Part shown: positions 1-64,000 of the stretch, piece after piece
Layout of the letters: each line of letters opens with the position of its first letter
Position numbering within the stretch: the first letter of the stretch is position 1
From: Verrucomicrobiaceae bacterium
Lineage (GTDB): Bacteria; Verrucomicrobiota; Verrucomicrobiia; Verrucomicrobiales; Verrucomicrobiaceae
DNA length: 64,000 nucleotides
Reading direction: 5' to 3'
Assembly (NCBI GenBank): GCA_016795365.1
Contig: JAEUHN010000041.1
Coordinates: 124,001-188,000 of the forward strand
Notes under the pieces: model-generated
The model's database searches: none
Told to the model about the DNA's origin: nothing
Seen by the model: only the letters and a program-made list of their open reading frames with translations
Made by a program: the position numbers and the translations under genes

Positions 1-166
1 TCTGTCGGGTGTGCTCAAGAGTTCCTACAACCTGCAGGATCTGAGTGCCTTCCAAACGACCTCACCTCTAGTGATCGCCGACAAGTTCGACGGCACGTTC
101 TACTTCATCCGCATGTGGAATCGGGCACTTTCATCGACGGAAGCGGGTGATCTGTGGTCGGAGTAG
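1..166 (+). CDS. C-terminal end of a LamG/concanavalin-like protein (partial)
   Basis: The reading frame is open from base 2 to a TAG at 164-166, so only the last 54 residues are in the window. They include DGTFYFIRMWNRALSSTEAG, which matches the last strands of a LamG/concanavalin A-like jelly roll; the 'W/L-N-R-A-L-S-x-x-E' ending is typical of these domains in secreted PVC proteins. It is probably an extracellular carbohydrate-binding module of a larger protein whose N-terminal part lies upstream. It converges on the MATE transporter gene with only 10 bases between the stops. Full-length function cannot be told. Confidence 0.7.
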   Translation, partial: LSGVLKSSYNLQDLSAFQTTSPLVIADKFDGTFYFIRMWNRALSSTEAGDLWSE

Positions 167-176
167 CCTGGCACCA

Positions 177-1520
177 TCACACTTGCCGGGCTACGGCATC
201 CTTGAGTGTTCGCGCTCCCCACCACAGGGTGAACAGCGCGGCGCTCCAGGTGACGAGGCTGATGCCCCACCAGATGCCCCACAAGCCCCAGCCGAGCGTG
301 AAGGCGAGCAGGTGGAAGACGATTCGGGGCGCAATGATCTGCCGATAGAGACCAATCCAGAGTCCGTAGGCCGGGCGTTTCAGGCCTTGGAGGAGGAAGA
401 CCGTTTGGAACAGGATGGGATAGGCGCAGAGGGTGAGGGACGCGATGAGGAGGTAGTCGCTGCCGTGCTCGATTACGGCTTGATCCTTGGTGAACCAGCT
501 CATCGCGAGGTGGCGCATGGCGAAGACCAGGGCACCGCCCGCAAGCATGAGACCTGCTCCGTAGCGGAGACAGGTGTGCCAGGCTTCACGCACGCGATCG
601 GGACGACCAGCGCCATTGTTTTGCCCCACCAAACTGAGCACGGCAAAGTTCAGGCCGATGGTGGGCATGAGCACGATCTGCTCAATGCGCGTGGCGATGC
701 CATAGGCGGCGACGGCTTCCTTGCCGAAATGCTTCACGAACCAAGTGATGACAAAGATGCCGAGGGCAACGGTCAGCATGTTGAGCGCAGCGGGAATCGC
801 CTGGGCGGCAATCTGACGGATGAGTGCGGGATCGGGGGCGAAGCTGGCGAACGTGAAGTCCTCCACGTAGCGCCTGCGCCGGATGCCGTTCCAGAGAAAG
901 ATGGTGCCGCCGATCTGAACGAGCACCGTTGCCAGCGCGATGCCTGCCACACCCATCGGCGGCAGGCCGGTCCATCCAAACATGAGCACGGGATTGAGCA
1001 CACAGTTGGCGAAGAAGCTGGTGATCAGAAAGTTTCGGTAGAGCTTCGTGTCACCATGGGCATTGAGCGCGGCGTTGAGCGCCATTTGCAGGATGAAAAA
1101 CACACCTCCATACAAGGTGACGCGCATGTAGCTCATGGCGGTCTCCAGGTAACTGTCGCTGGCACCGAGGACGCCGAACAACCATCGTGCGGACAACAAA
1201 CCTGCAATGCTGAGCAACACGCCACCCGTGACGGCGAGCGACACGGCTTGCAGGAAGATGCGTTGGGCCTCCGCTTTGTCCTTCCGTCCCAGGGCATTCG
1301 CCATGAGGGCGGTGGTGCCTTGAGACAGGCCGCTGCCCGCCGAAAGGAGGATGAAGAACACCGGGAACGACAGCGACAGGGCAGCCTGAGCGTCGGTGCT
1401 GATCAAGCCTGCGCACCACGTGTCCACGACGTTGAACATCGTGTTGAAGAAGAAACCAACGCTCGCGGGAATGGCGATGCGTCGGACAAGGACGGGGATG
1501 GGGTCGGTAGTGAGAGACAC
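177..1520 (-). CDS. MATE family multidrug/toxic-compound efflux transporter
   Basis: An inner-membrane protein of about 447 residues with about 12 hydrophobic segments arranged as two similar halves. The beginning (RRIAIPASVGFFFNTMFNVVD) and the segment after TM1 resemble MATE (MatE) proteins such as NorM, which export cationic drugs and metabolites in exchange for Na+ or H+. The frame extends to an ATG at 1580, but that ATG sits in the loop of the strong trxB terminator hairpin and adds an Arg/Pro-rich leader atypical of the family. I therefore prefer the GTG at 1520, just before SLTTDPIPVLVRR. It lies downstream of trxB on the same strand, separated by that terminator, so it probably has its own promoter. 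The substrate cannot be predicted. Confidence 0.88.
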   Translation of the reverse strand: MSLTTDPIPVLVRRIAIPASVGFFFNTMFNVVDTWCAGLISTDAQAALSLSFPVFFILLSAGSGLSQGTTALMANALGRKDKAEAQRIFLQAVSLAVTGGVLLSIAGLLSARWLFGVLGASDSYLETAMSYMRVTLYGGVFFILQMALNAALNAHGDTKLYRNFLITSFFANCVLNPVLMFGWTGLPPMGVAGIALATVLVQIGGTIFLWNGIRRRRYVEDFTFASFAPDPALIRQIAAQAIPAALNMLTVALGIFVITWFVKHFGKEAVAAYGIATRIEQIVLMPTIGLNFAVLSLVGQNNGAGRPDRVREAWHTCLRYGAGLMLAGGALVFAMRHLAMSWFTKDQAVIEHGSDYLLIASLTLCAYPILFQTVFLLQGLKRPAYGLWIGLYRQIIAPRIVFHLLAFTLGWGLWGIWWGISLVTWSAALFTLWWGARTLKDAVARQV

Positions 1521-1558
1521 GGAGATGAGGAAACGCAGCGACTCAGGGCGAGGGCGGC

Positions 1559-1593
1559 AAAAGAAAAGGGCGAGAGACATCCGCCTCTCGCCC
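1559..1593 (-). terminator. Rho-independent terminator of trxB
   Basis: Read on the minus strand, 20 bases after the trxB stop: a perfect 9-bp stem GGGCGAGAG / CTCTCGCCC (1585-1593 and 1568-1576) with an 8-base loop, followed directly by TTTTCTTTT. This is a textbook intrinsic terminator and the clearest one I found in the window. The ATG of the longest possible MATE reading frame (1578-1580) is inside its loop. Confidence 0.88.
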
Positions 1594-1612
1594 TCGTGAA
1601 CTTTTTGAAGTC

Positions 1613-2545
1613 TTAATGCACGCCGTGCTCGGACAGGTAACGCTCGGCCTCAAGGGCGGAGGCGCAGCCTTGGCCGGCGGCGGTGATGGCCTGGCGATAG
1701 ACATGATCCGCCACGTCGCCAGCGGCGAAGAGGCCTTCCGTCTTGGTGCGCGTGCCTTTGGTCTGGATGATGTAGCCGTTCTCGTCCTTGTCGACGAGGT
1801 CGCCGAGGAACTGAGCATTCGGCACGTGGCCGATGGCAACGAAGACGCACTTGAGTTCGAGCTCGCTCTTCTCGCCAGTGACGAGGTTCTCCAAGGTCAC
1901 CGCGCGGACTTCGCCTTTCTCGTCGGTCAAGTATTCGGCCACCGTGCTGTTCCACACGGGCTTGATCTTCGGATTGGCCAGGGCTCGGTCGGCCATGATC
2001 TTCGAGGCGCGCAGAGTGTCGCGACGATGGATGAGATAGACCGTAGAGGCGAACTTGGTGAGAAAATTGGCTTCTTCGCATGCGGAGTCGCCACCGCCGA
2101 TGACGGCTACGGGCACATTGCGGTAGAAGGCTCCATCGCAGGTCGCGCAGCTGGTGAGACCGCGGCCGATGAGCTGCTTTTCATTGGGCAATCCGAGGTG
2201 ACGTGGCGATGCGCCAGTGGCGACGATGACCGCCTTGGCCTGATACACTTTGCTGTCTTCCGTCGTGATGTCGAAGTGGCCTTCGGCTGTCTTGGCCACG
2301 CTGCTGACCATCGCATACTCGATGCGCGTGCCGAAGCGCTCGGCCTGTGCCTGCATGTTCATCATCAGCTCGGGTCCCATGATGCCCTTGGGGAATCCAG
2401 GGAAGTTCTCCACCTCCGTCGTGGTGGTGAGCTGGCCGCCGGGCATGTTGCCCGCAAGGATGAGGGGCTTGAGGTTTGCGCGTGCTGCATAAATCGCTGC
2501 GGTGAATCCAGCGCAGCCGGTGCCGATGATGATGAGGTTTTCCAT
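1613..2545 (-). CDS. trxB: thioredoxin reductase (NADPH)
   Basis: A 310-residue flavoenzyme that transfers electrons from NADPH through FAD to thioredoxin in the cytoplasm. It begins [20 protein letters not shown], the FAD-binding Rossmann motif. The redox-active CATC pair is at residues 133-136, and an NADPH-binding [10 protein letters not shown] follows at about 153. The C-terminal FAD-contact segment [20 protein letters not shown] is intact. Its length matches the family (310-320). The frame continues upstream to a TTG at 2626, but the FAD motif begins directly at the ATG at 2545, so that start is chosen. It is preceded on the same strand by a polytopic membrane protein gene (82 bases away) and ends in a strong intrinsic terminator. 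Confidence 0.96.
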
Positions 2546-2626
2546 GATGTGAGTGGGCGAGAAAAGGTCCGCCATCATGAAGATACGCGCCACGGGGTCA
2601 ACCCGAAGTCCGTGATCATTCAGCAA

Positions 2627-4570
2627 TCATGGGGCCGGGGAGTCGGGCATGATTTCGAACAAGGTCATGCCGCCCGCTGAGGCGAGGGGACGGCATTGGG
2701 CCTTGATAGCCCCGGGCAGGGAGTCGGGCTTGAGTTCGACTATGCAGGCAAGTCCCAGCCGACGGGCGAAGCGGAGCGACCATGCATCGCTGGATTCGGC
2801 AGACAGGGCTGGCACGAGACGATGCGGGATGTCGGCTCCGTAGTATTTCGAAAAGGTGCCATGCTTGTCCACGAGATCGATCTCATTGAGGCGGATGCAG
2901 CGGCTGTCGAGCACGGCGGCCAGGCTGCTCTGCTCGGGCATCCACCACTCGCGGTCCGTGAGGGCGAAGTAACCAAAAGGGCGGCCCTTGAGCTGGCTCT
3001 GAATCACAGCCAGATCGGCTTGCTGCCAGGATTGCTCCGGCTCGCGCGAGCGGGAGGCCCTTAGGTCGCCGATCCCTAGTATCACATCGAGAGCGATCAC
3101 CACCACGGCAAGCAGGCTGGGAACTGGGGCGGCGAGGGATGCGAGACGTGCCATCGCCCAGATGCCCACCGGCAGCACGAGCACCGCGTGCGTAAGCGCG
3201 GTGAAGTGAAAACGATCGCTCATCGTGCCGAACAAGTGGTAGGCAGCCAAACCACCAACGATGGCGCAGAAAGGCAGCCAGCCGAGGATGCGAGTCTCGT
3301 CGCAGGCGTGCTCATCTCGACTGTGGATGAGGTGAATCAGACCCGGCACGGTGAGCGCTGCGGCACACAGGCCGAGAGCAATGTCAGGCAAGGTGTCGCC
3401 AACCGCCTTGAGCAGGCTGGTGGGATCGAGCGCGAGCATGGACTGACCTTCGGCCTTCGGCAGGCCAGCTCCAAAAAGTTTCACTGTGATCCATGCGCTG
3501 ATGAGCGTGGCGATCGCGATGCCAGCCGTCTGCCAGAGCGGACGCTGACGAAGAACGAGCCCGAGCGTGCCAAGCACGCCTGCGTTGACGCCGAGGATGC
3601 CCACGTTGTGCGGGGCACTTACGCTGGTGAGGAAGAGCAGGAGCACGGACAGGGCTTTCCTTTGCCAGAGCCAGGCCGCCATGGCACCGAGCATGAGCAT
3701 GGCTTCGAACTTGTAGGCAAAGGCCTCCGCCAGCGTGGTGCGGAAGTGCTGGATCGTTTCGAAGTGCAGCACCTCGCCAAGGCTGAGCACGGCGATGGCC
3801 TTGGTGAGTTGCACCGCCACCAGCGACGCGAGTCCCACGATGAGACAGACGGCGGCGGGCCAGCGTGTGAGCCGTTGCACGATCGAGCCTGCGGCGAGCA
3901 CCATCGCGAGGTCGATGATCGCGGGCACAATGATGAGCAGGGCGGCGATCGGAGCAATGGACGTGGTGGACGTAATTGCACTGCCCAGCCAGATCGGACC
4001 CCAGTGATACCAGAAGTCGCCGAGGTCGAGATTGTCCGTCGCATGAACTCCGAGGGTGGCCGCCCAGCTGTTGGCGAGCCGAGCCTCGGGCAATCCCTTC
4101 AGCGCCTGCACGTAAAATCCCAGGTCGCTGTGAATCTTGCGCACGCTGCCATCGCCTTGCGTCCAGCCCTCGAACCACCACTCGAATCCGAAGACCACCG
4201 CCGCCACGATCATGAGGGGAAGAACGATGCGTGGCCATGGCTCGCGAGGTGTGTCGATGCTCGAAGCTGCTGGACTCCAACGCGCCCAGACCACACGCCA
4301 CCCGATCAGCAGCACAGGCATGAGCGTGTAGTAACAAGGGCGACGCAAGAGCACCGTCGCCATCACACCAGTGATGAACAGCAGGCCTGCAATCAAGGCG
4401 ATGCCATGGTGCAGCAAAGCCTGATCGTTCACCATGCGAAAGGGGACGAGCCCACGTCCGATAAGCATCGCGGCGACGCCCAGGACCAGCGCAGCCAAAG
4501 CACAGGCGGCGAACGAGGGATCGAGGGAAGGGGAGGCAAGCATGGGAGCCTGAAATGTCCGGCTTCCCAT
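2627..4570 (-). CDS. polytopic membrane protein of unknown function
   Basis: About 647 residues with roughly 13 hydrophobic segments and one longer C-terminal non-membrane part after about residue 510. A soluble loop after TM4 contains the acidic stretch HSDLGFYVQALKGLP followed by NLDLGDFWYHWGP. The general shape (many TMs, an early acidic loop, a C-terminal soluble tail) resembles GT-C fold glycosyltransferases and O-antigen-type mannosyltransferases, but I see no diagnostic motif, so this is only a suggestion. The frame could start at a TTG at 4585; the ATG at 4570 is preferred. It sits between the sialidase-like gene and trxB on the same strand with gaps under 100 bases. Confidence 0.72.
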   Translation of the reverse strand: MGSRTFQAPMLASPSLDPSFAACALAALVLGVAAMLIGRGLVPFRMVNDQALLHHGIALIAGLLFITGVMATVLLRRPCYYTLMPVLLIGWRVVWARWSPAASSIDTPREPWPRIVLPLMIVAAVVFGFEWWFEGWTQGDGSVRKIHSDLGFYVQALKGLPEARLANSWAATLGVHATDNLDLGDFWYHWGPIWLGSAITSTTSIAPIAALLIIVPAIIDLAMVLAAGSIVQRLTRWPAAVCLIVGLASLVAVQLTKAIAVLSLGEVLHFETIQHFRTTLAEAFAYKFEAMLMLGAMAAWLWQRKALSVLLLFLTSVSAPHNVGILGVNAGVLGTLGLVLRQRPLWQTAGIAIATLISAWITVKLFGAGLPKAEGQSMLALDPTSLLKAVGDTLPDIALGLCAAALTVPGLIHLIHSRDEHACDETRILGWLPFCAIVGGLAAYHLFGTMSDRFHFTALTHAVLVLPVGIWAMARLASLAAPVPSLLAVVVIALDVILGIGDLRASRSREPEQSWQQADLAVIQSQLKGRPFGYFALTDREWWMPEQSSLAAVLDSRCIRLNEIDLVDKHGTFSKYYGADIPHRLVPALSAESSDAWSLRFARRLGLACIVELKPDSLPGAIKAQCRPLASAGGMTLFEIMPDSPAP

Positions 4571-4661
4571 GAGGGCGTCAATCAAGGTGTTGATCCTCTC
4601 GTCCTGGAGGGAGCCTCAACCTCTCCATCCCAGAAAGGTGAAACCGCAGCACGGCTGTTGC

Positions 4662-5864
4662 TCAGGGCTTTGTCAGCCATTCCAGATTGAAACGAGCAAC
4701 CGTGAGTCTGCCTCCCGCGAAGGCAGCAACGCCCTTGTTGTCGCCGCTGCGACCATAGAAGCAGAGGATGGTGCCTGCCTGGGTGACGGCGATGTCTGAA
4801 TACATGCTGGGTCCGGGTTCGATGGACTTGTTCACCGGCCAGGTCTGGGCCTCGTCGCGGCTGAGCTTCACGCTCACATTCTTGCGATCGCGGTTCTTGC
4901 CGGGTTCGGGAGCACCCTTTTCCTTTTCAAGATTGTGCGGGTTGGAGAAGAGGATGGCCTTTTGCCCTCCGTGATCGTGGCGCACGATGCCTGCCATGCA
5001 GATAGGCTCCAGCAGCGCGTCATCAAACTTTGGCGTGCTCCACTTTGTGGCACCATCAGGACTGATGGTGACGAGCCGACGATGGGTCTTGGATTCGCTG
5101 CGCACGTTAAGCATCACGCGCCCGTCATTGAGTTCAATGGCCACGGTCTCGTTCGGATTGATCCACTCGTCCGTGCATGGCACCGCGATGTCGCCAGCCT
5201 TCCATGTCTTGCCCTGGTCATCGCTGTAAATCGTCGCCGTCACGCTCGGACGATGCGCATTGCCGCCGGTGCCGGTGGACAGCCATACAGGGACGATAAG
5301 GCGTCCGGATTTGAGCTGAATGCTGTGGTTGGGCCCTGTGGCCAGCACCTTCCAATCGTAGTCTCTCTTGAAGGCGTCAAACGCCACCGTGATCTCCACC
5401 GGTTTGCTGAAGGTCAGTCCATCGTCATCGCTTCGCTGGTAGAAGCAGCGCATGTATTCCAGGCAGAACAGCATGTGCACCGTGCCATCCTTGTCCGCGA
5501 TCATGACCGGGTTGTTGTAGGTCACATCGTTGGGATCCACGTTCTTCATCTTCAGTGCGAAGGGATTCTTCGCCTTGGGACCTTCAACATTCGCGATGCT
5601 CTGCGGTGCGCTCCAGTTTTTGCCGTCATCCGTGCTGCGACGCATCAAAATGCGAATGTCATCCCAGTCGCTGACTCCTGCCGAGCGCTTGCGGGCTTCA
5701 CACCAGGCCAAGACGGTGCCCTTGGCTGTGACGACGATGCCGGGGATGTGGTAGAGCTTGAACGCCGGATCTTCGCCTGAAGTGAAGAGGTCTTGTTTTT
5801 CGATGAAGGGTTCCGCCGCAGCGAGAGAAAGAGGCAGAAGGAGGGCAATCAATCGTGAAATCAT
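4662..5864 (-). CDS. secreted sialidase-like exo-enzyme (BNR/Asp-box six-bladed propeller)
   Basis: A 400-residue protein with an N-terminal signal peptide (MISRLIALLLPLSLAAAEP). Asp-box repeats SxDxGxTW are at about residues 77-85 (STDDGKNWS), 145-153 (SDDDGLTFS), 214-222 (SDDQGKTWK) and near 325 (SRDEAQTWP). These define the sialidase/neuraminidase-type propeller (GH33-like). The usual F/YRIP motif near the N-terminus, which supplies one of three substrate-binding arginines, reads YHIP (38-41) here. The enzyme may therefore not act on sialic acid, or may bind a different acidic sugar. Many PVC genomes carry such exo-alpha-sialidase homologues next to sulfatases, suggesting roles in glycan scavenging. 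Confidence 0.85.
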   Translation of the reverse strand: MISRLIALLLPLSLAAAEPFIEKQDLFTSGEDPAFKLYHIPGIVVTAKGTVLAWCEARKRSAGVSDWDDIRILMRRSTDDGKNWSAPQSIANVEGPKAKNPFALKMKNVDPNDVTYNNPVMIADKDGTVHMLFCLEYMRCFYQRSDDDGLTFSKPVEITVAFDAFKRDYDWKVLATGPNHSIQLKSGRLIVPVWLSTGTGGNAHRPSVTATIYSDDQGKTWKAGDIAVPCTDEWINPNETVAIELNDGRVMLNVRSESKTHRRLVTISPDGATKWSTPKFDDALLEPICMAGIVRHDHGGQKAILFSNPHNLEKEKGAPEPGKNRDRKNVSVKLSRDEAQTWPVNKSIEPGPSMYSDIAVTQAGTILCFYGRSGDNKGVAAFAGGRLTVARFNLEWLTKP

Positions 5865-5910
5865 GAGGACTGACCAACGCTCGCGAGCGGGGCTGACCTA
5901 TCACGCGAAA

Positions 5911-8900
5911 TCATTGGGGTGCGAGGATCACATTGCCGCTCTGGCCCAGGTAGTCCTTCACTGCGGGAGCTTTGGTTTTGAAAAAGCCGAAGCCTTTACT
6001 GTTCGCGCCTTTCTGGAGGATGATGCCCTGATACGGAGTGATGCCAAGCGGGTGCGTGAAGTTGCCGCTGAACCTGCCCGTTGTGTGCGTGATGGCGAGT
6101 GTGAAGCTGTTGTCCACGGGTAATGGCTTTTGGATCACTTCAGTGGCGGTGATGCCGATCTTCTTCAGCACTTCGCCGGGGAGAAGTCCGTCGCCGAAAG
6201 AAAGGTCTGCATTGCCATCAGCATCAAGCGTGGGCAGTCCAGGTAGAATACTCGCGCCTGGAGTAATGGTCAGCTTGGTGCCGACGGCCTGGAACACTAC
6301 GCCCTGAGGCCAGCCGACCGGGTAGTGCTGGTCATCAAGTGGGGGCCGCACCCAGTCGAGCTGGCCGGCGGCGACATCGGTGTTGGTTTCGCCTAGGTCG
6401 AAGAGGAAGTCGCCGGCGATGCCGCCTTTGTTGCCGTAGAGCGATGCGAAGAGATGGAAGAGATTGATGCTGTTGAGTGCTGTAGAAGCAGTGAGTGAAG
6501 TGCCGTCTGGAAGTGTGGCAGCGAGGGTCACCGTGCCGGTCTTTGTCAGGGTGAGCGTTCCGGGACCGAACCCTTGTGGGAAGCCTTCGTTGGTGATGCC
6601 CGAGGGCTGCGGGCTGCCGAACTTGAAGAAGGCGAGGTTGTAAACTTGGTTCGCATTCGCAGGGCCGAGCAGCGTGATGGGCACGAGTGTGCTGGCGCTG
6701 TAATGCACGCGGTCCGCCAGGATGATGGCGACGCTATCCGTGTCGGTGATGCTCCCGCCGATGGTGCCCAGGCCGGTGTTCATGATCATCTGCACTTTGA
6801 GCGGTGGTTTGCCAGTGCGATTGACAAACACAACGCGATCTCGTGTGGCACCGAAGCGTGCGGTGCCGCTGCCATCGAAGCTGCCTGCGAAGGCAAGAAC
6901 GAGCCCATCAATGCTGAGCTTCGTGGTGAAGGTGGCGTTGCTCAGTGCGTTGACGGTGATGAAGCCGTTCGTGCTATTGCTCATCGCGGAACCATCCTCG
7001 CCGCTGTTGCTGCCGAGCGGTGCGCGATCCGGCAGAGCGGGATCAGGGCGGATGATCCCATTGTAAATGCCGGTGAGGTTGGCGCGGATGAAGGGATTGC
7101 TGAGGGGATTGATGAACGGATTGGGGGCGAACTCCGCCGTGAGCGTGAGGCTCTCGCGGAAGACGAAGCTGATCGTGGGCAGCTCGAGTTGCGCAGCGCT
7201 GAGACCGATCTCGCTGGCAGTGGCGTTTGCGCCGCCATCGATGATCCACTTGTTGAACAAGAAGCCACTGGGCGCGGTGGCGGTGAGCGTGAGCAGCTTG
7301 CCTGACTCGCGGAAGGAACGCGGAGCGAAGCCTGTGGTGAAAGTGCCGTTTGCTCCGGTGGACTTTACTTCCAGCGGCCGTGTGACAACGAAGCTGCGCG
7401 AGACAATGGTGCTGACATTGGCCGTGCCGGGCTTGGTGTCCGAGCTGCGCACCTCGATCAGATTCGCGCCGGTCTGTGGTTGCAGCTTAATGCTCCACTG
7501 CGCGCTGGTGCCGGTATTGTTGGTCAGTGTGGCAGGCGTGAAGGTGCCGCCATTAAGTCGCACCTCCACCAGCGAGATGCCGCGATTGTCGGTAGCGGTG
7601 CCGGTGATGGTGAGGGTGTCGCCGGGGTCCACGCCCACGCGTGCATTCGGGGCGGGTGCGGTGATCACGGGGGCACCAGGAAGTGTGGTGTCATCGGCGT
7701 CCAAGATGCGCACAAACATCGTGCTCGGCGTGCCCAAGGCCGCGGTGCCACCACTGAGCGTGACCTTGATCAGCTCGTTCGGTTCGTTGGTGGGTGCATT
7801 CACCAGCGTGGTGAGGCTCACGGTTTGCGAGGCAATGCCGGGGCCAAAGGTGAGCAGTTGATTCACCGCCGTGAAGTCCGTCCCAGCGGTCGCGGTGCTG
7901 CCTGCGGTGACGCTGCTGATATTCACTGTCACTGTGCCTTCCGTGCCGCCGGTGCGCTTCACGGTGAGCTTCGCATCTTCGCCTTCGGTGACGGTGACGA
8001 GTGGCTGATCAAAGCCCACTTTGCCTGCGCTGAAGGTGTTGATGACGATCTTGTTCTCCGCGCCCTTGCCAACGACGAAGAGGCGGCTGGGAGCATCATA
8101 GCCTGCCGCCAATGCGGTTGAGGGGGTTGCCACGCCGCCAAGCACAGCGTTGCTGATGGTGATGGGTCCCGTCGGGAATGGCGCGGTGCCTGGCAGCAAC
8201 ATCGCCACACTCGCGTTTGCCAGGGCACCATTGTCCCAAGTGGTGGATCTGAAGAGCGCGAAGCCGTCATCCGTGGCGAGGTTCGTGCCGCCAAAGCCGA
8301 GATTGTCGAGCGCGGCGCTGCCAACGATGGAGTTCGAGGGGGAGACGACGCCGACCGTGCCAGTCGTTCCATTGCCGAAGGTGAGCGCCCCCGCTTTGGT
8401 GGCAGTCCCATTATTCCAGTCACCGCTGCGCACGATGTAGTTGCCATTTTTTAGAGGTATAATGTTGTCAAAGCCAACGGCGTCATTGGCCGTGCTGCCC
8501 ACGAGGGCATTCGCAGCGGATACCTCGCCAGTGCTGCCACGTGTGCCACTGGCCCAGGCGGCAAATCCTGCATCCACGACAGAACCGTTGTCCCACTGCC
8601 GCCCAAACACGATGTAGTTGCCATTGGTGAGCACCGCGATCGTAGGGAACCCGCTGACAAAGTCACTGGCATGAGAGCCGATGAGCGCATTGGACTTCGA
8701 GATTGCTCCCACGCGGCCCGTGCTGCCATTGCACCAGCACACGGCACCTGCGTTCACCCCGCCAGGTCCGTCCCAGTTGCTGGCTCGCACCACATAGTTG
8801 CCGTTTGGCAGCGTGGTGATGGCAGCGCCAGAAAGATCACCCGTGGCGGATCCCACGAGTGAATTGGCTGGTGTGATGCCGCCCACCGGGCGCGCGGTGG

Positions 8901-10494
8901 TGCCGCTGCACCAGGTGGCCGCCCCCACGTCCGGGACGCTGCCATTGTCCCAGCTGTCACTGAGCACGACGTAGTTGCCATTCGGCAACGCGGTGACAAG
9001 GGTCAGACCTTCATTGGTTGATGTGCCTACGAGCGCGTTGGCGGGCGTGACCACTCCCACCGTGCCGGTGCTGCCATTGCAAAGCATGACCGCGCCTGCG
9101 TTCACGATCGCCCCATTGTCCCACTGGGAACTGCTGACGACATAGTTGCCATTGGTTAAGGCGGTGATGGCAGCACCGATGCCATCGCCGGAGGTGGTGC
9201 CCACAAGTGAATTCGCCGCCGTCACGAAGCCCGTTGTGGGTCCCGTGCCGCTGCACCAGGTGGCTGCGCCCACACTCAACGCCGAGGCGTTGAACCAGCC
9301 ACTACTGCCCACCACATAGTTCCCATTCGTGAGAGCAACGAGGGTGGCACCGATGGAGTCGTTGGCCGAGTTGCCCAGCAGTGAATTGCCAGCACCCGCT
9401 ACGCCCGTGAGACCGGTGGTGCCATTCCCCCAGGCCACGGCGCCTGCATTGGCGACGGCTCCATTGTCAAAGGAACTGCTGCCGACGACATAGTTGCCAT
9501 TGGTCAAGGCGACAAAGGTTGAGCCGATCTGATCGCCTGCCGTCGAGCCGATGAAGGAGTTCGCCGAGGTGATGGCACCCACCGGGCCGCCGCTCACACC
9601 GTTGCACCAAGTGACCGCGCCCACATCCGCCGTCGCACCATTGTTCCAGAGGACACGCCGGATCACGTAATTGCCGTTGCTCAGAGGGACGATGGATAGG
9701 CCAGCGCCGTCATTGGCCGCGGAACCAACCTGGGCGTTGCTGGAGGAGACCACGCCTGACACACCGGTCAAGCCGTTGCCAAAGATGACAGCGCCCGCAT
9801 CCACGACAGCACCGTTGTCCCAGGTGGTGGAGCCGGCCACGTAGTTGCCATTGGGCAGCACGGTGAGGACAACGATCTTGTCATTGGTGGTGCTGCCCAC
9901 CAGCGCATTCGATGGGGTGATGAGGCCAACGACGGGCGTGGTGCCACTGCGGAAGCACAAGGCTCCGACATCGGTCGCCGCGCCATTGTCCCAGGCAATC
10001 GCATCAATCACATAGTTCGACGCCGCTCCGCCCACGGCAAAGATAAACACGTTGGTCAGGTCATTGGGCGCACCGCCCACCACGGAGTTGCTGGCGGACA
10101 CCGTGCCGCTCAAGCCCGTCGTGCCGTTGATCAGCGTGACCGCGCCTGCGTTTACGATGGCTCCATTGTCCCAGTTGGGACTGACAATGACGACATTGCC
10201 ATTCGGCAGTTCTTTGATGATGCCGTTGCCCACCTGATCATTGGCCGTGCTGCCTTTCAGCGTGCTGATCAGCGTGCCATCGGCCCGATACAGATGCACC
10301 GCTCCGACATTTGCCGTGGCACCGTCGTCAAAGCCGGTGTCCACGACCAGGATGTTCCCCGTGGTCAACGCGAAGATCTTTTCGCCAAACTTGCCGCTGC
10401 CCGTGGGGCCGGTGACTTCGATGGGTGCCGCCTGGAGTGCCGAACAACTGAGTGCAGAGACAGCGGCGAAAACAAAGAGTCGAATCGTGTTCAT
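5911..10494 (-). CDS. giant secreted repeat protein with Calx-beta and InlB-type domains (paralogue 1)
   Basis: 1,527 residues with a signal peptide (MNTIRLFVFAAVSALSCSALQA). Residues about 30-790 are some 12 tandem units of 57-60 residues, each with WDNG, GAV, a LVGS-type segment and NGNYVV. A Calx-beta domain follows (about 826-930, with TVTEGEDAKLTVKRTGG), then an Ig-like/Big domain (about 939-1040, ANARVGVDPGD) and an InlB B-repeat-like segment (about 1041-1120, GFLFNKW). The C-terminal domain of about 400 residues ends PYQGIILQKG...GFGFFKTKAPAVKDYLGQSG. The frame extends upstream to 11202, but the signal peptide fixes the start at the ATG at 10494. It is a tandem paralogue of the gene at 10800-15368. 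A surface adhesin or matrix role is plausible; no catalytic motif is seen. The 57-60-residue unit may correspond to a Pfam repeat of unknown function (DUF5650, from memory). Confidence 0.85.
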   Translation of the reverse strand: MNTIRLFVFAAVSALSCSALQAAPIEVTGPTGSGKFGEKIFALTTGNILVVDTGFDDGATANVGAVHLYRADGTLISTLKGSTANDQVGNGIIKELPNGNVVIVSPNWDNGAIVNAGAVTLINGTTGLSGTVSASNSVVGGAPNDLTNVFIFAVGGAASNYVIDAIAWDNGAATDVGALCFRSGTTPVVGLITPSNALVGSTTNDKIVVLTVLPNGNYVAGSTTWDNGAVVDAGAVIFGNGLTGVSGVVSSSNAQVGSAANDGAGLSIVPLSNGNYVIRRVLWNNGATADVGAVTWCNGVSGGPVGAITSANSFIGSTAGDQIGSTFVALTNGNYVVGSSSFDNGAVANAGAVAWGNGTTGLTGVAGAGNSLLGNSANDSIGATLVALTNGNYVVGSSGWFNASALSVGAATWCSGTGPTTGFVTAANSLVGTTSGDGIGAAITALTNGNYVVSSSQWDNGAIVNAGAVMLCNGSTGTVGVVTPANALVGTSTNEGLTLVTALPNGNYVVLSDSWDNGSVPDVGAATWCSGTTARPVGGITPANSLVGSATGDLSGAAITTLPNGNYVVRASNWDGPGGVNAGAVCWCNGSTGRVGAISKSNALIGSHASDFVSGFPTIAVLTNGNYIVFGRQWDNGSVVDAGFAAWASGTRGSTGEVSAANALVGSTANDAVGFDNIIPLKNGNYIVRSGDWNNGTATKAGALTFGNGTTGTVGVVSPSNSIVGSAALDNLGFGGTNLATDDGFALFRSTTWDNGALANASVAMLLPGTAPFPTGPITISNAVLGGVATPSTALAAGYDAPSRLFVVGKGAENKIVINTFSAGKVGFDQPLVTVTEGEDAKLTVKRTGGTEGTVTVNISSVTAGSTATAGTDFTAVNQLLTFGPGIASQTVSLTTLVNAPTNEPNELIKVTLSGGTAALGTPSTMFVRILDADDTTLPGAPVITAPAPNARVGVDPGDTLTITGTATDNRGISLVEVRLNGGTFTPATLTNNTGTSAQWSIKLQPQTGANLIEVRSSDTKPGTANVSTIVSRSFVVTRPLEVKSTGANGTFTTGFAPRSFRESGKLLTLTATAPSGFLFNKWIIDGGANATASEIGLSAAQLELPTISFVFRESLTLTAEFAPNPFINPLSNPFIRANLTGIYNGIIRPDPALPDRAPLGSNSGEDGSAMSNSTNGFITVNALSNATFTTKLSIDGLVLAFAGSFDGSGTARFGATRDRVVFVNRTGKPPLKVQMIMNTGLGTIGGSITDTDSVAIILADRVHYSASTLVPITLLGPANANQVYNLAFFKFGSPQPSGITNEGFPQGFGPGTLTLTKTGTVTLAATLPDGTSLTASTALNSINLFHLFASLYGNKGGIAGDFLFDLGETNTDVAAGQLDWVRPPLDDQHYPVGWPQGVVFQAVGTKLTITPGASILPGLPTLDADGNADLSFGDGLLPGEVLKKIGITATEVIQKPLPVDNSFTLAITHTTGRFSGNFTHPLGITPYQGIILQKGANSKGFGFFKTKAPAVKDYLGQSGNVILAPQ
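8115..10410 (-). repeat. array of about 12 tandem 57-60-residue repeat units in paralogue 1
   Basis: Within the coding sequence, the minus-strand text for 'WDNGA' recurs at about 171-180-base spacing (for example near 10163, 9983, 9812 and 9638 in plus coordinates). Each unit encodes a core of GAV-x-NG-x-TG, a loop, S/A-N-S/A-LVGS-x-x-x-D, then NGNYVV and WDNGA. The units differ enough at the base level to be old rather than recently amplified. Boundaries are approximate. Confidence 0.8.
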
Positions 10495-10799
10495 GAGAGG
10501 TGAGATGGGCGTGAGTTGAGCGGAACCATCAAGATGATCTGGGCTGGTGAATTGAACGCGAAGCGAAAGGAGCGCGGACACTCCTGCCCGCACGCCGGAG
10601 CGACTTGCTCCATGGAAGAGTGCGCTCTCTGATCGCGATGGGCTTTGCCTTGCACAGCCTTCGATGCGCCGCGCAGTAACAGAGTTCGTTCGAGAGACGG
10701 TCTCACCGACTCCGAAGGGCGGGCAGGAGTGCCCGCGCTCCTTTGTCGGGAAGCGTGAATCCAATGTCACGTGGATGGAATGGTTCGCTGGCATCATTG
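10495..10799. other. 305-base intergenic region between the two paralogues
   Basis: It separates the start of paralogue 1 from the stop of paralogue 2. It holds a large imperfect palindrome (10566-10744, listed separately) that fills most of the space. The bases 10495-10565 form the leader of paralogue 1; I see no clear promoter consensus there. A reading frame crosses the region in phase with paralogue 1 but reads like non-coding sequence and is not counted as part of the protein. Confidence 0.7.
10566..10744. repeat. long inverted repeat, MITE/REP-like element
   Basis: Two 26-base arms at 10566-10591 and 10719-10744 are reverse complements of one another with a single mismatch (position 10579 is A where the partner predicts G). 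They enclose about 127 bases. Each arm itself contains the near-palindrome GGGCACTCCTGCCC. The structure, size (179 bases) and intergenic position fit a non-autonomous mobile or REP/BIME-like element. No transposase is nearby and I could not see a clear target-site duplication. The same type of GC-rich 'GGAGCGCGGGCACTCC' text is, from memory, frequent in verrucomicrobial and planctomycetal intergenic regions. Confidence 0.65.
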
Positions 10800-13700
10800 T
10801 TACTGAGGCGTGAGCGTGACACTGCCGCTCTGGCCGAGGTAGTCCTTCACGGCAGGGGCTTTGGTCTTGAAGAAGCCGAAGCCTTTCTTGTTCACGCCCT
10901 TCTGGAGGATGATGCCCTGATACGGAGTCACACCGAGCGGGTGCATGAAGGTGCCGCTGAACTTGCCATTGGCGCGTGTGATGATCAGTGAGAATGAAGC
11001 ATCCACGGGCAGCGGCTTCTGAATCGTGTCCGTGGCGGTGATGCCGACTTGTTTCAGCACACTCGAAGTGAGCAGGCCGTCTTTGAAAGTGAGGTCCGCA
11101 TTGCCATTCGCATCGATCGCGGGCAGTCCGGGCAGCACGCTGCTGCCAGGTAGGACGGTGAACCTCGTCGCCTTCATCCGGCATTGGATGCCGCCCGGCC
11201 AACCAGCGGGATAGTATTGGTCATCCAGAATGGGCCGCACCCAGTCGAGTTGGAAGCAGGCGGCGTCGGTGTCCAGTTGGGTTGGATCAACGACGACATT
11301 GCCCGTGATGAAGCCGCGATTGTTGTAGAGCGAGCAGTAGATCGGCAGGGTATCGAACACATCCAACGGACCCGAGGCCGTAACCGCCGTGCCATCCGCA
11401 AGCACACCTGCAAGAGTAATGCCGCCTGTTTTCGTGAGCGTGAAGCTGCCCACGCCGGAGCCTTGTGGGAAGCGATCACTGGTGACTCCAGACGGTTGTG
11501 CACCGGGAAACACGGTGAAGGCCAGATTGTAAACCTGGCTGCCACCGCTCGCGGTGAGGAAGGTCGAGGGCACGGGGTTGGTCGCGCTGTAGTTGGCGTG
11601 CTTCGCATTGATGCCGGAGACGGCATCGACATCCGACACTGTGCCGAAGAGCTGCTGGAAGAAAGGTGACACACCCAGCACCAGCTTCAGCGGTGTCTTG
11701 CCTGTGCGTGGAAGGAACAAGGCTCTCTCACGCGTGGCCCCGAAGCGCGCGATGCCATCGGAATCAAGGCTGCCTGCAAAGGACAGCGTCAGGCCGTCCA
11801 TCGTCAGCTTGCCAGTGAAGGTGGCATTGCTCAAAACGGTGACGGTAATGCCGCCGGTCGTGCTGTTGCTCCTCGCCGTGCCATCCTCGCCGCTGTTGGA
11901 GCCGAGTGGCACGCGATCCGGCTCGCTGCTGGAAGGGAAGACGTTGCCGCTATACACACCGCTCACGGCAGTGCTCAGGAACGGATTCGCCGCGAAGTTC
12001 GCCGTGAGCGTGAGGCTCTCCTTGAAGACAAACGAGAGCGTGGGCAGCTCGAGTTGCGCAGCGGTGAGGCCGATATTCGAGAGGCTCGCGTTTGGCCCGC
12101 CGCTCACAGTCCAGTTCTTGAACAAGAAGCCTGCCGAAGGCGTGGCGGTGACGGTGAGCAGCTTGCCCGACTCGCGGAACGTGCGGCCTGCGAAGCCAGC
12201 GGTGAATGTGGGGAAACCGCCGAGCCCTTTCACCACGAGCGGTCGTGTGCAAACAATGTTGCGTGTGGTCAGCGGTCCGATGTTGCTGTCCGTGTCTATG
12301 GTGCGCACATCAATGCTGTTCGCTCCGGTCTGCGGTGCCAGTTGAATGGACCAACTCGCCGTCTTGCCGGTGTGATTGGTCATTGTGGCATTGGTAAAGA
12401 GGCCGCCATTGACCCGCACCTGCACACTGAGCACGCCGTTGTTGTCCGCTGCGGTGCCGCTGATGGTGATCTTGTCGCCGGGGTTCGCAGGCACGCGTGC
12501 GTTGGCCGCTGGTGAAGCAATCACAGGCGCACTGGGCGATACCAAATCACCGAGCGAGATGATGCGCACGATTGTGCTCGACGGCGAAACCACCGCTGTG
12601 GCGGGAGTGAGCACGAGCTTGAAGGTCTCATTGCCCTCCGCCACCGCGTCTGTGAGGATCGTCACCGGCACGTCCAGACTCGCGACACCCGGACCAAAGG
12701 TGAGCACTCGATTGGTGATGGCCGTGTAGTCGCTGCCTGCCGTGGCGGTGCCGCCGACGCTGCTGGTGGACACATTCACCGTCAGCGTCCCCTCGGTGCC
12801 GCCGACGCGATTCACTTTCACGTTCACCGTGCCTGCGGACTCCAGCGCATCTGTCATCGCGGTGGCAAAGGCGACTTTGCCCGCGCTCTTGCCTTGCAGG
12901 ATGACGGTGTTCTCCGAGCCCTTGCCCACGACGAGCAATTGGCGCTCAAGACTATACGCCGCACTGAGATTATTCCCGCCAGAGGCCACGGTGCCGAGGA
13001 AGCTGTTCGTCGCATTGATGCCGCCCGTGAGTGAGGTGCCCGCCGGGATGAAGGTGACGGCACCTGCGTCCACGGTGCTGCCATTGTCCCACTTCCTGCT
13101 GATCACCAGCACGCTGCCATCGGTGAAGGTCTCAATGCTGCCATCAATGCCAATCGAACCCACCTTGTCATTCGCCGTCGAGCCCACGAGCGCCTTCGCC
13201 GAAGACAAAGCTCCGACCGTGCCCGTCGTGCCGTTGCCAAATGCGAGGACTCCCGCATTGGAGGCAGACCCGCCGTTGTCGAAATCGGGACCCGTCACGA
13301 TGTAGTTGCCGTTGGGGAGAGCCAAGGCACCAGTGCTACCGACGCGGTCATTGGTCGCATTGCCCACCATGGAGTTCAGGCTGCTCACAGGCCCGGTCAC
13401 GCCTCCATTGCCGAGTCCGAAAGTCACGGCTCCCACCGCCGCCGATACGGGCGAACTCCAGTTCGGCAGAGGCACCAGGTAGTTGCCGTTGGTGAGCAAG
13501 CCGACGCCGACGCCCACATTTTCGTTCGCATTCGTGCCAACGAGCGCATTGGCCGCGCTCACCGGGCCGACGATGCCAGTGACGCCATTGCCCCACGCGA
13601 TCATGCCTGCATTGCTCAGCGCGCCATTGTCCCAACTAATCGAGCCGATGACGTAGTTACTATTGCCCACTTCAGCGCTGGTGCTTCCCACCTGATCGCC

Positions 13701-15368
13701 CGATGTCGTTCCCACCAGCGAGTTCGCCGCCGATACGGCTCCCACGGGTGATGGCCCGGTGCCGCTGCACAGCGTGGCCGCACCTGCCTGCGTCGCCGTG
13801 CCATTGTCCCACTGCGTCGAGAGCGCCACATAGTTGCCATTGCTGAGCGCCAGCACGGATGCCCCCACCGTGTCATCTGATTGCGTGCCCACGAGCGAGT
13901 TTGCAGGCGACACCACGCCAGTGGTGCCTGTCACACCATTACCCCAGGTCGCCGCGCCTGCGCCGTCATTCGCACCGTTCTGCCAGCCGGAACTGATCAC
14001 GACATAGTGGCCGTTCTTGAGCGCGACGGGCGTGTTGTTGCCCACTGTATCACCCGCCGTGCTGCCGATGAGTGAGTTCGCCGCGCTAACCGTGCCGGTC
14101 GTTGGTCCAAACCCGGAGCACCAAGTGGCCGCGCCCACGTTCGCTGTGGCACCGTTGTCCCAGCTCGGACTGGCCACGACGTAGTTGCCATTGGTCAAAG
14201 CCACGGCGGAATTGCCCACGCCGTCGTTCGCCGTGCTGCCGATGAGCGAATTCCCAGTGCCCACCACGCCTGTTCTTCCTGTGCTTCCATCGCACCAGGT
14301 CACCGCGCCGACGGACGTGGCACCGTTTTTCCAATTCGCCGTCAGCGCCACATAGTTGCCATTGGTGAGGACCAGCGCATTGCCAACAACATCTGCACCC
14401 GAGGCTCCGATCAGAGAGTTGCTGCTGGTGATCGGGCCCACAGGCAGGCCCGCCGTGCCGCTGCCCCAGGTGAGGGCACCGACATTGGTCGTCGCGCCAT
14501 TGTCCCAACTGCTGGACTGGACCACAAAATTACCATTGCTCAGTTCCAGAATATTCTGGCCGATGTTGTCTGAGGCCTTGCTCCCCACCAGTGAGTTCGA
14601 GGGTCCGACGGCTCCAACTCGTCCCGTATTGCCATCACAAAAAGTCACCGCGCCAGCATCCGTGATCGCGCCATTGTTCCAGAACGGGGTGCGCACCACG
14701 TAGTTGCCGTTTGCCAGGATATCCACGGTGTTGCCCACAAAGTCACTCGCGGTAGAGCCCACGAGCGCGTTCGACGAGGAAACGACTCCGACCTGTCCCG
14801 TAGTGCCTGGTGACCACAAGACCATGCCGGTATCGCTGGCTGCTCCATTGTCCCACAAGAGAGCGCGCACGATGTAGTTGCCATTGCCCACGTCTTGCAC
14901 AGCAGCGCCGGAGAAGTCACCCGTCTTGCTGCCCACCAGCGAGTTCGCCACCGAGACCGTTGCATTGATGCCTGTCACCGTCGCTCCGGTGGTGCCGTTC
15001 ACCCAGGTGACCGCGCCCGCGTCACTCACCGCGCCATTGTCCCACGTAGAGGTGGCGATGACAAAGTTCCCGTTCTTCAACTGGAAGATGGATCCTCCGC
15101 CCACCTGATCATTTGTCGAGGCTCCCTTGATCGTGCTCAAGAGCGTGCCGTCCGGCTTGAAGAGATACACCGCTCCCACGTCCGCCGTCGCGCCATTGTC
15201 GAAGAGCGGATCGGTGACGACGATGTTCCCATTGCTGAGGATGAGGGTCCGCTTGCCGAACTGCCCGCTGCCTGCTGGTCCCGTGAGAGTGATCTGCGCT
15301 GCTGATGCGATGCCAGCGAGAACAAGAAACAGCGTCGAAACGAAGCGGGTGAAGCGGGCCGGGTTCAT
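10800..15368 (-). CDS. giant secreted repeat protein with Calx-beta and InlB-type domains (paralogue 2)
   Basis: 1,522 residues with the same architecture as the gene at 5911-10494. Signal peptide (MNPARFTRFVSTLFLVLAGIASAA), about 13 units of 57-60 residues (about 30-800), Calx-beta (about 833-940, with ESAGTVNVKVNRVGG), an Ig-like domain (ANARVPANPGD), an InlB-like segment (AGFLFKNWTVSGG), and the C-terminal domain ending KGFGFFKTKAPAVKDYLGQS. The start is set at the ATG at 15368, 13 codons inside the longest frame, because the signal peptide begins there. The two proteins evidently arose by tandem duplication. Calx-beta domains bind Ca2+ in known families, so a calcium-stabilised extracellular fibre is possible but unproven. 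It is divergent from the agarase-like gene at 15488, with 119 bases shared as promoter space. Confidence 0.85.
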   Translation of the reverse strand: MNPARFTRFVSTLFLVLAGIASAAQITLTGPAGSGQFGKRTLILSNGNIVVTDPLFDNGATADVGAVYLFKPDGTLLSTIKGASTNDQVGGGSIFQLKNGNFVIATSTWDNGAVSDAGAVTWVNGTTGATVTGINATVSVANSLVGSKTGDFSGAAVQDVGNGNYIVRALLWDNGAASDTGMVLWSPGTTGQVGVVSSSNALVGSTASDFVGNTVDILANGNYVVRTPFWNNGAITDAGAVTFCDGNTGRVGAVGPSNSLVGSKASDNIGQNILELSNGNFVVQSSSWDNGATTNVGALTWGSGTAGLPVGPITSSNSLIGASGADVVGNALVLTNGNYVALTANWKNGATSVGAVTWCDGSTGRTGVVGTGNSLIGSTANDGVGNSAVALTNGNYVVASPSWDNGATANVGAATWCSGFGPTTGTVSAANSLIGSTAGDTVGNNTPVALKNGHYVVISSGWQNGANDGAGAATWGNGVTGTTGVVSPANSLVGTQSDDTVGASVLALSNGNYVALSTQWDNGTATQAGAATLCSGTGPSPVGAVSAANSLVGTTSGDQVGSTSAEVGNSNYVIGSISWDNGALSNAGMIAWGNGVTGIVGPVSAANALVGTNANENVGVGVGLLTNGNYLVPLPNWSSPVSAAVGAVTFGLGNGGVTGPVSSLNSMVGNATNDRVGSTGALALPNGNYIVTGPDFDNGGSASNAGVLAFGNGTTGTVGALSSAKALVGSTANDKVGSIGIDGSIETFTDGSVLVISRKWDNGSTVDAGAVTFIPAGTSLTGGINATNSFLGTVASGGNNLSAAYSLERQLLVVGKGSENTVILQGKSAGKVAFATAMTDALESAGTVNVKVNRVGGTEGTLTVNVSTSSVGGTATAGSDYTAITNRVLTFGPGVASLDVPVTILTDAVAEGNETFKLVLTPATAVVSPSSTIVRIISLGDLVSPSAPVIASPAANARVPANPGDKITISGTAADNNGVLSVQVRVNGGLFTNATMTNHTGKTASWSIQLAPQTGANSIDVRTIDTDSNIGPLTTRNIVCTRPLVVKGLGGFPTFTAGFAGRTFRESGKLLTVTATPSAGFLFKNWTVSGGPNASLSNIGLTAAQLELPTLSFVFKESLTLTANFAANPFLSTAVSGVYSGNVFPSSSEPDRVPLGSNSGEDGTARSNSTTGGITVTVLSNATFTGKLTMDGLTLSFAGSLDSDGIARFGATRERALFLPRTGKTPLKLVLGVSPFFQQLFGTVSDVDAVSGINAKHANYSATNPVPSTFLTASGGSQVYNLAFTVFPGAQPSGVTSDRFPQGSGVGSFTLTKTGGITLAGVLADGTAVTASGPLDVFDTLPIYCSLYNNRGFITGNVVVDPTQLDTDAACFQLDWVRPILDDQYYPAGWPGGIQCRMKATRFTVLPGSSVLPGLPAIDANGNADLTFKDGLLTSSVLKQVGITATDTIQKPLPVDASFSLIITRANGKFSGTFMHPLGVTPYQGIILQKGVNKKGFGFFKTKAPAVKDYLGQSGSVTLTPQ
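12975..15290 (-). repeat. array of about 13 tandem 57-60-residue repeat units in paralogue 2
   Basis: Same unit as in paralogue 1: WDNGA, GAVTW, an S/A-LVGS-x-x-x-D segment and NGNYVV recur about every 171-180 bases. Examples of the LVGS segment are SLVGSKTGDF, SLIGSTAGDT and SLVGTQSDDT. The array differs by about one unit from its neighbour. Boundaries are approximate. Confidence 0.8.
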
Positions 15369-15487
15369 AGCTGGGAGAATACCTGAGTCGCTATCAGGTG
15401 CCAGCATAAAACACGCTGAGAACCTTACGCCACAATGCTTGCAGCGATGGACAGCGCTACGAGCTGTGATTCACTGCGTGCCTTCTC

Positions 15488-17590
15488 ATGCTCCGCTTCG
15501 CTCTCCTTCTCCTCATCGCGTCCACCGCGCTCGCCCTCGATCTGAAACCTGCCAACGACGGCGTTGTCATCGAGGCGGGCAGCATGGGCAGCTTCACCTT
15601 TGCCAATCCCATCCTGCGCGATGGCGCAAGCAAGCCCGTCCACAAGATCACCGAAGTGCGCGGTGGCACGATCATTTATGAAGGCGGTGGCAAGGCGACC
15701 ATCGCAACCACGAAGGATAGCATCGCCATTACCTTCGCGAGTCTGCCCGACGATGTGAAGACCATCGAACTCGGCATGTTAATCGACATCGCCTACAGCC
15801 AGGGCGGCAAGTGGCAGATCGGCGACAAGGCAGGCGACTTCCCGCGTGCGAAGGCCTCGCCACCGCATCTTCATTCTGGCAACGCAGGGACCTTCAGCCT
15901 CACGCACGCACTGGGGCAGAGCCTGGAGTTCACGGTGCCGGACTTCACCTTCCAGCAGCTCACGGACAACCGCGAATGGAACTGGGGCATCTTCCACTGG
16001 ATGGGTCTCGTGCCTTTGAATCGCGACAATCCCACGCTCACGATCAAGCTCAGCACCAAGCAGTCAGGCCCTGCCCAGAAGCTGGTGGACGTCTTCGGTC
16101 AGAACACGCGCGAAGACTGGACCGGCAAGGTGAAGTCGCTCGATGAACTCAAGGCTGATGTGCAAGCCGATGACGTGTATTACAAGTCGTTGCAGCCCGC
16201 GATGACAGACAAGTTCGGCGGTGCTCCCGGCAGCGGTGCGAAGCTAGGCTTGAAGCGCACCGGTTTCTTCCACATCGAGAAGCAAGGCGACAAGCAGTGG
16301 CTCGTGAGCCCCGAGGGCAACGCCTTCTTCCACCTCGGCATCTGCGGCTTCGCGCCAAGCGATGACTACACGTATGTCAAAGGCCGCGAGGGCATCTACG
16401 AGTGGTTGCCGAAGCTCGATAGCGAGTTCAGCTCCGCCTTCCGCGAAGGCAATGCCGACCACTTCTCCTTCTACCTCGCGAACACGATCAAGAAGTTCGG
16501 CAAGCCGCACACGCTGGAAGATTTTGCTAACCGCATGATCCCGCGCGTGCGCGCCTTCGGCTTCAACAGCATCGGTGCCTTCAGCCCCGCACCCGCTGCT
16601 GCGCAAACCGCATCCTTCCCGTATGTGCAGAGCTTGCCCATCAACGAATGGGAAGGCGTGAAGCGCATCCCTGGTGCCTGGGAAGTTTGGGATCCATTCG
16701 ATGACGCAACCGCGAAACTCATCGCCGAACGCATCGCCAAAGAAGTGCCCGCACGCGCCAATGATCCGCTGCTCATCGGCTGGTTCATCGTCAATGAACC
16801 GCGCTACGATGAGCTGCCACGCGTCATCCCCTCGCTGCCCGGCACGCACGCGTGCAAGCAACGCTTCGTCGCTTCACTGAAAACCAAATACACCGACATC
16901 GCCGCCTTCAACACCGCCTGGCAAACCAGCGCCGCCAGCTTCGACGACCTCACCGCGCGCGGCATCGAAGTGAAGACCGACACCGCCAAGTCCGACGTGA
17001 AAGCCTTTGTCGGCGTCTTCCTCGACACGCTATTCAAGCAAGTCTGCGAAGCCACACGCAAGGCCGATCCGAACCACCTGATCATCGGCACGCGCCTCCA
17101 GCCCGTGACCATCGAAGACGAACAACTCTGCCGCATCAGTGGCAAATACTTCGATGTGCTGAGCTACAACTACTACACCTACGGCATGGACACCGCCGCG
17201 CTGCGTCGCTACCACGACTGGAGCGGTCTGTCGCTCATGCTCAGCGAGTTCTTCTGGTCCTCGCCCAAGGACAGCGGCCTCACTGGTGGACGCGAACTCA
17301 AGACCCAACAAGAGCGCGGCCTCGCCTACCGGAACTACGTCGAGCAAGCCGCCGCCACCGGCTTCGTCATCGGCATCGAGTGGTTCACGCTCATTGATCA
17401 AGCCACCACCGGCCGCTGGTTCAGCCAATACTCCGGCGAAAGCGCCAACACCGGCCTTTTCAGCGTCGCCGACCGCCCATGGAAGCCGATGCTCGACGAG
17501 ATGATGAAGACCAACCACGGCATCTACCCACTGCTCTTCGGCGAGCGCAAAGCGTTCGCGTGGGACGATGAGCGCGTGCGGGTGAAGTAG
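15488..17590 (+). CDS. secreted glycoside hydrolase, agarase-like (clan GH-A)
   Basis: 700 residues with a signal peptide (MLRFALLLLIASTALA). The N-terminal ~230 residues are a beta-rich non-catalytic domain; the rest is a TIM barrel. QWLVSPEGNAFFHLGICGF and EWLPKLDSEF resemble proteins annotated as beta-agarases (GH50-like) in marine PVC bacteria. The likely acid/base is Glu437 in FIVNEPRYDE, the usual NEP motif of clan GH-A at the end of strand 4. The likely nucleophile is Glu587 in LMLSEFFWSS at strand 7. It probably hydrolyses a beta-linked polysaccharide outside the cytoplasm; the substrate (agar, porphyran or another galactan) is not determined. The next gene downstream is a PVC dehydrogenase 130 bases away. 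Confidence 0.75.
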   Translation: MLRFALLLLIASTALALDLKPANDGVVIEAGSMGSFTFANPILRDGASKPVHKITEVRGGTIIYEGGGKATIATTKDSIAITFASLPDDVKTIELGMLIDIAYSQGGKWQIGDKAGDFPRAKASPPHLHSGNAGTFSLTHALGQSLEFTVPDFTFQQLTDNREWNWGIFHWMGLVPLNRDNPTLTIKLSTKQSGPAQKLVDVFGQNTREDWTGKVKSLDELKADVQADDVYYKSLQPAMTDKFGGAPGSGAKLGLKRTGFFHIEKQGDKQWLVSPEGNAFFHLGICGFAPSDDYTYVKGREGIYEWLPKLDSEFSSAFREGNADHFSFYLANTIKKFGKPHTLEDFANRMIPRVRAFGFNSIGAFSPAPAAAQTASFPYVQSLPINEWEGVKRIPGAWEVWDPFDDATAKLIAERIAKEVPARANDPLLIGWFIVNEPRYDELPRVIPSLPGTHACKQRFVASLKTKYTDIAAFNTAWQTSAASFDDLTARGIEVKTDTAKSDVKAFVGVFLDTLFKQVCEATRKADPNHLIIGTRLQPVTIEDEQLCRISGKYFDVLSYNYYTYGMDTAALRRYHDWSGLSLMLSEFFWSSPKDSGLTGGRELKTQQERGLAYRNYVEQAAATGFVIGIEWFTLIDQATTGRWFSQYSGESANTGLFSVADRPWKPMLDEMMKTNHGIYPLLFGERKAFAWDDERVRVK

Positions 17591-17720
17591 CTTCGATTCT
17601 GAATCGAATCGACGTGGAAGTCTTAATCTGGCGTGCTGTTTCGCGAGAGCACTCCGAATGGGCCGACCGATCCACGAATGCCTGACAAAGACCCGCATCG
17701 AAGCGCGTGATTTGTTCACC

Positions 17721-20261
17721 ATGTTCAAGCTCGTCACTTCTCTCGCGATCGTCTCTGCCTGCGCCTCTGCATTCGCAGCAGTGCCACCCGGTGCTTACAA
17801 CCGACCGCAGGTGCAGATCATTCCGCAGGAGTTGATTCCGCCGTCGCCGGCGCTTTCGCCGGAGGATGAACTCAAGTCATTTCACCTCGCGCCGGGCATT
17901 CGCGTTGAGCTGGTCGCGAGCGAGCCGATGGTGGAGCGTCCGGTCGCGGTGCAGTTCGATCCGGACGGGCGGCTGTGGGTGGTGGAGATGCGGGCCTTCA
18001 TGCCGAATCTCGAAGGCAAGGGCGAAGACAATCCCATTGGCCGCGTCTCGGTGCTCGAGGACACCGATGGCGACGGTCGCATGGACAAGAGCACGGTCTT
18101 TCTCGACAAGCTCGTGATGCCGCGCGCGATCATGCTGGTGCGTGATGGCGTGCTCGTGGGCGAGCCGCCGAATCTGTGGTTCTGCCGCGACACTGATGGC
18201 GATGGACGCGCGGATGAGAAGACCTCCATCGCGAAGGACTTCGGCTACATGATTGATATCAACAACCTCGCCCTCACCGAGCCGGAGAACAAACCGAACA
18301 GTCCTATCTGGGGCTACGACAACTGGATTCACATCGGCCACTACACAGCGAAGTTCCGCTGGCGAAATGGAGCCTGGGAGCGCGGCATGACCACGTCGCT
18401 CGGCGAGTATGGACTGAGCCACGATGACTGGGGGCATCTCTTCAACAACTCGAACAGCTCGCAGCTCAACGCGCAGATCATCCCGTCGCAATACCTCGGT
18501 CGCAATCCGAACTACCCGCGGCCTCGCGGTCGCGGTGTGAGCGTCGCGCGCGATCAGTCGGTTTGGCCGGCGCGTGTGACACCGGGCATCAATCGCGGCT
18601 ATGTGGCTGAGATGCTGCGTGACTACAAATTGAAGGAGTTCACCGCCGCGTGCGCGCCGTGGATTTATCGCGGCGATCTGTTTCCGCCGGAGTTTGTCGG
18701 CAATGCTTTCGTGTGCGAGCCCGCAGGCAATCTGATCAAGCGCGACATCGTCACCTTGGTCGATGGCTCGCTCACCGCGCACGAGGCGTATGACAAAAGC
18801 GAGTTCATCGCCTCGACCGATGAACGCTTTCGCCCCGTGAATCTCACCACGGGTCCCGACGGCGCGCTCTACATCTGCGACATGTATCACGGCATCATCG
18901 AGCATCGCATTTCGGTGTCGAAATACCTCGAGGATCAAGTCCGTGCGCGCGGCCTCGACACACCCATCGGCAAGGGCCGCATCTGGCGCGTGGTGCCGGA
19001 AAAAGCGAAACGCCCCGCATCACCACAGATGTCGAAGGAAACGCCCGCGCAATGGGTGGCGCATCTCGCGCATCGCAATGCATGGTGGCGTGAGACCGCG
19101 CAGCGATTGCTGGTCGAACGTGGCGATGTGTCCGTGGTGCCTGCGCTCGAAGCACTGGCTGCGGAAAGCAAAGAACCGATGGGCCGGATGCATGCGCTGT
19201 GCACGCTCGATGGCTTGCAGCGCCTGACAGCAAAGGTCGCCATGCACTCGCTCGATGATTCTGATCCGCGCGTGCGTGCCACTGCGCTGCGTGTTGGTGA
19301 GACGCTGCTTGGCGACAAAGGTCGCTCCGACGTGCTGCCGAAGTGGATCGCGCTCGCGGGCACCGAGACGTCGCCCGAAGCACAGTTGCAGCTCGCCTTG
19401 TCTCTCGGCGAAGCGCGTGATCCCGATGCTGATCAAGCAATGGCGTTGCTGTGCCGTCGTGCGCCGAAGCATCCCTTCCTGCGCGATGCCGTGCTGACCG
19501 GTGTCGGTGGACGCGAACTCGAATTGATCGAGGCCTTGCTCGCCGCGCCCGAAGACACGGGCGACGATGCCTTGCTCGCGGGACTTGTCGGCTGCGTGCT
19601 TGCTCAACGCAACTCTGACCGCATCGAGCGATTGCTTGCCGCCATCGTTGCGCAACCGCTCCAGCGACAAGGTGTCCTCATCAATGGCTTCACCAGCACG
19701 CCTGTCGTCACGGATCGCCGTCCGATGAAACTCGCCGCCGAACCCGCTGCCCTAGCGAAGCTGCAACAGACCTCGAGTTCTTCACTGAAGCGGACGCTCG
19801 ACAAAGCGATGCCGCTGTTCGTGTGGCCGGGTAAACCAGGCGCTGTGGAAACGACCGTCGAGCCGCTTACCGCCGCGCAGCGGAAGCAGTTCGAGATGGG
19901 CAAGCTGCTCTTCACCGGCACCTGTGCTTCGTGCCATCAGACGCACGGACTCGGACTCGAAGGCCAGGCTCCGCCGCTCGTGGATTCCGAGTGGGTGAAC
20001 GGCTCGGTTGAACGACTCGCACGCATCGCGATCAACGGCGTGCGCGGTCCGCTTACGGTCGGCAAAACGAGGTATGGACTCGACATGCCGCCCTGGGGCG
20101 TGCTCGGCGATGAGCAACTCGCCGCCATCTTCACCTACCTCCGCCGTGAGTGGGGCCACACCGCCGCACCTGTTGAAACCGAAGCCGTCGCGAAAGTGCG
20201 CGCCGCCATCAAGGACCGCCAGGATGCGTGGACCGAGCCTGAGTTGCTGAAGCTGAAGTGA
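17721..20261 (+). CDS. PVC-type secreted dehydrogenase with HEAT-like middle and C-terminal cytochrome c
   Basis: 846 residues. A signal peptide (MFKLVTSLAIVSACASAFA) sets the start at the ATG at 17721 rather than the upstream in-frame ATG at 17658. The N-terminal ~420 residues form the NHL/sorbosone-dehydrogenase-like propeller of the PVC membrane-bound dehydrogenase family (GIRVELVASEPMVERPVAVQ, then DTDGDGRMDKS and DTDGDGRADEK, which look like Ca2+-binding loops). Alpha-helical repeats follow at about 450-700. The C-terminal cytochrome c has haem motif C735-A-S-C738-H739 and a distal Met in LDMPPWGVL. It probably oxidises a sugar or glycan fragment in the periplasm and passes electrons to the respiratory chain. 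It lies between polysaccharide-degrading genes, which fits that role. Confidence 0.88.
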   Translation: MFKLVTSLAIVSACASAFAAVPPGAYNRPQVQIIPQELIPPSPALSPEDELKSFHLAPGIRVELVASEPMVERPVAVQFDPDGRLWVVEMRAFMPNLEGKGEDNPIGRVSVLEDTDGDGRMDKSTVFLDKLVMPRAIMLVRDGVLVGEPPNLWFCRDTDGDGRADEKTSIAKDFGYMIDINNLALTEPENKPNSPIWGYDNWIHIGHYTAKFRWRNGAWERGMTTSLGEYGLSHDDWGHLFNNSNSSQLNAQIIPSQYLGRNPNYPRPRGRGVSVARDQSVWPARVTPGINRGYVAEMLRDYKLKEFTAACAPWIYRGDLFPPEFVGNAFVCEPAGNLIKRDIVTLVDGSLTAHEAYDKSEFIASTDERFRPVNLTTGPDGALYICDMYHGIIEHRISVSKYLEDQVRARGLDTPIGKGRIWRVVPEKAKRPASPQMSKETPAQWVAHLAHRNAWWRETAQRLLVERGDVSVVPALEALAAESKEPMGRMHALCTLDGLQRLTAKVAMHSLDDSDPRVRATALRVGETLLGDKGRSDVLPKWIALAGTETSPEAQLQLALSLGEARDPDADQAMALLCRRAPKHPFLRDAVLTGVGGRELELIEALLAAPEDTGDDALLAGLVGCVLAQRNSDRIERLLAAIVAQPLQRQGVLINGFTSTPVVTDRRPMKLAAEPAALAKLQQTSSSSLKRTLDKAMPLFVWPGKPGAVETTVEPLTAAQRKQFEMGKLLFTGTCASCHQTHGLGLEGQAPPLVDSEWVNGSVERLARIAINGVRGPLTVGKTRYGLDMPPWGVLGDEQLAAIFTYLRREWGHTAAPVETEAVAKVRAAIKDRQDAWTEPELLKLK

Positions 20262-20312
20262 AGGTGATCTGTTTTATCTTCTGCACCACAACCTCCGATT
20301 ACTCTTGCTGCA

Positions 20313-21152
20313 ATGCGTCCGCTGATCTTCCTCCTTCTCGTGCTCTGCTGCGCAGCCGCTGAGCCGAATGCAGGCGTGTTGTTTCGCGAGAGCTTCACGG
20401 ACGCCGCGATGGACTCGCGAGGCTGGTATGACGGCAAGGAGGTGCGTATTGCGCCGTCTGGGGCGCAGGGCAGCTGCATTGAGTATGAGTGGCTCGATGG
20501 CGGTGGCAGCGTGACGGGATCATCGGCGAAGCGGCACCTGTTTGAAGCGACCGACGAAGTCTTCATCCGCTTCTACCTTCGGGTGTCCAAAGGCTGGGGC
20601 TGGAGCGGGCGGAACTATCATCCGCATCTCACGCACTTCATGACCACGAAGAATGACAAGTGGCATGGCCCCGCAGCGAGCCATCTCACGCTCTACATTG
20701 AACCCGTGAATGGCAAACTGCGGCTCGCGGCGCAGGACATTCAGAACAAGGACGCGCCGCATGGCCTGACGCAAGGCCCGCTCAAGGGCGGCTACAACGG
20801 CCAGATGTTCGACAGCGCGGACGTGCTCTTCAACGACGATGCGTGGCATTGCATCGAAGCGCAGTTCAAGCTCAACACGCTCGACCTGAAAAACGACAAG
20901 CCCATCGCGGATGGCATCGTGCGCGGCTGGGTGGATGGCAAGCTAGTGATCGAGCACGCGGACGTGATCCTGCGTTCCACCGACTTCCCGAAGATGAAGT
21001 TCAATCAGTTCCTCATGGCACCGTATTTTGGTCCGGGGCTGCTCCCGCACGCGCAGAAACTGTGGATCGACGAAATGGTTGTCGCCACGAAACGGATTGG
21101 AATGCTCACTTCCGCTCCGCCACCATCAGCCGTATCCACGGACCGTCGCTGA
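20313..21152 (+). CDS. secreted jelly-roll protein, polysaccharide lyase/LamG-like (function uncertain)
   Basis: 279 residues with a signal peptide (MRPLIFLLLVLCCAAA). The body is beta-rich: FRESFTDAAMDSRGWYDG at the N-terminus, FIRFYLRVSKGW, HLTLYIEPVNGKL, and WHCIEAQFKLNT...GWVDGKLV, which is the pattern of concanavalin-like polysaccharide lyases and glucan-binding domains. No catalytic residues can be assigned with confidence. It follows the PVC dehydrogenase by 51 bases on the same strand, so co-transcription is likely. Its last 47 bases overlap the 3' end of the convergent gene at 21106. Confidence 0.7.
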   Translation: MRPLIFLLLVLCCAAAEPNAGVLFRESFTDAAMDSRGWYDGKEVRIAPSGAQGSCIEYEWLDGGGSVTGSSAKRHLFEATDEVFIRFYLRVSKGWGWSGRNYHPHLTHFMTTKNDKWHGPAASHLTLYIEPVNGKLRLAAQDIQNKDAPHGLTQGPLKGGYNGQMFDSADVLFNDDAWHCIEAQFKLNTLDLKNDKPIADGIVRGWVDGKLVIEHADVILRSTDFPKMKFNQFLMAPYFGPGLLPHAQKLWIDEMVVATKRIGMLTSAPPPSAVSTDRR

Positions 21153-22275
21153 CGTTGTAGTAGATGCGTTTGCCATCCGCGCTGAACGAGGGATGCGGGT
21201 CGTTGCGACGCCATGATTTCGCGCCCTGGCTTTGGTCGAAGCTGTGAACGAGCGCCCACTTTCCGCCACGCATGTCGGCGACCATGATGCCCCAGTGGTT
21301 GGGTTTTCCGCCTGCAGGTTCGCTGAAGCCGTCGGTGACCATGAGCCGACCGTCGGGACTCACGGAGGGATGCGAACCGCGCAGGTTGGGCACGTCCTTG
21401 AGTTTGGTGTAGCGCGCGGCCGAGCCGATGTCGGTGTCGAACATGATGTTGCCCATCTCAAAGATGTGGCGCGAGTCCGGATGCCATGCGGGATGACCCC
21501 ACTGGGCACGAAACCATTTCATCTGCGCAGAATCCAATTCGAAGCAAACGCAGCCCTGGCGATGACTGGCGTTCTTGGACATGTAGTCGTCGCCGCCATT
21601 GCCAGCTGCGACCTTGAAGAAGGCACGCTTCAAATCAGGACTGAGCACCGGAAAGAAGACCGACGTTGGCTTGCCGCTGAACTCTTTCTTCAGCCACTCG
21701 CCATGCTGGGCTTCGACCGCCTCGATTTTCAATGCGACGCGCGTCTCGCCCGTTTTGGCATCCCACACGTAAAGATCGCGATGCGGACCGGGATTCCAAT
21801 GGCAGCCATACATCGGCAGCAAGTCACCTGATGGGCTGCCGAAGCCGACTTGATGATCCTCCGCGACTACCTTCCGCTCCTTCGTGGCGACATCGACGAC
21901 GACCACGCGCCACTTCTTGTCCACCACCTCATGGAACGCCACCAGTCGGCCGCCAGCGAGCCATTGCTGACATGCCACGCGATGCGCGTCCTCGGTGTGC
22001 ACGTTCTCGGCGAGGACGGTCTCTTGGCCTGTGGCCCGTTCGATGATGCGCACCTCGCCCACATAGCCGGCAGGATGCGTGGACGTGAAGAACAGCACGT
22101 GTCTGCCGTCGGGGCTCTCTGGATTGGTGACGTAGTAGGTGTGAATGCTGTGCCGCCTCTCCACATTGCTCACGGGCTTGATGGTGACATCTTTCGCCCA
22201 CGGCGCGACCGGATCGGAATCCTGGGCCGCCAGGAACAAGGTGGTGGCAAAGAAGAAGCAAAGGATGCGTGACAT
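21106..22275 (-). CDS. secreted beta-propeller protein, oligogalacturonate lyase-like (PL22) or TolB-like
   Basis: 389 residues with a signal peptide (MSRILCFFFATTLFLAAQ); the ATG at 22275 is chosen because of it, although the frame continues to 22734. PD40/TolB-type blades are visible: TNPESPDGRHVLFFTS, FPVLSPDLKRAFFKVA, GHPAWHPDSRHIFEM, HPSVSPDGRLMVTD and HPSFSADGKRIYYNV. This pattern and the frequent histidines fit proteins annotated as oligogalacturonate lyases (PL22). A general PD40 propeller without activity is the alternative. It is convergent with, and overlaps by 47 bases, the gene at 20313. Confidence 0.72.
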   Translation of the reverse strand: MSRILCFFFATTLFLAAQDSDPVAPWAKDVTIKPVSNVERRHSIHTYYVTNPESPDGRHVLFFTSTHPAGYVGEVRIIERATGQETVLAENVHTEDAHRVACQQWLAGGRLVAFHEVVDKKWRVVVVDVATKERKVVAEDHQVGFGSPSGDLLPMYGCHWNPGPHRDLYVWDAKTGETRVALKIEAVEAQHGEWLKKEFSGKPTSVFFPVLSPDLKRAFFKVAAGNGGDDYMSKNASHRQGCVCFELDSAQMKWFRAQWGHPAWHPDSRHIFEMGNIMFDTDIGSAARYTKLKDVPNLRGSHPSVSPDGRLMVTDGFSEPAGGKPNHWGIMVADMRGGKWALVHSFDQSQGAKSWRRNDPHPSFSADGKRIYYNVSDGPWIRLMVAERK

Positions 22276-22359
22276 GCCTCGGACACGCTCTCGTCCTCCG
22301 AGTCTTTCAAAGCTCCCATCGCAAAGAAGCTTCGCCGCCGAAGCGTTGACATCGCCACG

Positions 22360-22791
22360 ATGACCACACGCTTTCTTACTCTCCTCATCACTAGCTTGTC
22401 CTTCACCCTTCGCGCCGCTGATCCTTCGGAGATCACGGTGACGCACATTGATCAATCGAAGGTCAACTTCATCAAGCCGGGCAAGGTGCTGGAGAACGCT
22501 GAGTTCAAGATCGCCATGAGCAAGCGAGACAAGGCTGGCTCCGTCGAGATTCACGCGCACGACACGGACACGTTCTACATTGTCGATGGCGAGGCCGAGT
22601 TCGTTACCGGAGGCACGGTGGTGGGACTCAAGGAGGGACCAAACGGAGAGAGTTCGGGCAAGGAAATCACGGGTGGCGAAACGCATCATCTGACGAAAGG
22701 CGACGTGATGGTCATCCCGCGCGGCACTCCCCATTGGTTCAAGGAAGTGAAGGGGCAGATCAGCTACTACGTGGTGAAGGTGGTGAAGTAG
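22360..22791 (+). CDS. secreted cupin-domain protein
   Basis: 143 residues with a signal peptide (MTTRFLTLLITSLSFTLRAA). A single cupin barrel is present: motif 1 is GSVEIHAHDTDTFYIVDGEAEF, with His, His and Glu/Asp ligands, and motif 2 is GDVMVIPRGTPHWF with the final His. It probably binds a divalent metal; small secreted cupins may be sugar-binding or isomerising, and I cannot assign a substrate. It is divergently arranged from the propeller gene (84 bases between starts) and precedes the kinase gene at 22858. Confidence 0.82.
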   Translation: MTTRFLTLLITSLSFTLRAADPSEITVTHIDQSKVNFIKPGKVLENAEFKIAMSKRDKAGSVEIHAHDTDTFYIVDGEAEFVTGGTVVGLKEGPNGESSGKEITGGETHHLTKGDVMVIPRGTPHWFKEVKGQISYYVVKVVK

Positions 22792-22857
22792 CGGGCCAGG
22801 CGGGAGGGCGCTTTCGCGGGGTTGTCATAACAAGTGAGCTGGTGAACCGTATCCACC

Positions 22858-25614
22858 GTGTCCTCTCCTCTCCCAAGAGCACAACCTTCTCACCCTGGTG
22901 CCAGTGGTGGGGAGCTGCGTGACATCCTGCCGAACTACGAAGTGCTCGATCTGATCGGGCGCGGCGGAATGGGCGTCGTTTACAAGGCGAGGCAGGTCTC
23001 GCTCGACCGCATCGTGGCGATCAAGCTGCTGCCGCGAGAGATCATTCGCGACGACATTGACTTCCAACAGCGCTTCAAGCTGGAGGCGCAGACGATGGCG
23101 AAGCTCTCGCATCCGGGGATCGTGGCGGTGCATGACTTCGGCGAGACCGAAGACGGGCAGTTGTTTTTCGTCATGGAGTTCATCGACGGACAGGACTTGG
23201 CGAAGCGGATCGAGCAAGGCGGTGCGCTGCCGGTGGAGGAAGCGGTGGGCATCTTCCGCTGCGTGGCGGAAGCGCTGATGTATGCGCACTCGCAGGGCGT
23301 GATCCATCGTGACATCAAGCCAGCGAACATCCTGATCAAAGCCAACGGTGAGGTGAAAGTGGCGGACTTTGGTTTGGCCAAGATCGTTGCGCCCGGCACG
23401 GTGGGACTGACGGCCACGAGCACGTCGATGGGCTCGCATGATTTCGCTGCACCCGAGATCTTCGTGCATGGAGGCGACGCCGATCATCGGGCGGACATCT
23501 TTTCGCTGGGCGTGATGCTTTACCAGATGCTCACCGGCACGATCCCGCGCGGCATGTTCAAGCTTCCATCCGAGCGCGTGCCCGCATTGGGCACACGCTT
23601 CGATGAGATCGTGTGCAAGGCGATGGAGCAGGATCGGGAAGACCGTTATGATTCGGTGGTCGCGATGCTCGATGCCGTCGTGAGGGTGTCTCTCCCCCAG
23701 TCAAACCCCGATGTGCTTGAGGGCGAGCCGTCCTTGCTACAACGCATTCGCATGACCCGATGGGCCGCTGTTGCGGCGGCGTTGCTTATCGTGAGTCCAC
23801 TGAGTTGGTTCCACTTTCAGCGATCATCTCATCCCACTGAGCCTGCGATCACCAGCAGCGAGTGGCAGGACGGGCTCGCACAGATCGACGTGACGAAGCA
23901 CCGTCGCGCGGGTCGATGGAAGTTCGTCGATGGAAAACTCGCCAATGGGGACGATGCCAGCGGCAGCTGCATTGAGCTGCCCATCGCTGCTCCTGGTGCA
24001 TCTGATTTGCGCATCAAAATGACACGGCTCACCCCGGGGTCGGGCGCTGTGACGCTGGGCTTTCACATCGGTGTCCGTGGTGGGCAGTTTATCATCTCCG
24101 ACTACTCACGACCATGTGCAGGTCTGGAGTATATCGACGGTAAATCCATCACCACCAACGGACTCCAGGTGGAGCATTCCGTTGCGTATCTGACCATCGG
24201 GCATCCTCACGAGTTGCTGTTGAGCCTGCGTGAAGATGGCATGATCGCCCTGCTCGACGGCGTGGAAATCTATCGCTGGAAGGGCGACTGGTCGCGCGTG
24301 ACACAAGGCGGAGGCTGGCTGCCTGAAGCGATGCTGGGCAGGAATGTATTCGCCATCGCTTCACGCTTGGGCCGCATTGAAGTCGATGAGATCAGCTTCC
24401 GCCATGTCGTGGGCGCAGAAGCGAAAACTCTGCCCGCTGGAATGCCACAGACGCCCCCCTTGCCCGCCGCACAAATCTTTGCGGGCAACGGCCATCGCTA
24501 TCAGTTTGTGCCCGGTGCTTTTATCTGGACCGAAGCGGAGGCGAACGCCAAAAGCATGGGCGGCCACCTTGCCACGCTCACCTCGCAAGAAGAGAACGAC
24601 TGGGTGTGGCAGACCTTCTCGCCCTGGCTGCCCTCGCAGCTTACGAACAGCCGTAGTGCGCGTGGCTGGTGGATCGGCGGCTTGCAGGATACTCCCGAGA
24701 AACCATGGAGGTGGGTGACCGGCGAACCGTTTGAGTTCAGTCGTTTCGGAACTGCCAAGGCGGCTCCCTCGCGTGGCCCCCGACTTGCCCAGCATGACAA
24801 TGGTGGCGGCGCAGGGTTGTCTTCCTGGAGCACCTTCCACTATTCGATCAAGAAAGGCTATCTGGTGGAGTGGGATCAAATCCCCGCCACCGAAGACAGC
24901 GATGCGCGCAAGCTCGTCGCATGGGCGCTCAGCCTGCCGCTTTCCACCGAGCCATCGCACGAGGAGCACAAGGTGCCGGACGTGATGATCGAAGGCAGCC
25001 AGCGCAACCTCCGCAAAGTCAGCGAGCTGCCCACGACTCCGTTCGCGCTCTCCAGGATCCGCATTGGCCCGCTGATGATGGACGAGACAGCGCGTCAGCA
25101 CCTCGACATCCTCGCCCGCCAGACACGCCTCTATGATCTGCGCATCTATGCCGCCGAGGACGCCGCAGTGCTCACGAGCGTTCGACCGCTCACACGCCTT
25201 GGCACTTTCGTGTTCAAAGCCATGCCCGACAAAGCGCGAGCGCTCACCGACGAGCAGCTCGCCTCCCTCGCCGACTTGGTGAATCTCAATTCGCTCCGCA
25301 TCGAAGGCTGGAGCGGCATGACCGGCAGCGGCTTCGCGGCCTTCAAGAACAAGCGCAAGCTCAGCTCGGTCACGCTCAACGACTGCCCCGATCTCAATGA
25401 CGCTGGCCTCGCTGAGATCGCGAAGTTCACCGGCCTGGAGTCACTGTCCCTGCTCGGTGCCATCAAGCTCACGGACGTCGGCCTGCTGCAGCTCAAGTCG
25501 CTGAAACAACTCAGGTCCCTCGGGCTCGGCACTCGCACCAGGGTCAGTCCTCAGGCCCTTGATGAATTGAAGCTCGCACTCCCACAGTGTGCGATAAACA
25601 CGTCTGGGTCATGA
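22858..25614 (+). CDS. receptor-like Ser/Thr protein kinase with C-type-lectin-like and leucine-rich extracytoplasmic domains
   Basis: 918 residues starting at GTG. The Hanks-type kinase domain spans about 27-290: glycine loop GRGGMGVVYK, catalytic Lys56 in VAIK, HRDIKPAN at 150-157, DFG at 170-172, and APE in AAPEIF. All key residues are present, so it should be active. One TM segment lies at about 302-322. The outer part has a jelly-roll-like stretch, a C-type-lectin-like domain at about 544-676 (WTEAEANAKSMGGHLATL...WWIGG...YLVEWDQ) and leucine-rich repeats at about 780-915. It probably senses an outside ligand and signals inside. The sigma factor gene at 25628 is convergent, only 13 bases away. 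The start is uncertain; no ATG precedes the kinase domain in frame. Confidence 0.9.
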   Translation: MSSPLPRAQPSHPGASGGELRDILPNYEVLDLIGRGGMGVVYKARQVSLDRIVAIKLLPREIIRDDIDFQQRFKLEAQTMAKLSHPGIVAVHDFGETEDGQLFFVMEFIDGQDLAKRIEQGGALPVEEAVGIFRCVAEALMYAHSQGVIHRDIKPANILIKANGEVKVADFGLAKIVAPGTVGLTATSTSMGSHDFAAPEIFVHGGDADHRADIFSLGVMLYQMLTGTIPRGMFKLPSERVPALGTRFDEIVCKAMEQDREDRYDSVVAMLDAVVRVSLPQSNPDVLEGEPSLLQRIRMTRWAAVAAALLIVSPLSWFHFQRSSHPTEPAITSSEWQDGLAQIDVTKHRRAGRWKFVDGKLANGDDASGSCIELPIAAPGASDLRIKMTRLTPGSGAVTLGFHIGVRGGQFIISDYSRPCAGLEYIDGKSITTNGLQVEHSVAYLTIGHPHELLLSLREDGMIALLDGVEIYRWKGDWSRVTQGGGWLPEAMLGRNVFAIASRLGRIEVDEISFRHVVGAEAKTLPAGMPQTPPLPAAQIFAGNGHRYQFVPGAFIWTEAEANAKSMGGHLATLTSQEENDWVWQTFSPWLPSQLTNSRSARGWWIGGLQDTPEKPWRWVTGEPFEFSRFGTAKAAPSRGPRLAQHDNGGGAGLSSWSTFHYSIKKGYLVEWDQIPATEDSDARKLVAWALSLPLSTEPSHEEHKVPDVMIEGSQRNLRKVSELPTTPFALSRIRIGPLMMDETARQHLDILARQTRLYDLRIYAAEDAAVLTSVRPLTRLGTFVFKAMPDKARALTDEQLASLADLVNLNSLRIEGWSGMTGSGFAAFKNKRKLSSVTLNDCPDLNDAGLAEIAKFTGLESLSLLGAIKLTDVGLLQLKSLKQLRSLGLGTRTRVSPQALDELKLALPQCAINTSGS

Positions 25615-25627
25615 CAGCGCCAAAGCC

Positions 25628-26356
25628 TCACCCCCCGATGACCTGCATCAAATGCTCCAGTTCGGCCTTCTGTTCGGCCGCATCATTCACTGTCTCGGCG
25701 ATCACGCCTTCGATGAGTTTCGCATAGCGCTTCCTCATGCGATGGATTTGCAGACGCAGCGTCGCTTCATTGATGCCGAGATTCTTCGCAGCTTCGGCAT
25801 ATGGCGTGGCGTTGTCGCCGAGCGGAAGGAACTCGCGCAGTTGCTCGAAGGTCTGCGTGTTGTCCGCCTTCGCGTAATCGGCACGCAACTGCGCTTCTGC
25901 CTTGGCGAGCACGTCCCTGGCCCAGACGCGGTCAAAGAGGTTGTCCGGATCGTGCGTGTCCGCGGGCTCGCTGGCGTAGCGCGCCTCTGCGTCCAGTTCT
26001 TCAAAGGAGAGCGTGGCGGCCCTCGATCCGCCACGTTTCTTGGCTGCATCGTGACGCAAGTGTTTGCTGACGATGCGCTTGAGCATCGCGAGCATGAAAC
26101 TCCTCAACTTGCCCTTCTCCTCAGTAACAGCTTGTAATGACTCATTACTGACGAGGTTTTGGAAAAAGACCTGCGTGATATCCTCCGCATCCTCGGTGCC
26201 AAAGCCGTAGCGCCGCGCATAGGCGTAGATGGGATACCAGTAACTGCGGCACAGCTGCTCCAGCGCCAGGGCAGACTCCTTCTCGCTGCCTGTCTGAACC
26301 TTGCGGATCAAGGTCCAGCGAGTGGAGGGAAAATCGGGGCTGGCTGGGGATAACAT
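25628..26356 (-). CDS. ECF-type RNA polymerase sigma factor, PVC kinase-linked type (sigma 1)
   Basis: 242 residues. Region 2 (about 18-95) contains YWYPIYAYARRYGFGTEDAEDITQ and FRSFMLAMLKRIVSKHLRH; region 4 (about 180-235) contains ATPYAEAAKNLGINEATLRL and IHRMRKRYA, a helix-turn-helix. The insert between the regions, with PADTHDPDNLFDRVWA, is typical of the planctomycete/verrucomicrobial group linked to Ser/Thr kinases. The ATG at 26356 is chosen at the start of the conserved part. No anti-sigma gene is adjacent; instead a kinase gene lies on each side (22858-25614 and 26525-29416). Control by phosphorylation, as shown for a Vibrio kinase/ECF pair, is a plausible inference. It is divergent from the second kinase, with promoter-like element A between them. 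Confidence 0.9.
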   Translation of the reverse strand: MLSPASPDFPSTRWTLIRKVQTGSEKESALALEQLCRSYWYPIYAYARRYGFGTEDAEDITQVFFQNLVSNESLQAVTEEKGKLRSFMLAMLKRIVSKHLRHDAAKKRGGSRAATLSFEELDAEARYASEPADTHDPDNLFDRVWARDVLAKAEAQLRADYAKADNTQTFEQLREFLPLGDNATPYAEAAKNLGINEATLRLQIHRMRKRYAKLIEGVIAETVNDAAEQKAELEHLMQVIGG

Positions 26357-26370
26357 GGGTTCGGCGCAGA

Positions 26371-26397
26371 TGAAGCAACGCCCTGTTTGTCGGCAAT
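26371..26397 (+). promoter_or_regulatory. putative ECF-type promoter, site A
   Basis: TGAAGCAAC, 12 bases, GGCAAT: one mismatch in each half to the element TGAAACAAC-N12-GGTAAT found at four other places in the window, with the same spacing. It reads toward the kinase gene starting at 26525 (leader of about 120 bases) and starts 15 bases beyond the start codon of sigma 1. Confidence 0.55.
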
Positions 26398-26524
26398 GCA
26401 ACAGCTGATCCCCATCTTTGATGCTCTGCCACAGCCCGCAGCGGTCTTTGAAGCGTCTATCATTGTTTCGGGCGATGACGTGAACATTGGACGAAGGCAA
26501 AAGTCCCTCTTAACATGGGCGGCG

Positions 26525-29416
26525 ATGACTCCCGACGACCAGCCAACGGTGCCGACTCGGCCACCCGATCCTTCGCGTGCTACTCAGCCTGGCGTTTGGA
26601 CGGCACCGTCTGTCGAGGAACTCCAGGCGAAGCTGCCGCAATATGAAGTGCTGGAGATCCTCGGTCGTGGCGGGATGGGCGCCGTTTACAAGGCGCGGCA
26701 GAAATCGCTGAAGCGGCTGGTGGCGATCAAGATCCTGCCGCTCGGCATGGCGGGTGATGAGTTCAAGTTCGTCGAGCGTTTTCAAAACGAGGCGCAGACG
26801 ATGGCGGCGATGAATCACCCGGCGATCGTCAGCGTGTATGACTTCGGCGAGACGCCGGACGGGCTGCTCTACTTTGTGATGGAGTTCGTCGATGGCACGG
26901 ACGTGCACAAGATGATCCAGGCCAGCGGACGTCTCAGCGGTGAGTATGCGCTGTCGGTCACGGCCCATGTGTGTGATGCGCTCTCGTATGCGCACAAGCG
27001 AGGCGTCATCCACCGCGACATCAAGCCGGCGAACATTCTCATCGATCAGGAAGGTCACATCAAAGTGGCCGACTTCGGTCTGGCGAAGATGCATGATCCC
27101 GCACAGACCAGCGGGCTGACAAAGTCGAACATGGCGATGGGCACGCCGGACTATGTCGCGCCTGAGGTGCTGAGTCCCGGCATGGTGGCGGATCATCGCG
27201 CGGACATCTACGCGGTGGGCGTGATGCTTTACCAGATGCTTACCGGCGAGGTGCCACGCGGCATGTTCAAGCTGCCCTCTCAAAAGGGCATCGGCAGCGA
27301 CGAACGTTTCGATGTGATCATCTGCAAGGCGATGGAGCAGGAACGCGAGGAGCGTTTCCAGAGTGCCAGTGACGTGCGCCGTGCGCTCGACGAAATTGCG
27401 ACGACACCGCTGCCGAAGAATGACGGCACCGGCATTGTGCCCGCGAAAAATTTGTCGCTGGCTCAGGCGGGCCGACCAGACACTTCTGCCAGCTCACAAC
27501 CGCAGCTTCCGCCAAACGACGCATCGGCAAAGACGGCGGTCCTCGTTCCTGCGGCAAAACGCTCGCCCGCCACCATGAAACTCGCCATCGGCGGCATCGC
27601 TGTGATGCTCAGCGTGGCGGGGGTCTTCATGTTCGGCAGCAAACCCAGACCGGACACCACTGCGGCAGTGAGCGCAGCCAGCGCATTACCGTCAGCCAAT
27701 CCGCAGACACCGAGTGCCGCCACGACAGCGGCGGGCAAGAGCATCGACCTCCTTGCGATCATTGACCTAAAGCGGGACACGATCGCCGGCGAGTGGAGCC
27801 GCGATGGCGGCGATCTCCTTGTGAAGCCGGGGACCACAGACACCACAGGCAAGGGCACGCCGCGTATTCAACTGCCCTACCAGCCGCCGGAGGAGTATGA
27901 CTTCGAGATCGAGTTCACCCCCGAGACCCATCAGGATGCGGTTTATCAAATCCTCTCCGCCTACCAGCATTCGTTCGCATGGGTGCTGGATGCAAATCTC
28001 AAGGCTGGCCGCAAAGCGGGCTTCGACCGGATCGATGGCCAACTCATCAGCGGTCGAACCAACGGCACCACGATGAGGCCGAAGTTTTTGACCAACGGCC
28101 AGCGCCATGTCTCCACCGTTGAGGTGCGCAAAACCGGCGTGCGCGGTCTGCTGGATGGCGAGGTGCTCGTGAGCTACGGCAACAGTTCGGATTCCTTCAA
28201 AGCCTTCGACAGCTCGCCCAACGAAGCAGCGCGCGACACCTTGCACCTCGGCCTAGCCGTGCGGGATCGCGCCGTGCGAATTCACAAGATTACCGTTCGA
28301 GAAATCAGTGGCGCGGGGAAGGTAGATGCGGCCGTGCCTGCTCTGCCTCTGCTTACGACTGCGAACTGGAAAGACGTCACCGCCACCCTCCGCCAGAGTG
28401 TCGCAAAAAAGACCGGTTACACTGTCGATGCCGCTGGAGTGACTCGCACAGCCGGTGCGCCGATTGGCGACACGATGGTGATGGGGCCGAGCGAAAGGGA
28501 CCGCGCTGTGCGTGTGCGGTATGTTGGCCAGGCGCAGGTGAGCCTTTGGTTCAAAAGCGGAGCGGCATCTGCCTTCGTTCTGGCGGCGCGAGATCAGACG
28601 TTGTTCAAGCACCAGAAACAAAAAGTCGGCGAGTCTGACTCCATTGTGCCACCCGTCACGCACCCCGCCAGCTTTGATCCGACACAGCCGCATGAGTTAA
28701 CCGTCGCCGTGCAGGGCACGGTCGTTCGTGCATGGCTCGATGGTCGGCACGTCGGCGAAGCTGAGAATGCCGAGTTGAGAGAATGCTCTCTCGCCATCGT
28801 GCCGATGAAGAACAGCACCGTGCAAAAGGTGGAGGTCGCGGAGCTTTCGACCGCTTCCTCTTCCCCTGAAGGCGCGCAGGTCCAATGGCAGCCCATTTTC
28901 AACCAACCCACCGAATTCCACGGCGATTCCCGCGATGTCGAGTTCCGCGATGGTGCCACGTTCATCAAAGCTCGCACGTTCCTGGCACCCGCTGATCCCG
29001 CCATCGTCGGCATCCGGTCCACCATGCGCTTCTTGACCGGTGGCGACCGCACCGGCTCGCTGACTCTCCGCTCCACGGAAGGTGCAAAGTATGGGGAAGA
29101 AGATTTCGCTCTCACTGCATACATCGCGCCGAAAGGCACGAGTCTCGTGGTTAAGATGCGCGACCGCCCCGCTGGCATCGATCAACTGGGCCGCCATGAT
29201 TTTCCCCTGACGCCCGCACTCAAGGAAGGCGACCTGTTCACCTTTGAACTCAGAGCCGAGAACAAAAAGTTCATCGTGAGCATCAACGGTCGCGAGGTGG
29301 GTAGCGTCGATGACAAGTGGACAGGTGCGACTCGCCGACTCGGCATCACTCCTTCGGTCACTGAGATGACGGAGTTCCGCGACGTGGCGGTGCGGACCAG
29401 CGCGTCCCCGAAGTAA
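26525..29416 (+). CDS. receptor-like Ser/Thr protein kinase with LamG/DUF1080-like outer domains
   Basis: 963 residues. The kinase domain spans about 40-310: GRGGMGAVYK, HRDIKPAN from 163, DFG at 183-185, and APEVL; all catalytic residues are present. A single TM is at about 352-371 (LAIGGIAVMLSVAGVFMFG). The outer ~590 residues appear to be three jelly-roll modules of the type seen in DUF1080/LamG proteins (EYDFEIEFTPETHQDAV; ARDTLHLGLAVRDRAVRIHK; LTVAVQGTVVRAWLDGRHVG; LFTFELRAENKKFIVSINGR). The frame is open from 26387, but the ATG at 26525 fits the kinase N-terminus better. The kinase domain is closely similar to that at 22858, including TADHRADI-type and LYQMLTG segments, so the two are paralogues with different sensors. 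It is followed by convergent sigma 2, 14 bases away. Confidence 0.9.
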   Translation: MTPDDQPTVPTRPPDPSRATQPGVWTAPSVEELQAKLPQYEVLEILGRGGMGAVYKARQKSLKRLVAIKILPLGMAGDEFKFVERFQNEAQTMAAMNHPAIVSVYDFGETPDGLLYFVMEFVDGTDVHKMIQASGRLSGEYALSVTAHVCDALSYAHKRGVIHRDIKPANILIDQEGHIKVADFGLAKMHDPAQTSGLTKSNMAMGTPDYVAPEVLSPGMVADHRADIYAVGVMLYQMLTGEVPRGMFKLPSQKGIGSDERFDVIICKAMEQEREERFQSASDVRRALDEIATTPLPKNDGTGIVPAKNLSLAQAGRPDTSASSQPQLPPNDASAKTAVLVPAAKRSPATMKLAIGGIAVMLSVAGVFMFGSKPRPDTTAAVSAASALPSANPQTPSAATTAAGKSIDLLAIIDLKRDTIAGEWSRDGGDLLVKPGTTDTTGKGTPRIQLPYQPPEEYDFEIEFTPETHQDAVYQILSAYQHSFAWVLDANLKAGRKAGFDRIDGQLISGRTNGTTMRPKFLTNGQRHVSTVEVRKTGVRGLLDGEVLVSYGNSSDSFKAFDSSPNEAARDTLHLGLAVRDRAVRIHKITVREISGAGKVDAAVPALPLLTTANWKDVTATLRQSVAKKTGYTVDAAGVTRTAGAPIGDTMVMGPSERDRAVRVRYVGQAQVSLWFKSGAASAFVLAARDQTLFKHQKQKVGESDSIVPPVTHPASFDPTQPHELTVAVQGTVVRAWLDGRHVGEAENAELRECSLAIVPMKNSTVQKVEVAELSTASSSPEGAQVQWQPIFNQPTEFHGDSRDVEFRDGATFIKARTFLAPADPAIVGIRSTMRFLTGGDRTGSLTLRSTEGAKYGEEDFALTAYIAPKGTSLVVKMRDRPAGIDQLGRHDFPLTPALKEGDLFTFELRAENKKFIVSINGREVGSVDDKWTGATRRLGITPSVTEMTEFRDVAVRTSASPK

Positions 29417-29430
29417 GAGATTCGTGGGCG

Positions 29431-30168
29431 CTATCGCCCGATCACCTTCATGAGGTGCTCCAACTCGGCTTTGGCTTCGGCGGGTGTGCTGACGGTTTGC
29501 GCGATCTGATCTTCGATGATGCCCGCGTAGCGCTTTCTCATGCGATGGATTTGGAGGCGCAGCGCCGTCTCGGAGATGCCCATGGAGGCAGCGAGTTCGG
29601 AATATGGCGTGGCATTGTCACCATGGGGGAGGTATTCGCGCAGGCGTTCGAAGTCTTCGAGGTTGTTGCCCCGGGCGAAGTCTTCACGCAGCTTCCGTCG
29701 GGCTTCGAGCAGCACTTCCTCGGCCCAGGCGCGGTCGAATAACATGGCGGGATCGCAGACATCCGCAGGCTCCGCAAGGTAGCGGTCCTCAGCACTGTCG
29801 TCGTCAAAGGAGAGTGTCGCTGCTGGCGAGCCACCGCGCTTTTGAGCGGACGCGTGACGAACGTGATTGGCGATGACCCGCTTGAGTAATGCGAGCATGA
29901 ACGAGCGGAGCTGGCCCTTTTCCTCGCGTGCATCCTTGATGGCCTCACTGGCCAGGATGCGGTGGAAAAAGACCTGGGTGATGTCCTCTGCGTCGTGCCG
30001 TGCAAATCCATGCCGACGAGTAAAGGCATAGATCGGATACCAGTATTGGCGGCAGAGTTCATTCAACGCCTGTGTCGCGTCCGACTCGTTGCCCTTCTGC
30101 ATTCTTCTCACCAACGTCCACCGTGTGGACGGGAAGGCGGCGTGGCTGGTGAGCAGGGGATTGGACAT
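29431..30168 (-). CDS. ECF-type RNA polymerase sigma factor, PVC kinase-linked type (sigma 2)
   Basis: 245 residues, clearly paralogous to sigma 1: FPSTRWTLVRRMQKG, YWYPIYAFTRRHGFARHDAED and FRSFMLALLKRVIANHVRH in region 2, and ATPYSELAASMGISETALRL plus IHRMRKRYAGIIED in region 4. The start at the ATG at 30168 matches that of sigma 1 by alignment; the frame continues upstream only as non-conserved text. It is convergent with the kinase at 26525 and divergent from the giant protein at 30240, with 71 bases between the two start codons. Its position next to promoter-like site B makes it a candidate for recognising that element. Confidence 0.9.
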   Translation of the reverse strand: MSNPLLTSHAAFPSTRWTLVRRMQKGNESDATQALNELCRQYWYPIYAFTRRHGFARHDAEDITQVFFHRILASEAIKDAREEKGQLRSFMLALLKRVIANHVRHASAQKRGGSPAATLSFDDDSAEDRYLAEPADVCDPAMLFDRAWAEEVLLEARRKLREDFARGNNLEDFERLREYLPHGDNATPYSELAASMGISETALRLQIHRMRKRYAGIIEDQIAQTVSTPAEAKAELEHLMKVIGR

Positions 30169-30183
30169 TTTTTGAGGTTTGTC

Positions 30184-30210
30184 TGAAACAACTTTGAAGG
30201 GGCCGTGAGA
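30184..30210 (+). promoter_or_regulatory. putative ECF-type promoter, site B (degenerate -10)
   Basis: A perfect -35 half TGAAACAAC, then 12 bases, then GTGAGA in place of GGTAAT. It lies 29 bases before the giant protein's ATG at 30240 and reads toward it. The match rests on the nine-base -35 block and the position; the -10 block is poor. Confidence 0.45.
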
Positions 30211-30239
30211 GGAACGCAAACGCCAAACTCTTCCTCGCC

Positions 30240-33200
30240 ATGAAAGCCTTTCACTCACTCCTCGTCGCCGCAGGCATGATCGCACTGTCTGCTCCCGCCG
30301 CTCCATTCTCCAACGGCAGCTTCGAGCAGCCGGGCATCACTTCAGGCACCGAGCAGACACTTGCTTTGCCCTCCACGGCGATCACCGGCTGGACTGCGGC
30401 CAACGGGGCCAGCGTTTACAGTGCGGCAGATGACTTCTCCGCCACGGTCAACACGGCAACAAGCACATGGCAGTATGGCTATCGCAGCACACTCGCATCG
30501 TCGTCACTGACGCGGTATGACAACGCATCCACATGGTATGGGACAAATTCTTGGACGCCCACAGGCTCGACCACGCCTGGGATATTTTACAACGGGACGA
30601 GCGGGGCACTGACGGGCGATGACTGGATCATGCAGCCCAACCAGTTGACTGAGCATCCGGGAGGTGGTGTCATCTTCTGCGTCATTCGTTGGACGGCGCC
30701 TGCTGGAGGACCACCTGGCGGTCGCACGTATGCGATTCATGCAGACTGGGTTGGACTGGGATCGAGTTCCACCGCCGATGTGCATGTGCTCATCAATGGC
30801 TCCTCGGTTTATGACGGCACTGTGTCTGGACGTGGCACGACTGCGAATACCGATGGCACGTTGACGCTGCCGTTTACCTTGCCTGCTGGAATGACAGTGG
30901 AGTTCGTGGTGGGAGACGGTGGCAACGGTCACGGCAGCGATACCATCGCCGTCAATGCGACGATCACGGAGGTAGTGTCGGGGAGTGAGGGCATGACCTA
31001 TCTGAAGAACGGCAACTCCATGGGCGTCGTGGCGCAAGACGGCACGCACATGGTGGGCTTTGGGCTCAATGGTGGACATGCAGGGGCGTTGTCGCAGACC
31101 TTCGATACGGTGCCGGGTGCGACTTACGATGTGACTTACTGGCTGGCGCAGTCGCAATTCAATGGCAACGACGGGCAGACGATGAGCGTGGAGGCGTTCA
31201 ACGGCCGGACTTCACTTGGTGCCGTGGCGAGCAGCAGTTTGCCGGTTCTTCAGAACCAGTGGATTCAAGGCACGACTTACACTTTTACGGCGACATCAAC
31301 ATCGACGAAGCTCGTGTTCAAAGACACCACGCCACAGGCTTCGGGGGCGAATGCGAACTGGGCCTTGGACAATGTGAGTCTGACCATCACCGCACTGCCT
31401 GCGCTGCTGGCGAGCCCGTTCATTTACGGTGGGCACACCTATTACCTCGTGAATCAGACGACCTGGCAGGGTGGCGAAGCCGAAGCCGTCGCACGCGGCG
31501 GGCACTTGGTGACGATCAATGACGCGGCTGAGCAGACGAACGTATTCAACGCCTTCAAGAACGTGGGCAATGTCGCTCGTCATCTCTGGATCGGTCTTTA
31601 TGAAACTGGCAGCGAAGGCAACTATGTGTGGATCAGTGGTCAGGCCCCTAGCCCCCAGCCTCCCAATTACCCGCGCTGGTATCCAGGCCAGCCCGACAAC
31701 TACGGCGGTGTCGAAAGCTACGTTCACATGGTTGCGAACGGCTATGGGGGAGACTCCACGGGACTATGGAATGACCAGTCCAGTCCGGTCACCACCATTC
31801 CGCTCGCTGATCCCTTCGCTGCCATCGTCGAAGTGGAGAGCGCGCAGCCGGTCGTTCCCGGTTACGCAAATGTGTGGCTCGCTGGCCATCCTGCGGGCAC
31901 GCCAGCGCGTGTCACGGACTCCGCACCTGCGGATTCGCCCACGGAAGTGACTGTGACCGGCGGAAAGGATCTGGTTTTCACCGTCACAGGCGGCACGAGC
32001 AATGGTCCCTCCGGTCCGGCGATGGTGCCGGATGGGGCGAACATCATCACGCATGAAGCGGAGAACAGCATCGCACCACTGACCGCGCCGCTCACGGCGT
32101 TGGTGGGTGTGTTCGTGGATGCGAGCGCGCCTTCAGGTGATGCGCCTCCCGCGTATCTCGACTACACGACGGATGTGGCGCGCAATGCGCTGCACTATGC
32201 ACCCGGCTTGCGCCAGCCCTTCTACATCGGCGATGGTCTGACGCCGGACAATGTGCGGCAAGTCTTCCGTGTGCCAACAGGTGCGACTCGGCTCTTCCTT
32301 GGCGCGCTGGATGCGTATGACAATCACCTGAACTTCGGCTCCTTCACCGTGGAAGTCGCTGAGGCTCCACCGCCGCAGGACACGATCGAACCGCCCCAGA
32401 ATCTCGTCTCGTGGTGGCCGGGAGAGAACACCGCGTGGGATGTCGCAGGCATCGGCCGTGGCTCGATGAAGAATGCCGCGCACAATGGCATGGATGCGTA
32501 TGGGCCGGGCAAGGTGGGGCTCGCGTTTGTCTTCGATGGTGTGGATGATCACATTCAAGGACGGCCCACGGGCATCAGTCTTGTGCAAGAGCTGACGATT
32601 GAGGCGTGGATCAATCCGTCTTCGACCACGGGCGAGCGCGAGATCATTTCCAAACGCGACGACAACAACGCCAACATCTCGTATGCGCTCTTCCTGCGTG
32701 ACGGTCATCTCGTTTACCTTTCGCGCATGGCAGGTGTGAACAGCGAACTGGCAGACACGGGCAGCATTGCGGCCAATCAATGGACGCATGTTGCCATGAC
32801 CGAATCCTACACGGCAGGACGGAAGCTGTATGTGAATGGCACCATGGTGGCCAGCGCTGCGGGCCTGCCGCCAGTGCGTCCTGTAACGACTGGTGTTTTA
32901 AGCATCGGTGCCTATGTGACGACGGCAAGTCCAACGGCCACACCGGGTGCGCCTTTTGCGGGCAGCATTGATGAGCTGTCGCTTTTCAATCGCGCGCTCA
33001 GTGCGACCGAGATCGGCTTCATCGTCAATGTCGGTGCGGGTGGCAAGGATCGCGCCGATCCGGCACGCGACTACTCGCCCGTGGCGAATCCGAACACGCC
33101 GTGGAAGTATGGCTGGATTCAAAGCGGGCCAATCAGTGCGAGCTATCTGGAAGGCGGCAATCCGGCTCAGGGTGGCCTGTTCCCCAAGCCCGCGCAGATG

Positions 33201-36200
33201 GCAGGCAGCTTCCTCGCATACATGGGACCATCGCAGGTGATCTTCAATCAAAGCAGCACGCAGCGTCTGATTTCCGGTCCGCTGGAAGTGAACCCGCTGC
33301 AGTTCGCCTTGAATCCCGCTCCCGACGGCTCGTATGCCGTGCTGCGCTGGACGGCACCCTCCAGCGGACGCTTTGCCGTGAGTGCCACGTTTGCGGGTGC
33401 TCATGCCTATTTGCCCACCACCAGCGACGTGCATGTGTTGCGTAATTCGGACAGACTCTTCGACAGCGTGGTGAATGATTTTCAAGGCGATGGAACGTCC
33501 TTCACCGGCACCGTCGTCATGGCGGCAGGTGACACGGTGGACTGGGTCGTCGGTGGTAATGGGGCAGTCTCGGGCGATCACACCGGATTGGTCGCGAGCG
33601 TGACACTCATCGACCACTCGCCGTTTCAGACGCCCACGCTGGTTGACTTCAAATTCACCGGCACGCTGATGACTGGGAAGACCGTGCTGGTGAATGCAGT
33701 GAGCGGCGCTCGTCCCGACTATCAACCGCCCGGCTATCAACCGATGACCGCACGGCTCCAGTATTCGGCCACACCCTGGGACGAAAGCAGCTGGCAGAAT
33801 GTGCCCGGTGGTGAAATGACTCCCACTGGCAAGTATGGCTTCACGTTGCTGGTCAACACGCTGCCTGCTGGTCGCTATGCCTTCCGCATCGATACTTCGG
33901 TGGCGGGTGTGGGTGGTGCTCATAGCGCCCCATCGGACATGTATGACGTGCTGCCGCCGGGCTCGGCGTTGGAAATGAAAGTCACTGCGGTGAGCACCAG
34001 CGATCTGACAGGCGCGACTACGCACCGGGGTGACTACATTGATTACCTCGTGCAGTTCCGGAATACGGGTGGAGTTGCCGTTTTGCCTTCTGTGCTGCCG
34101 AAGATCGAAGCGAGGATTCCTGCGGGCACGACTTATGTCAGCTCATCTCCCGCTGCGACACCGACACCCAAGACCGGCACTACCACGCTCATCACCTGGC
34201 CGATTGCTCGCACCATCTATCCTGTGGATCAGGCTTTCACTTTCACGGCAAGTGCCAGCACAGATTTCATCACGATAGCGAATCACGGCTTCGATGATGG
34301 AGACACCGTGGAATTGCGCTCCACCTCAACGCCGGGCGCTTTGCCAGGCGGCCTGTATCAGGGTGTCGTTTACAAGGTGATGTCTTCCACTATGACAGGC
34401 TTCAAACTGGCGGAGCTCGACAAGACCACCGCCGTGAACATCCTTGATGCTGGCATAGGCACCTTCACCTTGAGTCGTCAGACAGATACGTGGCAGAAGC
34501 GGAAGTTCCGCGTGAGCGTGAAGGATCCGACGATCGCGGAGGACAAGCCCACCCCCGCCATCAATATTCCAGGCACCAACATCGTCTCTGATGTGAAGTT
34601 CATACGCCAGTCCGCTGCGGACCTCGTGGCTGCGCCCGTCACCACAACCGTGGTCAATCCGCTGCGCCTCACTGGCACGATCCGCAGTGATTCGGAGCTG
34701 ATGCAGGGCGGCATCGTGAACATTGACTTCACCGTGACCAATGGCGCGAGCTACACCGCCACCGGCACGACTCTCGTGGTGCGCGCGCCCGATGGTCTTG
34801 CCATCTTGAACCGATCCGCTTTTGTGGCCAGCAATGGTGACACCATGGGCGCGCCCATTGATCCGGTGACGAAAAAACAAATCCCCGGTTACGCCACGGG
34901 GAAGCCCAATCCCAGCCTGGAGGAAGACGCTCTGTTGAATCAGGTCGTGACCTTCAATCTCGGCAACATGCTCGCCGGCACTGCATTGACCTGCCGCGTG
35001 TCCTTCCGCATTCAGTATGACTGGAATCCGCTGACACCGATCTCGTTCAACAACGCCATCGCCAGCATGACACGCGCCGGGCGCAACTCGATCACGCGCA
35101 CGTTGCCCTCTCCGCTAGTGATCAATGCGGCAGCCATACCCGATGACAGGAGACCATCGCTGAGCCTGAACATTGATCACCAAGCAGCGGGATTCCTGCC
35201 GGACACCGATCACGTTGCCATTGTCATGGACCGCAGCGATACCCTGACCGGCACTGAGTTGAAAGATGCGACTGGGAAAGCTCTGCTGCCCATTCGCACC
35301 GTCAGGCAGATTCAATACTTCGTGACGTATCGCAACCACGGCGGTTCGACGGCTGAGTTTATCCGGCTGCTGGTGCCGATCCCGGCCAACACCACCTACG
35401 TCGCCAACTCCGCGATAGTGATGCTGGCTGCAGGTGACAAAAATCCTGCGGGCACCACGGCTCCGACGCTGGTAGGCAGCGCGCTGATCTTCAATCTGCC
35501 TTACCTGGAGAAAGCTGGCGTGCTCGGCAGCGAGAAAACACTGACCTTCCGAGTCAATGTCAAAACTGGGCTCCCTGTCGGCACGCGGATTGTGCAGCCC
35601 GGAGGATCGTTGACCTCGCGCACTCTAAGACTCGCCAAGCAAGCACCTATGCAACTGGAGGCCGAGATGTCTTCCAATGCCAAGATGGTTTACTTGCCTG
35701 AGGGCCATGTGCTTTGGGATGGCGACCAGGTTGCCGAAGTGTGGCACCGCTTGTCGTATCAGAACTTGGGCAGCCTGCCCGCTTCAGGGGTCGAGATTCG
35801 CTACGCGATTCCCCCGGGCTACCTTTTCAAAGGGGCCTCCTTCCTGACTGCCGATGCGAAAACCGATGGGGTGAAAACCGCGCTGATCCTCAACAAGCCG
35901 AACGTCAATGCAACGAGCGGCACGGTCGTATTCTCCGTCGGCACCGTGAACAAAAACGCAGCCGTGAATGGCAAGTGGCTGTCCAAAGGTGGCTACGCTG
36001 CGGTCAGGCTGGCCCCCGATCCTGCCAATCCTCCAACCAGTGCTAACAACTGGCGGCGCGATGGCAGCTTCACTTACAGCAGCGTGGTGCCCGCACCGCC
36101 GCCCATCCCAAGGCTTCCACCGCCGCCGCTCGACCCGATCATCACCTCGCTGGCACCTTCGAAGCTCTTCATCGGAGTGATGGGCGCACCCTTCTACGAC

Positions 36201-37646
36201 CCTGCGAAGGATCAGGCGGGCACCCGCGAAATCACCTACCAGTTGATCTGGGGCAGCAATTTCAGTCAAACCCCTGGCGCGGGCGGGATCAAATTCCCGA
36301 TCCCCGAAGGCACCACCTATGTTCGTCACACACCCTATATTCCTTTGATCGGCACAGACAGGTCTGAAAGTGGCACCTACAGACCACCGGGCGATGCTGA
36401 CGGCGGCACGAATGGCATCGTGGGTTATGGCCTCCACACCGGCACCAACTATGCGACGACAGCCTTCGTCACGGTGCGCATCAACCCCGGCTTCACCGGC
36501 AGGATTGATTGTGTCAATGTGCGCGTCGGAGGTGATCGCGCGGGGCTCTTGTATGCCCCGATCGGACGCACGACGGTCTTCCAACCGGGTGACGACCAGG
36601 CCACGAAAGACAAGCGCCTCGCTGCGGATCGCTTCGGCAGCATTCAACTCGCGGACGCGGCGGCAGGCTCTGCAGGCAAGACCGGCGTCATCAAGCAAAT
36701 CCAGAGCATCCAATTCAATTCCTCATGGGCCAACTTCGCAGGCACGGATGCCATCGTCATCGCAGCGAACAACGCCGTGCTGATCCCTCTGGGGGCCGGC
36801 AGAATTGTGGCGGCTGGGGGAGGTAACATCGTTGGCGAGCACGGCGCGGGCATCGTTGGCGAGCATGGCGCGGGCATCGTTGGCGAGCATGGCGCGGGCA
36901 TCGTCGCGGGTGGCGGCGGCAACATCGTCGCAGCAGGCGGTGGTAACATTGTCGCTGCGGGTGGTGGGAATATCTTCTCCGGTGTGACGAATATTGTCGC
37001 CGCAGGGGGAGGCAATATCGTGGCCGCCGGCGGCGGGAACTTCGTGCATGTGGATGTGCCTGGTCGTGGCATGATATCCGCCAATGATGTCTATGCTAAC
37101 ATCGCCAGCATTGTGGCTGGCGGAGGAGGCAACATCGTGGCCGGTGGCGGCGGCAACCTGATCGATAAGCAAAAAAGCACGGTCAATCCCGATGGATCTG
37201 GATTCCTGCTGAACGGCGCGCACCTGATCGGCCAGGATGGTGCCAGCTTCGGTAGCCTGAGCATCGATGCGAAAGGTCTGATGTCGCTCATTCCTCCGAC
37301 GGTCGTGCAGTCGGTGCAGGCGCTGACGTCCAAGTCCCCCGCCTTGATTGCCAAAAACGGCGCGGCCGCGGCTGCCGCCGTCGCCGCCCTCAAGGGTGGT
37401 TTTGTCGGAGAAGCGGGCAAGCCAACTCCCGTGAACGTCAATCAGATCCTCAACCAGGATGCTGCCAGTATTCTAAACCAAGATGCTGCCACGATTCTCA
37501 ACCAGGATGCTGCCAGCTTGATCGGTCAGGATGGTGCCAGCTTGATCGGCCAGGATGGTGCCAGCTTGATCGGCCAGGATGGTGCCAGCTTGATCAATCA
37601 AGCCGCGAGTATCTCTGGAGGAGTTACCTTCGGCAAAGGAGGATAA
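30240..37646 (+). CDS. giant secreted multidomain protein ending in octapeptide repeats (giant 1)
   Basis: 2,468 residues with a signal peptide (MKAFHSLLVAAGMIALSAPA). In order: DUF642-like jelly-roll sequence from about 22 (FSNGSFEQPG); a first DVHVL module at about 151-249; a C-type-lectin-like domain at about 396-537 (YYLVNQTTWQGGEAEAVARG, HLWIGLYE, WYPGQPDN); a LamG domain at about 722-930; a second copy of the DVHVL module at about 1037-1136; DUF11-like beta-sandwich repeats at about 1240-2185, interrupted by a tail-fibre-like module near 1335-1415; and octapeptide arrays at 2189-2306 and 2403-2457. The end is GVTFGKGG with no sorting signal I recognise. An adhesin, sheath or S-layer-like role is inferred only from the architecture. 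It is divergent from sigma 2 and followed 84 bases later by the TPR-like gene. Confidence 0.88.
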   Translation: MKAFHSLLVAAGMIALSAPAAPFSNGSFEQPGITSGTEQTLALPSTAITGWTAANGASVYSAADDFSATVNTATSTWQYGYRSTLASSSLTRYDNASTWYGTNSWTPTGSTTPGIFYNGTSGALTGDDWIMQPNQLTEHPGGGVIFCVIRWTAPAGGPPGGRTYAIHADWVGLGSSSTADVHVLINGSSVYDGTVSGRGTTANTDGTLTLPFTLPAGMTVEFVVGDGGNGHGSDTIAVNATITEVVSGSEGMTYLKNGNSMGVVAQDGTHMVGFGLNGGHAGALSQTFDTVPGATYDVTYWLAQSQFNGNDGQTMSVEAFNGRTSLGAVASSSLPVLQNQWIQGTTYTFTATSTSTKLVFKDTTPQASGANANWALDNVSLTITALPALLASPFIYGGHTYYLVNQTTWQGGEAEAVARGGHLVTINDAAEQTNVFNAFKNVGNVARHLWIGLYETGSEGNYVWISGQAPSPQPPNYPRWYPGQPDNYGGVESYVHMVANGYGGDSTGLWNDQSSPVTTIPLADPFAAIVEVESAQPVVPGYANVWLAGHPAGTPARVTDSAPADSPTEVTVTGGKDLVFTVTGGTSNGPSGPAMVPDGANIITHEAENSIAPLTAPLTALVGVFVDASAPSGDAPPAYLDYTTDVARNALHYAPGLRQPFYIGDGLTPDNVRQVFRVPTGATRLFLGALDAYDNHLNFGSFTVEVAEAPPPQDTIEPPQNLVSWWPGENTAWDVAGIGRGSMKNAAHNGMDAYGPGKVGLAFVFDGVDDHIQGRPTGISLVQELTIEAWINPSSTTGEREIISKRDDNNANISYALFLRDGHLVYLSRMAGVNSELADTGSIAANQWTHVAMTESYTAGRKLYVNGTMVASAAGLPPVRPVTTGVLSIGAYVTTASPTATPGAPFAGSIDELSLFNRALSATEIGFIVNVGAGGKDRADPARDYSPVANPNTPWKYGWIQSGPISASYLEGGNPAQGGLFPKPAQMAGSFLAYMGPSQVIFNQSSTQRLISGPLEVNPLQFALNPAPDGSYAVLRWTAPSSGRFAVSATFAGAHAYLPTTSDVHVLRNSDRLFDSVVNDFQGDGTSFTGTVVMAAGDTVDWVVGGNGAVSGDHTGLVASVTLIDHSPFQTPTLVDFKFTGTLMTGKTVLVNAVSGARPDYQPPGYQPMTARLQYSATPWDESSWQNVPGGEMTPTGKYGFTLLVNTLPAGRYAFRIDTSVAGVGGAHSAPSDMYDVLPPGSALEMKVTAVSTSDLTGATTHRGDYIDYLVQFRNTGGVAVLPSVLPKIEARIPAGTTYVSSSPAATPTPKTGTTTLITWPIARTIYPVDQAFTFTASASTDFITIANHGFDDGDTVELRSTSTPGALPGGLYQGVVYKVMSSTMTGFKLAELDKTTAVNILDAGIGTFTLSRQTDTWQKRKFRVSVKDPTIAEDKPTPAINIPGTNIVSDVKFIRQSAADLVAAPVTTTVVNPLRLTGTIRSDSELMQGGIVNIDFTVTNGASYTATGTTLVVRAPDGLAILNRSAFVASNGDTMGAPIDPVTKKQIPGYATGKPNPSLEEDALLNQVVTFNLGNMLAGTALTCRVSFRIQYDWNPLTPISFNNAIASMTRAGRNSITRTLPSPLVINAAAIPDDRRPSLSLNIDHQAAGFLPDTDHVAIVMDRSDTLTGTELKDATGKALLPIRTVRQIQYFVTYRNHGGSTAEFIRLLVPIPANTTYVANSAIVMLAAGDKNPAGTTAPTLVGSALIFNLPYLEKAGVLGSEKTLTFRVNVKTGLPVGTRIVQPGGSLTSRTLRLAKQAPMQLEAEMSSNAKMVYLPEGHVLWDGDQVAEVWHRLSYQNLGSLPASGVEIRYAIPPGYLFKGASFLTADAKTDGVKTALILNKPNVNATSGTVVFSVGTVNKNAAVNGKWLSKGGYAAVRLAPDPANPPTSANNWRRDGSFTYSSVVPAPPPIPRLPPPPLDPIITSLAPSKLFIGVMGAPFYDPAKDQAGTREITYQLIWGSNFSQTPGAGGIKFPIPEGTTYVRHTPYIPLIGTDRSESGTYRPPGDADGGTNGIVGYGLHTGTNYATTAFVTVRINPGFTGRIDCVNVRVGGDRAGLLYAPIGRTTVFQPGDDQATKDKRLAADRFGSIQLADAAAGSAGKTGVIKQIQSIQFNSSWANFAGTDAIVIAANNAVLIPLGAGRIVAAGGGNIVGEHGAGIVGEHGAGIVGEHGAGIVAGGGGNIVAAGGGNIVAAGGGNIFSGVTNIVAAGGGNIVAAGGGNFVHVDVPGRGMISANDVYANIASIVAGGGGNIVAGGGGNLIDKQKSTVNPDGSGFLLNGAHLIGQDGASFGSLSIDAKGLMSLIPPTVVQSVQALTSKSPALIAKNGAAAAAAVAALKGGFVGEAGKPTPVNVNQILNQDAASILNQDAATILNQDAASLIGQDGASLIGQDGASLIGQDGASLINQAASISGGVTFGKGG
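36804..37157 (+). repeat. octapeptide repeat array 1 in giant 1
   Basis: Residues 2189-2306. Units run IVAAGGGN, three IVGEHGAG, IVAGGGGN, two IVAAGGGN, a seven-residue IFSGVTN, two IVAAGGGN, then after a 23-residue break two IVAGGGGN. The three IVGEHGAG units are almost identical 24-base repeats, so part of the array is recently amplified. Confidence 0.9.
37440..37610 (+). repeat. octapeptide repeat array 2 in giant 1
   Basis: Residues 2401-2457. Units ILNQDAAS, ILNQDAAT, ILNQDAAS, three LIGQDGAS and LINQAAS, encoded by near-identical 24-base repeats. An isolated LIGQDGAS also occurs between the arrays, near 37228. The array ends 12 residues before the C-terminus. Confidence 0.92.
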
Positions 37647-37687
37647 GCAGCGCTACCGTCTCATTGTGCGGGTATTGTGATACAGGT

Positions 37688-37714
37688 TGAAACAACCTCT
37701 TCGCTGCGGGTAAT
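37688..37714 (+). promoter_or_regulatory. putative ECF-type promoter, site C
   Basis: TGAAACAAC, 12 bases, GGTAAT: exact consensus. It lies 17 bases before the ATG of the TPR-like gene at 37731, so the transcript would have a very short leader. It is identical in both halves and spacing to site E. Confidence 0.7.
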
Positions 37715-37730
37715 CTAAAGCCACACCCTC

Positions 37731-38798
37731 ATGACAACCTTGCTCCGACTTGCCCTCTGCCTGCTTTTCACAGAGGCAGGATTCTCGCAGAACGCCGCTC
37801 CCGATGCCAACAGCGCGGCGCTGGTGGTTCTGCAGCAGAAGGCGGATGAATGCAAGGCGCGGAAAGACTTTGTTGGCATGGAAGCCATGTTCCGGGCGCA
37901 GATCACAATGCAGCCCGGTCTTCCCAATCCGCACTACAATCTCGCGTGTGCGCTGGCCTTGCAGGGCAAGACGGACGATGCGCTCAAAGCGCTGACGCAG
38001 AGCGTGGCGACAGGATTTGCCGATGCGAAGGGATTGGAGGCTGACGACGATCTCGCATCGCTGCGCGTGGAGCCGGCGTTTGCGGCTGCCAAGGCCATCG
38101 CGGAACTGAATCAGCGCACCGCCGGACAACCGGCGTCGCCCGCAGTAAACCCGGCTTCAGTGCCCATGCCCGCTCCAGTTCGCGGTGCCGTGCCAGCGGC
38201 CACGGATGCTGAACCTGGGCCGCCGATGACGAAACAGGAGATCATCGACATCCTCAAGGCGCGCATCGGCACCGATGGTCCGCATCCACAGAAGGAGGCC
38301 GTGAACCTGGAACTGCGCGAACTGATCAAGAAACGCGGCGTGAGCTTCCGCTACTCCACGCTATCGGACAGGCACTTGTTCACCCAGGTCGGCGGCATCG
38401 GGTCAATGATCGATGCGGTGGAGGCGAACTACGGCAAGCCTAAGCCCAAGTCCTGGCTCTGGGGCGAATGGAATATCTCCACGACCAGCACGCGCACCTT
38501 CTCGCTCTCGAACGCAGTCAATCAAATGGGGTTTCTTGTCATTGAACCGGATGGCAAATACCTGTGGAAGGTGAAGGCCGACGACGAGACCAAGAACTGG
38601 ATCGACGGCAAATGGCGCGAGCCCACGGCGGACGAGATGAAGTGGATGGGCGGAGCCGGGGTGGTGCTCATTGGTGGAGAGCAGGGCTATGACTGGATTG
38701 TCCACCGCGACTACACTGCCGACGACGGGAAGGACTGGATCACGATTGCAGTCATCAATTCACGCCAGACCTTCAGGAGCGGACTGCGCGTTCCTTGA
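37731..38798 (+). CDS. secreted TPR-like protein with a C-terminal domain shared with the split gene downstream
   Basis: 355 residues with a signal peptide (MTTLLRLALCLLFTEAGFSQ). Residues about 30-125 form TPR-like helices (GMEAMFRAQITMQPGLPNPH, YNLACALALQGKTDDALKAL). A Pro/Ala-rich linker follows (about 131-165). The C-terminal ~190 residues begin MTKQEIIDILKARIG and contain GKYLWKVKADDETKNWIDGKW and ADEMKWMGG. That domain is clearly homologous to the protein encoded at 39812-40804. I do not recognise it as a named family; it could be a small beta-barrel ligand-binding fold. The gene is preceded by site C and probably forms an operon with 38827. Confidence 0.8.
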   Translation: MTTLLRLALCLLFTEAGFSQNAAPDANSAALVVLQQKADECKARKDFVGMEAMFRAQITMQPGLPNPHYNLACALALQGKTDDALKALTQSVATGFADAKGLEADDDLASLRVEPAFAAAKAIAELNQRTAGQPASPAVNPASVPMPAPVRGAVPAATDAEPGPPMTKQEIIDILKARIGTDGPHPQKEAVNLELRELIKKRGVSFRYSTLSDRHLFTQVGGIGSMIDAVEANYGKPKPKSWLWGEWNISTTSTRTFSLSNAVNQMGFLVIEPDGKYLWKVKADDETKNWIDGKWREPTADEMKWMGGAGVVLIGGEQGYDWIVHRDYTADDGKDWITIAVINSRQTFRSGLRVP

Positions 38799-38826
38799 TG
38801 AAGAATCACTCGCACCCGAAGAGACC

Positions 38827-39750
38827 ATGAAGACCATTCCATTGCTTTTTCTCCCTCTGGTCGCGCTGGCACTGGTAAGCACCAGTCTTCACGCCGACGA
38901 CGAAGCCCGACGCATTGCGATCAAAGCTGAAGAGGCGCGGGCTTACGCACGTCAGGAGGAGGCAAAGCAGGCAGCCGCACGCTACGAGGCTGCCCAAGCG
39001 GAAGCCAAACGCCAAGCCGCTGCTGATGAATCCAGGAGGCAGGCCATGCAATATGAGGCTCGCAAGGCTGATGAGAAAGCCCAGGCCATCAAGGATGAAC
39101 GTCGTCGCGAGGAGATGAAGGATGAACAGCGCAAGGCAGATGCCAGGGCGCTCAATGTGGAGAAGCCCAAGCAAAAGGACATCGTCGGCACACGCGATGA
39201 GCCCAAGACCTACAATGGGCAGAAGGAACTCGAAGCCTACAACCGCAAGAAAGAGGAGGAGAAACGTCAGTATTACCTCGCCGCGCAGAAGGCCGAAGAG
39301 CAAAAGCGGGAGTATTATAAGGAAATCGAGAAGAAGGAGGCCGCCAAACGCGAAGCCATGCTCTACGAGCAGAAAAAGCAGGCGCAAAAAGAAGAAGAGA
39401 AGCGCTACCAGATGAAGCAGGAAGCGAACAAAGAAGCCGCCAAGGCAGAGCAGCGGAAATATGATGAGCGCATCGCCGCTGCCAAGGCCCAGGCAAACAA
39501 GGACGCAGCCAAAGAAGAGCAGCGGAAATACGACGAAAAGCAGGCGGCGCAGAAAGCCGAGACTGCAGCCTACAATCGCAAGCAGGAGGAACTCAAAGCC
39601 GCACGAAAGGCTGAAGATGCGAAATACTACCAGCGGAAGGAAGAGCAGAAAGCCGAAGCTGCCGCCTACGAGCGTAAGGCCGAAGATCGGAAGGCTGAGG
39701 AACGCGCTGCTGCGAGGCGCGCGGAGTATCTGAAATCACTGAACAAGTGA
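38827..39750 (+). CDS. secreted, highly charged coiled-coil protein
   Basis: 307 residues with a signal peptide (MKTIPLLFLPLVALALVSTSLHA). Almost all of the mature part is Ala, Glu, Lys, Arg and Gln with regularly spaced Tyr, for example EEQRKYDEK, AAYNRKQEE and AKYYQRKEEQ, so it should be one long helix or coiled coil in the periplasm or outside. The isoelectric point is basic-to-neutral with mixed charge. It starts 28 bases after the TPR-like gene stop and is probably co-transcribed from site C. Its long frame upstream of the ATG at 38827 overlaps the previous gene and is not used. The function is unknown; a structural spacer or a scaffold for the neighbouring secreted proteins are options. 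Confidence 0.82.
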   Translation: MKTIPLLFLPLVALALVSTSLHADDEARRIAIKAEEARAYARQEEAKQAAARYEAAQAEAKRQAAADESRRQAMQYEARKADEKAQAIKDERRREEMKDEQRKADARALNVEKPKQKDIVGTRDEPKTYNGQKELEAYNRKKEEEKRQYYLAAQKAEEQKREYYKEIEKKEAAKREAMLYEQKKQAQKEEEKRYQMKQEANKEAAKAEQRKYDERIAAAKAQANKDAAKEEQRKYDEKQAAQKAETAAYNRKQEELKAARKAEDAKYYQRKEEQKAEAAAYERKAEDRKAEERAAARRAEYLKSLNK

Positions 39751-39773
39751 TTGGCCCGGAATAAAAGCCGGGA

Positions 39774-39800
39774 TGAAACAGTGTGGAGCCTACAGGTAAT
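39774..39800 (+). promoter_or_regulatory. putative ECF-type promoter, site D
   Basis: TGAAACAGT, 12 bases, GGTAAT: two mismatches at the end of the -35 block, perfect -10 and spacing. Its end is 11 bases before the ATG at 39812, so the transcript would be nearly leaderless. A small hairpin (CCCGG / CCGGG, 39755-39772) directly precedes it. Confidence 0.65.
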
Positions 39801-39811
39801 GCACGGTGCGT

Positions 39812-40294
39812 ATGAACCGATTCCTGCTCGTCTCATTCGCTTTCTACAGCCTCCTGCCGGTGCTCATGGGACAGACCTCCCGTGGATTTAGCCCCGGTCA
39901 GACGATCTCGTGGCGGGATCGCGTCACTGGCCAATGGCAGCCCGGCACTTACATCGGCGCTACTCCAGGTGACAAACACCCCATCATCTTGCAGCGCCCT
40001 GGCGACGTGGGATCACAGACGGCGTTTGACTGGGATAATGTAAAGGATGGCAACGCAGCCGCTCCCGATGCTGCGCCTGCGAATGCACCTGCGATTCCAC
40101 CTTTGCCGATGACGAATTCCAATCCGACGCAACCGGCCATCGCCAACGTGCCACTGCAACCTGGGCTGCCACAGGCCAGCAATGCGCCCGCAGACGGCTC
40201 TGCTGGCGCGCCTTTGACCGAGGATGACATCGAAGCCTGGCTGGCGCAGAAGCTGCCGGGCAATCCCTTCGCGGACTCGCCGCGTCTCCAGTAG
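39812..40294 (+). CDS. N-terminal half of a secreted protein split by an in-frame TAG
   Basis: 160 residues with a signal peptide (MNRFLLVSFAFYSLLPVLMG). Then FSPGQTISWRDRVTGQWQPG, a small domain that could be SH3-like, a Pro/Ala/Asn-rich linker, and LTEDDIEAWLAQKLPGN, which aligns with MTKQEIIDILKARIG of the TPR-like protein at 37731. The TAG at 40292-40294 interrupts this shared domain; the same frame continues without a gap at 40295. It is either a recent nonsense mutation, a genuine two-ORF arrangement, or a base error. Site D is just upstream. The frame also has a GTG at 39806; the ATG at 39812 is preferred. Confidence 0.72.
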   Translation: MNRFLLVSFAFYSLLPVLMGQTSRGFSPGQTISWRDRVTGQWQPGTYIGATPGDKHPIILQRPGDVGSQTAFDWDNVKDGNAAAPDAAPANAPAIPPLPMTNSNPTQPAIANVPLQPGLPQASNAPADGSAGAPLTEDDIEAWLAQKLPGNPFADSPRLQ

Positions 40295-40804
40295 GTGAAC
40301 AAAGAACTCGGTGAACTGGTGGAGGCGCGCGGCACCACGTTCACGGACATGAACAAGCTGAACGATCGAAACGTGCTCGGCAGATACGGAGTCAACTCCG
40401 ATGCTACCGGCCCAATGACCCACAACTACGGGCCGCCGAACACGAAGCAGGAACTCTTCGGCACCTGGGAGACCAACAAGATCGGACTGCCCACGCACGC
40501 GATCGTAGGCGATTACTACGTCACCACGCTCGAACTCGCGAAGGCGAAGACTGGCACCGTAACGATCAACCCCAAGGGCAGCTATGTGTGGGACACCGGA
40601 ACCGGCGTGATCCAAGGCACTTGGCGGGACGCGACCCACGACGAAATGGCCGATCAGGGTGGAGCGGATGTCATTTTACAAAATGCCAAGAGCGGTGTGA
40701 ACTGGATTGCTTACAAATACCGCGCCGGCACCAAGGAAGAGTGGCTCGGCCTCGCCGAAGTAAACCGCCGCTCGGTGCGCGAATCGGCGGCAAGGATTCG
40801 GTGA
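40295..40804 (+). CDS. C-terminal half of the split protein (in phase with 39812-40294)
   Basis: 169 residues if translation restarts at the GTG that directly follows the TAG. The protein (VNKELGELVEARGTTF..., GSYVWDTGTGVIQGTWRD, DEMADQGGADVILQNAKSG) aligns along its whole length with the C-terminal domain of the TPR-like protein at 37731: VNLELRELIKKRGVSF, GKYLWKVKADD, DEMKWMGGAGVVLIGG. It has no signal peptide of its own, so as a separate product it would stay in the cytoplasm, unlike its homologue. I see no good ribosome-binding site before the GTG. It is best regarded as the other half of one gene of about 330 codons. Confidence 0.7.
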   Translation: MNKELGELVEARGTTFTDMNKLNDRNVLGRYGVNSDATGPMTHNYGPPNTKQELFGTWETNKIGLPTHAIVGDYYVTTLELAKAKTGTVTINPKGSYVWDTGTGVIQGTWRDATHDEMADQGGADVILQNAKSGVNWIAYKYRAGTKEEWLGLAEVNRRSVRESAARIR

Positions 40805-40851
40805 GGAGTGCGTTCGCAGTGGTCGTCCCTCGAAGAAATTTGATCATCTTC

Positions 40852-40878
40852 TGAAACAACCCGGCACCCGGCGGTAAT
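40852..40878 (+). promoter_or_regulatory. putative ECF-type promoter, site E
   Basis: TGAAACAAC, 12 bases, GGTAAT: exact consensus, identical in both halves and spacing to site C. It reads toward giant 2 (ATG at 41008), implying a leader of about 120 bases. Confidence 0.7.
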
Positions 40879-41007
40879 GACTATTCATGTCGGGCATTGC
40901 CATCATTTTCCTCGCCATTTACCCGCCACTCCTCCAGTCTAGCGGCCTCTCTGCGTGTGGAGGCGCGCCAAGGTTTGCGGAAGTCACTTCAATCTCATTC
41001 GCGCTTT

Positions 41008-44000
41008 ATGAAATCCTACCTCGCTCTCACTCTTCTCGTGCTGACGTCGTTCGTTCACGCCGTGGATACCACACCACCGACGCTCAATATCACGCACACC
41101 TGGATTGAGAAGGCGGGCACGCGCTCGAACTTCAAGATGTTGCTCGATCCGAAAGATGAAACTGGGCTGCTGCCGGTCACCTTCGGAACTCCGCCGCCAA
41201 CGAACAACACGATTTGGTTCCGCTCGGCGCTGAACAACCCGAACGCGAATCTCTCGGCCTTGCCGTGGAACTGGTGGCCTTGGCAGCGTGGGGTGCCGTT
41301 TGAGATTGGGTTCACCTGCACGGCTTGCGTGATTGAACTGCAAGCGCGCGATGCGGCGGGGAATGCTTCGGCGGTGCAGCGGCGCGTGTTTCAATCGCCG
41401 TTTCCATACAGCACCGCCCCGGACACGGATGTGAAACTTGGTTCGCCGACCACGGTGGGTTCGGCGGCGCTGGATTGCCGTGGCTTGTTCTCGGGCAATC
41501 TGGATGGGCAGGGCTTTACAGATCTGCTGCAAGTGGATCGCACCACAGGTGTCGTGACTGCGAAACTTCAGCCTTCAGCCGCTCCGTTTCCGCTGGTCGA
41601 TCAGACGCTGCTGACCCTCACGGCAAACACCATTGAGGACAGTGCGGCGGCGGACTATGACAAGGATGGCCGGCTTGATTTGGCGATGATCGTGAGCGGT
41701 GCTTTGCGCTTGTATCACAACGACGGGCTCAATGGAAGCAATCAGCTCGCGTTCACCGAAGTGACAGTCAATGCCGGTGCGCTCAATGGCACGACGCTGA
41801 GCACGATCACGGGCGTGGCCTTCGGCGACATCACGGGCGAAGGCAAACCGGAGATCCTTCTCTCCGGTGTGAACGGCAGCAACGAGACGATCATGGCGTG
41901 GCTAGACAACAACTCCCAATTCACCTTCCTCTCCGGCAACAAGTGTCCCGCTCCCTCGGCATCGACCGCTGGTCGTGTGGCGGTGGGGGATGTCACGGGG
42001 GATGGCTTCGCGGATGTGGTGATGATCGATCCTGGGCAGTCCGGCGTGCTGCTGTTTCAGAACGACGGCACCGGCATTCTCATGGGAGAGGATCGGACGA
42101 ACGCTGCGGATCGTCCCATCGCTACACAGACGGGGGGCAACTTCGGCGCGCTGGTTCCGAAGTCTCTCGCCGTCGGAGATGTCACGGGTGATGGCCGCGC
42201 AGATGCGATCGTCATGGTGAACTGGTTGGGCAGCACGAATGGGAACGACTCCAACGACGTCCGCATGCATCAGTTTTGGCAGTTGCTCGACAGCCGCGGG
42301 CGCGTGCCTTTCCACGCCAGCGGCACGATGTTGCTGGGTCAGAGCTCCGCGAGCGACTTTATCGTCGCGAGCGAATCTGCCCGGCTGGCTCTGACTGCCC
42401 CTCCACTGGTTAGCGGCAACACGGTCAGTCAAGGTGCGCCAGCGAGTTTGTGGAAATTCCTCGGTGGCGATCCTAGCAACCCAGCAAACTGGCAGACCAA
42501 TGATCTGGACGCTCCATCGGACGTGTTGTTGCAGGATCTCAATCGCGACCGCTTCCCTGAGGTCGTGCTCACCAGCCAGTTTGAGCCCGGCACGGGCGAT
42601 GCGGGCGGGGTGCGCGCTTATCAAGTGAAGTCCACGCTGAATGCCACGAACCAGCTCACGAGCTTCGATTTGCAGGAGGTCGCGGTGCCCACGAACTCAC
42701 TGAACCCGCACCGCCTCGCCGCCGCGCGCTGGGCGTTGAACAAGGCCAGCAGCATCATCGTCGCGCACAACGACTCGCCGGGCCTCGTGTGGATTTTCAA
42801 CACCGGCAGCGAGACCAGCAGCACCGCGCCCGTCGCCATCATCGGCGCGACCACCGTGGACACAGATCCCGATGGCACGGACGGACCGAACGGCATTCCC
42901 GTTTACACCGCTTTCCCGACCTCGCTCATTACCTACACGCTCACGATCATCAACAACACCGCGAGCCCGTTGACGAATGCAGTCATTGATTCATTGCTGC
43001 CCCCGGCGGTAACGCCGGAAGACCTTGGGGGCGGCACGGTCGTCGCGTCGTCCACATCCAACTACGTGCGCTGGACCGAGACGGTGCCAGCCAACACATC
43101 GCTCACGAAGCAATTCACCGCACGCGTGAAATCCACGGCGCTCGTCGCCTCGATCATCCAGCCGAAGAACAACATCAAGTATGGCACCACCAACGTGTCT
43201 TCTTACATGCCGAAGGTGACGGTGGATGAGCCGATTACCTTTGCGTTGCTCAGCGCAAACTCCACCAGCGATCCTGCCGCGACGATCGTTCACTACGGCG
43301 AGTTCATCACCTATCGCATGAGGCTGACCAACCGTGGCAAGACCGCCATTACTAACACCGTCATCGGCATGAACATGCCAGTGGGCAGCATCTTTGATGG
43401 ACCGGTATCGCCGGTGCCTGGCACCACGCAGGTGGTGAACACGGCGAAGACGCGGATCGACATCACTGTCACTTCACTCGCGCCGGAGTCCTATCAGGAT
43501 GTGTTCGTCAATGTGGAAGCACGCGGCGCAGACAACAGCCTGATCACCAACAGCACCATGACTGCGCAGCGCCCCAGTGGATCAAAGCGCACCCTCGCGG
43601 CGGTGAAAACCACCATCAAGCCTGCCATCGACGTGGAGTGGTATAGCGTGTATTCCGAGTTCAGTCCGCGCGATCAAAGTGCTGGTGAGCCGCTCAAGGG
43701 GACACAAGTTCACTTTGGCGAGATCATTCGCTATCGTCCGAAGCTGGTCAATCGAAGTGCCAATGCTCAGCTGAATGTGAAGCTGGGTATTCCCGTGCCA
43801 GTGAGCACGATCTTCGATGGTCCGGTAAGCACAATTCCAGGCATGACCTATGTGGTTCCAACCAACAAGTCACGCATCGACTTCACCATCACCAACTTCC
43901 CTGGAAGCACCTACAATCCTGATGGCACGCTCAACACACTCTCTACCAACACGGATGCGCGGCTCGATGTGGAGTGCCGTGCGGCGGACTATGTCAATGT

Positions 44001-47000
44001 GACGCAGAGCGCCACCACCGTGCAGGTGCCAGGGCGGGCAATCGTGAATCCCGGCACCTACACCTTCCTGTGTCGGCCAGCGCTTGAAATTGACTTGAAA
44101 ACGGTGCCTGCCAACCTCGCCACCATCAGGCCTGGCGAAACGATCACGTATGAGCTCCAGGCAAAGAACTGGGGCATTAACAAGGTCACCACCGGCAAGG
44201 TGATCAGTCGCATACCCTACGGCACCAAATTGAAAAGTGCGCTCGCCGATGATGGATCTGGCACGGCGGCTGGGCCGGGGCCTGATACGATCCTCGGCAC
44301 CAGTGATGACGTCCCCTTCCGAAGTGGCGACTTCCTCGGCACTGCGCAACTCCCCCATGAACTCTCGGCGACCTCCAAGCCCGCCTACATTCTCAAGGAC
44401 CAGTTGCTCGTGTGGGATTTGGGTCAGGTCGATCCAGGGATGATGAAGACGGTGCGCTACTCCGTCACAGTCGCCACGGACATCGGCCAGGAATACTTCA
44501 GCAAGGCGCTGCTCAGGACGCTGACGATGGACAATACCAACTACAACTTCGTTGGCACGGCAAACACCGGGAAGCGCATCTTCGCCTTCGTGCCCATCAG
44601 TCCCACGCTGGCGGCACCCGCCAATGCCGATCCTTATTGGATGAATTCTGCCACCGGCAAAGCACCTCCGGTCAATATCGCCATCAGCACCAGCAATCCC
44701 TTGCCCAAGCCTAAGCTGCAGATCGTGAAGCATGTGCTGGGACCGCGCAATGAAGCGCTTGCCGACAAATATGCCCTGCTGCCCACTGACCAAGCCACCG
44801 CTGATGTGGCACCGAATGTGAAGCGTAATGACTGGCTCTGGTATGTCGAGAACGACAGCACCGTGCTCAACGATGCGGTCTGCAGCTACGCCTTGCATTA
44901 CTTCAACACCGGCGGCGCGACGGCTACGAACGTGCGTGTGAAGGACGTGATCCCCACGGGCATGACCTTCGTTGGCTTCCTGGCTAAAAACCGGGTGTTG
45001 ATGGGCAGCTATCCGTTCTCGCACTTCTATGATGCCGCAGGCAAGGAACTCGACATGAATGTGGTCGCGAACACCACGAAGGTGCGCAGCTTTGATCTCT
45101 ACGGCGGCGACCTCGCGATCGGAGAGGGGGGCTCGTTCATTTATCAATGCGTAGCTGCGGATGCGCTTGCTGCGGGCACCATCATCAGCAGCCTGTGCGG
45201 AGGCAAAAGCGGCACCAACTCCGGCCTCATCTACACGGCGAAGGCGGGTTATCATCTCACGGCGGACCAACTGCACTTCCCCGTCGATGGCAGTCCCGAG
45301 GCCGTGCATGTGAAGCTCACACCCAAGGTGGGTTTCGTGCTGCCAATCAAGGATGGCTGGAAGAGCGGCCATGGCATGGCCTACTCCGCATCGCCTCCTC
45401 CTGCGCCTGCTGCCAACGGCATCGCACCGCCCCCGACCGTCAGCGAGGATGACGAAGACAGCATCATGATCACCATGCCCTACGATGTGCGCGGCGATGC
45501 AGGTGCGGCTCCGTTGCCACCCTTGTCGAATGTGAAAATGAGCTTCCTGCTGCCGAAGGGCTACAAGACCGACGACTCTTACGTCAACAGCGAGAACAAC
45601 GTTAAGCTCAAGACATTGAACGCGGGCGCAGTCGTCGAAGGCAGCGGCTACGTCAGCGCCATCCGCCAAGCGGACGGCAGGATCAAAGTTACCTTCCCAC
45701 TTGATGACATTCCCTTTGCCTGGCCAACCGCACACATCATCTACGACCCGCTCTACAAGGCCACGCTGCTCAAGAACGGCGTCACGGTGGCTGGCGCAGA
45801 CATTGAGGTAAACCTCTCTGGGTTCTATGGCGGTGGCGGTGGTGTGATCTACAATTCGACTGCTGATGCCACGACGGACGTGGTAACCACGGCGACGCCG
45901 CATGGATGCCTGGCCGGGAATTGGGTGCAGTTCACGGTCCTGAATGGCGGCACGGGCTTGACCACTGGCACACCCTATGTCGTTCATTCCACCACATCGA
46001 CCACTACGCTCAAGCTCGCCGAGCGAGTAGGGGGAGCGCCGATAGACATCACCGCTAACGCTACCACCGGCACCAAACTGCAACGCTTGCCGGACAAGGC
46101 GATCCCACCGGTGAAGTCCTTCATCCACATCGACTCCCGCTCCGATGCGGACAAGGACAGCAAGTGCTTCGTGGGCCGATGCGCTCCGGTATCCGTGAAG
46201 CGTGGTGACATCTTCACCTACACCATCTTTATGGGCGGCCTGAGTTCCGTGGACATGGGAGCAGGCGATCTCGGCATCACTGTGCCAGTGGGTTGCGAGG
46301 CGATCAGCGCGACGAACTTCTACTACAACTGCGTTATCAAACCGAACTTTGGCACGCCCTACGAGTTTGGCGGCAAATACAGCACCATCACGCCTGCGGG
46401 CACCCTTTACCCGGCAGGCAGTCAAACAGACACCTTCCAGGAAGTGCGCTGGAGCACACCGAAGCCAGCAGGCACGGTCATCAAATGGAACATGCCGTTG
46501 TATGGGAACATCGGCGGCGCAGTGCAGCTTAAGTTGCGCGTGCTGGAGAGCTTCACGGGCAACGCGATCATCGACAAGACCTGCTACTTCAAACCCGTCA
46601 ACGCCATGCCCAAGTATGCGGGCGCGTCCGCTATTGTCGTGCGTGAAGGCGATGTGGACGGTCAGCTCGCTGAGATCCTGCAGCGGCATCTGCAAGGTGT
46701 GAAGTTCAAGCACAACCGCGGCGTCGAGAAGGAGATCACCAAGACGCTCGTGCTTGATGAAAACACCTGCGCCATCAGCATTGGCGGCGCGGACGTGCTG
46801 CAGTTCCTCAACGGCGTGAATCTCATTCCCCTGCCGAATGATCGCGTCATGCTCATCGGTCCGCCAGACCATGTCGTCGACGCCGCAGGAGGAACACTGG
46901 TGCTTCGCACGCTGGTGAACGACCCGATGATGCGCATCACCTGTGGCTTCGGCACCAGCGGCGCGGTGTCTCTTGTCAACATCCCTGGCTACACGGGTGT

Positions 47001-47565
47001 GACGGCGGCCAACCAAGTGCTCACCGACCTCGGCACTCCTGGCCTCAACGTGCTCGCCTCGAAAGTCGCGAACATCATCATCGGCGGTGGTAACAACCTC
47101 GTGAGATCAGGCGGCAGTAACTTCGCGGCTGCCGGGGTGAACGGAGCCAAAGCGCCCAAGCTGATGCTGCCAGGTGCTTTGGCGATCGATATCAACCAGG
47201 TCCTCACCGATGCGAAACTCGTCGGCCAGGATGGCCACAGCATCGTCGCGGGCGGTGGAGGCAACGCCACGACTGGCGAGGGCGGCCAGATGGTGGCACC
47301 GGGGGCCACAGGGCTGATTGGGAAGAACGGCGCAGCCGAGGTGCCAGCGAACGACGGTGCGGGCGTGATCGGCCAATCGGGCTCGGCAGTGCTCAGCCAC
47401 AATGGCAACGCTTTGATCGGAGGCGATGGGGCCTCCCTGATTGGGGGGGATGGGGCATCGATTCTTAACCAGGACAATGCAGGCCTGGTCGGCCAGGATG
47501 GCCACAGCTTCATTGGCACTGGCGTCGGCACGATGACGAGCGTGAGCACCGGAAGTGGCAAGTGA
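41008..47565 (+). CDS. giant secreted protein with FG-GAP repeats, DUF11-like repeats and octapeptide C-terminus (giant 2)
   Basis: 2,185 residues. The ATG at 41008 begins a signal peptide (MKSYLALTLLVLTSFVHA); the frame extends to a TTG at 40897. Residues about 130-600 are VCBS/FG-GAP-type propeller repeats with Ca2+-loop motifs (DYDKDGRLDLA, DVTGDGFADVV, DVTGDGRADAI, DLNRDRFPEVV). About 640-1550 are DUF11-like beta-sandwich repeats (VHYGEFITYRMRLTNRGKTA; LNDAVCSYALHYFNTGGATA). A tail-fibre-like module is near 1612-1695, more beta domains follow, and octapeptide units occupy 2071-2086 and 2103-2167. It shares the DUF11-like, tail-fibre-like and octapeptide parts with giant 1 but has FG-GAP repeats in place of the lectin and LamG domains. 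No catalytic residues are seen. Site E precedes it; it is convergent with the RraA-like gene, 15 bases away. Confidence 0.88.
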   Translation: MKSYLALTLLVLTSFVHAVDTTPPTLNITHTWIEKAGTRSNFKMLLDPKDETGLLPVTFGTPPPTNNTIWFRSALNNPNANLSALPWNWWPWQRGVPFEIGFTCTACVIELQARDAAGNASAVQRRVFQSPFPYSTAPDTDVKLGSPTTVGSAALDCRGLFSGNLDGQGFTDLLQVDRTTGVVTAKLQPSAAPFPLVDQTLLTLTANTIEDSAAADYDKDGRLDLAMIVSGALRLYHNDGLNGSNQLAFTEVTVNAGALNGTTLSTITGVAFGDITGEGKPEILLSGVNGSNETIMAWLDNNSQFTFLSGNKCPAPSASTAGRVAVGDVTGDGFADVVMIDPGQSGVLLFQNDGTGILMGEDRTNAADRPIATQTGGNFGALVPKSLAVGDVTGDGRADAIVMVNWLGSTNGNDSNDVRMHQFWQLLDSRGRVPFHASGTMLLGQSSASDFIVASESARLALTAPPLVSGNTVSQGAPASLWKFLGGDPSNPANWQTNDLDAPSDVLLQDLNRDRFPEVVLTSQFEPGTGDAGGVRAYQVKSTLNATNQLTSFDLQEVAVPTNSLNPHRLAAARWALNKASSIIVAHNDSPGLVWIFNTGSETSSTAPVAIIGATTVDTDPDGTDGPNGIPVYTAFPTSLITYTLTIINNTASPLTNAVIDSLLPPAVTPEDLGGGTVVASSTSNYVRWTETVPANTSLTKQFTARVKSTALVASIIQPKNNIKYGTTNVSSYMPKVTVDEPITFALLSANSTSDPAATIVHYGEFITYRMRLTNRGKTAITNTVIGMNMPVGSIFDGPVSPVPGTTQVVNTAKTRIDITVTSLAPESYQDVFVNVEARGADNSLITNSTMTAQRPSGSKRTLAAVKTTIKPAIDVEWYSVYSEFSPRDQSAGEPLKGTQVHFGEIIRYRPKLVNRSANAQLNVKLGIPVPVSTIFDGPVSTIPGMTYVVPTNKSRIDFTITNFPGSTYNPDGTLNTLSTNTDARLDVECRAADYVNVTQSATTVQVPGRAIVNPGTYTFLCRPALEIDLKTVPANLATIRPGETITYELQAKNWGINKVTTGKVISRIPYGTKLKSALADDGSGTAAGPGPDTILGTSDDVPFRSGDFLGTAQLPHELSATSKPAYILKDQLLVWDLGQVDPGMMKTVRYSVTVATDIGQEYFSKALLRTLTMDNTNYNFVGTANTGKRIFAFVPISPTLAAPANADPYWMNSATGKAPPVNIAISTSNPLPKPKLQIVKHVLGPRNEALADKYALLPTDQATADVAPNVKRNDWLWYVENDSTVLNDAVCSYALHYFNTGGATATNVRVKDVIPTGMTFVGFLAKNRVLMGSYPFSHFYDAAGKELDMNVVANTTKVRSFDLYGGDLAIGEGGSFIYQCVAADALAAGTIISSLCGGKSGTNSGLIYTAKAGYHLTADQLHFPVDGSPEAVHVKLTPKVGFVLPIKDGWKSGHGMAYSASPPPAPAANGIAPPPTVSEDDEDSIMITMPYDVRGDAGAAPLPPLSNVKMSFLLPKGYKTDDSYVNSENNVKLKTLNAGAVVEGSGYVSAIRQADGRIKVTFPLDDIPFAWPTAHIIYDPLYKATLLKNGVTVAGADIEVNLSGFYGGGGGVIYNSTADATTDVVTTATPHGCLAGNWVQFTVLNGGTGLTTGTPYVVHSTTSTTTLKLAERVGGAPIDITANATTGTKLQRLPDKAIPPVKSFIHIDSRSDADKDSKCFVGRCAPVSVKRGDIFTYTIFMGGLSSVDMGAGDLGITVPVGCEAISATNFYYNCVIKPNFGTPYEFGGKYSTITPAGTLYPAGSQTDTFQEVRWSTPKPAGTVIKWNMPLYGNIGGAVQLKLRVLESFTGNAIIDKTCYFKPVNAMPKYAGASAIVVREGDVDGQLAEILQRHLQGVKFKHNRGVEKEITKTLVLDENTCAISIGGADVLQFLNGVNLIPLPNDRVMLIGPPDHVVDAAGGTLVLRTLVNDPMMRITCGFGTSGAVSLVNIPGYTGVTAANQVLTDLGTPGLNVLASKVANIIIGGGNNLVRSGGSNFAAAGVNGAKAPKLMLPGALAIDINQVLTDAKLVGQDGHSIVAGGGGNATTGEGGQMVAPGATGLIGKNGAAEVPANDGAGVIGQSGSAVLSHNGNALIGGDGASLIGGDGASILNQDNAGLVGQDGHSFIGTGVGTMTSVSTGSGK
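47218..47508 (+). repeat. octapeptide repeat array in giant 2
   Basis: Residues 2071-2086 (LVGQDGHS, IVAGGGGN) and 2103-2167: LIGKNGAA, a nine-residue EVPANDGAG, VIGQSGSA, VLSHNGNA, two LIGGDGAS, ILNQDNAG, LVGQDGHS. The units are more divergent than those of giant 1 but clearly share its consensus, and end 18 residues before the C-terminus. Confidence 0.88.
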
Positions 47566-47580
47566 ATCGGCGCGAAACGC

Positions 47581-48324
47581 TCACCACTCGCCTTCCCGCG
47601 TGAACTTTGTTTTCACGTTCTTGCTGAACTCGCCAATCGAACTGCCGAGATTGGCGAGCACTTGATCGGTGCTCAGCCCTGCGCTGCTCCGGGCGGCGGG
47701 GATGACAGTGTTGCATTCGTTAGCGTCCATGAAGCGGGCAGCGTCGAGCAGGTTCGGTGCCTCATCGGGGTTGATGACGATGAACCCGTGCTTATCCGCG
47801 TGGATGAGATCACCGGGCTTGATCTTGGTGCCAAAGACTTCCACCTCGCAGTTCCAGCTCACCGGATGCACATGCGCGTGACCTACGCAGAGGCGACGAG
47901 CGAGCGCTTTGAAGCCCGCGTTGGTCATCTCATCGACATCGCGGATCGCACCGTCAGTGATGGTGCCCACGCAGCCGAGCGCGCGGTGGATGTTGCTGTT
48001 CACTTCGCCCCAGAACGAGCCGATGACGCGCGGCTTGTCGAGGTCCTGCACGATGACAATTTTCGGCCCCGGCACGCCGGCGATGTAACGACGATACTCG
48101 TCACCGGCGTTCGGATTCGCTGCGCGATGCGACTTATTGCTCGGCTCGATCACGATGGTCACCGCGTAGCCCACAATGGGGCCCATCTGCGGCATGAAGT
48201 CGCGTGTCTCTTCGTTGTTGAAGGCGTCGGCGGCCGGATCGCGCTTGGTGATCTGTTCCCAGCCATTGTAGATGGTGGGAGTGTTCCAGCGCTTGAGTTG
48301 GAGGAGTTCGGAGTGAGGCAGCAT
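47581..48324 (-). CDS. RraA-like / HMG-aldolase family protein
   Basis: 247 residues. It contains the RraA fold signature GTITDGAIRDVDEM, with the Arg and Asp of the G-x-x-D-G-x-x-R-D motif that in 4-hydroxy-4-methyl-2-oxoglutarate aldolases bind Mg2+ and pyruvate. It also has PGDLIHADKHGFIVIN. Family members include RNase E inhibitor RraA, HMG/CHA aldolases and proteins once called dimethylmenaquinone methyltransferases; in an organism with sulfatases and glycan genes a small-molecule aldolase or lyase is the likelier role. It starts 4 bases after the end of a small ORF, itself coupled to the PhoD-like gene, so all three may be one transcript. Confidence 0.85.
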   Translation of the reverse strand: MLPHSELLQLKRWNTPTIYNGWEQITKRDPAADAFNNEETRDFMPQMGPIVGYAVTIVIEPSNKSHRAANPNAGDEYRRYIAGVPGPKIVIVQDLDKPRVIGSFWGEVNSNIHRALGCVGTITDGAIRDVDEMTNAGFKALARRLCVGHAHVHPVSWNCEVEVFGTKIKPGDLIHADKHGFIVINPDEAPNLLDAARFMDANECNTVIPAARSSAGLSTDQVLANLGSSIGEFSKNVKTKFTREGEW

Positions 48325-48328
48325 GAGT

Positions 48329-48544
48329 TTAGAGGCGGCGGAGTTGGAGATGCTTGAGGTCCATGACTTCGGTGCCAGTCATGGTGGCGGATTGGTTATT
48401 CGGAGCGCAGAAAGGGTTCACAAAGATGTGATCAAAGCGCAAGCTCTCGCGTCCGAACTTGTCGATCTGTGGCGCGATGTCATGCGGGTTGCCGTGAATG
48501 GAGAAGTCGCCGCGATCGTGAGTGCGAATGCTTTCATGATTCAA
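48329..48544 (-). CDS. small ORF of 71 codons, translationally coupled position
   Basis: Starts at a TTG that overlaps the stop of the PhoD-like gene (TTGA) and ends 4 bases before the ATG of the RraA-like gene. The product has a normal composition (SIHGNPHDIAP; FVNPFCAPNNQSATMTGTEV; MDLKHLQLRRL) rather than the Arg-rich look of shadow frames. I do not recognise it. The spacing argues for a real gene in the operon; a rare start codon and small size argue against it. It could also be a decayed remnant of a longer gene. Confidence 0.35.
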   Translation of the reverse strand: MNHESIRTHDRGDFSIHGNPHDIAPQIDKFGRESLRFDHIFVNPFCAPNNQSATMTGTEVMDLKHLQLRRL

Positions 48545-50532
48545 ATCGACACCTTGAGTTCACCTGCCTCGGCCTTGGGTTTGGCCTCCGCTTTCAAAGT
48601 TTGTGCGTCGGGTTTGTCGTGTCCCACCTTGATCGTGTGGGTGCCCAATGAATAGACCCGTGGCTGGAAGCGGTCGCCTTGCACACGCACGGTGTAGAGG
48701 ACTTCGCCGCTGCTGTCTTCGATCACTTGCACCACCGGATTCGCCACGTCTTTGAACACGAGCGTTGGCAGATGTCCCGCCACCTTGCGGCCATCGTTGG
48801 CATCCATCTCGACGGTGATCGGCCAGCCAGGGAACTGAGCGCGCGTGCCGTCCTGCACATGCGCGAATCGCGGCCAGCACTCGAAGGTGATCTGCCGCGT
48901 TTTCTTGTTGAAGCGGGCGATGCCGTAGCCATCCGCGCGCTGCCTTTCGTCCTGAATGTCCGCAGGGTTCGCGTAGGCCATCATGCTGATCTTGTTGCCC
49001 AGGCCATCGTGGAAATCACCGGTCCAGGGCAAAGGACTGCCGGGCACGGGATTGGGTCCCGGCTTCTCATCGAGCGGATGCCACCAGCGGCCATAGATCG
49101 TGTTCACCAGCGCGGGACTCGTGAAGCCGTAGGGTCCATCACCAAACTCCTTGATCCCCAGCTTCACAACAACCGCAAGATGCTGATCGCCACAAAGGTG
49201 CACGGCCCAGGCACGACGCATGATCTCCAGCGCACGATTGCGCGGGGTCTGCGGCCAGCCATTGCAATCGAGGTCAGCGAGCAGCCGGCTGTCGCGTCCA
49301 CCATGCATGTGCACCGCACCGCAGAAGGCGGTCTGCGAGAGCACCGCCTTCATCTCCGCGCCTGTCCAGTCCTGCGTCCACGCGTTGAGGAACTTCTCCT
49401 GGCGTTCGCCTAACAACTGGAGGCCAGGCAAATCGATCGTCTTCGGATCATACGAGGGATCATTGATGTGATCGGGGCGTGGTCCCATCTGGGGTATCTT
49501 GCCAGCCGGTCCGCTTTTGAACTTGCGATCCTCCAGGATGGCGAAGTCGATGCCACCCACATTCATGCGTGTGAAGTAAACCGTGATGCCGCGCTCCACG
49601 TTCGCCGGGTCCACCGGATCAGGCAGATGCCAGGACTGCTGCCGCTGCACCTGATTCACATAAGCAACCGGGTAACGATAGCCGCCGTCAGCGTCGCCTT
49701 CGATCTTCGACTGCTTGCCGTTCTCACCCCACAGATTGCCATGCCCCACATCGTGGTCGTCGGGAATGCTGATCGTTGGCCGGTCGCGCATGATGTCGCG
49801 GAACTGAAGACCAAACTCGATCCAGCCCGCCGTGTGCTCCGTGTGACGATAGGTCTGATCACCGGCAAAGAAGAGCACGTCAGGATTCTGGGCGCGGAGG
49901 TTGTCGATGATCTCGGGACGCAGCCCCGTCGTGCGGCTGGAGTTGCACGACATGTTGGCGATCACGATCTCCTCCTTGTCGATGGGATCGCGACGAATGA
50001 GCCCGTCAAAAATCGCCTTCTCGCCATGCCGAACCCGATACGGCACGTCCTTTGTCGCATCCCACTTCTCGATGCGGAAGTGCGCATCCCAGCCTGGATA
50101 CAAGACCTCGCTCTTCGCGATCTCCTGCCACTGGCCCTCGCGTTTCAACTCCAGGCGTGCCTCGCGCACTTCGCCAGGCTTCAGAGGGAAGAGTTGAGCT
50201 GTCATCTTCAGCACACCGTTCTGCTGCGTGTAAACGGCAAACGCCACCACCTGATCACGCGGCACATCCATTGAGGGCGGCGCAGGCTGGCCACCGCCTT
50301 TCCCTTTGCCCTTGCCCTTTCCTTTGGCTCCGGCCTTCGGCTGGGCAGCCATGGAGCCCTTTGTCCACCACTCGCCGGTGGCCAATGAATCCAGGTTGGG
50401 AAATTCAGCACCAAAGGGCTGCACAGCATCCGCAGCGGGCAGCGTCTGCGGTTTGACCACCAGCGCGCCCAGACTGGCGGCAGTGAGCTTGAGAGCGTGA
50501 CGACGAGTAACAGCGTGTTCGTTCTTCTTCAT
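48541..50532 (-). CDS. PhoD-like alkaline phosphatase/phosphodiesterase, Tat-exported
   Basis: 663 residues. The N-terminus TRRHALKLTAASLGALVV has the twin-arginine and hydrophobic stretch of a Tat signal; the ATG at 50532 is used. A lysine/glycine-rich spacer, KGKGKGKGKGGG, lies near residue 70. The catalytic domain has FFAGDQTYRH, SIPDDHDVGHGNLWGENG and HLCGDQHLAVV, which are the metallophosphoesterase motifs of PhoD-type enzymes (Fe3+/Ca2+ in characterised members). It probably releases phosphate from organic esters in the periplasm. It follows the sulfatase gene 19 bases downstream in the same direction, so the two hydrolases are probably co-expressed. Confidence 0.87.
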   Translation of the reverse strand: MKKNEHAVTRRHALKLTAASLGALVVKPQTLPAADAVQPFGAEFPNLDSLATGEWWTKGSMAAQPKAGAKGKGKGKGKGGGQPAPPSMDVPRDQVVAFAVYTQQNGVLKMTAQLFPLKPGEVREARLELKREGQWQEIAKSEVLYPGWDAHFRIEKWDATKDVPYRVRHGEKAIFDGLIRRDPIDKEEIVIANMSCNSSRTTGLRPEIIDNLRAQNPDVLFFAGDQTYRHTEHTAGWIEFGLQFRDIMRDRPTISIPDDHDVGHGNLWGENGKQSKIEGDADGGYRYPVAYVNQVQRQQSWHLPDPVDPANVERGITVYFTRMNVGGIDFAILEDRKFKSGPAGKIPQMGPRPDHINDPSYDPKTIDLPGLQLLGERQEKFLNAWTQDWTGAEMKAVLSQTAFCGAVHMHGGRDSRLLADLDCNGWPQTPRNRALEIMRRAWAVHLCGDQHLAVVVKLGIKEFGDGPYGFTSPALVNTIYGRWWHPLDEKPGPNPVPGSPLPWTGDFHDGLGNKISMMAYANPADIQDERQRADGYGIARFNKKTRQITFECWPRFAHVQDGTRAQFPGWPITVEMDANDGRKVAGHLPTLVFKDVANPVVQVIEDSSGEVLYTVRVQGDRFQPRVYSLGTHTIKVGHDKPDAQTLKAEAKPKAEAGELKVSI

Positions 50533-50551
50533 AATTTTGTCAGCGTGATGT

Positions 50552-51997
50552 CTATTCCCCTTTGGCCTTTCCCTTGCCTTTGCCCTTGGCCTTACGAGAA
50601 CCACGTTGATCCATGGGCAGCAAGGCACCGCCGCGCTTGTTCATCTCGGCATCGCACAAGACGCGCATCTTCTGCAAGGCGTCGGCGTGCGCGGGATCAG
50701 AAGCAAAATTCTTCAACTCATCGCGATCGGCTTCGAGGTCGTGCAGGAACTCGTATGCGGGCTTTTGATCGAAGTAGCGCGCATACACATATCGCTGATC
50801 GCGGATGCCTTCCCACGTCAGCGTGGGCGCGAGGTCAAGGTGCTCGCAGAAGAAGAACGTGCGCCAGTCCGTGACGCTCTGGCCATCAACGAACTCGCGC
50901 AGACTGCGCCCCTCGTAACGCGCAGGCTTCTGCACGCCTGCGTAGTCGAGCATCGTCGCGGGCAGATCGACATTGAGCACGAGGTCATCGACCACACGTC
51001 CGCGCTTCTCCTTCGCCACGCGCGGGTCATAGATGACCATCGGCACGCGCAGCGACTCCTCGTAGTGCGACCATTTTCCCTGAAAGCCGCGATCGCCGAG
51101 GTAGTAGCCGTTGTCGGCTGAGTAAACGATGACCGTGTTGTCCGCCAGCCCGGCCGCTTCCAGGGCCGCAAGCACGCGCGCGATACCTTTGTCGATGCCG
51201 CTGATCATGCGGTAGTAGGCACGCACATTGGTCTCATACTTCTCTAACGTGTCGTAGCCCCAGAACCAGCGCTCGCGATTGATCGAGTCCTTCAGGAACT
51301 GCGGATGCGCGTCGAAGATGGACGCTGCACCAAGTCGTGCTGGCGGGATGCTGCGATCCTCATACATGCCATCGGTGGACTGCGGCCACGGATACAAGCC
51401 GATGCCCGGGCGGTGATCGTTGTCCTCGGCATGAGCGGCATTGAACCAGAGATTCAGACAGAACGGTTTGTCCTTGGGCTGCGACTTGATGAACTCGATG
51501 CCCTTGTCGCACACGATGTCGGTCTCGTGCTTTTTCGTGCCGTCGGGCATCGTCTTGAAATACGGATTCCGCGTCACTGCTTCATACACATCGTAGTGTT
51601 CCTCGGGCTTGAAGCCAGGCGGCGCGATCATGTGCCACTTGCCGATGTGCCCGGTGCGATAGCCCGCGCCTCGCAGCACCTCGGGGAACATCGTGGTCAG
51701 TGCCTCCGGCTTCACCGTGGGGATCGACTTTGGCTCCGCATGACTTCTCGCCCACTGCCCCGTAAGCACCACTGCGCGGCTAACCCAGCACACAGCCGTG
51801 GTGACATGCGCACTGCTGAACCGCACTCCCTGCTCTGCGAGACGATCAATCGTCGGCGTGCGCACGATGTCGTGCCCCGCGCAGCTCAGCGTGTCCCAGC
51901 GCTGATCATCAGCTAAGAGGAAGAGGATGTTGGGCCGCGGTGCCGCGAAGGAGGCGGTGAGACTGAATGCGAGTGATAGCGTGAGGAGAAACTTCAT
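50552..51997 (-). CDS. secreted type I sulfatase-like protein (CWVSR active-site variant)
   Basis: 481 residues with a signal peptide (MKFLLTLSLAFSLTASFA). The alkaline-phosphatase-superfamily fold is clear: PNILFLLADDQRWD at 22-35, supplying metal-binding Asp residues; HIGKWHM; and SADNGYYLGDRGFQGKWSHYEESL, with metal-binding Asp and Asn. The site that is converted to formylglycine usually reads C-x-P/A-S-R; here it is C70-W-V-S-R. Cys and Arg are kept, so maturation is possible but not certain. The C-terminus is KAKGKGKGKAKGE, a Lys/Gly tail similar to the spacer in the adjacent PhoD-like protein. It probably desulfates polysaccharides outside the cytoplasm. It is the first gene of the sulfatase-PhoD-RraA cluster and divergent from 52142. 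Confidence 0.87.
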   Translation of the reverse strand: MKFLLTLSLAFSLTASFAAPRPNILFLLADDQRWDTLSCAGHDIVRTPTIDRLAEQGVRFSSAHVTTAVCWVSRAVVLTGQWARSHAEPKSIPTVKPEALTTMFPEVLRGAGYRTGHIGKWHMIAPPGFKPEEHYDVYEAVTRNPYFKTMPDGTKKHETDIVCDKGIEFIKSQPKDKPFCLNLWFNAAHAEDNDHRPGIGLYPWPQSTDGMYEDRSIPPARLGAASIFDAHPQFLKDSINRERWFWGYDTLEKYETNVRAYYRMISGIDKGIARVLAALEAAGLADNTVIVYSADNGYYLGDRGFQGKWSHYEESLRVPMVIYDPRVAKEKRGRVVDDLVLNVDLPATMLDYAGVQKPARYEGRSLREFVDGQSVTDWRTFFFCEHLDLAPTLTWEGIRDQRYVYARYFDQKPAYEFLHDLEADRDELKNFASDPAHADALQKMRVLCDAEMNKRGGALLPMDQRGSRKAKGKGKGKAKGE

Positions 51998-52141
51998 GTG
52001 CGAGGCGGAGAACGTGGCGAGGATGGCGAGCGGAGCAGGCCACTCAAACGTGGAGACGCGCGATTTGTGTCAGGCGTTTGCACGGATGGCGAACGACAAC
52101 TGTGGCTCGACATCAGCCGAGTCCATCGCTTTGATCACGGG

Positions 52142-52498
52142 ATGATTCTCGCCGACTTCTGCGCCCACTGCCTGAGCTTGCCAGCCGTTGAAGAGACGAC
52201 TCCTTTCGGGCCGGAGGTATTGGTTTACAAGGTGGGTGGCAAGCTCTTTGCGATCGCTGTTCCCGATGAGGTGCCTCACCGCGTGGCCTTGAAGTGCGAT
52301 CCTGAGCGCTCACTCGATCTGCGCGACCGCTACGAAGACATTGTGCCCGGCTACCACCTCAACAAGAAGCATTGGAACACGATCACCATCGGTGGTCGTG
52401 TGCCCACCAAGCTAATTCGTGAACTGATCGAGCACTCCTATCAACTCGTGGTCGCCTCGTTGACGAAGAAGGTGCGCGAGACCTTGGCAAAGTCATGA
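52142..52498 (+). CDS. MmcQ/YjbR family protein
   Basis: 118 residues: ILADFCAHCLSLPAVEETTP, then FGPEVLVYKVGGKLFAIAVP, and NKKHWNTITIGGRVPTKLIR. This is the complete YjbR/MmcQ fold, a small 'double-wing' protein reported to bind DNA or to lack known function. The ATG at 52142 is where family similarity begins; the frame is open from 51998 but the added part looks non-coding. It overlaps the GH32-like gene by four bases (ATGA), so the two are translationally coupled, although no functional link is obvious. Confidence 0.88.
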   Translation: MILADFCAHCLSLPAVEETTPFGPEVLVYKVGGKLFAIAVPDEVPHRVALKCDPERSLDLRDRYEDIVPGYHLNKKHWNTITIGGRVPTKLIRELIEHSYQLVVASLTKKVRETLAKS

Positions 52499-53847
52499 AC
52501 TCATGGCTTCAGCGAGTGCTTGTCGCCGCCTGCCTCAGTTCGATGGGGCTGGCATCCGAGCCCGCCTTCCACTTCAAGCCTGAAGACCATGCGTTGGGCG
52601 ACGTGCATCCTTTCATTCATCAAGGGGAATGCTTTCTCTACTATCTGAAGCCCGGCACCTATGACTCGATGCTGGTGCGCTCCAACGACTGGCTGAACTG
52701 GACTCCGCAGGCTATCGCTCATGCAACGGTGAAGCCTGGCGATTGGATGTCGCCCTACTTTGTGCTCGGGGTGTTTCGTGATGACAAGGCCAGCGTGTAT
52801 CGCAGCTTCTACGGCCATGCGAAGGGACGGATGGCCAGCTCGGAGAGCACCGACTTGCTGACCTGGTCATGTGCGCCGCAAGCGCTGCATGTTCCGCCTG
52901 CCGACTACTATGAGCGACGGCGTGATCCCTGTGTGGTCTGGATTCCTGAGCTGAATCAATACGGCTGTGTGATGACGACCTGGATGAAAGGCAAGTCCAA
53001 GGAGCAAGGCGGGGCCATTAGCCTCGCTACGTCGGCCGATTTGAAGCAATGGAAGGACCATGGACCGATCATTCATCCAGGGAACATCGGTGAGCCTGAG
53101 TGCCCGCAGATGTTTGCGCTCGCGGGGCGCTGGTATGTGCTGGCGAGCATCTATGATCGAGCCGTAGGGCGGCCTTTGTATTGGTCGGCTGAGTCGCCCA
53201 TGGGGCCGTGGAAGGCGCAGCCTGCGGGCGAGTTGGATGGCAAGGACCTGTGCGCTGCCCAGATGGCGTTCGATGGCGCGGTGCCCGTGTTGTTTGGCTG
53301 GATTCCGCTTCATCCCGCGAGACCTGGGAAGCAAACCTGGGGCGGACACCTCGCCTTACCTCGTGAGGTGGTGGAGATGGGGGATGGGCTGCTGGGCACG
53401 CGCCTCGCATCGAAGCTGATGAAATCATTGGGCGGTCTTTCTTGGACCAATACTGCTGCGGTCCGCGTCTCTCCCGAGCGGACGTTGATCGAAGGCTCGT
53501 GGCGACATTTGGTTGCGGAGTTCTCGTTCGGCTGGCCAGAAGCTGGTGGTGAACTGCGCGTGCGTTGCGATCCTTTGGGCGAAGTGGTGATCCAGCGTGC
53601 AGCCCTGCGCATCCTCGACGCAAAGGGTGAGTGCTGGAGCGAGCGAACCCTGCAGCTGGAGGCGGACAGACCCGTCCGCGTTCAACTCTTCGTCGATGAT
53701 GACATCATGGAGGTTTTCGTGAACGAGCACGCCTCACTGGCCGCGCGTCTGCCGAAACGCGATGGAATGCTGCGTCTGTCGATGAAGGCGGATAGAGGTC
53801 CGTGGATCGTGGATGTTCGGACTGCCTCGGCCACTTCATGGAGATGA
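52495..53847 (+). CDS. secreted GH32-like beta-fructosidase/levanase family protein
   Basis: 450 residues with a signal peptide (MNSWLQRVLVAACLSSMGLA). A five-bladed propeller has the three GH32 acidic motifs: GDVHPFIHQGECFLYYL (the Asp at about 36 in the place of the WMNDPNG nucleophile), RRDPCVVW (RDP, transition-state stabiliser) and GEPECPQMF (acid/base Glu in the EC motif). The C-terminal ~150 residues form the beta-sandwich of the family (FVDDDIMEVFVNEHASL). The replaced N-terminal motif means specificity is open; it may act on fructans or on other beta-linked sugars as in related GH43/GH32 proteins. It follows the MmcQ-like gene with ATGA overlap and precedes a PVC dehydrogenase by 57 bases. 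Confidence 0.8.
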   Translation: MNSWLQRVLVAACLSSMGLASEPAFHFKPEDHALGDVHPFIHQGECFLYYLKPGTYDSMLVRSNDWLNWTPQAIAHATVKPGDWMSPYFVLGVFRDDKASVYRSFYGHAKGRMASSESTDLLTWSCAPQALHVPPADYYERRRDPCVVWIPELNQYGCVMTTWMKGKSKEQGGAISLATSADLKQWKDHGPIIHPGNIGEPECPQMFALAGRWYVLASIYDRAVGRPLYWSAESPMGPWKAQPAGELDGKDLCAAQMAFDGAVPVLFGWIPLHPARPGKQTWGGHLALPREVVEMGDGLLGTRLASKLMKSLGGLSWTNTAAVRVSPERTLIEGSWRHLVAEFSFGWPEAGGELRVRCDPLGEVVIQRAALRILDAKGECWSERTLQLEADRPVRVQLFVDDDIMEVFVNEHASLAARLPKRDGMLRLSMKADRGPWIVDVRTASATSWR

Positions 53848-53904
53848 ATTTCTTGCCCAACGATGGACCGCGCCCCGTCGGTTCGTAGAGGTGGCACGTT
53901 CATC

Positions 53905-56385
53905 ATGAAACATCTGCTCGCCTCCCTCCTCGTGCCTCTCGCAGCCATGGCTGCCACGCCAGTCGCTCCGCCCAAGGCACCGGAGGTTCCAGCGCAGCTG
54001 CCTCCTGAAATTCAGCTCCTGCAGCCGGGCGTGAAACTCACGATTGTGGCAGAGCACCCGCAGGTCGTCACGCCCACGGGGATTGATGTGGATGAGAAAG
54101 GCAACATCTACTCGATCTCGTGCCACACGCACTTTCGCCCCGAAGGCTATGCCGGTCCCGAGCACGATGAAGTGGTAGTCTTTGATGCGAACGGAAAGAA
54201 CCGACGGGTCTTCTACAACAAGACAGATGCCACCATGCATGTGGAAGTAGGACCCGATGGCTGGATCTATCTCGCCGAGCGTGATCGCGTGCTGCGCGTG
54301 AAGGACACGAATAGTGACGGGGTGGGGGACCTCGAAGAGAGCCTCGCCTCGCTCGATACTGTGGCCGACTATCCGCACAATGGACTCAGCGGTATGGCCT
54401 GGCATCCCGATGGCGGGCTGGTCTTCTCGCTGGGGGAGAACTTCGGCAAGGACTGGACGCTCACCGCTCGCGATGGATCCAAGGTTAGCGGTCGTGGTGA
54501 AGGTGGTGTGTTTCGTTGCACAGCTGAGGGCAAGCAGATGCGTCGCATTGCCCGCGGCTTCTGGAATCCCTTCGGTCTGATGGTGCGGGCCGATGGCGAG
54601 ATCTTTGCCGCTGAGAATGATCCGGGCAGCCGTCCGCCGTGTCGTCTGCTCAATGTGGTCGAAGGCGCCGACTACGGCTTTCAGTGGGTCTATGGCAGTG
54701 CGCCTGTGCATCCCTTTGTCGCATGGAATGGCGAACTGCGCGGCACGCTCGGCATGGTGCATCCGAGTGGTGAGGGTCCCTGCGCAGTGGTGGAACTGGG
54801 CGGCGGTGTGATGATCCCTTCGTGGAGCGATCACTCCATCGACTACTTCCCGCTCACGCGAAAGGGAGCGGGCTATACTTCCGAGCGAATTCCGCTCATC
54901 AAAGGCAGCGACTTCTTCCGTCCCACCTGCATGGCGATGGCACCCGATGGTGCCTTCTACTTCAATGACTGGGTGTTTAGCTCGTATCCGATCCACGGTC
55001 GTGGCCGTTTGTGGAAGCTGGAGATCGACAAGGCGGCGGCTCCATGGATGAAGTCGGCACCTGACCTGCTGACGGCAGAGGCGAAGCTGGCCAAGGAACT
55101 TCGCGAGGGCCAGGCCAAACTGGGCACCGAGCGCCTGCTCGAACTCGCCCGAGGAACTGACAAGTATCTCTCCGATGCAGCACTCACCGCCTTGGCTCGC
55201 GAGCCATGGACCGTGGACAAGGTGAAGAGCTTGCCGAAGGATGATCGTGTCTGGGCCTTCGTTGCGATGCGGCGCAATAACATGAACGACGAGCAATGGC
55301 CGCGTGCCTTCCTCAACGACGCCGATCCCGAGCTGCGTTTCGAGAGCCTGCGGTGGATCGCCGATGCGGTGCTGACGAACTTCATGCCGCAGGTCGAGGC
55401 CTTGCTCAGCGATCCCTCGCTCGACTACCGCCTCTTCGAAGCGGTGCTCGCCACATGGAACACGCTTCGCGGCGAACCTGGCGCAGGCGTGACGAATCCC
55501 GATGTGCTCGTCGAACGCATCACGAACCCGAACACTCCCGCGCGGCTTAAAGGCTATGCCTTGCGCCTCGCGCCCGCCACGCACAAGCAACTCACGGTCG
55601 CTCTGCTCAAGGACCTGATGACGAAAGGTGACGAGGTGCTCGCCCTCGAAGTGGTGCGCACGCTGTCAGCCCGCCAAGCCGACGATGCACGAGCCGTGCT
55701 CGCCGAGATCGCGGCTGACGAATCGAAGGCTGCTCAACTCCGAGCCGAAGCCGCCGCCGGACTTGCGACCTCCACCCATCCCGCTCATCTCTCCGTGCTC
55801 GCGTCATTGGAGAAGGAAGCCAAAGATCCAGCGCTGCGTGACGAAGCGCATCGGGCACTTCGCTTCGCCGATGCGGCTCACGCCTTCTCGCCCGAAGCTG
55901 GACGACCTGAGTTCACCGATCTCGCCGCCTGGCTGAAGCGATTGGATGCTTTGCCAGGCAAGGCTGATACCGAGGCGGGACGACGGATATTCTTCCACTC
56001 GAAGGTCGCCTTGTGCGCAGGCTGCCATCGTCACGGCGGGCGTGGCAATGTGGTGGGGCCTGACTTGAGCCTCGTGGCACGACAAGGGGATCGTGAAGCG
56101 ATCTTGCGATCCATCTTGGAACCGCAGCGCGAGGTGGCTCCGCAATTCTATCCTACGCAACTGAAGCTCAAGGACGGCAGCGATTTCATGGGCATCCTCC
56201 TGCGCTCATCGAGCACGGAAGTGTTTCGTGATCTCACCGGCAAGGAACGCACTTTCCAGAAAACGGACATCGTGCAGCGCACCGAACTGAAGACCTCCCT
56301 CATGCCTCCAGGTCTGGTGGCTACGATGACGGATCGTGAACTGCGTGATCTGCTCGCCTTTCTCACCTCTAGCGAGGCGAAGTGA
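53905..56385 (+). CDS. PVC-type secreted dehydrogenase with C-terminal cytochrome c (second copy)
   Basis: 826 residues. The signal peptide MKHLLASLLVPLAAMAAT sets the start at the ATG at 53905; GAGGTGG lies about 11 bases upstream. The N-terminal propeller has GVKLTIVAEHPQVVTPTGID, AVEVGPDGWIYLAERDRVL-like blades, and GFWNPFGLMVRADGEIFAAE. HEAT-like helices occupy about 400-680. The C-terminal haem domain has C704-A-G-C707-H708 and DLSLVARQGDREAIL, then LTGKERTFQKTDI, the usual PVC haem-binding ending. It belongs to a different subfamily from the copy at 17721 but has the same plan. It is probably a periplasmic sugar dehydrogenase linked to the GH32-like gene upstream. Confidence 0.88.
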   Translation: MKHLLASLLVPLAAMAATPVAPPKAPEVPAQLPPEIQLLQPGVKLTIVAEHPQVVTPTGIDVDEKGNIYSISCHTHFRPEGYAGPEHDEVVVFDANGKNRRVFYNKTDATMHVEVGPDGWIYLAERDRVLRVKDTNSDGVGDLEESLASLDTVADYPHNGLSGMAWHPDGGLVFSLGENFGKDWTLTARDGSKVSGRGEGGVFRCTAEGKQMRRIARGFWNPFGLMVRADGEIFAAENDPGSRPPCRLLNVVEGADYGFQWVYGSAPVHPFVAWNGELRGTLGMVHPSGEGPCAVVELGGGVMIPSWSDHSIDYFPLTRKGAGYTSERIPLIKGSDFFRPTCMAMAPDGAFYFNDWVFSSYPIHGRGRLWKLEIDKAAAPWMKSAPDLLTAEAKLAKELREGQAKLGTERLLELARGTDKYLSDAALTALAREPWTVDKVKSLPKDDRVWAFVAMRRNNMNDEQWPRAFLNDADPELRFESLRWIADAVLTNFMPQVEALLSDPSLDYRLFEAVLATWNTLRGEPGAGVTNPDVLVERITNPNTPARLKGYALRLAPATHKQLTVALLKDLMTKGDEVLALEVVRTLSARQADDARAVLAEIAADESKAAQLRAEAAAGLATSTHPAHLSVLASLEKEAKDPALRDEAHRALRFADAAHAFSPEAGRPEFTDLAAWLKRLDALPGKADTEAGRRIFFHSKVALCAGCHRHGGRGNVVGPDLSLVARQGDREAILRSILEPQREVAPQFYPTQLKLKDGSDFMGILLRSSSTEVFRDLTGKERTFQKTDIVQRTELKTSLMPPGLVATMTDRELRDLLAFLTSSEAK

Positions 56386-56391
56386 CTCCGA

Positions 56392-57660
56392 TCACTTCAC
56401 GCACATCAGCGTCTTCTCACCACGAATGAAAAGCTGACCATCGCTGAGAGCGGGTGAGGCAAACACCTTCTCACCGATCTCGCTCTCGGCCACGCATTCA
56501 TACTTGGCACCTGGCTTCACCGTGCGCAGCGTGCCGAAGTCATTGATGAAATAGACCAGCCCTTCCGCACTTGCGAGCGAGGCATGATGTTCCTTCATGC
56601 GTTCCTCCCAGAGGATGTCGCCCGTCTTCGCGTCAAAGCAGTGGCCGATACCGCTGTCGCTGACGATGAGGAAATGATCGCCCGCAACGATGGGCGAGGG
56701 GACGTAGGCCACGCCCTTGTTCGTATGCCATTGCACATGGGTGTCGGTCACGTTTCCCGTGCCATCGGGCCGAATGGCCATGAGGTGATGATCGGGAAAG
56801 CCGCCGGTCATGTAGAGCCAGCCGGTCCTCTCGCTATGCACCAGCGAGGCCACATACTGCTCGGTGGGGCCGTCGATCATCCAGATCAGCTTGCCATCGT
56901 TCGGATCATAACTGGTGATGCACTTGGTGCCGCTGAGCACCATCTGCGTTTTGCCCGCGAGGTCACGAATGATCGGCACGCAGTAACTGCGCGTGTTGTT
57001 AGGCCGGGTAATGCGCCACAGCTCCTTGCCGGTGTCGCGAGCAAAGGCCACGATGTAGCCATCGCCATCATGGTCGCAGTTCACGATCACCTTGTCCTTG
57101 AACAGAATCGGTGAGGAGCAGAAGCCATGCTTGCTGGAGAAAAGACCGGGCCGCACCTGCCAGAGCTGCTTGCCGCTGAAGTCGTGCGCTGACACCACGA
57201 CGGTGCCCTTGTTCACCTCGCCTTTGCCAGGAGGATGAACGGCGTTCGCCGCGCGTGTGGCATCGGTTTCGGTCTGGTCGAGGAAGGCGGTGTAGATGCG
57301 TTCGCCATCGGTCGCTGGTGTGCTGGAGGCTCGGCTGTTCAGACGATGAATGGACTCAAGCGGCGACTTCACCACGGCCTGCTGCCAGACGATCTTGCCC
57401 GATGCGCGATCGAGGGCGATGAGAACACGCTCCTCGGTCTCCGCAAGGCTGGCGACGACGAAAACGCGGTCATTCCACACAATGGGCGAGGCGTGGCCTT
57501 CTCCTGGCAGCTCGGTGCGCCACACGACATTCGTCGCATCGATCTTCTTCGGGAAGCCGGTGTCCAAGCTGGTGCCATCCAGCCGAGGGCCACGCCATTG
57601 AGGCCAGTTTTCAGCATGAAGAACGGAGGCAGCGAGGGTGAGGAGCAGGGCGAGGCGCAT
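56392..57660 (-). CDS. secreted PQQ-type beta-propeller protein (BamB-like)
   Basis: 422 residues with a signal peptide (MRLALLLTLAASVLHA). It begins NWPQWRGPRLDGTS, the usual opening of PVC propeller proteins. Blades show the PQQ-repeat pattern G-x-x-x-A/L-D-x-x-T/S-G-K-x-x-W: LIALDRASGKIVWQQ, VSAHDFSGKQLWQ, VAFARDTGKELWR, ITSYDPNDGKLIWM, HCFDAKTGDILWEE. Such proteins resemble quinoprotein dehydrogenases, but without the Trp-docking and catalytic Asp context of true alcohol dehydrogenases they are called BamB-like. The function is unknown. It is convergent with the PVC dehydrogenase, with 6 bases between stops. Confidence 0.85.
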   Translation of the reverse strand: MRLALLLTLAASVLHAENWPQWRGPRLDGTSLDTGFPKKIDATNVVWRTELPGEGHASPIVWNDRVFVVASLAETEERVLIALDRASGKIVWQQAVVKSPLESIHRLNSRASSTPATDGERIYTAFLDQTETDATRAANAVHPPGKGEVNKGTVVVSAHDFSGKQLWQVRPGLFSSKHGFCSSPILFKDKVIVNCDHDGDGYIVAFARDTGKELWRITRPNNTRSYCVPIIRDLAGKTQMVLSGTKCITSYDPNDGKLIWMIDGPTEQYVASLVHSERTGWLYMTGGFPDHHLMAIRPDGTGNVTDTHVQWHTNKGVAYVPSPIVAGDHFLIVSDSGIGHCFDAKTGDILWEERMKEHHASLASAEGLVYFINDFGTLRTVKPGAKYECVAESEIGEKVFASPALSDGQLFIRGEKTLMCVK

Positions 57661-57757
57661 GAGAAGCGTGATCTTACGATGCGAGCCCTTTGGTCTTGCT
57701 CGCGTGCGAGCGCAAGTGTTCAAAAACCGCTGTCAGTGGGTCCACTGCTCCCGCGGA

Positions 57758-58696
57758 CTACTTTTCGCCGAGCGCGAGCATCGTCTGGAAGTGCGGACTC
57801 TTCTGCTCGCGATGGACGATCTTGGTCTCCACGTTCTTGAAGCCTGCGGCTTCGAGCATCTCGATCATTTCGACTTCGCTGAAGCCCAGCCAAACATCGG
57901 CATAGAGCACGCGTGCCTTCTCAAATCCATGCTTCAGCAAATCGAGCAGCACGATGCGTCCGCCTTCTTTGAGCAGGCCAAACGCGGCGGCGATGGCCTT
58001 GGCTGGTTGCTGGGCATGGTGCAGAGCCTGGCTGAAAAGAACCAGGTCCACGCTTTCGGCCTCAATGGGAGGAGCCTCCAAGTCGCCGAGGCGAAACTCC
58101 AGATTTGTGAACCCATGCTGCTTCGCCAGGTCAGCACCGTAGGCCACCATCTTCTCGGAGCTATCGACGGCGATGACTTGCTTGGCCCGTTGGGCAAGGA
58201 GTTGTGACAAGGTGCCTTCGCCTGCGCCCAGGTCCGCGATGACCATCGGGGGCATCAGCTTGAGCAAGGTCTCGGCGAGTCCCTTCCATGAACGGCCGGG
58301 GATGTAGTGACGGCCAAACTTTCCGGCCAGCGCATCAAAGTAGGCCTGGGCCACATTCGCGCGCTTCTTGCGCACCACGCGCAGCGCCGTGGTGTCTCGC
58401 TTCACCTCGCGAATCTCGGCTCCTGCGGCCTCGACGATGCTGAGGAATCGCTCGTGGCTCTCGCGCTCGCGTGCGGGCACGTCAGGCAGGCGGTAGAGAC
58501 GATTCTTTCCCGAACGTCGATCTGTGACCAACCCGGCACCCTTGAGCTTGGCGAGCTGCGCCGAGATGTTCGATTGCGGCAGGGCCAGGATTTCCTGCAA
58601 CTCGGCCACGGACAGCTCTTCCTCCCTTAACAACAAGAGAATCCGCACGCGCGTCGCGTCGGCGATGAGGCTGAGAGATTTGAGGATCGAGGCCAA
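57758..58696 (-). CDS. ArsR-type regulator fused to a SAM-dependent methyltransferase
   Basis: 312 residues. Residues 5-85 are a winged helix of ArsR type: SLIADATRVRILLLLREEEL and LALPQSNISAQLAKLKGAGL, then DRRSGKNRLYRL. Residues about 130-312 form a class I methyltransferase with the SAM-binding motif VIADLGAGEGTLSQLLAQ, acidic VIAVDSSEKM and LVLFSQALHH. Such fusions have been found next to methionine-cycle genes, where related ArsR proteins (SahR) respond to S-adenosyl-homocysteine, but no such gene is in this window. The start is TTG at 58696; a stop lies seven codons upstream and no ATG intervenes. NagA-like gene downstream context is 46 bases upstream on the same strand. Confidence 0.87.
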   Translation of the reverse strand: MASILKSLSLIADATRVRILLLLREEELSVAELQEILALPQSNISAQLAKLKGAGLVTDRRSGKNRLYRLPDVPARERESHERFLSIVEAAGAEIREVKRDTTALRVVRKKRANVAQAYFDALAGKFGRHYIPGRSWKGLAETLLKLMPPMVIADLGAGEGTLSQLLAQRAKQVIAVDSSEKMVAYGADLAKQHGFTNLEFRLGDLEAPPIEAESVDLVLFSQALHHAQQPAKAIAAAFGLLKEGGRIVLLDLLKHGFEKARVLYADVWLGFSEVEMIEMLEAAGFKNVETKIVHREQKSPHFQTMLALGEK

Positions 58697-58742
58697 GGCA
58701 GCGCGATGGTATCAACGGCCTGAGGTTCGGCAATGCGGAACT

Positions 58743-59651
58743 CTACAACCCCATGGCCTTGCGCGGATTGGTGTCGATGAGGGTGGTGAGGTCGGCGTCG
58801 GAAAGTCCGAGGTTATCACGAGCATTCGCTTTGATGCGGGGAACCGTGACCGTTGAGCCCACGAAATGCGAGCCATCCGGGGAACGGGCGACGAGGTCAT
58901 CGCCGATCACGATGTCCCATCCTGCGAGGGTGAACTTGCCTGGGCCGAGGCGGGAGGCGGAGATCGCATCGGTGACGAAGATCGAGCGGTCCACGCCTGC
59001 GGCACGGAGGTAGTTTTGCAGCGTGAAGAAATCGATGTGGACCCCATCGGGGATGAAGCAAAGCCAGAGCTTGTCACGCAGCGAGATAGCTCGCTGAATG
59101 ATGTTGTTGTGCCTGTGCATCAGCATCGGGCAGCCATTGCCCACATGCGTGAACATCGTCACGCCATTGTCGGTGGAGGCGCGCAAGGTATCGAGGTCAG
59201 GATTGCAATGGCCTGCGGAAACCACAATGCCCTGCGAGGCCATGAAGGAACTCGTCTTGAATCCTTCGTCACATTCGGGAGCTAGCGTGACCAGCTTGGC
59301 CAGTTCCTGCGAGGCATCCAGAAGGCGCTTCGCATCTTCGACGGTGGCAGGCTTCACGCAGTGCGGCGGATGAGCGCCGACGTAGCCCTTCTCAGGGTTG
59401 ATGAAGGGTCCTTCAATGTGGAAGCCCGCGATGATTTCCTTGGCGAGTGGATCGCGCTCACGAAGGGTGGCAAGCGTGCTCATGCGCGACTGGAGGTTCT
59501 CAATCGTGTCCGTGATGAAGGTGGCAAGGATCTGGGTGCAACCGTCCTCGCGGAGGCACTCGCAGGCGTGATGAAGAGCTTCAGCGGTCAGGCCATCGCG
59601 GTTGAAGTCGGTGCCTGCGTAGCCGTTTACTTGGATGTCGAGGGGGCGCAT
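58743..59651 (-). CDS. nagA: N-acetylglucosamine-6-phosphate deacetylase-like, barrel-only
   Basis: 302 residues. Amidohydrolase TIM-barrel motifs are present: DIQVNGYAGTDF at the very start, GFHIEGPFINPEKGYVGAH (metal Glu), VSAGHCNPD and FTHVGNGCPM (metal His), and FVTDAISASRLGPG (catalytic Asp). NagA proteins are usually about 380 residues, with a small beta-sandwich made of both ends; here the sequence starts at the first barrel strand and stops at LIDTNPRKAMGL, so both sandwich halves are missing. It would deacetylate GlcNAc-6-P for recycling of cell-wall or chitin sugars. The gene starts 35 bases after the methyltransferase gene. Confidence 0.85.
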   Translation of the reverse strand: MRPLDIQVNGYAGTDFNRDGLTAEALHHACECLREDGCTQILATFITDTIENLQSRMSTLATLRERDPLAKEIIAGFHIEGPFINPEKGYVGAHPPHCVKPATVEDAKRLLDASQELAKLVTLAPECDEGFKTSSFMASQGIVVSAGHCNPDLDTLRASTDNGVTMFTHVGNGCPMLMHRHNNIIQRAISLRDKLWLCFIPDGVHIDFFTLQNYLRAAGVDRSIFVTDAISASRLGPGKFTLAGWDIVIGDDLVARSPDGSHFVGSTVTVPRIKANARDNLGLSDADLTTLIDTNPRKAMGL

Positions 59652-59686
59652 GAAGGGGAAAGGTGAATGCTGAGTGATGGAGGGCG

Positions 59687-60799
59687 TTAGTCGATACGGT
59701 GGAGAAGCGCCAACGTTTCGACATGATGTGTTTGGGGGAAGAAGTCAAAGGGCTGGAGGGATTCGACCTCGTAGCCTGCATTCGTGAGTGCAAGGAGATC
59801 GCGACGGAGGGTGCCAGGACTGCATGAGAGGTAGGCTATGCGTTGCGGGCGCCCCTCGGAGATGATCCAGGCGAGCACCTCCGGCTCAAGCCCAAGCCGG
59901 GGCGGGTTGGCGTAGATCAGCCGGTCCTCCGCTTTGAAGGGGGCGACGTATTCGCGAAGTTGTGGCAGGCGTTGGGCGCAGAGTCCACGCAAGACGACGG
60001 CCTGTGGCGCATTGAGCTGGGCGCATTCGATGGCCTCACCATCACACTCGATGCCGACCACGCGGGACTTGTGTCCCAGCCATCGCTTCATGCTGCCGCC
60101 GATGCCGCTGTAGAGGTCGAGGACCATGGCCTCGGAGTTGGGAGCGAGATATTGTTCGGCAAGATCGAGTGACTCGGCGTAGAGCGAAGGGATCAGTTGC
60201 TGAAAGACACCCGGCCCGTGCCATTGGCCGAGAGCATCCTGCACACGCGACTCGCCCCAGAGCTGATGCCAGCCGCGTTTAGCGAACAGGATGCGACCGG
60301 TGGCCGGGTGAAGGTTCACATGCAGTCCACGAAGGCCGACGGCATGAAGCGCGCTGGTGACCTCCGATTTGAGCCATGAGATCGCGGGCAGGCTCTGACA
60401 CTTTAAGATGAGGGTGAGCAGCGCGCCATTCTGAACGACGAACCGAAGCGGCCACTGGTCATGTGCGGGCATGGCTTTGGCGAGAATCGCCAAGGTGGAG
60501 GTCACCAAGGACGACTGCACAGGGCATTGCGGGATCGCGATAAAATCATCGCGGGGCTCCATGCCGAAGGTCCATTCATGTCCCAGCCATCGTGCGGCGA
60601 GCTTGACCTTGCTCCGGTAGCCCCAGCGTTGATCGGCGGGCACGCTGCGCACGACGCGGAGTCGATCACTCCAAGGCGCAAGCGTGCGGCTGAGGAAATC
60701 TTGTTTCTGCCGAAGGCTGTCCTCCATGCTCCAGGAGCGATGTCGGCACGCGCGGCATTCCTGCACGCACCCGGATGGAAGTGGAAGCGCATCCTCCAT
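59687..60799 (-). CDS. RNA uracil-C5 methyltransferase, RumA/TrmA family
   Basis: 370 residues. An N-terminal cluster CVQECRACRHRS and a later QCPVQ supply four cysteines for a [4Fe-4S] site as in RlmD (RumA). The catalytic half has VLDLYSGIGGSMKRWLG (SAM binding), VGIECDGEAIECAQ, ANPPRLGLEPEVL (the DPPR-type motif) and YLSCSPGTLRRDL with the nucleophilic Cys and general base arrangement of the family. It forms m5U in rRNA or tRNA. There is no TRAM domain, so it is shorter than E. coli RlmD (433). The start ATG at 60799 is 15 bases after the upstream nuclease gene. Confidence 0.88.
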   Translation of the reverse strand: MEDALPLPSGCVQECRACRHRSWSMEDSLRQKQDFLSRTLAPWSDRLRVVRSVPADQRWGYRSKVKLAARWLGHEWTFGMEPRDDFIAIPQCPVQSSLVTSTLAILAKAMPAHDQWPLRFVVQNGALLTLILKCQSLPAISWLKSEVTSALHAVGLRGLHVNLHPATGRILFAKRGWHQLWGESRVQDALGQWHGPGVFQQLIPSLYAESLDLAEQYLAPNSEAMVLDLYSGIGGSMKRWLGHKSRVVGIECDGEAIECAQLNAPQAVVLRGLCAQRLPQLREYVAPFKAEDRLIYANPPRLGLEPEVLAWIISEGRPQRIAYLSCSPGTLRRDLLALTNAGYEVESLQPFDFFPQTHHVETLALLHRID

Positions 60800-60814
60800 G
60801 GACCTCAGTGACCT

Positions 60815-61897
60815 TTAAGTCGCGCTGTCCGATGGGATCACCGATGGAGTGACGAACCGATGCAGAGGCTCGATGAGATTCTGCGACAGCGGACGTGTGC
60901 GCTCGAAGATGCCGGGCGCGATCTCGGCACTTGTGTCATAGCCACGGCGGAACATCTCGAGCTTGGCATCCAGATTGTCGATGTAGTGCAGCGCGATGGC
61001 CTCGGGAGTTTTGGGGAGCACGGGAGAGCCAAAGGCGAGTTCACCATGATGCGATCCGATCAGGTGCAGCAGGTGCATGCGCACGAGGTCGCTGGCGGGT
61101 TCAAGGTGCTGCCACTCGGTGGTTTCGGGGCGATCCATCACATCGCGCCACAGTTTGTTCACGAGTTCGAGGCCGAGCGTGATGTGCCCAAGCATCTCGC
61201 CGCTCAAGTGGTAGGGCATGGAGAAGCTGTTCTCCGCATACGCAGTCTCCCAGAGTTTGCCACAGTCGTGAAACAAAACGCCGGTGATGAGCAGGTCCTC
61301 ATTGAGTTTGTGATAGACCGAACATACGGCGGCAGCCGAGCGCATCATCTGGGCGACATGCTCGACCAATCCACCGCGGCGCGCGTGATGGAACTCGCGC
61401 GCGGCGGCTGTGCGGCGAAAGCGTTCACCGAACTTCTCCAGGAACAGATCGGCCACGGCCTTGAGTCTTGGGTCTTTGATGACCGCGATTCGCGTGGTGA
61501 TCTCGCCGTAGTCGGCGGCGTTGGCGAGTCGCTGCTCCTCGGTGCCACCGAGCAGGGCATGAACTTCTTCCGGCGTCAGGCGACGAACGGCTGCATGCTT
61601 GGGTTCGAGTCCATACTTGCCTGCATCTACCCACTGGCCTGCGACTTCGATCCACGAGGTGTTGCGTGGCAGGTGTCGCACGGCTTCAAAGGCGTGATTG
61701 CTGTCAAAGACCCGCCACAGGAAGTTGTCGTGCCCGTCGGTGAGTCGCAGCTCGAAGTAGGGCTTGCCCTGCTGGGTGAGCTTCTCCGCGATGCCGTCCA
61801 CCTGCGCCTGGATGCGATAGGGCTGAGGCGTTGCTCCGGCCACCTGCTTGAGCTGGGTGATGGTGAGCAGGTCGTAGTCGATCAGCATGTCGTCCAT
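60815..61897 (-). CDS. OB-fold and HD-domain nuclease, YhaM-like 3'-5' exoribonuclease family
   Basis: 360 residues. An N-terminal OB-fold nucleic-acid-binding domain (about 10-90; AQVDGIAEKLTQQGKPYFEL, FLWRVFDSN) is followed by an HD domain: HHARRGGLVEHVAQM, TGVLFHDCGKLWE with the HD pair, and HLLHLIGSHHGEL. This OB plus HD order is that of Bacillus YhaM, a 3'-5' exoribonuclease. The frame reaches 62104, but the added N-terminus is Arg/Trp-rich and overlaps the HAD gene, so the ATG at 61897 is chosen (ATG at 61888 also possible). It lies between HAD phosphatase and rRNA methyltransferase genes, all minus strand. Confidence 0.83.
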   Translation of the reverse strand: MDDMLIDYDLLTITQLKQVAGATPQPYRIQAQVDGIAEKLTQQGKPYFELRLTDGHDNFLWRVFDSNHAFEAVRHLPRNTSWIEVAGQWVDAGKYGLEPKHAAVRRLTPEEVHALLGGTEEQRLANAADYGEITTRIAVIKDPRLKAVADLFLEKFGERFRRTAAAREFHHARRGGLVEHVAQMMRSAAAVCSVYHKLNEDLLITGVLFHDCGKLWETAYAENSFSMPYHLSGEMLGHITLGLELVNKLWRDVMDRPETTEWQHLEPASDLVRMHLLHLIGSHHGELAFGSPVLPKTPEAIALHYIDNLDAKLEMFRRGYDTSAEIAPGIFERTRPLSQNLIEPLHRFVTPSVIPSDSAT

Positions 61898-61943
61898 GGG
61901 CGCAGTGAAGCGGAACGTTATCTTGATGGCGAGGACAATTCGT

Positions 61944-62540
61944 TCATCGACGCCCAAGCCCACGCGGAATGAAGACGGCCTCCATGCCGGCCGCCTTGGC
62001 TGCGTCCATGCCGCTCTTGCCATCTTCAAACACAAGGCAGTCTGCGGGATCGACTCCCATGCGCTCCGCCGCGAGCAAGAACATGTCAGGAGCCGGTTTG
62101 CCACGCTTCACATCGCGAGGAGTCACGATGGTTTCGAAGAGATGAATCAAGTCTGTCGCAGTGAGACATGCATGGACAGTCTCAGGCTCGCTGCCCGATG
62201 CGACCGACATCGGCAGGCGTCCATGCCACTCGCGCGCCAGTGCCGCGACCGGCGGCACCGTTTGAATCTCGGGGATGCGTTGATTGAAGATCGATGACTT
62301 CACCTCCGCCACGCTATCGGGATCAATGCTGGTGCCGTATTGCTTGTTGAGCAGGATGACCGTGTCCTGCTCACGCACGCCCGCGAGCGAGTAGAAGACT
62401 TCCTCGGTGAAATCAAACGGTGCTTCGTGCCGCCGCAGGCTCTCACACCAGGCCACATAGTGAAGAGGCATGGAGTCCACGAGAGTGCCGTCACAATCAA
62501 AAATGAACGCTGCAAAGGAGCGCGAGGGGAGTTCGATCAT
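61944..62540 (-). CDS. HAD-superfamily phosphatase, beta-phosphoglucomutase/phosphatase-like
   Basis: 198 residues. All four HAD motifs are visible: FIFDCDGTLVDSMPLH (nucleophile Asp and acid/base Asp, motif I), VASGSEPETV (motif II Ser), KRGKPAPDMFL (motif III Lys) and VFEDGKSGMDAAKAAGM (motif IV). The four-helix cap of subfamily IA follows motif I. It may act on sugar phosphates such as glucose-1-phosphate or fructose-1-phosphate, judging from the YqaB/beta-PGM-like pattern; the exact substrate cannot be read. It is separated by 46 bases from each neighbour. Confidence 0.87.
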   Translation of the reverse strand: MIELPSRSFAAFIFDCDGTLVDSMPLHYVAWCESLRRHEAPFDFTEEVFYSLAGVREQDTVILLNKQYGTSIDPDSVAEVKSSIFNQRIPEIQTVPPVAALAREWHGRLPMSVASGSEPETVHACLTATDLIHLFETIVTPRDVKRGKPAPDMFLLAAERMGVDPADCLVFEDGKSGMDAAKAAGMEAVFIPRGLGRR

Positions 62541-62586
62541 CGCGTTCGCCTAGCGCAAAGCTCAGCCCGGCGCAAGTGAGCGACGC

Positions 62587-64000
62587 TTATCGTTTGCTCG
62601 GATACTCGGGGCGCATGGGCACTGGGCGAGGATCTTTGGCAATCTCGTCCTTGAGGTAGTTAATCGCGGCATCGAGCTGGGCATCGCTGCCATTGAAGGT
62701 GGCGTGCGGGAGATTCTCCACAACGACATCAGGATCGACGCCTTTGCCCTCCACCAACCATTGCCCCTCGGGTCCATAGACGCCCATCTCGGCGGCGGTG
62801 GCCATGCCGCTATCGACCAGCCACTTCTGAGCGCTGAGCCAGATGCCGCCGCCCCAGGTGCGGGCACCGAAGACCTTGCCGATCTTCAGGCGCTGCACGC
62901 CCGTGCAGAAGCCCTCGCCATCACTGGCGGTGCGTTGATTGCAGATCACGGCGACGTGACCACGGAACGCATACTGCATGTTCCACATAGGTTCGCCAGT
63001 GCGGCCCTGGAAGTAGCTCCACGCCTTGCGCAGCAGCTTCTCGATGATCCACGAGTCGATGTTGCCACCGTGATTGTTGCGCACGTCGATGATGAGTCCC
63101 TGACGATTGAAGACCGGATAGAAGTCGCGAGCCCAGGCCTCGATGTCCTCGCCACCCATGGCGCGGAGATGCACGTAGCCGATCTTGCCCAGGCTGTCCT
63201 GGTCCACCTTGAGACGGCGAGTGTATTCCCACTCATCGTAGCGAGTGTCCTCGGCGCTATCGCCATTCACGGGCTTGACGATGACTTGGCGAGTTTTGTC
63301 TCCTGACTTCACCTCAACGAGCACCTGTTTGCCCGATAGATTGCGCAGCAGTTGGTCGGGATGGACGGCCTCCAAGGTGGGCTTGCCGTTTATCTTGAGG
63401 AGCACGTCACCTTCTTTGATGTCCACCTCGGGACGCGCGAAGGGAGTGAGTTGCGATGGGAAGTCGGGGTCCGTCAGATAGACGTGCTTCACGCGCCAGC
63501 CGCCTGCTGCCGCATCACGCTCAAGCTGTGAACCAAACGTCGCGACTTCGATCTTGTCCGGCACGTTTCGAGTGTCGCCATAGCGAACGAAAATATGCAG
63601 CGTGCTGAGTTCGCCCATCATCTCGGAGATCACATCGTTGAGTTCATGGCGGTCGGTCACACGGTCCACGAGGGGAGCGTAGCGAACTTTGATAGCGGGC
63701 CAGTCGAGGCCTGACATGCCTTTGTCCCAGAAGTAGTCGCGCATCATGCGCCAGCTCTCGTTGAAGATCTGGTGCCACTCCTCCTGCGGATGAATGGGGA
63801 AGGTCCAGTTGCTCAAGTTCACGCTGTCATTGAGCGGAGCGGGAGCAGGGCCATCGCTGCTGAAGACGTAGAAGTTGTCGCCCTTGCGGATCATGATCTT
63901 TTTCGTGTCGGCAGTCAGCTCGTAGTCGCCGATGTCTTCGGCCAAGGTGGCAGGTTTGTGCTTGGGACCAATCTCCAGGCGGACGAGGCTCTTCTTGCTC
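62587..64000 (-). CDS. tricorn-like S41 family protease (N-terminus beyond the window)
   Basis: At least 470 residues; the frame is still open at the window end (LVRLEIGPKHKPATLAEDIG precedes the apparent start). The part seen is the C-terminal half of a tricorn-type protease: end of a beta-propeller (DNFYVFSSDG), a helical C1 domain (QEEWHQIFNESWRMMRDYFW), a PDZ domain (EGDVLLKINGKPTLEAV), and the C2 catalytic core (GLIIDVRNNHGGNIDSWI; NQRTASDGEGF with the nucleophile Ser). Tricorn homologues degrade peptides to short products. The codon read as a start at 63945 is TTG inside the gene, so the true start is outside. Confidence 0.88.
   Translation of the reverse strand, partial: SKKSLVRLEIGPKHKPATLAEDIGDYELTADTKKIMIRKGDNFYVFSSDGPAPAPLNDSVNLSNWTFPIHPQEEWHQIFNESWRMMRDYFWDKGMSGLDWPAIKVRYAPLVDRVTDRHELNDVISEMMGELSTLHIFVRYGDTRNVPDKIEVATFGSQLERDAAAGGWRVKHVYLTDPDFPSQLTPFARPEVDIKEGDVLLKINGKPTLEAVHPDQLLRNLSGKQVLVEVKSGDKTRQVIVKPVNGDSAEDTRYDEWEYTRRLKVDQDSLGKIGYVHLRAMGGEDIEAWARDFYPVFNRQGLIIDVRNNHGGNIDSWIIEKLLRKAWSYFQGRTGEPMWNMQYAFRGHVAVICNQRTASDGEGFCTGVQRLKIGKVFGARTWGGGIWLSAQKWLVDSGMATAAEMGVYGPEGQWLVEGKGVDPDVVVENLPHATFNGSDAQLDAAINYLKDEIAKDPRPVPMRPEYPSKR

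Follow-up and report, generated by a model that had tools for sequence, protein, structure and literature searches.

The window analyzed here is a 64,000-nucleotide stretch of a Verrucomicrobiaceae genome in which two ECF sigma factor genes, each paired with a Ser/Thr kinase gene, lie beside genes for giant secreted proteins. Kinase 1 (22858 to 25614, plus strand) is a Hanks-type Ser/Thr kinase (Pfam Pkinase, 3e-51) with a C-terminal lectin/LRR-like sensor part (Lectin_C, 9e-6), and its gene is convergent with that of ECF1 (25628 to 26356, minus strand; 242 aa) across a gap of 13 bp. Kinase 2 (26525 to 29416, plus strand; Pkinase, 4e-55), a Ser/Thr kinase whose start, MTPDD, is backed by homologs, is convergent with ECF2 (29431 to 30168, minus strand; 245 aa) and ends in a sensor part; both kinases carry sensor-like domains in the C-terminal half. 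The remaining genes are on the plus strand. Giant protein 1 (30240 to 37646; 2468 aa) contains DUF642, C-type lectin, LamG, and DUF11 domains, and giant protein 2 (41008 to 47565; 2185 aa from the ATG) contains FG-GAP and DUF11 repeats (both by Pfam). Each has a signal-peptide-like N-terminus, which in giant 2 agrees with that of the ortholog in the related genome G001. Between them lie a TPR-like secreted protein (37731 to 38798; 355 aa; NF047558, 2e-12), a coiled-coil protein (38827 to 39750; start set by homology), and a split gene (39812 to 40804), a single frame broken by an in-frame stop at 40292 to 40294 and a paralog of the TPR-like gene (30% identity, E 5e-27). G001 encodes a 66% identical ortholog of the TPR-like protein, likewise behind the motif described below, and an 82% identical ortholog of the coiled-coil protein that adjoins the same genes; in the window, these two genes are probably carried on one transcript.

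ECF1 and ECF2 are genuine ECF (group 4) sigma factors. They contain regions 2 and 4 only and are homologous to ECF sigmas of solved structure; for ECF1, the best Foldseek matches are all ECF sigmas (AlgU, SigE, SigH, SigW, and RpoE), and there is a profile match to Mycobacterium tuberculosis SigE (2e-5). Against TIGR02937, ECF1 scores 43.7 bits, above the cutoff of 42.9, and ECF2 scores 33.6, below it. The two are 61% identical and have in common the region 4 helix HRMRKRY. Counting ECF1 itself, its family has 27 members in the source genome. An AlphaFold model of the ECF1 protein is of moderate confidence (mean pLDDT, 73.5; weakest around the linker), so no placement of residue 67, discussed below, against DNA was drawn from it.

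Five two-block elements with a 12-base spacer occur on the plus strand. The exact motif is present at 37688 to 37714, before the TPR-like gene, and at 40852 to 40878, upstream of giant 2. The copy at 39774 to 39800, before the split gene, reads TGAAACAGT-N12-GGTAAT, with two mismatches in the −35 block. The weakest, at 26371 to 26397, reads TGAAGCAAC-N12-GGCAAT, with one mismatch per half, and lies ahead of kinase 2, pointing away from ECF1. That at 30184 to 30210, before giant 1, reads TGAAACAAC-N12-GTGAGA(G), with a perfect −35 and four mismatches in a −10 that is probably of ECF2 type. Distances from the −10 to the ATG are, in map order, 127, 29, 16, 11, and 129 nt. The initial annotation had placed all five sequences at these positions and on this strand with this mismatch pattern, and our check agrees. 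Its statement that all are intergenic also holds when homology-supported start codons are used (ECF1, 26356; ECF2, 30168; kinase 2, 26525; giant 2, 41008). The mechanical open reading frame list overlaps two of the elements, solely through upstream in-frame starts.

With up to 3 mismatches allowed, the window contains 4 sites against 0.5 expected, a number reached by none of 100 shuffles, and all four carry 2 mismatches or fewer. A matrix was built from 13 sites in other genomes only and used to scan both strands of the window; the five elements occupy ranks 1 to 5. Those at 37688, 40852, 39774, and 30184 score 25.0, 25.0, 20.5, and 19.8, respectively, above every shuffled window (n = 40; best chance score averaging 14.3, maximum 19.2). 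Site 26371 scores 14.8, insignificant by matrix score alone, and the case for it as a promoter would rest mainly on its location, which is 14 nt outside the start of ECF1 and matches the placement of its counterparts.

The whole genome (6.74 Mb) was covered by pattern searches with reversed-pattern controls. Seven matches with at most 2 mismatches were found, four of them inside the 14.5 kb that hold the five elements; with the two exact seed sites set aside, 2 of the 5 others fall within this interval, for which our own arithmetic gives a chance of about 5e-5. At 3 mismatches, the 71 matches are at background (103 in the reversed control), so no dispersed regulon is claimed. The genome-wide distribution, which the initial annotation had proposed as a check, shows close matches to be clustered and speaks for a regulon that is small and local rather than dispersed. 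Both exact GGTAAT-type copies in the source genome sit in the cluster, and those in eight relatives are at the giant 2 promoter of G001 and the ECF locus of G048. Exact copies of TGAAACAAY-N12-GKGARAG number four in nine genomes, the source included, all at ECF1/ECF2-family genes. Exact copies are almost private to the ECF1/ECF2 locus type, which makes the regulon look local, and a few distal targets may exist. One off-locus match (C7:23041) lies 60 nt before a 480-aa open reading frame, an unproven candidate target; another (C28:154295) overlaps the TGA stop of a different ECF gene and was set aside as probable chance.

Among 387 genomes from the order, 10, including the source, encode close ECF1/ECF2 relatives, and in most of these the motif lies on the divergent side of the ECF gene, again with a 12-base spacer. 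The spacer was examined in 14 relatives, leaving out the window's own two ECFs. On the divergent strand, 6 of the 14 have a match with at most 2 mismatches at spacer 12, and no other spacer between 7 and 17 gives more than 1; the null rate for such a match in 350 bp is 0.00025. On the opposite strand, no match with at most 2 mismatches was found at any spacer tested in these relatives. The motif is kept in at least nine genomes. Two relatives, G010a and G011a, lack it directly beside the ECF gene; in G010a, it occurs about 690 bp away, before a giant gene. Across 18 aligned sites, information is strong at TGAAACAA and at G-G-x-A, with the A invariant, and low in the spacer and flanks, where a modest A/T-rich stretch some 10 to 17 bases upstream is the exception; most sites have a start codon 9 to 30 nt after the −10. 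Among seven sites from the window and G001, pairwise identity is 75 to 100% in the −35 and mostly 17 to 42% in spacer and flanks. Since the flanks are at chance identity, an origin of the sites as copies of a repeat, mobile or duplicated, was rejected.

Two blocks at fixed spacing near start codons, conserved amid unconserved flanks, are what ECF promoters look like, and the five elements are very probably promoters that the two ECF sigma factors encoded beside them recognize. The predicted promoter form is TGAAACAA-N13-GGTAAT/GKGARAG. The blocks and fixed spacer recur beside ECF1/ECF2 relatives in other genomes, which bears out the earlier reading as ECF promoters and gives good comparative support to the proposed link with surface-type genes and the two local sigma factors. 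Predicted targets, in the window and in relatives alike, are for the most part large proteins that begin with a signal-peptide-like N-terminus and contain LamG, lectin, FG-GAP, beta-propeller, or DUF11 domains; the promoters would mostly drive secreted proteins of 1,100 to 2,750 aa.

The −10 blocks are of two types. A tree of the ECFs contains an ECF1 subclade with GGTA-type −10s and an ECF2 subclade with GKGARAG-type −10s, with moderate branch support (0.78 and 0.62). GGGAGAG, GTGAAAG, and GGGAAAG occur beside ECF2-subclade members elsewhere and match the GTGAGAG of site 30184. Because −10 type follows subclade, 30184 would carry a good ECF2-type −10; its −35 is perfect, as the initial annotation had noted, but the −10 described there as poor is of a type conserved beside ECF2-subclade members. 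The two sets are told apart without exception at just two positions of the alignment, residues 67 and 71 of ECF1. Residue 67 is Asn, non-basic, in ECF1, and the corresponding residue of ECF2 is Arg. For a covariation table, sites were called by TGAAACA alone, ignoring the −10, which was then read at fixed spacing. Where residue 67 is basic (Arg or Lys; n = 15), the third −10 base is G in 14 cases, T in none, and another base in 1; where it is non-basic (n = 5), the base is G in none, T in 3, and C in 2. Fisher's test gives 0.0004, which overstates independence, as orthologous promoters are related by descent. A looser TGAAAC rule adds three non-basic cases with G, at sites that are possibly spurious. 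Two loci elsewhere in the tree and outside the strict TGAAACA table, L113 (Gln) and L111 (His; one −35 mismatch), both have T. Class-wide searches with two sister-clade ECFs yielded few new loci for this rule.

M. tuberculosis sigma-L owes its specificity for the "−12" promoter base to His54, a neighbor of loop L3 in the −10 recognition region (PMC6372665). By our own alignment, the third −10 base corresponds to this "−12" position. Recognition of the −10 here would resemble that by sigma-L and sigma-H, in which region 2 reads both the "−12" base and the "−11" master base, which is flipped, and residues near L3 set specificity (PMC6372665, PMC6411747). It would differ in its determinant, here proposed to be residue 67, which closes the region 2 helix leading into the L3 region; how exactly this residue matches sigma-L in structure is uncertain, as the alignment is our own and ECF1 has an insertion there. 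ECF1 and ECF2 probably represent two sibling specificities with a common −35, ECF1 reading the four GGTAAT-type sites and ECF2 reading 30184.

The initial annotation had instead suggested one regulon for all five elements; on such a reading, a single ECF or both alike would recognize every site, and the −10 of 30184 would be a degenerate, weaker copy. The −35 and spacer are identical in type at all five sites, and the close identity of ECF1 and ECF2 and their common region 4 helix fit this reading. We nevertheless consider it unlikely: GTGAGAG-like −10s recur beside ECF2-subclade members and track residue 67, and G001, in which the ECF1 ortholog alone was found, has GGTA-type sites only. Location upstream of genes would by itself fit binding sites for an activator or repressor ahead of housekeeping promoters equally well, but the 12-base spacer is fixed, the sites keep to a single strand, usually 9 to 30 nt ahead of a start codon, the −35 is ECF-like (TGAAAC), the −10 keeps its A without exception where the master nucleotide lies, and the sites covary with a sigma residue; such binding sites are very improbable here. 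Chance matches or functionless remnants of duplicated DNA might be suspected at a locus with duplicated modules (ECF1/ECF2 and the TPR-like and split genes) and a 3-mismatch pattern at background. Both blocks are conserved over at least nine genomes, however, while flanks and spacers are at chance identity, and we give this explanation hardly any credence.

We are largely confident in a reading of the elements as core promoters from which local ECF sigma factors, activated by kinases, would drive the adjacent secreted proteins. It is supported by the promoter anatomy, its conservation, its confinement to this type of locus, and the covariation of −10 with sigma; what is inferred is transcription as such, which of the two sigma factors reads each site, activation by the kinase, and the signal. 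Each ECF gene would be arranged convergently with a membrane Ser/Thr kinase and divergently from its first target. A signal sensed by the C-terminal domain of the kinase would activate the ECF partner; the ECF holoenzyme would then, as in other ECF systems, bind TGAAACAA through region 4 and melt DNA at the −10, with region 2 reading GGTAAT (ECF1) or GTGAGAG (ECF2). Predicted ECF1 targets are the TPR-like and coiled-coil genes, the split TPR paralog, giant 2, and probably kinase 2, and the predicted ECF2 target is giant 1. Kinase activation is plausible from gene order and from precedents in other ECF groups: a Ser/Thr kinase gene is conserved beside the ECF gene, as in STPK-linked ECFs, and lies near it in most family members with enough flanking sequence. 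As the weak ECF1-type site 26371 precedes kinase 2, a cascade may be proposed tentatively, as less likely than not, in which kinase 1 and ECF1 would raise kinase 2 and thereby ECF2 to control the giant surface proteins, the two sigma factors being insulated by a code at the single −12 base (Arg or Lys at residue 67 for G; non-basic for T or C). Raising of kinase 2 by ECF1 through 26371, if that site is active, would be its least certain step. Autoregulation through this motif was rejected, since none of the 14 relatives has a copy on the strand of its ECF gene. The divergent promoters begin 14 to 15 nt outside the ECF1 and ECF2 start codons, and it is speculation that their occupancy could hinder ECF transcription.

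Bacillus sigma-W and sigma-M promoters have the form TGAAAC ... CGT. The elements resemble them in having a −35 of TGAAAC type and, about 16 bases away, a short −10 of CGT/GGT type; they differ in a spacer one base shorter by our own alignment, a −10 that starts GG, and a sigma factor of another subfamily. Kinase-linked ECF factors are already known as a kind. For six such groups, phosphorylation has been proposed as the activating step; those besides ECF43 keep DAED or a similar motif (PMC8999054). As in the ECF43 systems EcfP/PknT of Vibrio parahaemolyticus and EcfK/PknS of Xanthomonas citri, the ECF gene here lies beside that of a membrane Hanks-type kinase; described ECF43 systems are without an anti-sigma factor, and EcfK targets are local (T6SS) (PMC8999054, PMC13147305). 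Unlike in ECF43, kinase and ECF genes are convergent here and the predicted targets are giant secreted proteins. In ECF43, moreover, DAED is lost or altered and a Thr there is phosphorylated (PMC8999054, PMC13147305), whereas ECF1 and ECF2 keep DAED and so are not of ECF43 type. The motif is invariant in 12 of 12 aligned ECFs, and because it is retained as an acidic motif, the ECF43 phospho-switch would not apply unchanged. Comparable in this respect are ECF59, ECF61, ECF62, and ECF217, with planctomycete members, for which phosphorylation activation is predicted from gene order and DAED or a similar acidic motif is retained (PMC8999054). No verrucomicrobial kinase-linked ECF promoter was found in the literature searched, nor, its coverage being incomplete, were target promoters of DAED-containing kinase-linked groups.

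The Planctomycetota-Verrucomicrobiota group is rich in kinase-linked ECF sigma factors, and this locus yields for them a defined candidate promoter and defined putative targets, the giant secreted proteins. It offers a first handle on the timing of production of these proteins, whose role is otherwise obscure, and a testable rule, from sigma residue to promoter base, by which close paralogs could stay apart. In G001, the ECF1 ortholog directly faces the TPR-like gene, so the block of kinase 2, ECF2, and giant 1 may have been gained in the source genome or lost in G001. In G011, one divergent gene encodes a prolipoprotein diacylglyceryl transferase.

The split gene of the window (positions 39812-40804) forms a single reading frame with one in-frame stop at 40292-40294, which may mark a pseudogene, a sequencing error or read-through. 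Its predicted motif-bearing promoter (39774-39800, plus strand) is still present despite the stop, and the TPR-like gene (37731-38798, plus strand) is a paralogue of it with 30% identity. Elsewhere in the same genome, a lone motif-like site lies at position 23041 of contig C7 (locus L021; matrix score, 20.5), with the ATG of an ORF following 60 nt on; this ORF is 480 aa long and its N-terminus is hydrophobic. The motif-like site is possibly a distal target or a chance match.

Among the relatives, the ECF gene at L089 of genome G010 is parted from its motif by short tandem repeats (about 6240-6430; units like GCAGAATGATTCTG), which sit in the interval from this gene to the giant one. At L093 of genome G011, the motif is followed 44 nt on by a prolipoprotein diacylglyceryl transferase gene (3862-4776; Pfam LGT, 1.5e-63), divergent from one ECF relative and contrasting with the giant targets at other loci.

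The ECF and kinase genes are convergent in the clade of ECF1 and ECF2, the window's two ECF sigma factors, unlike at many loci of the sister clades (L111-L167), where the kinase lies directly downstream of the ECF gene in the same direction. One sister clade (L121, L127, L128, and L131) has its own −10 types, CCGCAAG, ACGCAAG, CCGAGAG, and CCGAGGG, behind an unchanged TGAAAC −35; these sequences suggest further clade-specific promoters.
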